IMG/VR virus record: IMGVR_UViG_3300001460_000004
Location: 42,940-85,093 of that record
Direction: 5' to 3' (one strand)
DNA from: a virus
DNA: 42,154 nucleotides
Position numbers and translations under genes: made by a program. Shown here piece after piece: positions 1 through 42,154 of the stretch. How positions within the stretch are numbered: the stretch's first letter is position 1; each line of letters starts with the position of its first letter. Below the pieces are notes generated by a model. That model saw nothing but the letters and a program-made list of their open reading frames with translations. It made no database searches and was not told the DNA's origin.

Positions 1-1394
1 ACCCAGCTTTTATGAAAATCAGTAATGTGCCAAGCATTCATTATGCTAAGTGTGGGACTGACGTAAAAGTCTACATTTGGGCAAACTTTCATCATTAATT
101 CCCTGTTTCGTTCTACCACATCCCATTTAGTACCTTTACGTATGTACTCGGCTTGCGGGCCCATTCCGTCTAAACTTGCTCCTACTGCTACACTATCAAA
201 TTTTTTCCAGTAATCAAACACTTCTCGATCTTTTAGTTTAGTATGTGTAAAGTTTGTATTGTACACAAGACGCACGTCAAACTTTCCTCGCTTTTCAAGT
301 TCATCTAAAATATTATAATGTTCTTTCATCATCAGTGGCTCGCCACCTGCAAAGTAAATTTGTTCTACAAATTCTAAGTGTGGTTCTAATTGCTCCCACA
401 TATCCATTTCAGTACGACCAGCATAGTTAAGTACCTGATTTTGTTTTTTCCATTCAGGCCCGGCTAGTGCAGCTTGATCTTTATACCAACTACTACTAAA
501 AATATGCCCACAACTTCTACAACTCAAATTACACAAATTGCTAAATCGAATATCCCAATAGGTCATTTCAAATTTATCAGCTGACCCATCTGATTGAGTA
601 GCTAATGCACGTTCAATATGATGCCCGTGGTGTTTGTTTGCACTTTTTCTACCACTAAAAAATCCACTGTTTTCACTCTCATAGCAACGCACACATGCTT
701 TGCTTGGTTTTTCATTTAGCATGTTATTGCGTATTTCACGCATGCCAGGTCCATTCCAAATTTCTTCAAGTGTATTTTCTTTTGTGTTTCCTACATCACC
801 ATCATGTTCTGCCATACAACAAGGATATGCACCGCCAGTAGGCCATGCATGCAAATGTACCCAAGGATACATGCAAAACATTTTACTTTCGTCTAATAAA
901 AAGTTCTCACGATTGCTTAATTGTTTTAAATCTATTTTAAGAGGATTAGCACTTCCATATTCGTATATTTCTTTTTCACTAAGTGGATGTTTGTTTATTT
1001 TATGTTTTTTCCATCCTTCATCGATGCATGCTTTTACAGTAATTGGAACTTCGTCTGAACTCATAGCTTTCAGTAATTCAAACTCGTCTCCAATATGAGG
1101 ATTTGATGAAAGTAATATTACAAAAAAATTACTAATGTCTTGTTGATTTAATTCATTTTGTAAATTTCGTAATACTAAACCAACTTTACTGTTTGGTGTG
1201 TATAAATCTCCTGTACTATGTTTGACAATAATGCGATCTTTATTTTGATACTTGTCTTTTCGTATCGATGCAATAGTATTAGCTAGAGCTGTTTGTGAAC
1301 TTTCGTAATCTGTAAAGTCCCAAACATCTAAATCAATTCGTCCAACAATGTTGTAAACTTTTTCTAAGTCATTTAGTCTGTTTATTATTTTCAT
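1..1394 (-). CDS. Radical SAM protein with N-terminal twitch (half-SPASM) domain, 3' end off the window
   Basis: Partial: about 464 codons from an ATG at 1394, still open at base 1. Domains in order: about 170 residues of unrecognised N-terminal domain; a half-SPASM cluster beginning FCMYPWVHLH, with Gx4C then CC (PCC), a GN turn and CVRC; then the radical SAM core with CNLSCRSC (CxxxCxxC, binding the 4Fe-4S cluster that cleaves S-adenosylmethionine) and the GGEP motif (FAGGEPLMM). The order twitch-then-core matches what I recall as the phage and marine 'N_Twi' radical SAM family. The start overlaps the stop of the preceding gene as ATGA, so translation is coupled. The long N-terminal extension is absent from the other four radical SAM genes here. 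Substrate unknown. The family call is firm; the reaction is not inferred. Confidence 0.88.
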   Translation of the reverse strand, partial: MKIINRLNDLEKVYNIVGRIDLDVWDFTDYESSQTALANTIASIRKDKYQNKDRIIVKHSTGDLYTPNSKVGLVLRNLQNELNQQDISNFFVILLSSNPHIGDEFELLKAMSSDEVPITVKACIDEGWKKHKINKHPLSEKEIYEYGSANPLKIDLKQLSNRENFLLDESKMFCMYPWVHLHAWPTGGAYPCCMAEHDGDVGNTKENTLEEIWNGPGMREIRNNMLNEKPSKACVRCYESENSGFFSGRKSANKHHGHHIERALATQSDGSADKFEMTYWDIRFSNLCNLSCRSCGHIFSSSWYKDQAALAGPEWKKQNQVLNYAGRTEMDMWEQLEPHLEFVEQIYFAGGEPLMMKEHYNILDELEKRGKFDVRLVYNTNFTHTKLKDREVFDYWKKFDSVAVGASLDGMGPQAEYIRKGTKWDVVERNRELMMKVCPNVDFYVSPTLSIMNAWHITDFHKSW

Positions 1395-2728
1395 AGTGTA
1401 TTGTACCATTCGGATATTTCTGGGAATGTGTCCTGGAAATTCTTATCACGACGAACATCATATTGTGAAAAGAAATGTTTGAAGTCGTTGTGTAATTTGG
1501 GCATATCAAAACTATCACTATGTGGAGTTTTAACCACGTCCAAATAATCAATTAGTCTTTGTGTATGATTAATTTCATGTTCGTGTATAATATCATCGCG
1601 GTGTGAATACTTGTCTAACCAATTTTGCAATCTTTCTTTAAATCTTGTTCTCAAATAATTAGGCATTATCAAAGCACTTTGAAAACTAGGAAAACGTAAT
1701 ATATTAAGTGTGAAATTAACTCTTTCCTTTCCATATTGTTCTTTTAATGTTACCATCTCATCTAAGTATTCAGGTAAACTTTCTAAACACAATGCATTAA
1801 TTGTACACATACTGTGTACTGCGGTTAACTTACTGTTTAACAATACATGCATATTATCTATCCATTGTTGATAATCTAATCCATCACGTATGTATTCAGC
1901 TTGGGTACCAACAGCTTCACAACTGGTATAAATTTCTACACTAGGAAGATCCTCTGTAGCATCTAAAAACTCTTGAACTTTTTTAGTATCAAAGCCTAGA
2001 TTGCTATTAATTGCTAATTTTGTTTTTGACTTGCCTCTATTTTCTTTAAACCATTCTATTAACTTCCAAGTATGGCCACTCATCAATGGTTCTCCGCCTG
2101 TAATACGTAGTTCATCTAACGTGCGATGTAAGTCACTTTCCCACCATTTAAAAAATGCTTCAATATAAGGATTTGTTTCAGTATATTTATACAGCTGACT
2201 ACTGGCATGCTCATGAGTAAAATGGTTTCTACCATCACTAGCAAGTTCTGTATAAGCACCGTTTTTCTTAATGTCTTTGACCCATGTTGTGCTAAACGCT
2301 GGGTTACAGTAGCTACATGCAAACTGACATGTCCTATCAAATGCAATTTCTAATGTTTTTAAATTAACATCTTCTTCAACTGGGGTTTGATATGCTTGTA
2401 TTAATTCTTGCTCAGGATAAATTTTACTCTTATATACACGATCGCTTATGTTGTTGCGATCAATATCTTCAATTTTCCAACAATACTCACAACCTTTTGG
2501 ACGCTTACCGCATTTCATTAAACGCCTATCGTCTTTCTTTTCTGGTGTATTGTGCAACATTTTTGGATTTTCAATCACAGCATTTACATCAATTTTATGT
2601 GCAGGCGGATGATGGCAACTAGTTGTCATCCCACTTCCTAACCATATAGTAGCGTTATACCATTTTGCACCGCAAAATGAAGGACTTATTTTATCAAGTA
2701 CTTGCTGGCGAAATTCAAGATCATTCAT
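1391..2728 (-). CDS. Radical SAM protein, twitch type (445 aa)
   Basis: A complete 445-residue protein. Near the N-terminus it has a cysteine pattern SFCGAKW, then Gx4C (GMTTSC) followed by HHPPAHKI, and GCEYCW around residue 80. This is a variant of the half-SPASM cluster in which CC is replaced by CHHPP. The core has CQFACSYC (CxxxCxxC) near residue 135 and TGGEPLM near residue 210, which corresponds to the SAM-binding GGE motif. It closely resembles the product of 3848-5272 in layout (CxxPP.HKI, CxYCW.IED, a C-terminal FP-E--WY/W ending), so the two are probably paralogues. It starts at an ATG that shares one base with the TAA of the gene before it (TAATG) and ends in an ATGA overlap with the next. 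Substrate unknown. Confidence 0.88.
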   Translation of the reverse strand: MNDLEFRQQVLDKISPSFCGAKWYNATIWLGSGMTTSCHHPPAHKIDVNAVIENPKMLHNTPEKKDDRRLMKCGKRPKGCEYCWKIEDIDRNNISDRVYKSKIYPEQELIQAYQTPVEEDVNLKTLEIAFDRTCQFACSYCNPAFSTTWVKDIKKNGAYTELASDGRNHFTHEHASSQLYKYTETNPYIEAFFKWWESDLHRTLDELRITGGEPLMSGHTWKLIEWFKENRGKSKTKLAINSNLGFDTKKVQEFLDATEDLPSVEIYTSCEAVGTQAEYIRDGLDYQQWIDNMHVLLNSKLTAVHSMCTINALCLESLPEYLDEMVTLKEQYGKERVNFTLNILRFPSFQSALIMPNYLRTRFKERLQNWLDKYSHRDDIIHEHEINHTQRLIDYLDVVKTPHSDSFDMPKLHNDFKHFFSQYDVRRDKNFQDTFPEISEWYNTL

Positions 2729-3864
2729 TATAATGTTTCAATCCATTTCTTAAAATTATTTGGAAATTCATCTTTTAGCTGCTGGCTATATTCTAAAAAT
2801 CTTTGTTGATTATGCAGGCATATATTTTTTGCTTGTTGTTGAAAAGTATTTAAGTCGCTTTTACACATAGATAAAATAGTTTGTGCTATTCCTTCGGCTC
2901 TAGTCTCGCCATCTTCTATACTATCCCAACTTTCATCAATGAGACTGCTAAACGTTTGAAACCCTAAATTATGCAAATGTTTGTAGAAATACTGACTACC
3001 CATTGCAACAAACGGGTGCCCAATAATTATAGGTTTCCAAATTTTTTCAGTTCTAAACATTGGGGATTCTTGGAAAATAGTTTCACTTACTAAACTAAAA
3101 TATGTATCAATATAAGGTTCGGGTTTTATGTATGCCTCTCCCCATTCAGCATGTCCACCAACTTTAAACAAATGACTTTTTATATTACGATCAATTGAAG
3201 GTCTAGCTATACGCTGTGCATAACGGTCAACTTCATACTGTTTTGGTAATAACACAATTGGTTCTATTTCATCCATTAAGTTTGTATCAGCTTCGTATAC
3301 CTGCATGCCACCACGTGGTGCTGCACGTTCATGTAGGTTAGTGTACAAACTGTCTTGCAATAAATTAAGTTGCCGTAAACGTGCTAGCATCCATTTGCGA
3401 TGTGTTCGCATACGCCCGTTTAAAAATAAAAATGTATATGGTTTATCTTTTTTGTTATGTATTGCACTCACACTTGACATTGCTTGAATGTTTTCATCAA
3501 AGTTGCTTAACTTAACTGCAAAGTTATCGTGATTATAGTAATCAACATCTTCTGCTATTTCACCTCCACTAATAACTGACATTTTTCGATCTAACACTAA
3601 ATCTAAAATATTTAAATGCACAAATTGCCCTGACATTGTAGTGCTACCTTCTGCAGGATTACTAAACACAAACTTTACACCTTGATCAATAAAACTTCTT
3701 ATTTTTTCATTGTGTTCTGCAACAGTCGTCCTGCCAACAATGTAAGTTGCATTAACATCAAATTCCTCTTTGCCAAAATCAAAAAAGTCACTATGTGCTA
3801 ACGGAGCTAGTAATTCTGGCACTTCACAATTATAATCAATCAATAGTTTATGTGTTGTCAGCAT
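2728..3864 (-). CDS. Glycosyltransferase-like protein, GT10 (fucosyltransferase)-like C-terminal half (378 aa)
   Basis: The C-terminal half carries a run SLVSETIF, then FRTEKIWKPIIIGHPFV, then LHNLGFQTF. This resembles the donor-nucleotide-sugar region of GT10-like enzymes (an S/E-x-T-E-K-x-W-K-P element followed by a GhPF loop). The N-terminal half contains NGRMRTHRKWMLARLRQL, a basic stretch often seen in phage homologues. It has no signal peptide or membrane segment, so it is probably cytoplasmic. It sits between two radical SAM genes in one operon, overlapping the upstream gene by 17 bases and the downstream gene by one base (TAATG). The natural inference is transfer of a sugar in the same pathway. 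The fold assignment is moderate; donor and acceptor are unknown. Confidence 0.6.
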   Translation of the reverse strand: MLTTHKLLIDYNCEVPELLAPLAHSDFFDFGKEEFDVNATYIVGRTTVAEHNEKIRSFIDQGVKFVFSNPAEGSTTMSGQFVHLNILDLVLDRKMSVISGGEIAEDVDYYNHDNFAVKLSNFDENIQAMSSVSAIHNKKDKPYTFLFLNGRMRTHRKWMLARLRQLNLLQDSLYTNLHERAAPRGGMQVYEADTNLMDEIEPIVLLPKQYEVDRYAQRIARPSIDRNIKSHLFKVGGHAEWGEAYIKPEPYIDTYFSLVSETIFQESPMFRTEKIWKPIIIGHPFVAMGSQYFYKHLHNLGFQTFSSLIDESWDSIEDGETRAEGIAQTILSMCKSDLNTFQQQAKNICLHNQQRFLEYSQQLKDEFPNNFKKWIETL

Positions 3865-5272
3865 GGTACTTACATTCTTTCCACCAGTCTATCATTTCTG
3901 GAAATGTTGCTTTAAAATTTGTATTGCGTCTAGTATCGTGTTCTGTAAAAAACCTATAAAAGTCAGCACGATTTTGTTTTTGGTAATCTAAATCAAGCTC
4001 ACTCCCTTTGCTCATCCATGTAATATCACGTTGCATACGTTGTACTTCATAGTCTTTAAATCCATGAAATCTTGTTGCTTCTGTTTCCATATTAGATTTC
4101 ATAAATTCTAGTATGCTTTGCATATAACTAACGTAGCTTGCCGGCAATAGTTGCAGACTTTGCCATGTGGGTTGTCTTAACAACGGAGTATCAAACCATA
4201 TACGTTGATATGTCTTACTGTGTGTTTGCCGTAATTTTAATATGTTTTCAAGTAAAGTTTTTAAACTTGTGACGCTTAAATTATTCATTGTAATAATAAA
4301 TGTTAAACTATTTCTCTCAGGAACATCTACTAGGTATTCGGTAACTCTATCCCACATTAAATCAAAATTAAGACCATTACGCATGTATTCAGCTGGTTTA
4401 CCCCACCCGTCAACGCTTACATATTGCATAAAGTGTTCTAATGTATCCGGTGTATTGCAAAGTTTTTGCAAGTATACTTTATATTTTTCCCATAACTTTT
4501 GTTCAACACTAAAATTACTAGTAGTAGATAAGTGCAAATTAGGTTTTGGATTATCTAATACATAATCAAAAACTCGATATGTATTTTTATCCATTATGGG
4601 TTCTCCGCCTGTCATTCTAAAATGTTCTAACTCTGGGTATAACTCAGGCCACCATTCCCAAAACGATTCCACATATGGATTGTGTTCTCTATTTGGGATT
4701 GGGCGTCTTTCTCCAGTAAAATATTCTGGTGCATTGTGCGGTTTTTTTGTAGGATATGCACCACTGGCTTTACTTTCTTGCATCCAACTACTACTAAACT
4801 GTGGTGAACAATAACTGCATTTTAAATTACATACATTGTTAAAGTTAACTTCAACATAACTGGGATTTATATCTTTGAGACTATCACTTGTAATAATTGT
4901 ATCAAAGTCTTTAGCTGCCCAAGGCTCTCCACTGCGATAACTTCTATCACTTAGTTGCCCGCTATCTTCAATTGCCCAACAATAACTACATTCTTTAGGA
5001 CGAACACCCTCAAGCATTAACTTACGTTGCGACTTTTTATATGCGGTGTTGTGTAATCCACTTCGACTGTTTTGTAAATCGCTTTGTTGTATTTTATGCA
5101 ATGGTGGATGATAACAACTGTTGGTGTGCCCAGTTGGCAAATGCAAGCTCACTTGTTTCCATTTGGCAAGACACATACTTGGACTGACTTTATTCAGCCT
5201 TTGTTGCATTAACTCTGCATCGCTTAAGAACTTGCTTTTGAAGTTAACGTCTGATTCGTCACCTTTATTCAT
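3848..5272 (-). CDS. Radical SAM protein, twitch type (474 aa)
   Basis: The start is placed at the ATG at 5272, which forms an ATGA overlap with the upstream stop; a longer reading would need a TTG at 5281. It has an N-terminal half-SPASM-like pattern: SMCLAKW, Gx4C (GHTNSC) followed by YHPPLHKI, then CSYCWAIED. The core has CNLKCSYC (CxxxCxxC) around residue 145 and MTGGEPIMD around residue 220. It is a probable paralogue of the product of 1391-2728, being alike in spacing and in the C-terminal HDTRRNTNFKATFPE element (compare YDVRRDKNFQDTFPE). Two paralogues with a glycosyltransferase-like gene between them suggest duplicated chemistry within one pathway. Substrate unknown. Confidence 0.87.
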   Translation of the reverse strand: MNKGDESDVNFKSKFLSDAELMQQRLNKVSPSMCLAKWKQVSLHLPTGHTNSCYHPPLHKIQQSDLQNSRSGLHNTAYKKSQRKLMLEGVRPKECSYCWAIEDSGQLSDRSYRSGEPWAAKDFDTIITSDSLKDINPSYVEVNFNNVCNLKCSYCSPQFSSSWMQESKASGAYPTKKPHNAPEYFTGERRPIPNREHNPYVESFWEWWPELYPELEHFRMTGGEPIMDKNTYRVFDYVLDNPKPNLHLSTTSNFSVEQKLWEKYKVYLQKLCNTPDTLEHFMQYVSVDGWGKPAEYMRNGLNFDLMWDRVTEYLVDVPERNSLTFIITMNNLSVTSLKTLLENILKLRQTHSKTYQRIWFDTPLLRQPTWQSLQLLPASYVSYMQSILEFMKSNMETEATRFHGFKDYEVQRMQRDITWMSKGSELDLDYQKQNRADFYRFFTEHDTRRNTNFKATFPEMIDWWKECKYHADNT

Positions 5273-6288
5273 TTTAGCCAATCTAAGTAGTTGTGGTTAG
5301 CACGTTGAGGAAAATAATTACTTTTTCCACCGTCTCTTTCAATATCTAATGTTAAACAATGCATACCTCCATCCCAAAAACCTTTGTGTGTAAAGTTACA
5401 TTGTAGCACATTTATACCCAACTTGTCAAGGAATTCTAACAGCCTCGGGTTAGTGCTTATGCTCAATACTGTGTTGTTGTTAAGTACTAACATGTTAACA
5501 CTAAACTGGGTTTCTTTATAATTGCCTACCCAATTCTGTGCATGTTTTTGTATGTGTTCTGCAAATTTGCCATTACCATTTACATTAGAATTTACCCACC
5601 ATTCCCCAAAATGATCGTTACGGGCAGGCATCTCTTCTGGCATATGAAACACTTGCCAATTTGGAAAACTTTCTTTGTAATCTTGTTTCCAATGTGTTGT
5701 AACTATTACTCCTGGGGCAACTGGACAAAAAACACCATCGCTGTGTCCGCCAGTGCGTATCATGTGTACTCGGTAATCCTGTGCCCACTTCAAAAACTCT
5801 ATACTTACTTGCGGCATAACATGTTCATGACTTTCAGCATCAACAAAAATATCCTTGCCAACACGTACAACACTAGGACCGCACAAACAGTTGTTATCTT
5901 CACCTGGCCTAGTTACAATTATTTCTCCTTCTAATTCTCTTAATGCATATTCCCAAGGATCTTTGTAACTTTCATCTAATTGATGATACAATGTATTTCC
6001 TAACACAAGTCCTCTATCACGTGGCATAATAGGTGGCTTAACAAGATATCCACTTGTATCACAGTGCTGCCCTCTATTAACGCTATTAAAACTTGGACGA
6101 GTAACTTTTACCCCGTGTTCAACGAGTATTTTTTCAATGTTTTTTAAATCATTTTTTGTAGTTTCGGTTATTTCAATAAATGCTTCTGCTACATCTGGAT
6201 TGTACTCACTGTAAAACTCTATAGGATATACATCTCCTAACCATACATGTTTTAATTGGTCCCATCCAGTGTGACTATTGATTTGCAT
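5269..6288 (-). CDS. Amidinotransferase-superfamily protein (glycine amidinotransferase-like, 339 aa)
   Basis: Amidinotransferases move an amidino group from arginine to an amine acceptor through a cysteine intermediate. Features visible here: RVGKDIF followed by DYRVHMIRTGGHSDGVF, where H182 and D184 line up with the HxD of the family, and a C-terminal GGMHCLTLDIERDGG, where C311 matches the nucleophile. The length is close to that of the soluble family domain. From memory of the human enzyme, the segment just before RVGKDIF should hold the catalytic Asp, but here it reads CGPSV, so activity or mechanism may differ. The ATG at 6288 is chosen over a TTG at 6312; it has GGAAAG upstream and overlaps the preceding gene by 14 bases. 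In context it could guanidinylate an amino-sugar or an amine product of the operon. Confidence 0.8.
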   Translation of the reverse strand: MQINSHTGWDQLKHVWLGDVYPIEFYSEYNPDVAEAFIEITETTKNDLKNIEKILVEHGVKVTRPSFNSVNRGQHCDTSGYLVKPPIMPRDRGLVLGNTLYHQLDESYKDPWEYALRELEGEIIVTRPGEDNNCLCGPSVVRVGKDIFVDAESHEHVMPQVSIEFLKWAQDYRVHMIRTGGHSDGVFCPVAPGVIVTTHWKQDYKESFPNWQVFHMPEEMPARNDHFGEWWVNSNVNGNGKFAEHIQKHAQNWVGNYKETQFSVNMLVLNNNTVLSISTNPRLLEFLDKLGINVLQCNFTHKGFWDGGMHCLTLDIERDGGKSNYFPQRANHNYLDWLK

Positions 6289-6964
6289 AATAAACTTTCC
6301 ATACCTCGTCAAATAATTCGTTACTCTGGGCCTCTAGTTCACGTTGCATATTAACACAAAATAAATTATAGTCATCATTAATATCTATAATTTGATCAGC
6401 ATAGTCATCATTAACTTTTACATCTTGATAGTAACTCCAATGAAAATCAATAGTGTTCCATGCACTTTCAACTGTTTGAATAAGTCCACTAAGTGGTGTA
6501 TTGTTAGCAACTTCGTTCTGTCTTTTAACGTCTCTAAAATCTTTTTGAACCTCTTGATATATATCAAATGCTAACTCATTTAATTGTTCTGCATTATTGC
6601 ACTCAGGCCAACTTTCATCACGTATACTGTTGTAATGCTCAACAGGATCAATATCAGGTGCAGGTGCTTCTCGATATCTACCGTTAATATTCCATTCTCT
6701 ACATAATGCGTCTTTAAGTTTTGTTTTTATTACTGTAATACGTGCTTTTGGATATGTTCTTCGTAAGAGTGCAGTATCTCTACAATGCGTTAACAAAAAC
6801 GGTCTATCCCAAGACTTGTCTAGATAATACTTGTCGTTGCTGGTATATTCCTTTGCTTCGGAATGAAAATCAAAACTAGTATTGGGTGTTTTCCATTCTT
6901 TGTCAACTAAACAACGATAATAACGGTTTCCTCCTCCGCCAGGATAATAACTAATAATTTGCAT
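6275..6964 (-). CDS. Sulfotransferase-like P-loop protein, tentative (229 aa)
   Basis: The N-terminus reads MQIISYYPGGGGNRYYRCL: a beta-strand followed by a glycine-rich loop at about residues 9-14, in the position where sulfotransferases bind the PAPS phosphosulfate. Further on, THCRDTALLRRTYP followed by ITVIKTKLKDALCREW resembles the second PAPS-contact strand-helix of that fold (usually IxxxRxxxDxxxS). No classical GKS or GKT Walker A is present. The ATG at 6964 shares a base with the upstream TGA (TGATG); a GTG at 6967 would give a GTGA overlap and one more residue. It lies between a glycosyltransferase-like gene and the amidinotransferase. The fold is suggested rather than shown; an unrelated phage family is possible. 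Confidence 0.45.
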   Translation of the reverse strand: MQIISYYPGGGGNRYYRCLVDKEWKTPNTSFDFHSEAKEYTSNDKYYLDKSWDRPFLLTHCRDTALLRRTYPKARITVIKTKLKDALCREWNINGRYREAPAPDIDPVEHYNSIRDESWPECNNAEQLNELAFDIYQEVQKDFRDVKRQNEVANNTPLSGLIQTVESAWNTIDFHWSYYQDVKVNDDYADQIIDINDDYNLFCVNMQRELEAQSNELFDEVWKVYYANQ

Positions 6965-7887
6965 CACCAGCCCTCTGCTTTCCTTATTACATCAATTTCT
7001 TTTTTCATTATATCTAAATTAGTCCAATTTGATTGATAGTGGTGTTTAAAAAATTTACTAACAGTTGAGTCAGCTATGTCAATGACAGGCAAATCTAATT
7101 GTACACTTAAAGCATTACTCACCTGTTGCATATCAACAGATTGATACTCACTGTAAATAGTTTCAAGGCTGTCAAATGATTGTACTTGAGTATAATCCCA
7201 GTCATTAAGCATTGTTAGCCAAGTGCCGTAGCGTGATCCAAGAATGGCTTGCTCACCGTATTCAACGTCACGGCCTACATTGTGCCATATACTGAGATTG
7301 TCCATATTACGCTTATGTACTGCATCCTTAAATTCAACAACATTGGGTTTGCGTCCTCGGTTTAAGCACATTTTAACACCTTCTCTAAACCCTGCTCTCC
7401 AGGCGTGGAATGCACTTCCATTAGGGTAAGTTGTGCTATAACAATCATGCATTGCCCAATACAGTGGATCAAAACAAAATTCTACATCTGTTTCATCATT
7501 GCCTAAACTATTTTCATGTGTACGCATGTTGTACACAAATTCTTTTGTCCAGCTGCTTAATCCACCATTACCATATGTTAGTCCATTTATATGATTTTTT
7601 GCTCTCCATCTGAACACAGCACGTTCGCTTTCTAGGGAATCAAATCGTAAAGTTTGATTGAAAAAGTCCCAGTCTGGTAAATTGTCTCCATCAATTAATA
7701 TAAACCGATCTGTGTTACTAGCATCAGCGGCAGCCTTGTGTGCAGCATCGCTTCCTTTAACACCATCTACACGTTCAGCCCACGGAATATGATTTCGTAT
7801 GCTTATCCAAAATTCTTCTTTCTGAGGTTCATCATAGCTGAGATATATGCAGTCTAAATCTGCTACATCAACTGTTTTAATGTCCAT
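6964..7887 (-). CDS. Glycosyltransferase-like protein with DGD motif (307 aa)
   Basis: The N-terminal strand VDVADLDCIYLSYDEP leads into a segment ending RVDGVKGSDAAHKAA, then a hydrophobic strand FILIDGDNLPDWDFF at about residues 61-75. The DGD is a DxD-type motif, which in GT-A glycosyltransferases coordinates the metal and nucleotide-sugar. The order 'SYDEP, VKG-AHK, hDGDn' recurs in T4-like marine phages as I remember them. The C-terminal region is rich in aromatic residues and has no membrane segment. The start overlaps the upstream gene by 25 bases, which indicates translational coupling. Donor and acceptor are unknown. Confidence 0.6.
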   Translation of the reverse strand: MDIKTVDVADLDCIYLSYDEPQKEEFWISIRNHIPWAERVDGVKGSDAAHKAAADASNTDRFILIDGDNLPDWDFFNQTLRFDSLESERAVFRWRAKNHINGLTYGNGGLSSWTKEFVYNMRTHENSLGNDETDVEFCFDPLYWAMHDCYSTTYPNGSAFHAWRAGFREGVKMCLNRGRKPNVVEFKDAVHKRNMDNLSIWHNVGRDVEYGEQAILGSRYGTWLTMLNDWDYTQVQSFDSLETIYSEYQSVDMQQVSNALSVQLDLPVIDIADSTVSKFFKHHYQSNWTNLDIMKKEIDVIRKAEGW

Positions 7888-8207
7888 TGTTTTGCCTGTT
7901 CTGTGCTGCTTAAAAGTTCAACATGATGTTGATGTGTTGAGTACTCACCAGCATTGCTGGGTATAAGTTTATTTACGTGTACATCTAGGTTGATGTAATA
8001 AATTTTACTATCTTTAACAAATACATTTGAAGAATTTAAATTATACTGGTCTTGTGTAATTTCAATATAGTCTCCTGGTATGTCTTCCATAGTGTATACA
8101 ATTGGTTCACCTGTTTGTTTGTTGTAATACAATCTCCAAAAAGGAACTATCTCTTCAGGCCAAACATAATTTTTCCAAAACTCTTCAAAGATCTCATTGT
8201 TGTTCAT
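7863..8207 (-). CDS. Small conserved-type phage protein, function unknown (114 aa)
   Basis: Not recognised as a characterised family. It is acidic and aromatic-rich at the N-terminus (EEFWKNYVWPEEIVPFWRLY) and appears soluble. The middle alternates hydrophobic and charged residues (YIEITQDQY, SKIYYINLDVHV), consistent with a small beta-rich domain, and it ends in a short helix (TEQAKQWTLKQLM). It overlaps the upstream glycosyltransferase gene by 14 bases and the downstream one by 25, so it is expressed with them and may be an accessory to a transferase. The in-frame ATG at 8207 is the only sensible start. Confidence 0.7.
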   Translation of the reverse strand: MNNNEIFEEFWKNYVWPEEIVPFWRLYYNKQTGEPIVYTMEDIPGDYIEITQDQYNLNSSNVFVKDSKIYYINLDVHVNKLIPSNAGEYSTHQHHVELLSSTEQAKQWTLKQLM

Positions 8208-8937
8208 ATTCTTTTATCCAATCTTTTATATAGTAATGAAATACTCCTTGCTGATGCACTGTATTAATTTTTAAACCAGTTGGTACTCTTTCCCAAACTA
8301 ATTCACGTGTCCAATCGTTTGTTTGTGATTTAATAATGTGTTTTTTCATATGCACAATTGATGGAGAATTTGTTAACGTAACTTTTTCTTTTCCAATTAC
8401 AGTAGCAGCCATTGCATATACTACATCAGTTGTTGGTATAGTTTCGGGAAATTTTATTAATGTTTTAAATTGCTCCCAGTTTTGAAATATATTTCTAACC
8501 AACTCAAAAAACTCTTTTGCAGTATTACTTAGCCTCCAATACACCATTGCATTATATGTATCAGGTAAACAATTTTGATCAAATATACTTCGATAATGTC
8601 TGCTGTTGCTTGTGTTGTTATAATAATCTCGACAACCTGTACTAATTACAAGATCTCTTTTTCTAAATATATCCCAGTAATAATCAATATTACTAGTAAC
8701 CAGGCAATCGGCTTCAAGTTTAATTGTTTCTCTAAACGGGCTAGTGTTAAACACTTGCCAATCATTTGCAAATGCATTAGCATTTGGGTTTTGCATAATG
8801 CGTACATAATCAAACAATGGATCTTCAATTAATACATCAGTTAACAAGCAAACTTGATTGTATGTGTTGTGTTGTTTAATACTGCCAGCCAGGCACTTTG
8901 CACACTCTATGTACTCGTTGCCTGTTGCTACAATCAT
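8194..8937 (-). CDS. Glycosyltransferase, GT8/GT-A-like (247 aa)
   Basis: The N-terminus, MIVATGNEYIECAKCLAGSI followed by KQHN, is the typical first strand and helix of a GT8-like transferase. A hydrophobic strand then meets EAD (IKLEADCLV), the usual position of the metal-binding DxD, here with Glu first. The start is placed at 8937: the open frame extends to a TTG at 9018, but 8937 has AAGG just upstream, lies 10 bases after the previous stop, and begins exactly where the paralogue's fold begins. An ATG at 8997 is a second option and would overlap the preceding gene by 50 bases. It is a paralogue of the product of 8948-9748. Probably cytoplasmic. Confidence 0.68.
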   Translation of the reverse strand: MIVATGNEYIECAKCLAGSIKQHNTYNQVCLLTDVLIEDPLFDYVRIMQNPNANAFANDWQVFNTSPFRETIKLEADCLVTSNIDYYWDIFRKRDLVISTGCRDYYNNTSNSRHYRSIFDQNCLPDTYNAMVYWRLSNTAKEFFELVRNIFQNWEQFKTLIKFPETIPTTDVVYAMAATVIGKEKVTLTNSPSIVHMKKHIIKSQTNDWTRELVWERVPTGLKINTVHQQGVFHYYIKDWIKEYEQQ

Positions 8938-8947
8938 ATACCCTTGT

Positions 8948-9748
8948 TCACTTAGTACTGGCAACAATGTCTCCCAAGTGATGTTTGCCCATGGCATGAA
9001 AATCTGTATCTTGCACAAATATATGTTTTCTAAGTTTTTTATTATCTTGAAACTGTATTTTAAACGTTTGATTGTCCTGGCTTGACAATTGATGTATTGG
9101 ATCTATACTGGCCATACGCCAAGGTAGCACAGGCCATTTTCCAGTATTGCCGTATATTGTATTCATTGCAATACTCAATGCAAAATCGTTACGGTATTGA
9201 CTTTGGCCAATGCGATACAAATACCTATAATAGTCCCAATTGTTTTGTATTAACCCAATCATTTCAAATATCAATTGTGCAGCACAGCTCTTTTTAAAAT
9301 AAAGTACAGTAGCCCAACTCATGTTAAAATTAGTAGCACCAAAGCTATTGAGATGACTATAATCTGTAACACCGGTTATGTCATATGCACTTCCCATTGG
9401 AAGTATGTCAGCATCAATATCAAGTACAACACGTAGCTGATCGCTGCATACTACATAGTCTGCATCTAGTAATATTGTTTGATCATACGGGCTAAGTTCA
9501 TACACATTATATCTATTTTTATTCTGCCAGGCTACGGTTTCTTTTAAATCATCAAACCATCTCTCACCGTTTTCTTTAGGTGCTGCAACTTGTATTGTAT
9601 TAGCATACTGAAGTTTTCTATCACTGTTGGTTATTACAGTGGTTGGTAAATTGAGATGTTTTTGTATTCGGTTTGCATTCCAATCTGCCATCTCTGTATA
9701 GGAAATAGCAGGATTGTCAAATGCAAATATGATTACACCTTGGCTCAT
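8948..9748 (-). CDS. Glycosyltransferase, GT8/GT-A-like with DAD motif (266 aa)
   Basis: It begins with a GT-A strand (GVIIFAFDNPAISYTEMA) and has a classic hydrophobic strand running into DAD (DQTILLDADYVV) at about residues 90-101. That is the Mn-binding DxD of GT8-type transferases. Further motifs are DILPMGSAYDITG and, at the C-terminus, FVQDTDFHAMGKHH, whose HxxGxxxH pattern recalls the terminal metal ligand of GT8 enzymes. The ATG at 9748 makes an ATGA overlap with the stop of the promoter-proximal gene. With the next gene it forms a tandem paralogous pair, which could add two successive sugars or reflect divergence after duplication. Confidence 0.68.
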   Translation of the reverse strand: MSQGVIIFAFDNPAISYTEMADWNANRIQKHLNLPTTVITNSDRKLQYANTIQVAAPKENGERWFDDLKETVAWQNKNRYNVYELSPYDQTILLDADYVVCSDQLRVVLDIDADILPMGSAYDITGVTDYSHLNSFGATNFNMSWATVLYFKKSCAAQLIFEMIGLIQNNWDYYRYLYRIGQSQYRNDFALSIAMNTIYGNTGKWPVLPWRMASIDPIHQLSSQDNQTFKIQFQDNKKLRKHIFVQDTDFHAMGKHHLGDIVASTK

Positions 9749-10053
9749 CTATTTTTACGTGACATTTCGTATTCTTGTAACCAAGCGTTCATTTGTTCTT
9801 GCCAATGTTGCATTACTAAGTTCTTAAATGTTGATACATTTATTTTTATTGGAGTATCGTATACATCCAATAATACAACTTCATCATCAGTGCATGCTGA
9901 TAGCAAACTAATCAACTCTGGTCCAGTTTTCCACAAGCCATTATTGTGTGCAAAAAGCATCTTTGCTTGGTATTTTTCTTTTAGCACTCTACGGCTAGCA
10001 CTGTGGTCAAAACGACTTCGTGCGTGTTGTACAACTTGTTCAATATTATTCAT
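9745..10053 (-). CDS. Small phage protein at the head of the auxiliary operon (102 aa)
   Basis: The protein starts MNNIEQVVQHARSRFDH and continues with a basic helix, a short FAHNNGLWKTGPEL element, a beta segment VVLLDVYDTPIKINV and a C-terminal helix with HWQEQMNAW. I recall similar small proteins in T4-like marine phages but no function. The start at ATG 10053 is chosen over a TTG at 10101, which would lie upstream of the promoter. That ATG falls about seven bases after the -10 box, where transcription should begin, and there is no Shine-Dalgarno sequence, so the message is likely leaderless. It is the first gene of the operon and overlaps the next by ATGA. Confidence 0.7.
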   Translation of the reverse strand: MNNIEQVVQHARSRFDHSASRRVLKEKYQAKMLFAHNNGLWKTGPELISLLSACTDDEVVLLDVYDTPIKINVSTFKNLVMQHWQEQMNAWLQEYEMSRKNR

Positions 10054-10059
10054 GTAACT

Positions 10060-10088
10060 ATTATAACAAAGATTTATGATAAAGTCAA
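10060..10088 (-). promoter_or_regulatory. Sigma-70-type promoter for the auxiliary operon
   Basis: On the minus strand: TTGACT (10088-10083), a 17-base spacer, then TATAAT (10065-10060). The -10 is perfect, the -35 differs by one base, and the spacing is ideal. It lies just downstream of the terminator that ends the late block, and points into the eleven-gene auxiliary operon. This predicts early expression by unmodified host polymerase, independent of gp55. Confidence 0.8.
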
Positions 10089-10102
10089 GTACTTTGCTCA
10101 AA

Positions 10103-10129
10103 ATAAAAGAGCCACTTGGGCTCTTTTAT
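10103..10129 (-). terminator. Rho-independent terminator, perfect 11-bp stem
   Basis: An inverted repeat with arms ATAAAAGAGCC (10103-10113) and GGCTCTTTTAT (10119-10129) and a 5-base loop. Read on the minus strand, the second arm runs into TTTT. It ends transcription of the late structural block just after the gene at 10153-11145 and insulates the sigma-70 promoter that follows. The stem is A/T-symmetric, so it could also act from the opposite strand. Confidence 0.85.
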
Positions 10130-10152
10130 CAAGATGTTATTATTATATCTTA

Positions 10153-11145
10153 TTACGTTGTTGTAGCTGCAACTGATTGAGTACCCCAGGTGTTTGTTAA
10201 GAATGTAGTACTTGGTGGTGTAACTGTTACAATAGTAGCTGGTGCAGTACCAAAGCTACCAAATGGTGAGCTAGTTGCAGTACCGCCTGTGATAACATCA
10301 CTACTACCAGCGCCTGATCCACCTGGATCACTCCAAGTTGTTGTTAATACTATCTGTGTTAAAGAACTAGCTGTTTTTGCTTGAACTTGAATAAACTGTC
10401 CTGTGTATGGAGCAGTGTCAGCAAATTGCTTATAAAGTAGTGTATCACTTGTAGTTAAATCGTACCATCCAGTATTACTTGCTAATGTATTTGGCGTACC
10501 TGTACCACCAACTTTTGTAGTTCCTGTATAACTTACACCGTTGATGTTTTGTGTAGCAGTACCGCCAGAGAGGTAAATGTCACCAACTAGTGTAGTTGCA
10601 AGATCATTCCATTCTGCATCAGCTAAGTTACCAGTTGATGTTTTACTGCAAGCCCATTTAATTAAACCGCCGCTGTTAAAGAAATAACGTGCCTCGTTTG
10701 CACTACCAAATGTTATAGTGTGAGAGAACACAATAGTCCAGGCACTACTACCAGAACCAGTAGATGATGTTTTGCTTGATGTGCCAGAAAATGCTACAAT
10801 AGGTGTTCCACTTCCTGCAGCACTTCCTCTGTTTGTGTTCAGTGTTCCTAAGTCACTAGCAACCGCAGTTAAAATTGAAATAGTGTCACCTGCACTTGGT
10901 GCTGTTCTACTAGTAATTGAAGTGCCTTGATGTGATGCAATGGTACTAATAGTGTTAACTAGCGTTGCCCATTGTGTTGCGGAGATCGTTGCTGCTGCCG
11001 AAACTGTTGCAATTGTTCCTGCTTGCCCGTATCCTTTATCTGCACTTCCTGTACCGTAGATGTCGTTTACATTGCCGTCTGCTGTATTAGCTGCGAAACC
11101 ATTATAGTCAGTGGCAACGATTTGAGATCCTGATGTGTATGTCAT
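10153..11145 (-). CDS. Virion structural protein, tail-fibre/appendage type (330 aa)
   Basis: Very rich in Thr, Ser, Gly and Ala with almost no charged residues, as in phage fibre and appendage proteins. The N-terminal pattern (SGSQIVATDYNGF, YGTGSADKGYGQ, then ATQWATLVNTI) is one I recall from marine T4-like phage structural proteins. The remainder is probably beta-structured. SD-like GGGAAG lies about 10 bases before the ATG. It is the last gene of the late block, 52 bases after the preceding fibre gene and just before the terminator. No late promoter is seen directly upstream, so it is likely expressed by read-through from the promoters near 12620-12653. Confidence 0.65.
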   Translation of the reverse strand: MTYTSGSQIVATDYNGFAANTADGNVNDIYGTGSADKGYGQAGTIATVSAAATISATQWATLVNTISTIASHQGTSITSRTAPSAGDTISILTAVASDLGTLNTNRGSAAGSGTPIVAFSGTSSKTSSTGSGSSAWTIVFSHTITFGSANEARYFFNSGGLIKWACSKTSTGNLADAEWNDLATTLVGDIYLSGGTATQNINGVSYTGTTKVGGTGTPNTLASNTGWYDLTTSDTLLYKQFADTAPYTGQFIQVQAKTASSLTQIVLTTTWSDPGGSGAGSSDVITGGTATSSPFGSFGTAPATIVTVTPPSTTFLTNTWGTQSVAATTT

Positions 11146-11197
11146 ATTTTAGTTCTTCCCGATTTAATGTACGAGGCCTTCACAAAAGTCCTAGCAT

Positions 11198-12592
11198 CTA
11201 GTTAATTGTTACAATGGCCTCTACTAGGCCTATATTGTTTGAGGACTTACTTTCAAGTGCTCGGCCAATTACATTAAATGCCTTAGCTTCGTTCTTTCTC
11301 GCTGCTCTTGCCAATCCGTCACCGGCTGGCACAAGTCGATCGCCTTTGTTGATTGAACCTGCAACTTTTACAGGAACACGTCCTGTCATCGCTACAGGTG
11401 GATGTGTGTTGTCGTCACCTGCGCCAGCATTCATAAGATATGCAGCACTCGTACTTATCACACCAAATACTTTTTCGCTAAGTTCAATGGCACATTCGGT
11501 AATTTCTTTTTCTCCACCCAACATAACCACTGTTCCTGGCTCGTATACATCGTCTGATGCAAACCTTTCTGCAACGTCAGCATATTGAGCACTAGTACTG
11601 GTAGCAAATACAGTATTAAAATAACTACTGGCACTACCAATATTACCAACACCGTTACCGGCACTGTTAACAATTGCACTAGCAGCTGCATTTACATTAA
11701 GATTAAGTGCATTAGGAATGCTAACTTCAGTTGTGCTACCGTTAATAAAGATAGCATTGTTTGTAACTCCGCCATCGTTGACTCTAATAGCAACGTTAGC
11801 ATCTTGTGTTACATTTGAAATTTGTACTTCGCTAGTTGCAGTGTTAACACTAATTTTAGCATCTTGGTCTGCACCAACTGTAAGTCCTGTATCATTTAGT
11901 ACTCCAAGTGTTCCCGAAGTGGTATCATTGGCATCGGATCTAAGGAACTGTGTACTATCTAAACTGTCAAGTAGTTGTGAATCTGTTGCTGTTCCTCTAA
12001 ACAGTACACTACTTACACTACTGCTCAATTGCATGCCTGGGCCAATTGTTGAAAAACCTGTTATGGCTGGATTTGGAGTGAAAGTCGAATCCTTAGACAT
12101 AATAGCAACAATTGAATCTTTAACATAAAATTGAATAATAACATGGTCTACTGCGGTATTATCTGCTACTGTTGTAACAATTGCACCACTAGTACCTTGT
12201 CCACTTGAACTTGCAGGACCTACTAGAATAAATGCTGATCCGTTGTAGACTTTAAGTTGTTGGTTAGTTGTGTCAAACCAAAGATCACCAGCAACGTTGT
12301 TTGTGGGCTGGCTTGCACTTGCTGTACTAGCACTGATAACTTTGAAAATTGTACCATTATAAACTTTCATAACAGCGTTTGTGGTATCCCACCAAAGCTG
12401 TCCAGTTAGAGGTGCAGATGGGGCACTTGTATTTGCTCCACTTTCCAGCAAATGTATAAAGTTTTCATCTAAGAATTCTCCATACCCTGCGTAGTTTTTT
12501 CCCACAAGCACCATGCTTGAGGTTGTATTAATAGTACCGTCGGCAATTGTTGCAAACGTTGTACCATTAGTTAAATTAATTGTATATGCCAT
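11198..12592 (-). CDS. Tail-fibre-type protein with C-terminal YEPGTVV/STSAAYLMN domain (464 aa)
   Basis: The N-terminal part carries two repeats of a short unit (GQLWWDTTNAVMKVYNG and GDLWFDTTNQQLKVYNG, near residues 64-120). The middle is a Ser/Thr/Asn-rich low-complexity beta region. The C-terminal ~140 residues hold QYADVAERFASDDVYEPGTV, a VMLGGEKEIT strand, VFGVISTSAAYLMN and GRVPVKVAGSINKGDRLV. This arrangement is common at the ends of phage fibres and recalls chaperone or self-cleaving fibre tips; I do not see enough to claim proteolysis. It has its own late promoter candidates (12620-12653) and a strong GGAG Shine-Dalgarno. Probably a host-contact fibre or its attachment. Confidence 0.7.
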   Translation of the reverse strand: MAYTINLTNGTTFATIADGTINTTSSMVLVGKNYAGYGEFLDENFIHLLESGANTSAPSAPLTGQLWWDTTNAVMKVYNGTIFKVISASTASASQPTNNVAGDLWFDTTNQQLKVYNGSAFILVGPASSSGQGTSGAIVTTVADNTAVDHVIIQFYVKDSIVAIMSKDSTFTPNPAITGFSTIGPGMQLSSSVSSVLFRGTATDSQLLDSLDSTQFLRSDANDTTSGTLGVLNDTGLTVGADQDAKISVNTATSEVQISNVTQDANVAIRVNDGGVTNNAIFINGSTTEVSIPNALNLNVNAAASAIVNSAGNGVGNIGSASSYFNTVFATSTSAQYADVAERFASDDVYEPGTVVMLGGEKEITECAIELSEKVFGVISTSAAYLMNAGAGDDNTHPPVAMTGRVPVKVAGSINKGDRLVPAGDGLARAARKNEAKAFNVIGRALESKSSNNIGLVEAIVTIN

Positions 12593-12619
12593 TTTGTTTC
12601 ACTCCAGAAATTGCAATTG

Positions 12620-12627
12620 TATTTATC
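12620..12627 (-). promoter_or_regulatory. Candidate T4-type late promoter (GATAAATA)
   Basis: GATAAATA on the minus strand, followed by CAATTG, 28 bases before the ATG at 12592. A start about 6 bases downstream would give a leader of about 21 bases containing the CTGGAGTG Shine-Dalgarno. It differs from the T4 late consensus TATAAATA only at the first base. Confidence 0.5.
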
Positions 12628-12645
12628 TTTATCTTAAACTACACA

Positions 12646-12653
12646 TATTTATA
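12646..12653 (-). promoter_or_regulatory. Candidate T4-type late promoter (exact TATAAATA)
   Basis: An exact TATAAATA octamer on the minus strand, overlapping the stop region of the gene at 12649-13248 and pointing to the fibre gene at 12592. Together with 12620-12627 it makes a tandem late-promoter pair 26 bases apart for one abundant structural gene. Confidence 0.6.
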
Positions 12654-13248
12654 CGGTACTTAAATCTGTTAGGGTTTGTATTCTCACAGTGTAATCTATC
12701 TGGATTTGTCTGTTTAAACTTTTTTGCACAGGATGGAAAATTACATGTGTTAATAGTAATTGATCTATTCCTGATCCCTGCCATGCTTTTAATCCTAATT
12801 CATCAAAAACATAATCACCGTTAAAATTGGTACTATTATCAAATGCCTGTTGACCAGTTGGTTCACCATAATCTAATAAACATGTTACCAACACATCAGT
12901 GTATACTTTACCTGATGTATGTAGTACTGTCAGCTTGTTTTGTGTTGGATCTGTATTAGCAGCTGAATTATCATCAACTACTTTTGAAAATGTTTGATTG
13001 TATAAATCAGCATTTTGTCCTGTTGTATTTGGTGGCAAGTATGTGATAACACCGGTTGGGTCAACACTACTACCACCATTGCCAAATGCCATAGTGTAAA
13101 TATATCCAATGTTTCTATTGGCAATACTTTGAGCTAGAGCTTGACTAATATTTTCATAATGAATAGCGTTCTTTTTATCAACAAGAACCTCGCCATTGTT
13201 GGGATCAAATATTTTAACTTTCCCTTGTACTGCTACTGGAATTCTCAT
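12649..13248 (-). CDS. Conserved-type virion structural protein (199 aa)
   Basis: The N-terminus, MRIPVAVQGKVKIFDPNNGE, is a beta-strand pair, followed by VLVDKKNAIHYENISQALAQ and a region YTMAFGNGG. A later stretch TSGKVYTDVLVTCLLDYGEP leads into VFDELGLKAW, and the C-terminus ends in strands with QIDYTVRIQTLTD. I recall this style of protein downstream of the baseplate genes of marine T4-like phages but cannot assign a T4 number. The ATG makes an ATGA overlap with the tiny upstream gene and has GGAGCAGAG as Shine-Dalgarno. The position, after the giant tail protein and before the fibres, suggests an appendage or fibre-attachment component. Confidence 0.65.
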   Translation of the reverse strand: MRIPVAVQGKVKIFDPNNGEVLVDKKNAIHYENISQALAQSIANRNIGYIYTMAFGNGGSSVDPTGVITYLPPNTTGQNADLYNQTFSKVVDDNSAANTDPTQNKLTVLHTSGKVYTDVLVTCLLDYGEPTGQQAFDNSTNFNGDYVFDELGLKAWQGSGIDQLLLTHVIFHPVQKSLNRQIQIDYTVRIQTLTDLSTV

Positions 13249-13379
13249 GATCTCTGCTCCACATATATTTCTTTGGTCTCGGGATCGAATATTTTCACAA
13301 AGGTGTCAACCTGTACGATACCTTTATCGTCAGGTTTTTTCTGCGGTTGATCCTTAACTGATTCATCTGTCTTATTCAT
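13245..13379 (-). CDS. Tiny protein, truncated paralogue of its neighbour's N-terminus (44 aa)
   Basis: The open frame from ATG 13379 gives a 44-residue protein. It has a basic/acidic N-terminus (MNKTDESVKDQPQKKPDDKG) and then VDTFVKIFDPETKEIYVEQR. The second half matches the N-terminus of the next gene's product (KVKIFDPNNGEVLVDKKN) in order and spacing, so it looks like a partial duplication. A TATAAATA octamer lies just upstream, and its stop overlaps the next start (ATGA). It could be a translation-coupling leader or a true mini structural protein. A longer frame back to 13475 would run into the giant gene and is not favoured. Confidence 0.5.
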   Translation of the reverse strand: MNKTDESVKDQPQKKPDDKGIVQVDTFVKIFDPETKEIYVEQRS

Positions 13380-13384
13380 ATTGA

Positions 13385-13392
13385 TATTTATA
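13385..13392 (-). promoter_or_regulatory. Candidate T4-type late promoter (exact TATAAATA)
   Basis: An exact TATAAATA on the minus strand in the 16-base gap after the giant gene. The expected start site is about 6 bases downstream, on or next to the ATG at 13379, so any transcript would be leaderless for the 44-residue gene. It would carry the 199-residue gene with a normal leader. Confidence 0.55.
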
Positions 13393-13395
13393 CCA

Positions 13396-16300
13396 TTATG
13401 CATTACGTATAAACCTTGCTGCTTGAGTGTTTGTGTACTGTAAAGGAACACCATTGCTAGGTGTACTTCCACCATTCTTATACATTGTTTGTCCTTTGTC
13501 TACACCAACAACAACCTCTACTCCTACGCCTGGTGGTTGACTTAATACGCTACTATCGTCTTGGGTAGCATCTAGTCTTACACCTACTGGATTAGCAGTT
13601 GTAACTTGGAATTCAGTTGGTTTTAACTGTGTTCCGCCTACAAACACTATTACTGCCCCATCAACTTCTGTACTATCACTTCCGACAATACTAATATCAG
13701 TAGTTACAAAATCTATAGTTGTTCCATCTCCTGTAAATTTTTGTTTATCAAATTTATTTTGATAAGCAACTGGTAATTTGTTGCCAGTGCCAATTGATAT
13801 TACTTTGTCTAATCTAGTGTGTGTAGCAGCGCCAGTTCCAGCTGTCCCTCGCCGAACTCCACTAATAGTATTAAGTGTTGTATCTCGCTCCCGATAAGCA
13901 ATACGTTCTCCATTAATCGTTACTAGCCCAAATATCCCGTTTGCAGGATCTGGTTGTGGTAGTTTACTAGCATCTGCAACATAAATTATATCATCAAGTG
14001 CAGTACACGGATTGGTTAATTCTGTATTTGTTTCTTCTATTATACGATACATCTGTTGTAATTGTCTCATGTCTTGGAAAATTCTAAATCCAATTTCTTC
14101 TTGCACAGTTTCTTGTGTAAATGTTTCAATTACAACTACATCGTTGGTACTAATTGTAGGTCCACTTATTATAACATTAGTTCCGTCAGTTGTAAAGCCT
14201 TCATTTGCAAAAAGGTATCTGCCATTTAATGTTACAACCAATCGTATGGCATTAGTTAATGTTACTCCAGTGTTAAATCCATTGTTATATACAACTAATC
14301 CAGTGCTTTCATCAAATGAACCACTGTCGTATCCTGTGGCGTCGAACGCTACACTTACTGTTACACCTGTTTGATTTGGTCCTACAAAGATTTGAGTATA
14401 CAAACTTTGTTCGCTAGTATCATTAAAGCTGGTAATACTTATTTTTTCGCCAGTTACTGGAAACAACCCTTGCGATGGTTGGAATACCAACTGTTGATCT
14501 GTAATCCAATACTGTGCTTTTGTTCTGACACTTATAAGAACTGTGCTGTTTGCAGTCGGGGCTGTAGTTAGTATTACTAATCTATTTTCAGCTGCAGGTT
14601 GAGAAACTAACCCAAGATCAATACTAACACTAACACTTGATGCAACTGATCCTAAATCTTCACTTGCAGTTACAGCTCCGGTTACTAACCCAAAGTCAGC
14701 ATCATTTGTAAATTCAGTTTGAGGTTCTAGTGTAAATCCTACACCTGCAACTAACTCAGTATTGTCAACCCAAACACTCACATCATTTTGAGATACTAGT
14801 TGTAAATCGTAGTTGTCTCCTTGTGGAATTTGAAAGCCAGTAGTACTGCCATCGCCGGTGTAGCGTATACTTTCACTTGGTCGAGCACGACGACCATCTA
14901 CATTAACAATAGCATTAGCAGAATTAGTTCCCATCATGCTGTTGGTTAAAGTTATGCTAAGACTACCGTCGCTAATTAAATCTTGTGTCTGAGGAGTGCT
15001 CCAACTTTGTCCTGCTGTTAGAGGAGTGCCTAATACTGCAACAGTAATTCTATCAGTTGCAGTATACACTGTGTCAAAATCAATTCTACTAGTAGTAGTT
15101 GTTACTGCTACAACACTGTATGCTGTTGTTGGTACTCCATTTACAAATACTGCTACACTGGTTATAACGTTATTTCCAACTGGTACAAGTAATCCACTAC
15201 CAGTTAAGTCACCGGTTGTTGTGTCTAAATACAACTGATTAGCGCCACCAAGGCCGTATACTATAATTTTGATTACGTCACCATTGGCGCTTGCACTTCC
15301 TTGCAATGTAATCAAACGATCTATCCAGTTAATTGTATAATCTGTACCTAATTGTAAATTAGACTGAGATGTTTGATTGTATACTTCAAGATGGAATACT
15401 TCATCTAATAGCCCGTCCCAACTAACAACAACCAACCCACCTGATAATAGTGCGTTAACTTCTTTTGTTGGGAACCCGTGTCCGTTTCCTTCCCAGTCAG
15501 CACCGGGACTAGTGTGTACTCTAAAATCTAATGTGTCAAAATTTGCACCAGGTATTAATTCTTCTGGGGCATAAGAACTGTATGTGTCTACAAATCCATT
15601 GCTTTGTACATTGATGTCTGTAGCACGAGTACCTAAATAGCTGTCAGTAAATTGACTTTGATACTCAACGTCAAGTATGCTTGGGTCATAACTTGGATTT
15701 CCAAGTTCATCAAATATAATATTATCAAAAGGAGTACTGTCAAATGCACTAACATCAAATCCTGTATTGCTACTAAAATTCAATCCTTCAACTTGTACAC
15801 CTGGATAATCAAGTCCACTTATTACTAACGATAAATCTCTGCCTGGCATATCCACAGTGGGAGCATAGTATCCTTGTGTACGATCAATACCATTGAGGTC
15901 GCTTGCAGGTATAAGAGTCCATTGCTCTAAAATAAAAGTACTAGCACTAGTAGCAGTAATACAGTTATAAACTTTGTTCAAGTAACGAACTCTGTCATTA
16001 ACTGCATAAATTGTTCCGGATACCCAGTCAGTAATGTTGCTTGTATATTGATATCTGTCGTATTTTACACTTACGTCAACATTTCTCACCATATTATTTG
16101 TGAGAACTGGTACACCAATTGCGCCACTACCGCTGCTACTACTAATGGTAACAGTTGGAGTTGTAATATATCCACTGCCTTCGGTTAATACAGTTATTCC
16201 AGTTACTTGTCCTGCACTGTTAATTATTGCTGTAGCTGTTGCATCTGTTGTTGCATCGCCACTAATAGTGACAGTCGGAACACTACTGTATCCGCTGCCT

Positions 16301-19300
16301 GCTTCGGCAAGGGTTATGCTAGTGAGACTTAACTTATAGTTGTTAAACCATTGATTGTAAGGAAATTCAGTCCAAACTGTGTTGCTACTTGGTCTACTGC
16401 TTGTGGTACTAAGGGATCCGCCAGCAGTATTATCTAATACTGGACTAACAAACATTAATTCAGTTGTATCATACTCAGCTGGAAGATCAAAGTCAGCTAG
16501 ACTTCCTAAGAAACTATCAATCCCTTGATATTGGAGATTAAATTCTCTAATTTGTACATGGTACGGCTTGACTTCTTTGATATAATTTAATACAAAGTCT
16601 TGATCATCTTGTCTATATGTTTTGTAAGGTATTAACTCACGTATCACATGATCTACATCAACTAAACTGGTTTTGTCTAACCAGTCCGGTGAAGTTTGTT
16701 CACTAAACACATAATTAAACATTGTAATTAATAATTTGTTTCTTTGTATTAGTAAGTCACCAGTAAACAATTGTGTATTGAGAGCATCAATAATTTTTCT
16801 TGTTTCTGTGATCGGTGCTTGATCAAAATATTGTGCGTCAAAAACCTCAGCATCAAAACCAAATCTACTGGTACTATAGTCGTATATACTACTGCTAATT
16901 GCAATTGTGCCATCCTCAAGACCAACACGATTCCACACACTGTCCTCAAGTAAATAAATTTCCCATTTACCATCGCTGTTGGCTAGTACTTTTGCACTAC
17001 TTCCTTCTGCAACATCTAGACTTGCTAGATTACTATAGTTTTGCACTTCAGCAATAATTCTAGTAGTTGTGGTATAACCTATGCGATACCAATCAATGTA
17101 GCTCCAGAAGTTTGTAGTGTCAAAATTTTGTACCCGAGTGAGGGATGTTTCTCTTTGTATAGTACTTCCAGTTACTAACTGAACTGTATATATTGTCCAA
17201 AGATTACTGTTGGTTTCATCAGTTGCAACTAGGTATTTGTAGCCCAAAGCTACATTGTTTATGTTTTGGTATCCTAATTCTTCGTATGTAAGCAGACGTT
17301 TGTCGTACGCACTTGCATTTGGTTCAGGTTCTTTACTGTTCAATAATGCAAAACTTTTTGTTTCGCTAATTGGCATTGTTTTAAGTATACGATTGGACGC
17401 AACAATATAGTTTTGAAGAGCAGTAAATCTATTTTTAAACATGCTCTGGCGAGGACGTATTTGTATACCATATTTTTCAGCTTCAGGCAACAATGGATCA
17501 GGTACAGCTTGTCCTGCTGCCGTACTGCCTGATAAACTGTCAACAAACTTTGTGTACAATCTTGCATCTAAAAAGCTGTCAGCTTTGTCTTGTGTGATTA
17601 ATTCATACTCTACATGAACTCGATTTGATGTTTCTTCTTTGTCAAATTCAATGTGTAATATGGTATCTTGGGCATTTAAGTATTGTTGCGTATTATATAT
17701 TGCAATTGTACTATTGTTAATGGGTGCCAGATATGCAATACCACTACTGCTTGGTGATAAAATATAACTTTCTAAACTACTTGCACTGAGTGTTTTACTT
17801 GCATCTTTGTTTACTGCGGTAACAGAGCTTACCCAGAAGTAATACACAGTTTCAATAAAGCCACTTTGATTAACTTGATCAACACTCACATAGCTGGTTA
17901 AACTGTGAGGTACACCAGAGCCTGTCCAATTAGTTGGAGTGTCATTGCTGATAACCCAACTGTATACCCGAGCTATACTTCCTGGAAACAATGTTCCCCA
18001 TTTTTTACTTGAATACACTGGATCGTTTTGATTAGGATCAATATATCTTAATACACTAGTATCCCACCATAACTGCCCTACTTGTGCTTCTGCCCAACGC
18101 ATACCGTTGTTGTTATATTGCCCATTATTGTAACTGGCTGGATCAATTCCACCAATATAATCTATATTTTCGCTAATAACACCTAGCATTTTTCCTTGTA
18201 GTGGATCAAAATAATCGAGGTAAACATCTGTAGTATTATTAACAAAGTTATACATGCTAACAGTGTTAAACAACGATATATCAACAGTGGGGCTTTGTAT
18301 TCTTTTTTGATTCCACGCTGGTTTCTTGTCAGCATTTATAAATTGTAATACAACCCCAAAGTTTGCACTACTGCTATCGTCTCTATCACTCTTTGGTACG
18401 CCTACTAGTAGCGTACTACCTCTATAGTCAACGCTATAGCCATATTTGTCTAAACTTTCAATATTTTCTGGGGTAAATTGTTGACCAAATACAAACTGAT
18501 ATGGATTGCTAACTGTAGCTTTATAAGGAGCTAGACTATCAAATTGATACACAACACCACTTTGAACAATTGTTGTATCAAAGCGTGTGCTGTTGTCATC
18601 AAATAATGTTTTATTGCTATCAAATGTGTTTGGTAGTATCAAATTTCCGTCAGGTGCACCTACAATAAGTGTGTTTGTTTCAGTGTCAACACTTATATCA
18701 AATCCAAATTGTGAATACGGTTGAGGATTAGGTGCTTTAATAGTTTGTTGCCATACATACAAATCTATATCTAAATCAGCAAAGGCAGTACCTGTGCCTG
18801 GTAATACACTCAAGTTATCTAAATTATTTGTTATTGCTAAATCAGTTAATGTAAATGTAATTCTACCACTTACTACTTTGATTACTGCATTATTAATTGG
18901 AGCTATGCTAAATGTTATTTGTTTTGTTGAGTTGTCATATGTGTATGCAACACCTGCTGTTTGTTCAACATCATTAACCAACACAACTGTATTGTATCCA
19001 CTGGCATCACTGTAAATATTGCCAACCCCAAATACTGTTGTTGTACCATCGCCACTTAGTGTGGTATCGGCAGTTGCACTTACTACTAAATTTGGAATAG
19101 TTGCAGCTGTAATATCTGCTATTAATTGTGTAATAGTAGTTCCAGTTAATTGCACATAGTATCCATTGATACTAATATAATCGCCAATTGTGAACGCAGG
19201 ATTAGAAAACTTACTTGTTGCTGTTGAGTATGTGTTCATTTGGTTTGCCCAATACTCAACAGCTCCACTTTGTTCTTCTGTTGTTGAATCCATACGTGCG

Positions 19301-22300
19301 CCTACATATAAGCTACAATTTGTTCTGCAGTGATCTAAACTGTATCCAAACTCGCTTTTGATTGTAGTATTTTTGCCTAATATAGTTTCAATAAGGGTAA
19401 ATTGATTTGTCCCAATTTCAACAATATCACCTATTTGTAATGTCTGCGAAATTGTAGCTGTTTGTGTTGCTGTATTCAGTGTATATCCATTGCCAGTATT
19501 TAAATTTTGATTTGTTAGTGCAACATCGTTTACACTTACATTAACAATACCAGGTGCAGTCATACTACTTATAGTTGTAAATGACTGATTTGCACCAGCA
19601 GTTGTTACAATAAATTTTTGACTGTTACGACTATACACATATGCACTGCCTTTGTTAGTGCTTGAATACGGTAACCCAACAACAAGAACACTTCCATCAG
19701 TACTTGCTGTTAAACTATGTCCAAAGTTATCTCCAACATCTAACCCACTTGGTGCAATAGTTTCGCTATAGTTCCAATAAGTTCCAGCATCTATCATAAT
19801 AGTTGAGCCAGCTGCTGGAACTGTTAAAAATTCTAATTCATTTAACAAGGTAGCACTGTCACTGTTGAATTCATAATCAATGTGTGGTCTTTGAATTTTG
19901 TCATCAACTTTAACAGTGAAACTGTATATGTCTCCAATTTGTGCAAAGTACTGATCTAATGGGAAAGTAATTTCTGTGCTTATGCCACTACCACTAGCAG
20001 TAAATCCAACAACTCCGGTTGTATCATTGACACTTGTTACTAGAATTTTTAGATCATGCGAGAATGTCAAGTTACCTGTTGGCGTAATACTTGGTGCTGC
20101 ACTGGTTGTAATCTGTGTTGCACCATCGACGCTTACAACTGTTTGTCCACTTACAAAACCATTGCCCGCAATAGTCATCCCTGCAACAATCCCAGTGGTG
20201 CTTCCAACAACTAGTGCTGTTCCACCATGAGAAGTATACGGAGTAACTATTGCGGCTGGGGGTGTACTGTCTACTGTGTCAATGTCAGCTTGTGCTATAG
20301 TAATAAGATCGTTTACTGCATAGCCTGTGCCTGCACTTGTTACTTCAACAGTGTAAACGCCTCGGACGTTGCTAACTAAAAATTTAGCACCATCACCAGT
20401 TCCAACTGTGTTTGTTCCTATGATCTTATTACTTCTGAATTGGTCTAGCTGAACACTAACACGGCGTGTTATAATTAATTTTTGGTCAGCCGTTACGTTT
20501 TGGAAAACAATATCACTAGCAGTAATAGTATAATCTACATTAGGTATTTGTTCAATATTGTTTAACACCACTACCATTTGATAAATGTCTGTAGCACCTG
20601 TATCAACTTTTATATAGTTGCTCCAGTTGTAGTTAAACTGATTTTCAGTTGTTGTGTATGTTATTGTTTGCAATGCAACTGTTTCTTTTGCAAATGCATG
20701 CACACGATTTGCCCCTGGGCTACCTATAAACATCCAGTTTTCATCTAGTGCCATTAATACACTTTGACCAAATTTACCCTCGCCAAAGTTTTGATCTGGG
20801 CTTACTAGTACTTGTTTTATAACCGGAGCGTTACTGCTAGCTGCTGTAAAAATAGTAGCAGCATATCCACTGTTGGTGTCGCTTTCTGGTGCACCTGCAA
20901 TAGTCCATTCGCTATTACCGACATCTGCACTGGCGCCAAATTTACTTGTGCCAGTTGCATTTAATGTTATTTGATTAGCAAAACTATATGCATTATCTTG
21001 TGTACGTACATAAGTGTATAGAATACCGGGGTCTGTTGCCGTGTTGTTAGGATTATAATTAGGAGCTCCAATAAATGCAGTTTCATTTAACAACCCTTGG
21101 CTTACAACTGATCCAAATTCACTTAGTTCAGTTGGAAATTGTAACTGTAATGTTGTACTTTGCACAAATGGTTCAGTTTTTTCAAGTACTTCCCATTTTC
21201 CATCTACATTATTGTCTACCCATACTAAAATACCCTTGCGTAAATCTTTAGCAAAATCTAAATTAGCAATGTCACTTGGTTGTGCAACTCGAGTGCTAAC
21301 GAGTTTTAAACCTAATCCACTGCCAGTGATATCAGCACTTATGTTTTCTGCACTAAGTGGAGTATCAATAGTAACAGTGTTTGCATCTACAACAACATCA
21401 ACTTGATGCAATCCGTTAATTACATTGTTAAAATCTTTTACAACAAACCTATCACCTATTTTTAAATTGTGATAACCAGCAAATGCAATTGATAGTTGCC
21501 CATTTAAATTATTAAATGTACGCACAACAAGATTGTCAATTGTTTCTAATCTGTAAACATTCCAATTGTATTCGTTGACTGCGGCCACCCATAATGTACT
21601 TCCTTGTCCCAATTGGTCAAGTTTAGCAAGTATTGCAGTATTTGCACTATCAAAATCAAATGCTGTAGTGTCAACATCAGCAGTATTAACATACCCTGCA
21701 CCTGGAAGTGCAGTATCGGTTACTGTTTGAGTTAGTTCTGTAAATATGTTAGGTGAAGTTACAGGGTAACTTGTTTTGTATAGTTCATTAAAAGCTATAG
21801 TTTGGTCAGCTACACTAATTTCCCCTGGAGTAATAACTTCAATCAATGCAGGACTAGAACTTATATTGGCTTCATTGATTTGGATGTCAATGTAGCGCCT
21901 GTTAAAGTTAGCACCGTACTCACTTTTTAAAACTTTCCATAATTCGTAAACATCATATTCGGCAGCTTCTTTACCAAGATCAGCTAGACTAAACAATTCA
22001 GTAGCACTGTTTGTACCTTTGCTTCCTAAAAACTGGCTGTACAAGTTAACTTGCGAAATGTCATCTAGGTTAAGGTTAGTCATGTAATCTCTTGGTCTAA
22101 ACCCAATCAATCCATAGCTGAACAAGTCGGTTTCTGTCTCAAGATTTGCATTATAAATGCTATATGCAGTTTGCAATTCGTTACTACTGTTGGCAGCATT
22201 TGGTAGCAATCCTTTTTGTATTAAATCATAATCGCTTTCTGTCCACAGTGAAAAGTTAAATTTTTCTGCTGGATTTACAATTTGTTTAGCAACATAGTAT

Positions 22301-25300
22301 TTGCCTTTAAACAGTACAATATCGCCCTTAGTGTATTTTGTACTGTTATTCCATTCAATAATGTTGTCTTGATTTAACACAAAGCCAGGAGCGTCAAGAG
22401 TCCCGTTCCAATTTGAACTTAAAAATCCATTGATTTGAATCCTGTTCTGTCTGTTGCCTGTTGTGGGTTGATATATTAAATCGCCAAATACACTTTTGTT
22501 GTCAACAATCATTATGTGTTCATATGCAGTAAACTTAAAGTTAACATAACAGATTGCATCAGTTGTTCTTGTTTCAAGTGTTATTCTTCCTTGATCGCGA
22601 TCAATAATAAGATCACTAAGTGGAATTATTTTTTTGTTTTGATTTAATATTGTACTTTTTCTATTTCTAGGAACTAAACTATCAGCAACCAATCCATCCT
22701 GTGCAATACTAATTTTACTTGCAAGTGGATTTAAATTAATAACACTTCCTTCAGCAAAACCTTGTCCGGTCCAATATAAAAACTCGCTTGCCATTGCATC
22801 CCAAGTTAATGTAAATCCATTTTCTTGATTTACAAAAGTTAGTCCACGTGTTTCTAAAAATTTTCCGTAGCTGCGTAAAAAGTCAACTACACTACTTGGA
22901 TTTGTGTATACATATCCATATGGAACACTAACTACTTGATCAGTAAATTCAATTGCAGCTTGTACAGTTTCACTGCCGCCTTCAACTGTTATAGTAGGAC
23001 CGTTTGTTCTACTTTGTAATATATTGAAGTATCCCTTAGTTTGATCGTAACCAAGTACTGCCCAGCCACCAGCTGTTGATTGTATAATCACACTACTGTA
23101 TGTTACTTCTTTTGTTGGTACATTTTTGTAAACCAACAATTTATAACTTTCGTCTGGCAATAACAATCCAGCGTTTGTACTGTCGGGTGTGCTACGCTCG
23201 GTATAAACTTTTAAATATCTCTTGTCACTAAAGCTAGCTAGACGCCAACCCAAACGCACATCTACGTTACTCAATGTGTTTGTAAGACTTGTTGTGCTAT
23301 TAACGCCATTTTTTCTATTGTAATCAATAATCCAATTGATATAACTGGCTTTGCTTGTGCCATTACCATATAACGGATCTATATTTTTAGCATCAAGCCT
23401 GGCACGTTTATTCCAAAGATACTGTTCTATTGTTGTACTGTATTTGTATAAATCTAAATCAGCAAACAACCCAAAGAACTTAGCAGGGTTGGCTAGTGCT
23501 ATTAGTCTCATTAGTGCAAAGGGCCAGCTGCTGCTACTTCTCCAAACATTTTCTGTGGGGCCGTCATCTCCAAAGCGCCATCCACGTCTAAATGTACTTG
23601 CGTCAGGAGTACCCATAACACTTTCGTTTGGTGCAAGCAAATTTCCTTCGCTGTCTACTGGAATAGCATCAGTGAGTCCTAATCTTGTGTAACGAGTATC
23701 GTATCTTGGATTAGCTGGATCAGCAATGTAACCTAATTCTAAATTTTGCCAAAGCACTAAGTTTCCACTAGTGTAAGGTGCAGGGCCATACTCTGATTCC
23801 CACCAAGTTGGTTTTTTACTTAATCCTAACATTTCCCAAGGAGTTGTATGTGGAGTAATAGTGTCATAAAAATTTAAATAAATTCCGCGCCATGCGCCAA
23901 GCAATGCACTACCATCAAGTTTGTTACTGCTTCCACTATAGTTCCATGTGAAGGGATTAGTTTGATCATATTGTTGTAACTGATATTCTATCTTGTTGGT
24001 TCCTGTCCAACCTAAAAAATCTGGAGATAGTATTTGATTTATTTCTGTAGCTGTGTAATCTGTTGTTCTAAATTCACCTGGAATAACGTCAGCTGCAACT
24101 ATAGGGATAGTACCTGTAACTTTAATATTGTTATAAATCCTAGTTTCAAATTCAAGCAATACATCATCACGTATATCCCCATATGCAATTGTAATACTAC
24201 CGTCGTGTCCACGGATAACAGTTTGTGGTGTTAAGTATGTTGAATCAACATATTTACTAGGTACATATGCAGGATACATTCCCATTTTAGTTGGAGTATT
24301 AGGAACGTAGCTACCAGCTGTACTGGTGTATTCTCTAATAGTAATAACATCACCAACTACTGTTGCTTTGCTTATATTAATAGTTGCTGTATTAGCAGGA
24401 ACAGTGTAATCTGTATCTTTTACAAGTATTGTTCCGTTTAAGTAAATCAACAACCCTGCAAAATTACTAGAAGTAAAATTATATATAACATTTGTATCAT
24501 AAACAGTTGTGCTTGTGCTGTTTACTGTATATGTAATTTCAGTATAGTTGCTACCATTAGGCAACATATCACTCCAGTAAAAACTAGTGTTTGAATTTTT
24601 ACCTAGTGTTATTTCATCAATGCTTAAATCAAGTATTTGGGTGGCTGTATTATTAAGATAATCACCTTTGCCGGCTTGATCCATAAGAGCAGCTTTGTAC
24701 TTTTCGTATTCTTGTGAATTGTACAATATACTATCATATACTTCGTAGTTTGTGTCTCGCAAGAACACTCCACCTAATGTAAGCGGTGCACTACTTTGTA
24801 TAATCATATCACCGTAACGACTTATATTTCCTAAATCGCGAGTATTATTTTGTCCATTTATTTTTCCAGTTAGGTCAGGTATGTTTTGTGCAATACTATC
24901 ATAATGGCCTCTAACACTTCCAAGTGTAAATGTGTCGCTGTTTACATTAATTGGATTGCTTTCTAGATTACTCGGAACTTCATAGTAACCCACGCTACTA
25001 GCCGAGTTACTCAACACTTGCACTTCAACTGGAATGCCGTCTTTTGGCACAACACTACTACTCAGTGTAATGGTTGTGTTTTGTCCTGATATAGCATAAG
25101 TGAAATTACTGTTGTTAGTATAGTTGCCGTCAATAAACACTTTTATTGGATTAACAAGTGTAGTAGTGTCAGCCGGAACATCTAATATCAAGGTAGGATT
25201 GGTATTATCGTATATAAAATTAAAAATCTGCCTTTGACGACTGTCTTGTATTGCTGTTTGCCAACCAATGCAATCTGCATAGCTCACTCTGTCCACATAT

Positions 25301-27909
25301 TGATGCACAAAACCAGTACCAACGTTGGTTGTTATACTTGTTCGATCGCTAACATATACAAAGTTTTTAGTATAAAAGAAATTTTCAAATACAATATCAC
25401 CAATATTATTAATAGTCTGATATGTTAAACTAATGCCAAGCTCGTTGTCTAATGTAGTTGTGCCTGAGTCCTTGTATCCAAATAACTGATTACCAGTAAA
25501 CGTTGATCCGCTATAAGTTGTTGTGTCACCATAAGAGATACCGTTGATATCAAATACATCATAGAGTGGTGGTTGGTTGACTTTAGTTTTTGCTTGTGTT
25601 AAACTCCAACTAGTGCCATTAAAGCTGTAAGTTAAGCCTTGTTGATTTACACCATTGATGTTTAATACTTGCTGATTGGCTAATACTGTGCCGCCTGCTA
25701 GTGGTACCAAGTTGATAACATTAGTTCCAATGTTATCAAAATCTACAAAGTTTACAGTATAAATTTTGTTTCTAACTTGTGGATCTATATCAGCTGCAAA
25801 TATAACAAGACTACCTTGCACATATTCATAACCATCACTGCCGTAACCGGTCTGGCCATTTACATTTGATAATGCATCAGTCTCTGTAAAATCAATAACA
25901 TTAACCGGTGTTTGTGCTTGTGTTCCACTGTTGAATAATTTTAAATCAGCCCGAAATTCAAGTATAGGACGTTTAGCTCGATCATCTTGATCAACTAACG
26001 CAGTTGTTTTATTATAAGTAGCAGTTGCATTGATTACATCAATGTGAAACCAGCGATTACTACGGCTCCAGCTATTTTTAGCTTGACTTGCTCTATTGAT
26101 TGTTATATAATCTTGTACAGTTGGAGCATTAAGACTACTGTCAAAACTTTCTGCATCATACCCTGTACTGTCAAATGGAATTAATTTACTAGTTGTATAT
26201 TTCTCAGGGGTAACAAAATCAGTAACCGGGATTAATACAATTCCATTACCGTCAAGTTGTTCTGGTATTGCTATCCCTGCTTTAATAGCGTCAGCAGGCC
26301 CGCCTGCTCCCATATTAGCAACACTGTCTTGAACTGTTGTATATATGTTTTGGTGAAATGTGTCCACAGTGTGAGATGCACCAGTCATCAATTGTCCCAT
26401 GTGCGTATGACTAGGGCCGTAGTAGGCTTGTCCATCAACAAACCCTACACGGTTATCAAGACCAGGTCCTGAGCCCACGCCTTCAACATAATATTCTACA
26501 TTGCTATAACTTGCAGGAACTGTTGTTCCTCTAAATTGTACTTTTAGTCCATTGGTAAACGCAACGCCGTTGGGGCTGGTATAATTTTGTGCTCCAATAA
26601 TATCGTTTACATCAATTGATACTGCTTCGTCTGCATTAACAAGACGTATCTCACCAAACAATGCTGCATTTTCACTGTCTTGATAGTATAGTGTCCCAAG
26701 CACGGCGGTAAGCAAAGGCTGTTGTTCAAGTTGTAGATTTGAATTTTTATAATATGTTCTACTACTATTAACTGTGCCAAATGTAATTAAAAATTTGTCA
26801 TCTTCATCAACACTACGGATACTTTCTAAAACCATAAAGCTGCGTCCGTCAGTGTCTGTGCGATAGTTAACTTGCCACACACTATACCTTTCGGCTTTGG
26901 TTATTATGTCTGTAACTTGATCAAATTCTTGTGTGTCAAAAGCACCACTACCATTTGAGGTAATGCTATCAAATCGTGTTGTTATTTGCCAGCCGCCTTG
27001 AACAGTATCCTCAATTGTGTTTGTAAAAACAACTGTGCGTCCGTCGAGGTCTGTTATTCCATCAATGCCATTAGGATTTGCATTTAAAAAATCTTCAACA
27101 TACACATTGTTAAGTTGATTAAATTTTATTGTATCAGTTGCTAAATCTACTGGATCAATTTGATTTAAGTTATAGAAAAAATCTTGTGCATTTGTTAACG
27201 GTACATTAAAACTAACAGTACCGTTTTGACTTCCATTGTTGGTTACACCTAGTACGTCTCTGCTACTAATGTTAGGAGTGCTAGGGATAACACCTGTTGT
27301 GCCTGGATTGGTTTGTATAAAAAACCCATTACCATTTTGGGTTACTTCAAAATTATAAGTACCACCTCTTACTAATGTTAGTATAGGGTTAGTACCCGGT
27401 ACTGTACTAAATGTATAATTTGTAGCATTGCGTGTAACTGTATAGTCTGCTGCTGTTAATACATCAGTACTGCTTACACTTACACTGTCAGGTCCGGTAG
27501 GTAGCCAATAGTATTGGCTGTAATTACTAAATTTATCAAAGTCAACAAATGGATCCCAACTATAAAATTCATTATTCCACAAGCGATCTTGTTTGGTAAC
27601 ATCTCCGCCTTCAAGTTCTATGCTGTCAACAAAGCCTGGATATGTAATTATATCATCAACATCAGTTGTATCAGGCTTTAGCATAGCAACACCTGGTTCA
27701 AACTGATAGTTGCTGCGGTCGGCTGTGGGTTCTTGTATGTAACCTTGTGACGGATTTACTCCTGGTCCAACTTTACGCCCTACATACCCTTGACTTTTTT
27801 CAAATTCAGGTTCAGCAGTCAACTGGTCTACAGTGGCAGCTAAAAACTGTCGATTGAGTTTTGTTTTGTAGACCTCAGGTAATAAGTTAGTTGTACTCTG
27901 TTTTTTCAT
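13396..27909 (-). CDS. Giant virion protein in the tail/baseplate block (4837 aa)
   Basis: A single 14.5-kb frame following gp6, in the slot where T4 has gp7, though I see no gp7 similarity. The N-terminus (LLPEVYKTKLNRQFLAATVD, then SNYQFEP, then FYSWDPFVDFDKFSNYSQYY) resembles giant structural proteins I recall from marine T4-like phages. Inside are about seven FG-GAP-like units (residues ~2260-3200), about eleven copies of a beta-rich ~70-residue module, a tandem GxGY repeat, and two CBM5/12-like patches (~1856-1887 and ~3959-3999, pattern YxxGDxVxxxGKxYxA...W). The C-terminus has a GERIAYRERD and TLNTISGVRRGTAGTGAATH element. It starts 18 bases after gp6 with no clear Shine-Dalgarno. Likely a long baseplate-attached fibre or wedge protein. 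Confidence 0.85.
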   Translation of the reverse strand: MKKQSTTNLLPEVYKTKLNRQFLAATVDQLTAEPEFEKSQGYVGRKVGPGVNPSQGYIQEPTADRSNYQFEPGVAMLKPDTTDVDDIITYPGFVDSIELEGGDVTKQDRLWNNEFYSWDPFVDFDKFSNYSQYYWLPTGPDSVSVSSTDVLTAADYTVTRNATNYTFSTVPGTNPILTLVRGGTYNFEVTQNGNGFFIQTNPGTTGVIPSTPNISSRDVLGVTNNGSQNGTVSFNVPLTNAQDFFYNLNQIDPVDLATDTIKFNQLNNVYVEDFLNANPNGIDGITDLDGRTVVFTNTIEDTVQGGWQITTRFDSITSNGSGAFDTQEFDQVTDIITKAERYSVWQVNYRTDTDGRSFMVLESIRSVDEDDKFLITFGTVNSSRTYYKNSNLQLEQQPLLTAVLGTLYYQDSENAALFGEIRLVNADEAVSIDVNDIIGAQNYTSPNGVAFTNGLKVQFRGTTVPASYSNVEYYVEGVGSGPGLDNRVGFVDGQAYYGPSHTHMGQLMTGASHTVDTFHQNIYTTVQDSVANMGAGGPADAIKAGIAIPEQLDGNGIVLIPVTDFVTPEKYTTSKLIPFDSTGYDAESFDSSLNAPTVQDYITINRASQAKNSWSRSNRWFHIDVINATATYNKTTALVDQDDRAKRPILEFRADLKLFNSGTQAQTPVNVIDFTETDALSNVNGQTGYGSDGYEYVQGSLVIFAADIDPQVRNKIYTVNFVDFDNIGTNVINLVPLAGGTVLANQQVLNINGVNQQGLTYSFNGTSWSLTQAKTKVNQPPLYDVFDINGISYGDTTTYSGSTFTGNQLFGYKDSGTTTLDNELGISLTYQTINNIGDIVFENFFYTKNFVYVSDRTSITTNVGTGFVHQYVDRVSYADCIGWQTAIQDSRQRQIFNFIYDNTNPTLILDVPADTTTLVNPIKVFIDGNYTNNSNFTYAISGQNTTITLSSSVVPKDGIPVEVQVLSNSASSVGYYEVPSNLESNPINVNSDTFTLGSVRGHYDSIAQNIPDLTGKINGQNNTRDLGNISRYGDMIIQSSAPLTLGGVFLRDTNYEVYDSILYNSQEYEKYKAALMDQAGKGDYLNNTATQILDLSIDEITLGKNSNTSFYWSDMLPNGSNYTEITYTVNSTSTTVYDTNVIYNFTSSNFAGLLIYLNGTILVKDTDYTVPANTATINISKATVVGDVITIREYTSTAGSYVPNTPTKMGMYPAYVPSKYVDSTYLTPQTVIRGHDGSITIAYGDIRDDVLLEFETRIYNNIKVTGTIPIVAADVIPGEFRTTDYTATEINQILSPDFLGWTGTNKIEYQLQQYDQTNPFTWNYSGSSNKLDGSALLGAWRGIYLNFYDTITPHTTPWEMLGLSKKPTWWESEYGPAPYTSGNLVLWQNLELGYIADPANPRYDTRYTRLGLTDAIPVDSEGNLLAPNESVMGTPDASTFRRGWRFGDDGPTENVWRSSSSWPFALMRLIALANPAKFFGLFADLDLYKYSTTIEQYLWNKRARLDAKNIDPLYGNGTSKASYINWIIDYNRKNGVNSTTSLTNTLSNVDVRLGWRLASFSDKRYLKVYTERSTPDSTNAGLLLPDESYKLLVYKNVPTKEVTYSSVIIQSTAGGWAVLGYDQTKGYFNILQSRTNGPTITVEGGSETVQAAIEFTDQVVSVPYGYVYTNPSSVVDFLRSYGKFLETRGLTFVNQENGFTLTWDAMASEFLYWTGQGFAEGSVINLNPLASKISIAQDGLVADSLVPRNRKSTILNQNKKIIPLSDLIIDRDQGRITLETRTTDAICYVNFKFTAYEHIMIVDNKSVFGDLIYQPTTGNRQNRIQINGFLSSNWNGTLDAPGFVLNQDNIIEWNNSTKYTKGDIVLFKGKYYVAKQIVNPAEKFNFSLWTESDYDLIQKGLLPNAANSSNELQTAYSIYNANLETETDLFSYGLIGFRPRDYMTNLNLDDISQVNLYSQFLGSKGTNSATELFSLADLGKEAAEYDVYELWKVLKSEYGANFNRRYIDIQINEANISSSPALIEVITPGEISVADQTIAFNELYKTSYPVTSPNIFTELTQTVTDTALPGAGYVNTADVDTTAFDFDSANTAILAKLDQLGQGSTLWVAAVNEYNWNVYRLETIDNLVVRTFNNLNGQLSIAFAGYHNLKIGDRFVVKDFNNVINGLHQVDVVVDANTVTIDTPLSAENISADITGSGLGLKLVSTRVAQPSDIANLDFAKDLRKGILVWVDNNVDGKWEVLEKTEPFVQSTTLQLQFPTELSEFGSVVSQGLLNETAFIGAPNYNPNNTATDPGILYTYVRTQDNAYSFANQITLNATGTSKFGASADVGNSEWTIAGAPESDTNSGYAATIFTAASSNAPVIKQVLVSPDQNFGEGKFGQSVLMALDENWMFIGSPGANRVHAFAKETVALQTITYTTTENQFNYNWSNYIKVDTGATDIYQMVVVLNNIEQIPNVDYTITASDIVFQNVTADQKLIITRRVSVQLDQFRSNKIIGTNTVGTGDGAKFLVSNVRGVYTVEVTSAGTGYAVNDLITIAQADIDTVDSTPPAAIVTPYTSHGGTALVVGSTTGIVAGMTIAGNGFVSGQTVVSVDGATQITTSAAPSITPTGNLTFSHDLKILVTSVNDTTGVVGFTASGSGISTEITFPLDQYFAQIGDIYSFTVKVDDKIQRPHIDYEFNSDSATLLNELEFLTVPAAGSTIMIDAGTYWNYSETIAPSGLDVGDNFGHSLTASTDGSVLVVGLPYSSTNKGSAYVYSRNSQKFIVTTAGANQSFTTISSMTAPGIVNVSVNDVALTNQNLNTGNGYTLNTATQTATISQTLQIGDIVEIGTNQFTLIETILGKNTTIKSEFGYSLDHCRTNCSLYVGARMDSTTEEQSGAVEYWANQMNTYSTATSKFSNPAFTIGDYISINGYYVQLTGTTITQLIADITAATIPNLVVSATADTTLSGDGTTTVFGVGNIYSDASGYNTVVLVNDVEQTAGVAYTYDNSTKQITFSIAPINNAVIKVVSGRITFTLTDLAITNNLDNLSVLPGTGTAFADLDIDLYVWQQTIKAPNPQPYSQFGFDISVDTETNTLIVGAPDGNLILPNTFDSNKTLFDDNSTRFDTTIVQSGVVYQFDSLAPYKATVSNPYQFVFGQQFTPENIESLDKYGYSVDYRGSTLLVGVPKSDRDDSSSANFGVVLQFINADKKPAWNQKRIQSPTVDISLFNTVSMYNFVNNTTDVYLDYFDPLQGKMLGVISENIDYIGGIDPASYNNGQYNNNGMRWAEAQVGQLWWDTSVLRYIDPNQNDPVYSSKKWGTLFPGSIARVYSWVISNDTPTNWTGSGVPHSLTSYVSVDQVNQSGFIETVYYFWVSSVTAVNKDASKTLSASSLESYILSPSSSGIAYLAPINNSTIAIYNTQQYLNAQDTILHIEFDKEETSNRVHVEYELITQDKADSFLDARLYTKFVDSLSGSTAAGQAVPDPLLPEAEKYGIQIRPRQSMFKNRFTALQNYIVASNRILKTMPISETKSFALLNSKEPEPNASAYDKRLLTYEELGYQNINNVALGYKYLVATDETNSNLWTIYTVQLVTGSTIQRETSLTRVQNFDTTNFWSYIDWYRIGYTTTTRIIAEVQNYSNLASLDVAEGSSAKVLANSDGKWEIYLLEDSVWNRVGLEDGTIAISSSIYDYSTSRFGFDAEVFDAQYFDQAPITETRKIIDALNTQLFTGDLLIQRNKLLITMFNYVFSEQTSPDWLDKTSLVDVDHVIRELIPYKTYRQDDQDFVLNYIKEVKPYHVQIREFNLQYQGIDSFLGSLADFDLPAEYDTTELMFVSPVLDNTAGGSLSTTSSRPSSNTVWTEFPYNQWFNNYKLSLTSITLAEAGSGYSSVPTVTISGDATTDATATAIINSAGQVTGITVLTEGSGYITTPTVTISSSSGSGAIGVPVLTNNMVRNVDVSVKYDRYQYTSNITDWVSGTIYAVNDRVRYLNKVYNCITATSASTFILEQWTLIPASDLNGIDRTQGYYAPTVDMPGRDLSLVISGLDYPGVQVEGLNFSSNTGFDVSAFDSTPFDNIIFDELGNPSYDPSILDVEYQSQFTDSYLGTRATDINVQSNGFVDTYSSYAPEELIPGANFDTLDFRVHTSPGADWEGNGHGFPTKEVNALLSGGLVVVSWDGLLDEVFHLEVYNQTSQSNLQLGTDYTINWIDRLITLQGSASANGDVIKIIVYGLGGANQLYLDTTTGDLTGSGLLVPVGNNVITSVAVFVNGVPTTAYSVVAVTTTTSRIDFDTVYTATDRITVAVLGTPLTAGQSWSTPQTQDLISDGSLSITLTNSMMGTNSANAIVNVDGRRARPSESIRYTGDGSTTGFQIPQGDNYDLQLVSQNDVSVWVDNTELVAGVGFTLEPQTEFTNDADFGLVTGAVTASEDLGSVASSVSVSIDLGLVSQPAAENRLVILTTAPTANSTVLISVRTKAQYWITDQQLVFQPSQGLFPVTGEKISITSFNDTSEQSLYTQIFVGPNQTGVTVSVAFDATGYDSGSFDESTGLVVYNNGFNTGVTLTNAIRLVVTLNGRYLFANEGFTTDGTNVIISGPTISTNDVVVIETFTQETVQEEIGFRIFQDMRQLQQMYRIIEETNTELTNPCTALDDIIYVADASKLPQPDPANGIFGLVTINGERIAYRERDTTLNTISGVRRGTAGTGAATHTRLDKVISIGTGNKLPVAYQNKFDKQKFTGDGTTIDFVTTDISIVGSDSTEVDGAVIVFVGGTQLKPTEFQVTTANPVGVRLDATQDDSSVLSQPPGVGVEVVVGVDKGQTMYKNGGSTPSNGVPLQYTNTQAARFIRNA
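16100..16330 (-). repeat. Tandem GxGY / PTVTIS repeat in the giant protein
   Basis: Two adjacent units: AEAGSGYSSVPTVTISGD, then a linker with GQVTGITVL, then TEGSGYITTPTVTISSSS. The pattern GSGY-x3-PTVTIS recurs in phage fibre proteins. A third, looser copy (SAGTGYAVNDLITI) occurs near 20310. Encoded on the minus strand. Confidence 0.65.
18320..21125 (-). repeat. Seven FG-GAP-like units, possible beta-propeller
   Basis: Seven segments share (K/E/N/Q)-(F/Y)-G-x-(S/D)-(V/L/A/I) ... (I/V)-(A/G)-G-(A/S/L/V)-(P/R): FGSVVSQ...FIGAP (near 21120), FGASADV...IAGAP (20945), FGQSVLM...FIGSP (20785), FGHSLTA...VVGLP (19740), FGYSLDH...YVGAR (19365), FGFDISV...IVGAP (18720) and YGYSVDY...LVGVP (18455). 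Several end in a strand such as GSAYVY, GAVEYW or GVVLQF. This is the integrin-like FG-GAP blade pattern. Two long inserts separate some units. Confidence 0.6.
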
Positions 27910-27927
27910 TATTCAGTCAATCACATT

Positions 27928-30900
27928 TTAATTATTATACAAACCAGTTACACTAGATGCACTGTTAATGTTTGTTTGGGTTAGTGCCCCAATTACCTCA
28001 ATATCACTAACAACTGCTGAACTTACAAAAATTTCATTTGGTTGTGAGCGTACCTCGTATAAGTCTCCAAAGCTCTTTGTTGTATCTAATGGAACTAGTA
28101 CTACTGAACTAATGATAGTTCCTAATTGTCTATGTAAATATGCACTTAGTTCACTAAAATAAAAAGTATCGCCAAAGTCCCATTTGTCAATTGTAAAGAA
28201 ATTATTAATTTCTCGTACTACACTTGTTTTAATTTCACTGTTGCTTGCATTGGTGTTGAGTGCTTTAACTACTTTAATTCTAGCTCTCAGATTTGCAGAA
28301 CTTTTTGCTCCAAATAATGGTTTAAATGTAACACTATTTAATATCATGTTATCACTGACCATTTTATAATTGTCAAGTGTGCTATACGCAACGGTCAAGT
28401 CATCAATTGTTGGTTGTTGTGGTGCTTTTACTGTTCCAGTTGTGTCTGTAATATAGTTTTGATATGATGTGTAGTATCCTTGTGTTACAAGGTAAACATC
28501 AATAATATTTGTAATACCAGGATCTATTACATTAGTTAAAGGTGAATTGTGTCTATACTGAAATGCTAATGATCCTCTACCTGTTTTAGCAAGATATCCT
28601 ACTTGTTCAACTATAGTTCGAGTGCTTATACCATTTGCTGTGGTTATTGATAACTTGTAAAACTTGTATTCAGAAGTTGCATAAAACAATTGTCCATCTG
28701 CAAATTCATTTTTAACTAACTCAATAGCTGCCAATGTTGCATATGTAGTATTAATTGTTCCTGCAACACATGGCAAATATCTTTCAAGATTATCAAAGTC
28801 CATAGTAAGTTGGAAAAATACTAATTTTTGTGAAGCATTTACACTAGGAGCAACTATTTCATCAAAGAAATCTGGATTGTCGGCAACCCCGTCAGCATCA
28901 CTGTCTGTGAAACTAACGGTCACTTCGTAATCATTTTTGTATCCGTCACTTTCAACTGTTTGTCCAATGATATCCATAGTAATATCACCTGGGAATGAAG
29001 TATTAGTATCAGGTTTGCTATTTGTTTTTAGTACTCGATTAAAGTCACTTATGACACTTCCAGTTTTACTGTCGTATACTTTTCCATCACCATCAAATGT
29101 AAATCTTGTTTGTGTAACACTTGCAAATTTATAATCTAAACTTCTACTTGTTACAGTATAGGTGCTGCCATCAGTTGTAAATTTAACTAACCAACTTGCA
29201 TCTAAATTCATGCCAGTAGCATCTTGTGCATTAGTTAAACTAAATGTATTACTAGCACTTAGATTAGTACTTGTAATAATGTACCAAGTGTTTGTTAAAT
29301 TGTTATATCCAATTCCAAAATCTCTGTACAATTCAATTTGTGTAATCATACTGGATTCAAGTGTAGTTGGAAGATCATTTATAAATCTTGGAATAACCAA
29401 ACTTGCAAGTGCACCAGTGGGAACAAAATTGTTCAACACAACTGGACCATTGCCGTTGGGTAAATTACCTACTCCTTGTGCAGTCCCATCAAGTTCTACA
29501 GAAAGTACAGTTGCCCATATTTCCATTTTATCACTTGCTGCTGTTGGTGTGCCAGCTATTAACCTATTGTTTTCGTCAAAGTAGAATCCAGTTGTTGGAA
29601 CAAACTTAACCAAACTGTTGCGTTCAATGTATTGTGCATTGTTGTTTGCATACTCTCCAATTGGTAATGGTGATGCATTGGTTCCTTGATAAAAATAACC
29701 ACTGGTTTGATTTGTTAATGTTGTGCTTTGTTGCCAACCTGCATTCAAACTTGTGAGATTAGGTCGTGCAAAGTTTGCATAATAAAACTGTAACATACCA
29801 CGAGCGGCTGTTAACGGTTCAACTGATCCAGTTATTACATCATTAATATCGTTACGAGTAATCCATTCAAAGTTAAAACTTGGAAGATTGTTTTCTCTGT
29901 ACAGCATTCCGTCACTTGCAAAAATATTAGTACTACTATATTTGCTAGTAACATCTCCTAAATCAATATACCGACTGGAACCAATGCTACTACGAGCAAT
30001 AGCTTTGCTTTTGATAATACTATTAAACGTTGTAAACGGAAAGTTATTATAATCTTCCCCATTTACCATTCGATTCTGTGTGTAAAAACGTGCAGGTGCC
30101 CGTTGTTTTATTTCATTAATTGTTTCTCTATTTTCAGAATTGGTTATTGGTGTTGTAATGCCACATGTAAATTTAATTGTTTCTGTTCTGCCAATACGAC
30201 TTACATACTGAAGGCTAATAACAACACTTTGCATTTCTTCTTCGTTAATAATGTACTCTAACCCATTACTAGCTCGGACATAAGTTCTAAATTGACCTAC
30301 CGGTATTTCACTAAACACACCATCGCCAAATGTTAGTGTGATTTGATCGTTTGATCTACTTGTGATACTATATAGCTGTCGTTGATCTGGTGCTGTTTGT
30401 TCTACTGCGCCAGCAAATATATTTTCAACAAACTCCCATTGAGTTTTAATAGCATTATTGCTATCAATTTGGTAAAGCCAATGATCGTTTTGATTTACAC
30501 CCTCAATATTAATATTAACAGTTCGATTGGGTACATTTTCAGCAATGTTAAAGTTTTGATCTTGCAATACACCTTGTTTAAACAAAAAGAAAAATCCAGT
30601 ATCTTGGCTGCCAAACCCTTTTTGATCGTTACGATATAATACATTCATTGCACCGTCTGGTCTAGGAGCAGGCTCATACACATATGTTTCACCGAGACTA
30701 GTTGCACTAACAGCTTCAAATGCCATGTTAGTACCATCTACTACTTTGCTGTAAGGAACAACAGGCAAAAACCCAGTAGGCATGTTGATTGTATATTCGT
30801 CTGTAGCAATACCTAAAATAGTTTGTGTGTTAGCAGGTCTTCCATATTTTTGGCTACTTACTAATGCACTATTTAATATGAGTGTAAATTGCTCAAACCA

Positions 30901-31353
30901 GTCAGTATTACTAGGATCGTTCCAGTTAATAGTTAAATTAGCTAATTGTATTCCATTGAAGTCTGTTATGTTTTCAGTGGTATTGATGCTGTTAACTTTT
31001 AAAAATCCACTACCCGGACTGTTTCTTTTGGGTGTGTAGCTTACTAAATTGGCTAATCTTACAACACTGTCTCTGCGTTCAGCTGTATCTAAAAAGTTTT
31101 CTCTTGCATTTAGATCGTTTCTAAAAGCTAAACTCTGTCCCATAAACGCAATAACATCAAGCATTGCAATATATTCACTACTTTCAACAAAGTCGTTAAA
31201 CGTTTCTGGATAGTAATTTCTAAGATAATCAATAAAACTTTTACGCAGAGTTTCAAAGTCATAGCTCTGGAAGTCAGCTTCTCTAAATGTTTGATAGAGT
31301 CGCTTCCAATCTTCTACACCAAATATTGCAGTTTGTCTAGTTGTCTTGGCCAT
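27928..31353 (-). CDS. 6: Baseplate wedge protein gp6-like, enlarged (1141 aa)
   Basis: gp6 dimers form the inner ring of the T4 baseplate and link the wedges. The N-terminus here contains DFQSYDFETLRKSFIDYLR, YYPETFNDFVESSEYIAMLD and a segment with LNARENFLDTAERRDSV, which is the typical gp6/gpJ opening. Later elements (LTFGDGVFSEIPVGQFRTYV; QRAPARFYTQNRMVNGEDY) also match this family. T4 gp6 is 660 residues; this one is about 480 longer, with the extra length apparently in the middle and C-terminal beta-rich part. It is preceded by an AATAAATA late promoter and a GAGAAAG Shine-Dalgarno. It follows gp25, as in other T4-like marine phages. Confidence 0.88.
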   Translation of the reverse strand: MAKTTRQTAIFGVEDWKRLYQTFREADFQSYDFETLRKSFIDYLRNYYPETFNDFVESSEYIAMLDVIAFMGQSLAFRNDLNARENFLDTAERRDSVVRLANLVSYTPKRNSPGSGFLKVNSINTTENITDFNGIQLANLTINWNDPSNTDWFEQFTLILNSALVSSQKYGRPANTQTILGIATDEYTINMPTGFLPVVPYSKVVDGTNMAFEAVSATSLGETYVYEPAPRPDGAMNVLYRNDQKGFGSQDTGFFFLFKQGVLQDQNFNIAENVPNRTVNINIEGVNQNDHWLYQIDSNNAIKTQWEFVENIFAGAVEQTAPDQRQLYSITSRSNDQITLTFGDGVFSEIPVGQFRTYVRASNGLEYIINEEEMQSVVISLQYVSRIGRTETIKFTCGITTPITNSENRETINEIKQRAPARFYTQNRMVNGEDYNNFPFTTFNSIIKSKAIARSSIGSSRYIDLGDVTSKYSSTNIFASDGMLYRENNLPSFNFEWITRNDINDVITGSVEPLTAARGMLQFYYANFARPNLTSLNAGWQQSTTLTNQTSGYFYQGTNASPLPIGEYANNNAQYIERNSLVKFVPTTGFYFDENNRLIAGTPTAASDKMEIWATVLSVELDGTAQGVGNLPNGNGPVVLNNFVPTGALASLVIPRFINDLPTTLESSMITQIELYRDFGIGYNNLTNTWYIITSTNLSASNTFSLTNAQDATGMNLDASWLVKFTTDGSTYTVTSRSLDYKFASVTQTRFTFDGDGKVYDSKTGSVISDFNRVLKTNSKPDTNTSFPGDITMDIIGQTVESDGYKNDYEVTVSFTDSDADGVADNPDFFDEIVAPSVNASQKLVFFQLTMDFDNLERYLPCVAGTINTTYATLAAIELVKNEFADGQLFYATSEYKFYKLSITTANGISTRTIVEQVGYLAKTGRGSLAFQYRHNSPLTNVIDPGITNIIDVYLVTQGYYTSYQNYITDTTGTVKAPQQPTIDDLTVAYSTLDNYKMVSDNMILNSVTFKPLFGAKSSANLRARIKVVKALNTNASNSEIKTSVVREINNFFTIDKWDFGDTFYFSELSAYLHRQLGTIISSVVLVPLDTTKSFGDLYEVRSQPNEIFVSSAVVSDIEVIGALTQTNINSASSVTGLYNN

Positions 31354-31371
31354 TGCTTTCTCGCTTCTACA

Positions 31372-31379
31372 TATTTATT
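31372..31379 (-). promoter_or_regulatory. Candidate T4-type late promoter (AATAAATA) before gp6
   Basis: AATAAATA on the minus strand, in the 46-base gap between gp25 and gp6. The predicted leader is about 13 bases with GCGAGAAAGC as Shine-Dalgarno before the ATG at 31353. Confidence 0.55.
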
Positions 31380-31399
31380 TTAAAAATAAAGTGCGTACA

Positions 31400-31774
31400 T
31401 TATATAATCTCTGCACTTCTTGAATCTTGATTTAAAAACAACCGCAACATCTCTTGTGCATTACTGTTTACTACATTGATCAACAATTCAACTAATAATC
31501 CATTTTCTTTGCTATATATTTGAATATCATCAACTTGAATCCTAGGATCCATAGCCATAACTCTTTCGAGTTCGTCTCGAATTTGATTTATAGTTTCGTT
31601 ATTGAGATTTTCAAAAAGCAATGCTTGTAATGCACTGCCATATTCAGGTCGCCCTGGTAATTCTCCCTGAACAACATTCAAGCTGTTTAAGAGATCTTGC
31701 TTAACTAATGCAAAGTCAGTTAGTGTAACTGCTCTGGGGTTTCCTTGTGTGTTATATCCGATAAATGTGGCCAT
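31400..31774 (-). CDS. 25: Baseplate wedge protein gp25 (124 aa)
   Basis: The compact GPW/gp25 domain is clear: VKQDLLNSLNVVQGELPGRP followed by EYGSALQALLFE, then ETINQIRDELERVMAMDPRI and VDDIQIYSKENG. In T4, gp25 sits in the wedge at the sheath-baseplate junction and starts sheath polymerisation. Length is close to the T4 protein (132 residues). There is no Shine-Dalgarno before the ATG at 31774. Instead CATAAATA ends five bases upstream, so a late transcript from there would be leaderless. Confidence 0.93.
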   Translation of the reverse strand: MATFIGYNTQGNPRAVTLTDFALVKQDLLNSLNVVQGELPGRPEYGSALQALLFENLNNETINQIRDELERVMAMDPRIQVDDIQIYSKENGLLVELLINVVNSNAQEMLRLFLNQDSRSAEII

Positions 31775-31778
31775 ACTG

Positions 31779-31786
31779 TATTTATG
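31779..31786 (-). promoter_or_regulatory. Candidate T4-type late promoter (CATAAATA) before gp25
   Basis: CATAAATA on the minus strand between gp5 and gp25. A start about 6 bases downstream would fall on or next to the gp25 ATG. It is placed like 13385-13392 and could be coincidental, since gp25 may also be read from upstream transcripts. Confidence 0.4.
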
Positions 31787-31793
31787 GTTAGGA

Positions 31794-34589
31794 TCATGCT
31801 ATTTGTATTAAGTCAGTAAGTCCTAATGCAATACTATTATTAATATTTGTATTGACTCGATTTATTGTATTGATGTCATTTAGAACAGAGTTTACAGTTC
31901 CAATTTGAGCTGGAGTAAAATTATTAAGTTGGGCTAGCAAACTTGCTTCAGTTGATCCAGTTGTTGCTAGTTGCCTTTGTAATATCTCATTCTTACTAGC
32001 AATAATACTCACTTGAGTTGTTCCTGTACGCCTACCAGCGCCAATAATGCCAAATTGTGACAAGATATTATTATTAGTGCCTTGCAAACTTCCAGTAAGT
32101 TGTATGAGACCACTACGCAATTCAAATAGTTGTTGTCTAAATGCAGTGAAGTCAGCTGTAAACCTACCTAAGCTAACAGCATTTCTTTGTATAGGAGAAT
32201 AGTTTGGTGGTGTTATTTTTCCATCGCTTAGTATAGAAGCTACAGTAACAGCTTGTTCAGCAGCAAAAATGAAAGTGTTAATTGCTGGTGAATTTAGTTT
32301 TTGTGCTATTTTACGTCCACTACTTCCACCAAACAATCCAGCCAGGCCGCTGACACTGTTAACTAGACTACCAAGCCCGGCTATATTACCTGCACTGAGT
32401 GCTTGGAATGAAGCAAGCCCAGTGTCTACTAAATTCATAGCATAATCTGCTTGAGCAATTGCTTTATTAATCTTGCCACCGAGGCCGCCTGGTAGTATGC
32501 CCAATGCAAATGATGTCATGTCTTGTATACCAAATTGGTTTACACCCTGTAACATACTAGCAATATCTGTTATTTTTTCGTTACCAGTTATTAATCCAAC
32601 ACTGTTTAAAGCTCTAAAGCTATTTTGTAATACGTTTTGCTGAACATTTCCTTGTAATATTGGATTATTCAGTAGTGTGTTTAAATCTTCAACTTTATTA
32701 AGACCGGTCCAAACTTGTGGAGAACGTAACACCTGGTTTACTAATCTTCCCTTAGCAACAATTTCAGCAGTTATATCAACACCAGTTTGTCTTAGTTGCT
32801 GGGCTTCACTTTCATCGGCAGTAGTTACAGTTACAGGAAGATTTTGTGCATACTGTGTTGTTCCAGGTTTTAGATAACCACTTGATTCTAACTGTGTACT
32901 TGTTAATCCGTAAGTACCAATGCCTTTTCCACCAGTTGCAACATTAGAAACTTGGCTAACTTGCTGTGCAGTATCAGCCAACAATCCTGTAACTTGACTA
33001 GGTACAAGTCCAGCAATTGATTGTGTAACTTGTGGTTGATTTAAAACATTAGCTACACTTACTGGATTGTTAACAGTTGGATTTGTTGCTCTACTTTGAG
33101 ATAAAGCTGATGAGAGTTGACTGTTTGTTGGCTGAGTTCCGGGTTGAGGACTTGCTGTGGCTGGTACAATCTCAACACCTTTGTTGTGTTGTGCATAGGG
33201 TTCATGTGTAGGTGCTCGGGTAACAATACTTGTTATTGGGGTGCCACCTGCCTGCCAACCTGCGGTACCATTGAGTGTAACGTTTTCAAATTGAAAAGTA
33301 CGCAATGCACCGGCAGCTTTAGGAGATTTTACTGGACCAGTGTTTAGTAATATAGGCTTGCCTTTAAGAGCTAGAGTTGATGTTGACCAACCTCCATATT
33401 TGCTTGCCATAAGTATCATGTCACCACCAGTGATATCAACTTGTCCTTGGGTGGCCATACTAATGTATTTTGAACTCATTAAGTTAGTACCTTCAGTACC
33501 AGTAACATTAACATTGCCACTATACATATTGATGTTTTCGCCTGCATTAATGTTAATGTCTGCATCAGCATGTAAGTTAATAGTACCTTCTGTCCTAACA
33601 TTTACACTGTTTGTACTAAAGACGTCCAGGGTGCCTTCACTACCAAATTCAATCCAAGACTTACCATTTGCATGTGTTATATAAAAACAGTCTTGGTCAT
33701 CACTCATTGTAATTTGGTGACCTTTACTGGTTCTGATACGAATTAAGTTATCATTACCACTTAAATCGCCATCGTCCATTAGTATAGTGTGGCCACCTCT
33801 TCGTCCTTCTATTTTTAAATCTTCTCGACTTAATGTGTCTGAATCAACTTGCTCACGTATTTGATCATCAGTTATGCCACCTTGATAAACAGGTCTGCCT
33901 GGTGTACTCATACCAAATACACGACTAGGGCTTTCACGCTGTGCTGTACTTGTAATTGGTCCACGAGTTGTGTCTCCTAACAATCCTTGGGCTGCAAAAG
34001 TAGCAAACTGATATCCATGTATAGGTTTGGGCTGAGTAGAAAATTTAGGATCTTCGTATAGTTCCTCATTTTCGCTGTTTATTTCTACAACTGGGACCTG
34101 TGTTGCTCCTGCTCCTGCAATTGCAGATTGTTCAGCAGAGGTTCCAGAAGTAAATGCATCACTAGCACCAATCGCTGGTAACATATGTGTAACACCTGGT
34201 TCAGGTACACATCCTACATAGTAACCTTGATTAGGGTCGCCTGCTACGAAAAAACAAATTACCCTGGTGCCTAGATCAGGCGGGGTAAACCAAAAACCAT
34301 AACTTTGAGGATTGCCTCGATAGTTCCCGTCACCTTGGCTGCCTGAGTTGTTGTTTACAGGTGTTGTTCCATAAAATGGTGGTACATAACTCACAGTTCT
34401 CCAAAGACTTTTATCTTCTTCGTTTTCACCACTAAATTGCTCAATGTAAACTTGTACTCGTCCACTAAGCGATGGATCAACATTGTTTTTAATGACTCCA
34501 ATAAACGGGCCAAATTCTGTAATGGCACCACCGCGATCAAATTTATATGATTTAGGTGCCCCGCCAGTTTTCTGAACATTATCTACCAT
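31794..34589 (-). CDS. 5: Baseplate hub/spike protein gp5-like, no lysozyme domain seen (931 aa)
   Basis: The N-terminal OB-fold (FGPFIGVIKNNVDPSLSGRV, then YIEQFSGENEEDKSLWRTV, then PPDLGTRVICFFVAGDPNQG, residues ~27-125) is typical of gp5/VgrG hub proteins. Residues ~263-400 form the spike: HTILMDDGD, SKGHQITMSDDQDCFYI, then short alternating strands such as INLHADADININAGENINMY. The T4 protein carries a lysozyme domain between these parts; here the equivalent stretch (~150-260) shows no E-D-T lysozyme pattern. The last ~450 residues are Gln/Asn/Ala/Gly-rich and helical, with GILPGGLGGKI and AGLFGGSSGRK. It starts 7 bases after the preceding gene. Confidence 0.85.
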   Translation of the reverse strand: MVDNVQKTGGAPKSYKFDRGGAITEFGPFIGVIKNNVDPSLSGRVQVYIEQFSGENEEDKSLWRTVSYVPPFYGTTPVNNNSGSQGDGNYRGNPQSYGFWFTPPDLGTRVICFFVAGDPNQGYYVGCVPEPGVTHMLPAIGASDAFTSGTSAEQSAIAGAGATQVPVVEINSENEELYEDPKFSTQPKPIHGYQFATFAAQGLLGDTTRGPITSTAQRESPSRVFGMSTPGRPVYQGGITDDQIREQVDSDTLSREDLKIEGRRGGHTILMDDGDLSGNDNLIRIRTSKGHQITMSDDQDCFYITHANGKSWIEFGSEGTLDVFSTNSVNVRTEGTINLHADADININAGENINMYSGNVNVTGTEGTNLMSSKYISMATQGQVDITGGDMILMASKYGGWSTSTLALKGKPILLNTGPVKSPKAAGALRTFQFENVTLNGTAGWQAGGTPITSIVTRAPTHEPYAQHNKGVEIVPATASPQPGTQPTNSQLSSALSQSRATNPTVNNPVSVANVLNQPQVTQSIAGLVPSQVTGLLADTAQQVSQVSNVATGGKGIGTYGLTSTQLESSGYLKPGTTQYAQNLPVTVTTADESEAQQLRQTGVDITAEIVAKGRLVNQVLRSPQVWTGLNKVEDLNTLLNNPILQGNVQQNVLQNSFRALNSVGLITGNEKITDIASMLQGVNQFGIQDMTSFALGILPGGLGGKINKAIAQADYAMNLVDTGLASFQALSAGNIAGLGSLVNSVSGLAGLFGGSSGRKIAQKLNSPAINTFIFAAEQAVTVASILSDGKITPPNYSPIQRNAVSLGRFTADFTAFRQQLFELRSGLIQLTGSLQGTNNNILSQFGIIGAGRRTGTTQVSIIASKNEILQRQLATTGSTEASLLAQLNNFTPAQIGTVNSVLNDINTINRVNTNINNSIALGLTDLIQIA

Positions 34590-34596
34590 TTAAAGA

Positions 34597-37317
34597 TTAC
34601 CCATCTGTTGCATCATCATTAGTAATAACTTGAGGAACATTGGAATTAGTGCCAAAGTTAGTTGAACCATCGGGATTTAGTCCCAAAATTTGATTATTTT
34701 CTGCAATAGCATCAAGTGCATTGAATTCATCACCAGCTTGGTTAAACCCTCTTTGTCCAATTGCTCTTGCACTACCAGGAGATTGTTGTGTAAATGTACT
34801 TACACCAGTACCAGTAAACGCTTCTGTAAAGTTGTCAACTGCTACGCCAAATACTGTTTCGTCTGCTCCCCTAAGGGTATCGTCATCGTTGGGTACAGTA
34901 TCAATACCTCCATTGTCCATTAGTGTATTGTATTCTTTAAGGTAATCAAATTCTTCAACAGTTGGAAATACCAACAACACGCCTTTAAGGTCTTGTGTAA
35001 ATTGTCCTCTTTTGAAATGGCTAACAATTTCGTATGCTTTGTACACATATGTTTGCATTGAATCAATACTTGGATCAACAGCAAGCAATCCGTTTCTTAT
35101 ATTATAGTCGCTGGGTTTTTTAAAATTAATTTCAAACAATGCTTCTCTAGCATCATAGTTAATAGTACCATCTGGCAAAAACCCATCAAAAAATTCTCCA
35201 GGGTTTGCATTGCTATTACTACGCAAACCACTCCACAGTTCTCCTTGCCCTATCCAGGCTGGATCTCCAATAATTTCTAATTCAACTTTGGCTTGGTCAG
35301 CTGGCGAATACAAAAAGTCAGCAGCATTAGCGCCAGGTTCGTTTTGATCCCCAGGTACTCCTTGTGAGCTCTGAGCACTGTTACGTTGATATAATCTTTT
35401 TTGAATTTCTCTGTAATTGCTTGTGCCTGTGGTTGCACTTAGATTAGACCCATTGATTGTTAAAAAATAAAGATAGTTAAAATCTTGTTCGTATTTTAAT
35501 ACAGCCGTGTTTTCGCCAGTGAACCAGTATTTGTAGTTTTTGTGGCTTCCTCGATATTGCCCTGCAGGAAAATAATCACTCACCATATTGTTTACACCAT
35601 ATGGTGCAATTTCATATGTTATTCGATAAGCATAATCGTTTCGTTTGGGGTCGTACGCAATAGGCACAGCTTGCATACCAATTCTATACCAAGCCACGTT
35701 TTTTTGTCCAGTGTTTTGTATTTTTTCAGTACCGTCCCGTCCAATAATACGAGTTTGTTGATTGTATATATAAGTGCTTTGGCGCACTATTTCATCTAAA
35801 AATTTAATTATACTTTTACCTGCTGTCGCACTTACTGTTTTTGTTAACGGATCAAGATTTTGTCTAGTGGGATCAATTTGCTGTTGTCCGGTTGTAGCAT
35901 CCACCATTGGTGTAGTTTGGCGAACTGTTTCCCCAGGTGGTTTCATTAATGCAGCTTCTAATTCAGGATGGCTAAAAATAAGATCGTATTGGTCTGCAAC
36001 ACCATATGTGCCATCTGATACTAACTGTTGTTGGTACTCGTTAAGTGCGGCCATTAGTCCGTTTACTTGACTAATTTGACCAGCGGCTGGTGCGGCTGGT
36101 TCACCTTGCGTAGCAATTGATCCTCTGTCTGCATCATTGACATTTGTAAATGCATTTGTTGCTCCACCACCACTGTTACCATTAACTACGTCATTTAATG
36201 TTCTTCCTTGTAATTCAATGTTAGCAGGAATAGTTCCTCTACCTGTTCCACTTGCAATATTATTCTGAGGTGCAACTGCTTCGCATGTGTATTCAATTAA
36301 TTTGTTTGCAATTCTAAAATTAATTCTTGTAAACTGGAAAGGAATAAATTTTTCAGCTATAGCTTGAGTGTCAGTTGAAAACGGATTATAAGCTGGCATG
36401 ATTATACCATTTTTATCATATCCGTACCAACGTATAACCATTAAAAAGTTTTGGCTACTGTAATTTTGATCAGTATTACCAAACGTTATATAATTTTGAG
36501 TGGCTTTATATAAATTGTCTAATAGTGTAATACCATTGTTTTCAGTAACATTAAATTTTAGTTTTGTTACATTGTGTGCTCCTGCAGTACCTTTACCAGG
36601 ACACAATGATTGCACTTCAACATTATCAATATAGTAATCCAAAGGAAAAAATTGATTTCTGCCTGGATCTAAATTTAGATCAGCTGTTTGTTGATTTGGA
36701 GCGCCGGCACTTTGAAATAATAATTGACTGCTAGGAAGTTGCCTAGATCTGTTTACTACTAAATTTTGTAAATCAGCTGGGCTTAATATATAAATGCTGA
36801 TAGTATAACTATAACTTGCAAATCTATCTAAGATATTAGCCTGTTCTCTAACAAAAGATGCAGTTTGATTTGAAATGTATTGTGTACTAGTTGTACCAAA
36901 AGTTTGTCCATTAAATGCACTATTGTCTTGCTCAACAAAATTATCGTCGTTTGCGTAGGTCCCAACAGTTGGTCCTATAGCAGAGTCAACATCAGTTATA
37001 ACCGATGTACCATTTATAGTGTTTATTCGGTCAGAGTTCATTGCATCTATTTGTTCGTCAGTTAAAATATTAGATCGCATATCGTATTGTGATTCAGCTA
37101 CTGTAATTGTTTCAGCATCAGTTCCTGTGTCTGAGTTTGGAACAAATTGTATAGCATTTGTTACTGGAGCATTTGCTGCGCCAGCTCCTGTTAGATCAAC
37201 CCCATCAAACTCCTGTGGGTCAACTCTGCCTACAAGTGTAGTTGGTGCAACCGCACCACTAGCATTACTTTCATTTATCTGTGCAGTAATATCTGCGGCG
37301 CTGTTTACAATTGACAT
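34597..37317 (-). CDS. Large hub-associated structural protein, possible gp27 counterpart (906 aa)
   Basis: It lies directly between gp53 and the gp5-like spike and starts immediately after the gp53 stop (TAAATG). Its first ~130 residues are Ala/Asp/Thr-rich and probably flexible. Then come domains with YTISIYILSPADLQNLVV, FFPLDYYIDNVEVQSLCPG and NFLMVIRWYGYDKNG. Later elements include YRIGMQAVPIAYDPKRND, YAYRITYEIAPYG, and near the C-terminus THE-like strands FKRGQFTQDLKGVLLVFPT. These resemble two-barrel hub folds, and the location fits a protein that anchors the spike like T4 gp27, but I have no residue-level proof. Much larger than T4 gp27 (391 residues). Confidence 0.5.
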   Translation of the reverse strand: MSIVNSAADITAQINESNASGAVAPTTLVGRVDPQEFDGVDLTGAGAANAPVTNAIQFVPNSDTGTDAETITVAESQYDMRSNILTDEQIDAMNSDRINTINGTSVITDVDSAIGPTVGTYANDDNFVEQDNSAFNGQTFGTTSTQYISNQTASFVREQANILDRFASYSYTISIYILSPADLQNLVVNRSRQLPSSQLLFQSAGAPNQQTADLNLDPGRNQFFPLDYYIDNVEVQSLCPGKGTAGAHNVTKLKFNVTENNGITLLDNLYKATQNYITFGNTDQNYSSQNFLMVIRWYGYDKNGIIMPAYNPFSTDTQAIAEKFIPFQFTRINFRIANKLIEYTCEAVAPQNNIASGTGRGTIPANIELQGRTLNDVVNGNSGGGATNAFTNVNDADRGSIATQGEPAAPAAGQISQVNGLMAALNEYQQQLVSDGTYGVADQYDLIFSHPELEAALMKPPGETVRQTTPMVDATTGQQQIDPTRQNLDPLTKTVSATAGKSIIKFLDEIVRQSTYIYNQQTRIIGRDGTEKIQNTGQKNVAWYRIGMQAVPIAYDPKRNDYAYRITYEIAPYGVNNMVSDYFPAGQYRGSHKNYKYWFTGENTAVLKYEQDFNYLYFLTINGSNLSATTGTSNYREIQKRLYQRNSAQSSQGVPGDQNEPGANAADFLYSPADQAKVELEIIGDPAWIGQGELWSGLRSNSNANPGEFFDGFLPDGTINYDAREALFEINFKKPSDYNIRNGLLAVDPSIDSMQTYVYKAYEIVSHFKRGQFTQDLKGVLLVFPTVEEFDYLKEYNTLMDNGGIDTVPNDDDTLRGADETVFGVAVDNFTEAFTGTGVSTFTQQSPGSARAIGQRGFNQAGDEFNALDAIAENNQILGLNPDGSTNFGTNSNVPQVITNDDATDG

Positions 37318-37626
37318 TTAAATTCCTAATGCTGTGCTCAATGTTTGCATTTTTGGTAGATACAATCGAGTACCTACTTTAAAATCCCATGGTGGAGAAG
37401 TAAGTGCGTTAGGGTTACGTTGATAAAATACCCACCATAATGATCCTTGGTTGTATAAGTCATGTGCCAATAGATCTGGTCTATATTCATATGTTTGATT
37501 AATAATAAAAACTTTGTCATCTGAAACTTTAGGTATTGGTCTATTCACCATATTATCCAAGAAAAATTGAGTATCTTTAGTTAAAAAATACGGACTATTA
37601 TTGTTATATCTTGCTACAGTAGGCAT
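37318..37626 (-). CDS. 53: Baseplate wedge protein gp53 (102 aa)
   Basis: gp53 joins neighbouring wedges in the T4 baseplate. The diagnostic LysM-like pattern is plain: YRPDLLAHDLYNQGSLWWVF, then YQRNPNALTSPPWDFKVG, then TRLYLPKMQTL. The start is at the ATG at 37626, which shares one base with the TAA of the preceding gene (TAATG); the longer frame begins with TTG at 37632. At 102 residues it is shorter than T4 gp53 (196), like the short version I recall from marine relatives, so only the core domain is kept. Confidence 0.85.
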   Translation of the reverse strand: MPTVARYNNNSPYFLTKDTQFFLDNMVNRPIPKVSDDKVFIINQTYEYRPDLLAHDLYNQGSLWWVFYQRNPNALTSPPWDFKVGTRLYLPKMQTLSTALGI

Positions 37627-38651
37627 TACCAAAATCCTCTTTTTACTAGTGTACCTCTAGCATATTCTGTAAGACTAAATTCTGTACTAATTTGTTCACG
37701 TGTTTGTGTGGGTAATAGACCCAATTGGACTTTTAACTCAGTGGGTACATAAGTGGGTGTACTATCATACCCTGAGAAAAAACTTCCAATATTACTACTA
37801 CTGTCTGCACCAAACTGTAATCCACTGCTTAACAACCGATTAGTGCTCATAGTTGATGCACTTACAGTACTAAGTGTCCTTTGATTAGCGGCTGGGATTG
37901 AACTATTATTGTTAACATTTCGAGTTCGGGCTTTGATATAGTCAACACTGTCGGGTAGATCGTAACTAAAAGTACGCAGCAAACAAGGATGATCGTTGAA
38001 TTGAAATTCCCCAAATCCACTCAAGTAAAGCAAGGGTGGCGGAACTCCACGCAATGCATCTTGGCCATAAAACATTTTACTTGCACTTCTAAAAAAATGT
38101 ATAACCGCCAACATATAATCAGCTTCTTGCGTATCTTGTGCTGTAAATGTTGCACTAATTGATACTTCATCAATGTAACTGTTTTGATAAAAATATCCTC
38201 TAAAATTACTGTGTGTTAAATCGTAATTTGTATAGTTTGCTCCGTATGTTGTGCTAATTTGTGGAGTATAAGGAAAAATTACACCATCAGTTTGTTTAAC
38301 CGGCCATAATAAATCTCTGTTAGAAATAAAAGGATCTTTGTACAAGTAGTTTGCAAGCCCACCTAAGCGTATTTTTACTCTCCAATCTCCTTGATTGGTC
38401 CACTGAGATATATTTTGACCTATACTAGCTTGCTGGCGTGCATTTTCTGCTTGCCCTAATATTTCAGCTTGATCATTACCCGAACTGTTTGTACCAGGAA
38501 TCATGTTGAAGGTCTCAACTGCTTGATTTGTATCTTCATCGTATATTATGTCTGATCTTGAAATATCCATCTTGACAAGAGCATCCGCCAAGGGTATTCC
38601 TTCTGATAAATACTGGTTGAGTGCGTTTATTTGTTGCGGTGTTACAGCCAT
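37626..38651 (-). CDS. 48: Baseplate tail-tube cap protein gp48-like (341 aa)
   Basis: gp48 with gp54 caps the baseplate and starts the tail tube. The pattern ISATFTAQDTQEADYMLAVI followed by HFFRSASKMFYGQ matches the 'E-D-x-x-A-I-I-x-x-x-x-F-x-x-x-x-Y-G' region of T4 gp48. After it comes GEFQFNDHPCLLRTFSYDLP, like the FGPCQIQSIRFD block, and then TYVPTELKVQLGLLP near the C-terminus. gp54 is a related fold, so 48 versus 54 is not fully settled. It is the first gene of the late block, behind an AATAAATA promoter with a good AAGGA Shine-Dalgarno. Confidence 0.75.
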   Translation of the reverse strand: MAVTPQQINALNQYLSEGIPLADALVKMDISRSDIIYDEDTNQAVETFNMIPGTNSSGNDQAEILGQAENARQQASIGQNISQWTNQGDWRVKIRLGGLANYLYKDPFISNRDLLWPVKQTDGVIFPYTPQISTTYGANYTNYDLTHSNFRGYFYQNSYIDEVSISATFTAQDTQEADYMLAVIHFFRSASKMFYGQDALRGVPPPLLYLSGFGEFQFNDHPCLLRTFSYDLPDSVDYIKARTRNVNNNSSIPAANQRTLSTVSASTMSTNRLLSSGLQFGADSSSNIGSFFSGYDSTPTYVPTELKVQLGLLPTQTREQISTEFSLTEYARGTLVKRGFW

Positions 38652-38671
38652 TATGTTTAATCCTTGTATTG

Positions 38672-38679
38672 TATTTATT
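38672..38679 (-). promoter_or_regulatory. Candidate T4-type late promoter (AATAAATA) for the structural block
   Basis: AATAAATA followed by CAATAC on the minus strand. The predicted start lies about 15 bases before the gp48 ATG, leaving room for AAGGA as Shine-Dalgarno. It heads the 28-kb leftward late block and faces away from the sigma-70 promoter at 38713-38741. Confidence 0.65.
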
Positions 38680-38712
38680 GGTTTTAAAAAAGGCGCACAT
38701 TAAGATTGTAGG

Positions 38713-38741
38713 TTGACACACAGCTTTTTATCTGTTACAAT
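38713..38741 (+). promoter_or_regulatory. Sigma-70-type promoter for gp55 and the rightward genes
   Basis: TTGACA (38713-38718), a 17-base spacer, then TACAAT (38736-38741). The -35 is perfect, the -10 has one mismatch, and the spacing is ideal. The start would be near 38748, followed by a TTGGAGA Shine-Dalgarno and the gp55 ATG at 38767. It is matched to early expression by host polymerase, so the late sigma factor is made first. Confidence 0.75.
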
Positions 38742-38766
38742 TAATAAAATTGGAGATAAACATTTT

Positions 38767-39708
38767 ATGACAAAAAGCCCTAAAAGAATTAATTACTTAA
38801 ATAATCGAGATATTCTCAAAGAAATACACAAAAGCAAAGCTACTTTTTGTAGTTATGTGGACAGTGACCACGATCATCAATTTGATATTGTTTTACTAGG
38901 TTTGAGTAAAATTAATATGCGAACAATTGCAGAAGCAAGACGAAACCGGGCTGCACGTATTACTAAAGAGACCGGCACACCAGTTGATGAAAAAACAATT
39001 CCAAATACTGATCTAGTATTTCGTGTTATGACATTTGAACATATCCCAATTGATCCTAAACCCAAAAAGAAAAAATCAACAGCTCGAACAAAAACAATTG
39101 ACTTAGCCGAAATATTAGATGAAGTTGAAGTTGAAGAAGATAATAATGATCTAGAAACAAGTGCAAGAGACCCTAGTGTCATATTATACGAAAAACACAA
39201 AGATCATGTGCGAGTAAATTTTCCACCGTTCTTTCATTATCGCATTACTGATCACAAAGTTCCGTATATTGTAGGCAAAAGCCACTGGCTTGGCGGTATG
39301 GAAAATGGATATTTTAGTAAAGATCATGGTGCTATGACTAATAAACTAGCACTAATGTTTATTAAACTGTGTGAAAGATATGCAACCCGAAGCAACTGGC
39401 GTGGGTATACTTACAACGAAGAAATGCGTGGCCAAGCATTATTGCAACTAAGCCAAATTGGATTACAGTTTGACGAAGGGAAAAGTTCTAACCCGTTTGC
39501 ATATTATACAGCAGCAATCACTAACTCATTTACTCGAGTATTAAATATTGAAAAACGTAATCAAAACATACGCGATGATATACTAGAAATGAATGGGTTG
39601 AATCCAAGCTGGACAAGAACAAACGCAGAATATTATAAAAAGATTGCAGAAACTGGAACAGATACCGTTGACGCTAAAAAACCAGCTGCCTCTAGTACAG
39701 CAAAATAA
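38767..39708 (+). CDS. 55: Late-transcription sigma factor gp55, with large internal insertion (313 aa)
   Basis: T4 gp55 directs host polymerase to late promoters (TATAAATA) together with the sliding clamp. The N-terminal INYLNNRDILKEIHKSK (residues ~7-23) matches its opening. From residue ~190, TNKLALMFIKLCERYATRSN, WRGYTYNEEMRGQALLQLSQ and FDEGKSSNPFAYYTAAITNS align with the sigma-2-like core of T4 gp55. Between these lie ~160 residues absent from the 185-residue T4 protein, with a lysine run (PKPKKKKS) followed by an acidic stretch (EVEVEEDNN). The ATG at 38767 has GGAG upstream; the longer frame from TTG at 38713 would lie within the promoter. Late promoter elements are present in the same window. 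Confidence 0.87.
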   Translation: MTKSPKRINYLNNRDILKEIHKSKATFCSYVDSDHDHQFDIVLLGLSKINMRTIAEARRNRAARITKETGTPVDEKTIPNTDLVFRVMTFEHIPIDPKPKKKKSTARTKTIDLAEILDEVEVEEDNNDLETSARDPSVILYEKHKDHVRVNFPPFFHYRITDHKVPYIVGKSHWLGGMENGYFSKDHGAMTNKLALMFIKLCERYATRSNWRGYTYNEEMRGQALLQLSQIGLQFDEGKSSNPFAYYTAAITNSFTRVLNIEKRNQNIRDDILEMNGLNPSWTRTNAEYYKKIAETGTDTVDAKKPAASSTAK

Positions 39709-40843
39709 AGTTTATTGTAGTGCACCGTGGAAAGGCATCACTGTTCGAGAGAACGGTGATGTTAAAACCTGTTGTGCAGGCGCTGAAGTAATAGGTAACT
39801 TAAAAAACAATACCATTGATGAGATTATCAATAGTAATGAGCTCCAACGCATACAAACACAAATGAAAAATGGAACACCGGGTAAAAATTGCATAGCTTG
39901 TGTGGAGCAAGAAAAAAGCAGTAATCATGCTAGCCTAAGACATCATTATCAAAAACATTATCCGTTTAATGATAAAGAACTAAAGTTAAATTTTATTGAC
40001 ATACGTTGGAACAATCGTTGCAACTTAGCATGTCAATATTGCGGACCGTTGCTTAGTAGTACTTGGCAAAAAAGACTAGGACAACCAAGAGATAGTGCAA
40101 AAAACAATTACCAAGATGAACTATTGAATTGGATTATAAGTAAAAGTACAGAAGTAAATGAAATAATGATGGTGGGCGGCGAGCCAATGCTAATGGCTCA
40201 AAATCACGAGTTACTAAAACAATTACCTACAAACTGTCAAGTTAGTATTATCACCAATTTAAGTTACAATTTAGATACACTGCGTTGTTATAATGATATA
40301 CTTAATCGACCAAAAGAAAAAATAATCTGGAATGTAAGTGGTGACAACACATTTGAACAATACGAGTATGTTCGAAGTGGATCAAAATGGACAGAGTTTT
40401 CAAATAACCTAAAGCAAATATGCCAAATTTGGAATACAACTGTGTGCAGTACAATGGTGTACAGCATGTTTAATGCATTTGATTTATTGCATATAATAAA
40501 AAAATATAATGATCTTGGTGTCAATAAATTTAGCTTGATGCAAATTGCAGACAATCCAACTGTTGATGTTTTTAACTGGCCAGAACAAACGCAACAAATA
40601 GCATTAGATCAATTGATACAAATAAAGCAATGGCACAGTGAACGTTTTGGAGAAGATGCACATTTATACCCAATTGATGGATTAGATAATATAATTGTGG
40701 GCTTGCAAAACAAACAGAAATGTGTTAAAATAACATATAGTAAATTTTGTGAAGATATTGCGGCATATGATCGCAATCGAACCGCCAGTAAATTTAATAA
40801 ACTTTGGTCTCATGTTTGGGATCATGCAAAACAGGTATTATAA
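39668..40843 (+). CDS. Radical SAM protein, twitch type, with no canonical start codon (about 391 aa)
   Basis: The half-SPASM cluster YCSAPW, then NGDVKTCC (Gx4C), GN and CIAC is followed by CNLACQYC (CxxxCxxC) and MVGGEPMLM: the same order as the other four radical SAM genes here. The frame is open from 39644 to 40843 and overlaps the end of gp55 in the +1 frame. No ATG or GTG lies before the first conserved cysteine at 39716. The best candidates are TTG at 39668 (GGA ten bases upstream) or TTG at 39644; a frameshifted gp55 fusion is less likely. The stop overlaps the gp47 start by one base (TAATG). Substrate unknown; the exact start is uncertain. Confidence 0.82.
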   Translation: MTLKNQLPLVQQNKVYCSAPWKGITVRENGDVKTCCAGAEVIGNLKNNTIDEIINSNELQRIQTQMKNGTPGKNCIACVEQEKSSNHASLRHHYQKHYPFNDKELKLNFIDIRWNNRCNLACQYCGPLLSSTWQKRLGQPRDSAKNNYQDELLNWIISKSTEVNEIMMVGGEPMLMAQNHELLKQLPTNCQVSIITNLSYNLDTLRCYNDILNRPKEKIIWNVSGDNTFEQYEYVRSGSKWTEFSNNLKQICQIWNTTVCSTMVYSMFNAFDLLHIIKKYNDLGVNKFSLMQIADNPTVDVFNWPEQTQQIALDQLIQIKQWHSERFGEDAHLYPIDGLDNIIVGLQNKQKCVKITYSKFCEDIAAYDRNRTASKFNKLWSHVWDHAKQVL

Positions 40844-41859
40844 TGACAAATTTATTTAAAAGAGCAGCAGTGTGTACAGACTTGCATTACGGATTAAAAA
40901 GTAATAGTTTACAGCATAATACTGATTGTAGTAATTTCATTAAATGGTTTTGCAACGAAGCCAAAAAAGAAGGATGCGATACTGCTATGTTTTTAGGTGA
41001 TTGGCATAATCACAGGGCTAGTATTAATTTGCAAACACTTCAGCACAGCTTAGAGTCAATAGAATTACTCAGTCAAACATTTGATCGAGTGTTTTTTATT
41101 CCAGGAAATCATGATTTATACTATAGAGATCGAAGAGATATTAGTAGTATTGAATGGGCAAAGCATTTAGACAATGTGCATATTTTAAATGATTTTCACA
41201 CAGAAGGAGATGTAGTATTTGCACCCTGGCTAGTAAGTGACGATTATAAAAAAATCCCTAAACTCAAAGGCGAATATTTAATGGGGCATTTTGAGTTGCC
41301 ACACTTTAAAATGAACGCTATGGTAGAGATGCCGGATCATGGTGAATTACAATTGAATCATTTTGATAATTTTGGCAGTGTGTTTAGTGGACACTTTCAT
41401 ATGCGACAAACTAAAGGTAATATAACCTATATGGGAAACTGTTTCCCTCACAATTTTGCCGATGCCGGGGATGATGAACGTGGCATGATGATTCTAGACT
41501 GGGGTCAACAACCTCAGTATCGAGCATGGCCTGATCAACCCAAATACCGAGTATACAATTTGAGTAACTTAGTTGAACGTCCAGGTGAACTGCTGGATCC
41601 TAACATGTATGTGCGGGTTTTACTTGATGTTGATATTAGTTACGAAGAAGCAAGTTTTATCAAAGAAACATTTGTTGAAGAATACAAATGTAGAGACATT
41701 GCATTAATTAAAAAACAAATGGAATTTGAAGAAGAAATAGACACTGGTGAATTAAAGTTTGAAAGCGTTGATCAAATTGTAACTGATCAACTGACTAGAA
41801 TTGACGGCGGAGGAACTTATCAGTCAAAATTATTGTTGGAGATATATCAAAATCTATAA
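40843..41859 (+). CDS. 47: Recombination endonuclease subunit gp47 (Mre11/SbcD-like, 338 aa)
   Basis: gp47 is the nuclease half of the gp46/gp47 complex that resects DNA ends for recombination-dependent replication. All calcineurin-like phosphoesterase motifs are visible: CTDLHYG (DxH), FLGDWHNHR (GDxxH), IPGNHDLYY (GNHD), MGHFE (GH) and SGHFHM (GHxH). Length equals the T4 protein (339). The ATG at 40843 shares a base with the previous TAA; the longer TTG frame from 40804 is rejected. In related phages gp46 is expected nearby; here the next gene is a radical SAM protein, so gp46 may lie beyond the window. Confidence 0.94.
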   Translation: MTNLFKRAAVCTDLHYGLKSNSLQHNTDCSNFIKWFCNEAKKEGCDTAMFLGDWHNHRASINLQTLQHSLESIELLSQTFDRVFFIPGNHDLYYRDRRDISSIEWAKHLDNVHILNDFHTEGDVVFAPWLVSDDYKKIPKLKGEYLMGHFELPHFKMNAMVEMPDHGELQLNHFDNFGSVFSGHFHMRQTKGNITYMGNCFPHNFADAGDDERGMMILDWGQQPQYRAWPDQPKYRVYNLSNLVERPGELLDPNMYVRVLLDVDISYEEASFIKETFVEEYKCRDIALIKKQMEFEEEIDTGELKFESVDQIVTDQLTRIDGGGTYQSKLLLEIYQNL

Positions 41860-42154
41860 TGGATAATTCTAGTTACTGTGTTCTGCCTTGGTTGCATTTA
41901 TATGTTGGACCAAATGGCGATGTATTACCTTGTTGTCAAGCTGACCACGAGATAGTATTTGGCAACATACAAACTCACAGTGTAACAGATATCAAAAATA
42001 ATAATCAATTTCGACGGTTAAAAGACGACATGTTAAACAATCGAAGAAATCCGGCGTGTAATAGGTGTTATTATCAAGAAGATCAAGGGTTAAACAGCGA
42101 AAGATTAATACAAAACAACGTCTGGCGTGATTACAAGGGCAATGATTTAGTATA
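41859..42154 (+). CDS. Radical SAM protein, twitch type, 5' part only
   Basis: 98 codons from an ATG at 41859, which overlaps the gp47 stop by one base (TAATG), open at the right edge. It opens MDNSSYCVLPWLHLYVGPNG, then DVLPCC (Gx4C), VFGNIQ, then PACNRCYYQED. This is the half-SPASM/twitch domain of the family seen four more times here. The radical SAM CxxxCxxC is not reached inside the window, so the core is inferred from family resemblance. Confidence 0.78.
   Translation, partial: MDNSSYCVLPWLHLYVGPNGDVLPCCQADHEIVFGNIQTHSVTDIKNNNQFRRLKDDMLNNRRNPACNRCYYQEDQGLNSERLIQNNVWRDYKGNDLV

Follow-up and report, generated by a model that had tools for sequence, protein, structure and literature searches.

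Do the genes at the edge of this viral DNA form a single system, and what would such a system modify? The window (the whole stretch of DNA analysed, 42,154 nucleotides of the 230,036-bp IMG/VR record IMGVR_UViG_3300001460_000004) comes from a large environmental bacterial virus, and the island described here belongs to T4-like jumbo phages of the PA5oct/Atu_ph07-related group.

The operon and its extension

Eleven ORFs of the same strand (g1 to g11) run from position 10053 down to the window edge, next to a tail-fibre module. Gene presence was counted in 45 fully spanned loci.

12649..13248, minus strand: u199, conserved baseplate-region protein, locus anchor (PHROG 11259, E 7.9e-74; 87 cultured jumbo-phage records match)
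11198..12592, minus strand: u464, tail-fibre protein whose C-terminus resembles a chaperone (Peptidase_G2/IMC-like; Pfam Peptidase_G2 at E 4.7e-5, narrowly short of its cut-off; tail-fibre PHROGs)
10153..11145, minus strand: u330, Ser/Thr-rich protein (32% S+T) of the tail-fibre module, putative glycan acceptor
10105..10127, minus strand: intrinsic-terminator hairpin AAAAGAGCC-CAAGT-GGCTCTTTT between u330 and g1; relatives have hairpins at the same site
10060..10088, minus strand: sigma70-like promoter TTGACT-17-TATAAT, with the -10 box 6 nt before the g1 ATG; kept in relatives
9745..10053, minus strand: g1, core 102-aa protein (43/45 loci)
8948..9748, minus strand: g2, core protein, weakly glycosyltransferase (GT)-like (LDADYV motif; profile cross-match to g3; 44/45 loci)
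8194..8997, minus strand: g3, core protein, weakly GT8/glycogenin-like (PHROG 1903, E 4e-14; glycogenin-1, E 0.11; 45/45 loci)
7863..8207, minus strand: g4, small protein (37/45 loci)
6964..7887, minus strand: g5, core protein, probable GT-A glycosyltransferase (DGDN motif; 45/45 loci)
6275..6967, minus strand: g6, accessory slot gene, YPGxGGxRY motif (4/45 loci)
5269..6285, minus strand: g7, accessory amidinotransferase of the AGAT/StrB1/SxtG superfamily (6/45 loci)
3848..5272, minus strand: g8, core radical SAM (rSAM) protein with an N-terminal twitch domain (NF033640, 313.6 bits; cluster Cys all invariant in 61 homologues)
2728..3864, minus strand: g9, slot gene product from a recurrent family, perhaps GT-B (29/45 loci; its superfamily supplies 97 slot genes)
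1391..2728, minus strand: g10, core twitch rSAM (NF033640, 301.5 bits; Cys invariant in 61 homologues)
1..1409, minus strand, cut at the window edge: g11, core twitch rSAM with an extra N-terminal domain (NF033640, 342.7 bits; full gene at record positions 42627-44348)
39644..40843, plus strand: twitch rSAM outside the island (record 82646-83746, 192.7 bits), overlapping a gp47-like gene
41859..42154, plus strand, cut: twitch rSAM outside the island (record 84807-85922, 324.8 bits), between gp47-like and gp46-like genes

With start codons backed by homologues, all junctions from g1 to g11 overlap, by 1 to 50 nt: 4 nt for g1/g2 and g5/g6 (both ATGA) and for g7/g8 (ATGA, with the g8 ATG at 5272), about 50 nt for g2/g3, 14 nt for g3/g4, 25 nt for g4/g5, 11 nt for g6/g7, 17 nt for g8/g9, 1 nt for g9/g10 (TAATG) and 19 nt for g10/g11. 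The initial annotation had described this coupling of 11 genes in a row correctly, but its 10-base gap appears only if g3 uses a later ATG. The single promoter that it proposed is in agreement with the hairpin and the TTGACT-17-TATAAT element ahead of g1, a layout that recurs in relatives. Among the latter, an exact TATAAT was found 4-10 nt ahead of the ATG in 43 of 84 g1 genes; each of the other genes gave 0-9 of 46-89. The g1 transcript is possibly leaderless.

Extension of the sequence leftwards, which had been suggested as a source of further pathway genes, was productive. In the record, the operon continues past the window edge through two more rSAM genes, g12 and g13, followed by g14 and by a NodU/TobZ-type carbamoyltransferase gene (record 36505-38010; Carbam_trans_N E 1.6e-39, Carbam_trans_C E 7.3e-47). 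A second block further out encodes a second amidinotransferase (AMT2), two GT-like proteins, an aminotransferase and an epimerase. The 11 genes do form an operon, yet one that makes up only a portion of a larger conserved island.

A rigid frame with three slots

About 87 loci share the gene order, as do loci selected with g14, a non-rSAM query that provides independent ascertainment. Among the 80 matches listed for this query, g13 directly precedes g14 (73/73), at least three rSAM genes lie within 8 kb (71/71) and the carbamoyltransferase gene follows g14 (65/65). The co-occurrence of the set is thus near absolute, and this synteny rules out a random assembly of auxiliary genes. The island recurs in at least 150 uncultured giant-phage contigs of IMG/VR. 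It was found in none of the cultured phages searched, and five cassette proteins matched none of 50,697 deposited phage records. The search for a cellular relative of g5 was also negative, as the sole match of the genome scan was a viral contig in a Rhodobacteraceae MAG; an origin in a host genome was rejected on this single scan.

The invariant core consists of the five rSAM genes (g8 and g10 to g13), g1 to g5, g14 and the carbamoyltransferase gene. Exchangeable genes are confined almost wholly to three slots, which received 119, 89 and 36 insertions (0-18 in other intervals). Slot and flank genes encode proteins resembling dTDP-glucose dehydratase, the HddA kinase, the RfaE nucleotidyltransferase and the PseC transaminase. 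The earlier idea of a co-inherited set was sound but its emphasis misplaced: the amidinotransferase (g7) and the "sulfotransferase" (g6) that it singled out are exchangeable slot genes. The island is probably inherited vertically, and it adjoins the tail-fibre module.

Predicted enzymes of the island

The presence of rSAM genes in the operon was confirmed for g8, g10 and g11 in the window. Together with g12 and g13, they match N_Twi_rSAM (NF033640) at 289-410 bits, the curated cut-off being 170 bits. Across 49-61 homologues per protein, the cysteines of the CxxxCxxC motif and of the twitch auxiliary cluster are 100% invariant in all five. Both sets of Fe-S ligands being kept, the five enzymes look active. 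The record contains 13 twitch-rSAM matches and IscU; relatives contain 5-14 twitch-rSAM matches. In a midpoint-rooted FastTree phylogeny, g13 was separate (support 1.0) and g12 mostly so (0.92), g8 and g10 fell into one mixed clade, and g11 was weakly placed; positional orthology is therefore claimed from synteny and best matches. A viperin/pVip defence role was considered and rejected, since the matches to the rSAM core were partial and generic (20-39 bits) and no full viperin profile match was obtained.

For g7, matches to HsvA (E 6e-10), AGAT (2.6e-9) and StrB1 (4.3e-7) and conservation of the catalytic residues D154, H190 and C319 support the amidinotransferase assignment. AMT2, outside the window, was found in 37 of 58 loci; its catalytic residues are invariant, and in the PDB it matches SxtG best (E 1.7e-15). 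Homology and catalytic residues place both proteins among the Arg:X amidinotransferases (AGAT, StrB1, SxtG). Guanidinylation of the product, previously proposed on the basis of g7, remains plausible because of the distribution of AMT2.

The four glycosyltransferase-like genes reported previously are only weakly assignable as such. The glycogenin match of g3 is weak, as are those of g5 to HAS, HddC and SunS (GT-A fold; best E 1.8e-3); g2 and g9 had no match among PDB profiles. The g5 proteins share a mean pairwise identity of 72% (AF2 model pLDDT 79.7). No match was obtained for g1 in Pfam and PHROGs. The g14 model is confident and has no PDB fold match; related models came from uncultured phages and Atu_ph07 only. 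Apart from the YPGxGGxRY motif, nothing was found for the sulfotransferase assignment of g6: no sulfotransferase match, including to PAPS-dependent enzymes, was detected in Pfam, NCBIfam, PHROGs and PDB profiles, leaving the proposed sulfated product unsupported.

Candidate acceptor and competing explanations

The best-supported model, to which we give slightly less than an even chance, is that the island directs glycan or protein modification of the virion, at the tail fibre. The phage would make an activated sugar, possibly amino-, guanidino- or carbamoyl-substituted; the rSAM enzymes would perform carbon-centred steps on this sugar or on the acceptor; and the cytoplasmic GT-like proteins g2, g3 and g5 would attach the sugar to a protein that the phage itself has synthesised in that cell. 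The acceptor would most likely be u330, the most Ser/Thr-rich of the proteins examined (family mean S+T of 30.5%, versus a background of 12.8%). Exchange of slot genes would alter the glycan and thereby the virion surface that serves host recognition or shielding. Distance residuals of u330 track those of g2 (0.71) and g3 (0.63), but not those of g13 (0.05) or g14 (0.10). The covariation could also reflect exchange of a linked block; g1, situated between u330 and g2/g3, correlates less (0.42), but g1 is short, which makes this value noisy.

Remodelling of the host surface, in which the enzymes would rebuild LPS or O-antigen sugars and block superinfection, is a serious alternative that we consider unlikely. 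This role has already been proposed for the GTs of the pelagimyophage host-recognition cluster, where rSAM cassettes also occur (PMC7029224). The RfaE-, HddA- and PseC-like slot genes resemble those for LPS-sugar enzymes, and the cassette is served by a sigma70-like promoter of its own. Upstream of u464, by contrast, there is a T4-late-like TATAAATA, so the cassette may be expressed early and act on the host. However, no transmembrane segment was detected in the cassette proteins of the window genome, and none of nine genomes has a GtrA or Wzx flippase. This points to a cytoplasmic acceptor, although the product could be exported by a flippase of the host. The fixed linkage to tail-fibre genes and the covariation of u330 with g2/g3 also argue against host remodelling.

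Direct modification of a phage tail protein by the rSAM enzymes (RiPP-like crosslinking, epimerisation or hydroxylation), with glycosylation secondary, appears improbable. Among PDB profiles, g12 comes closest to the sactipeptide maturase SkfB (E 7e-6). In Agrobacterium phage Atu_ph07 and Sinorhizobium phage Phosso, a four-rSAM cassette occupies the same position, after the u199/u464 homologues. It comprises other rSAM families, weakly resembling the peptide maturases DynA, PapB and DarE (far below cut-offs), and has no GT-like match; it also encodes a JmjC/cupin protein and one with C-terminal invariant CHxS repeats (AUZ94952 in Atu_ph07). Relatives of the CHxS-repeat protein were found in no IMG/VR contig other than Atu_ph07 itself. 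The window lineage, in contrast, has no Cys-repeat or precursor-like protein (in cassette loci, CxxxCxxxC occurs only in one ferredoxin and two rSAMs), no RRE/PqqD domain was detected in the ten window proteins scanned, and sugar enzymes dominate the slots and flank.

Genes for an amidinotransferase, a DegT-type aminotransferase, a carbamoyltransferase and rSAM enzymes are found together in aminoglycoside-type pathways too, and the island amidinotransferases match StrB1 and SxtG; synthesis of such a natural product as a toxin or signal is nevertheless very unlikely, as the cassette has no transporter or membrane gene and its synteny with tail-fibre genes is fixed. DNA hypermodification, for which GT-mediated precedents exist in phages (cited in PMC12619734), is the least probable reading, since the record has no thymidylate-synthase-type base hydroxymethylase and the linkage is to tail-fibre rather than replication genes. 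From the initial annotation, a guanidinylated or glycosylated compound or a surface modification with no named precedent survives; sulfation is unsupported and DNA modification disfavoured.

Relation to known phage systems

T4-like marine phages rich in rSAM genes are already known; no description of the fixed island turned up in the literature searched. The environmental genome TARA_ERS488813_N000010 encodes 12 rSAM proteins and an A-type Fe-S carrier, and so resembles the present record in having numerous rSAM genes alongside a gene for Fe-S assembly; gene counts are given there, and no operon, gene order or link to glycans is described (PMC5332604). The pelagimyophage cluster is hypervariable, encodes GTs and lies at the tail-fibre genes of T4-like phages, and one genome comparison shows rSAM cassettes in that region (PMC7029224). 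These are described as additions to a variable cluster, whereas in the island, which belongs to another phage group, the five rSAM genes form a rigid frame and variation has defined slots. Mycobacteriophage-encoded GTs decorate virion proteins (Freeman 2023, cited in PMC12619734); that system has a few GTs and, unlike the island, no rSAM, carbamoyl- or amidinotransferase. Vibrio phage K566 has twitch rSAM genes interleaved with GT-like genes; this arrangement and the differing rSAM cassette at the same position in Atu_ph07 and Phosso are in line with the virion model. No paper was found that brings radical SAM, amidinotransferase and glycosyltransferase together in phages, or one that deals with radical SAM and post-translational modification at phage tail fibers.

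It is conceivable, although we lean against it, that the island is a categorically new phage system, in which a fixed set of five rSAM enzymes and cytoplasmic glycosyl-, carbamoyl- and amidinotransferases would produce a carbon-modified tail-fibre glycan, with three slots diversifying the recognition surface. Radical SAM enzymes are costly and oxygen-sensitive, and five of them are nonetheless retained in a near-perfectly syntenic frame over at least 150 IMG/VR contigs. Concrete targets are g14, u330 as acceptor and the parallel rSAM cassette of the cultured phages Atu_ph07 and Phosso. If the island does build a tail-fibre glycan, radical chemistry would serve virion decoration, with defined slots for its variation.

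Gene content and layout of the island

Judged from its sequence, the source virus (record length 230,036 bp, of which the window covers bases 42,940-85,093) is a T4-like jumbo phage, since its capsid protein shares 66% identity with the PA5oct jumbo-phage capsid protein, and 87 cultured jumbo-phage records contain relatives of the baseplate-region protein u199, whose gene is the third upstream of the operon. One 4,837-aa virion structural ORF (window 13396-27909) is kept upstream of u199 in relatives and also in Agrobacterium phage Atu_ph07 and Sinorhizobium phage Phosso. The initial annotation described an eleven-gene operon. Eleven overlapping minus-strand genes (g1 to g11) do run from position 10,053 down to the window edge, but the operon is not complete there and continues outside the window with g12, g13, and g14 (record coordinates).

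41419-42630, minus, g12, radical SAM (rSAM) protein
40125-41456, minus, g13, rSAM protein
39068-40132, minus, g14
38317-38883, after g14, MTA/SAH-nucleosidase-like gene
36505-38010, after the nucleosidase-like gene, carbamoyltransferase
34362-35399, strand opposite to the operon, second amidinotransferase (AMT2)
33217 and 32105, opposite strand, two glycosyltransferase (GT)-like genes
29235, opposite strand, DegT/PseC-like aminotransferase
28298, opposite strand, epimerase
x30289, among the AMT2-block genes, minus strand

Conservation of the gene order

Scanning IMG/VR with g8 returned at least 585 relatives. The best 80 of these, together with seven loci found via g7, displayed a single order: uBIG-u199-u464-u330-g1-g2-g3-g4-g5-[slot 1]-g8-[slot 2]-g10-g11-g12-[slot 3]-g13-g14-carbamoyltransferase, u464 being a tail-fibre protein and u330 a Ser/Thr-rich tail-fibre-module protein. 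Each core gene was present in 43-45 of the 45 loci covering u330 to g14, except g4 (37/45) and the carbamoyltransferase gene (33/45; some flanks stop before reaching this gene); g9 (29/45), g7 (6/45), and g6 (4/45) were variable. Eighty loci were also collected via g14, which avoids ascertainment on rSAM genes. Here, g13 was directly upstream of g14 (73/73), with at least three rSAM genes (71/71) and the carbamoyltransferase gene (65/65). A co-inherited set, as the initial annotation proposed, is supported by one order in 87 IMG/VR loci and by the g14-selected loci, but its fixed part is the core genes and not g6 or g7. Among 58 loci having at least 7.8 kb downstream, AMT2 was found in 37, x30289 in 49, x32105 in 45, DegT in 24, and the epimerase in 18.

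The three slots held 119, 89, and 36 inserted genes; the next highest interval, after g4, held 18, and the remaining intervals 0-8. Among the products encoded in the slots are sugar dehydratases, one protein resembling heptose kinases and one resembling heptose nucleotidyltransferases, a B12-rSAM, and a nucleosidase. The MTA/SAH-nucleosidase-like gene lies in or beside the rSAM cassette (slot 3 in 14 loci), a position that fits because 5-deoxyadenosine inhibits rSAMs (PMC8102628); its product possibly clears this inhibitor. The phage also encodes an IscU Fe-S scaffold (222846-223214, Pfam NifU_N, E 2.7e-52), found in 2 of 13 other cassette-bearing records.

No tblastn match to g8, g5, u330, g1, or g14 was obtained in 50,697 phage records, in contrast to the capsid protein and u199. 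Twitch-rSAM matches numbered 13 in this record versus 5-14 in relatives of at least 100 kb. Twitch rSAM genes also flank a gp47-like nuclease gene (window 39644-42154; record 82583-87755), one of them separating this recombination gene from the gp46-like one; another rSAM-like gene (87755-88783) follows gp46.

Regulation

Downstream of u330 lie a terminator hairpin and, six bases ahead of the g1 ATG, TTGACT-17-TATAAT. Exact TATAAT 4-10 nt before the ATG was found for 43 of 84 g1 genes in relatives versus 0-9 for other genes. The role of the -35-like TTTACT of the relatives is uncertain since it partly overlaps the terminator arm. The T4-late-promoter-like TATAAATA precedes u464, as well as two stand-alone genes in other parts of the record, one sulfotransferase-like (178725-179936) and one rSAM (7546-8766). 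In the latter two it lies 13 nt before the ATG, which suggests leaderless late transcripts.

Predicted enzymes and acceptor

g8 and g10 to g13 scored far beyond the NF033640 twitch-rSAM cut-off and are probably active enzymes, since the four N-terminal auxiliary-cluster Cys and the CxxxCxxC motif show 100% conservation across 49-61 homologues per enzyme. The amidinotransferase assignment of g7 held: both g7 and AMT2 match AGAT, StrB1, HsvA, and SxtG, with conserved catalytic Asp, His, and Cys. Both Pfam domains of the carbamoyltransferase were found. The assignments of the four genes initially called GT-like are weak: g3 gave a hint of glycogenin, g5 a modest-confidence structure model resembling GT-A folds, and g2 and g9 no structural match. 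No support was found for g6 as a sulfotransferase. The predicted g14 fold is confident (pLDDT 89) and matches no solved structure.

We propose that the island would encode a modified-sugar pathway with a cytoplasmic acceptor. The main rival is host-surface remodelling. A cytoplasmic acceptor is favored by the absence of transmembrane segments in the cassette proteins of this genome and of GtrA or Wzx flippases in nine genomes, by the fixed linkage to tail-fibre genes, and by the composition of u330 (32% Ser+Thr versus a background mean of 12.8%). After subtraction of shared divergence (u199, g5, g8), u330 distances still tracked g2 (r 0.71) and g3 (0.63), less so g1 (0.42) and u464 (0.35), and did not track g13 or g14. 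The covariation with g2 and g3 may have arisen through exchange of u330-g3 as a linked unit.

Parallel cassettes in cultured phages

Earlier papers report T4-like marine viruses rich in rSAM genes (PMC5332604) and a host-recognition cluster at tail-fibre genes that includes rSAM gene cassettes (PMC7029224). In the papers searched, we found neither the fixed arrangement of five rSAM genes with its defined slots, nor the linkage of g14 to the carbamoyltransferase, nor the AMT2 block. An independent case is Vibrio phage K566, in which five twitch rSAM genes are interspersed with GT-like genes. In the isolated phages K566/K567, these are GT8- and GT4-like, and four of the rSAMs are already annotated as radical SAM. 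We file the island as a putative member of the phage glycan/virion-modification clusters.

Atu_ph07 and Phosso carry a different rSAM cassette at the same position, comprising a JmjC/cupin protein, four rSAMs weakly similar to peptide maturases, and a CHxS-repeat protein (42% identity between the two phages) with invariant repeats at its C-terminal end.

Atu_ph07, 20062-20952, CHxS-repeat protein, 296 aa, repeats CHSSCHASCHNSRSRR
Phosso, 19306-20226, CHxS-repeat protein, 306 aa, repeats CHTSCHASCHSSRSRR

This protein is a candidate rSAM substrate. The Atu_ph07/Phosso cassette raises the chance that the rSAMs of the window island act on protein rather than sugar and, being present in cultured phages, offers a way to test whether rSAMs modify phage proteins at this locus.
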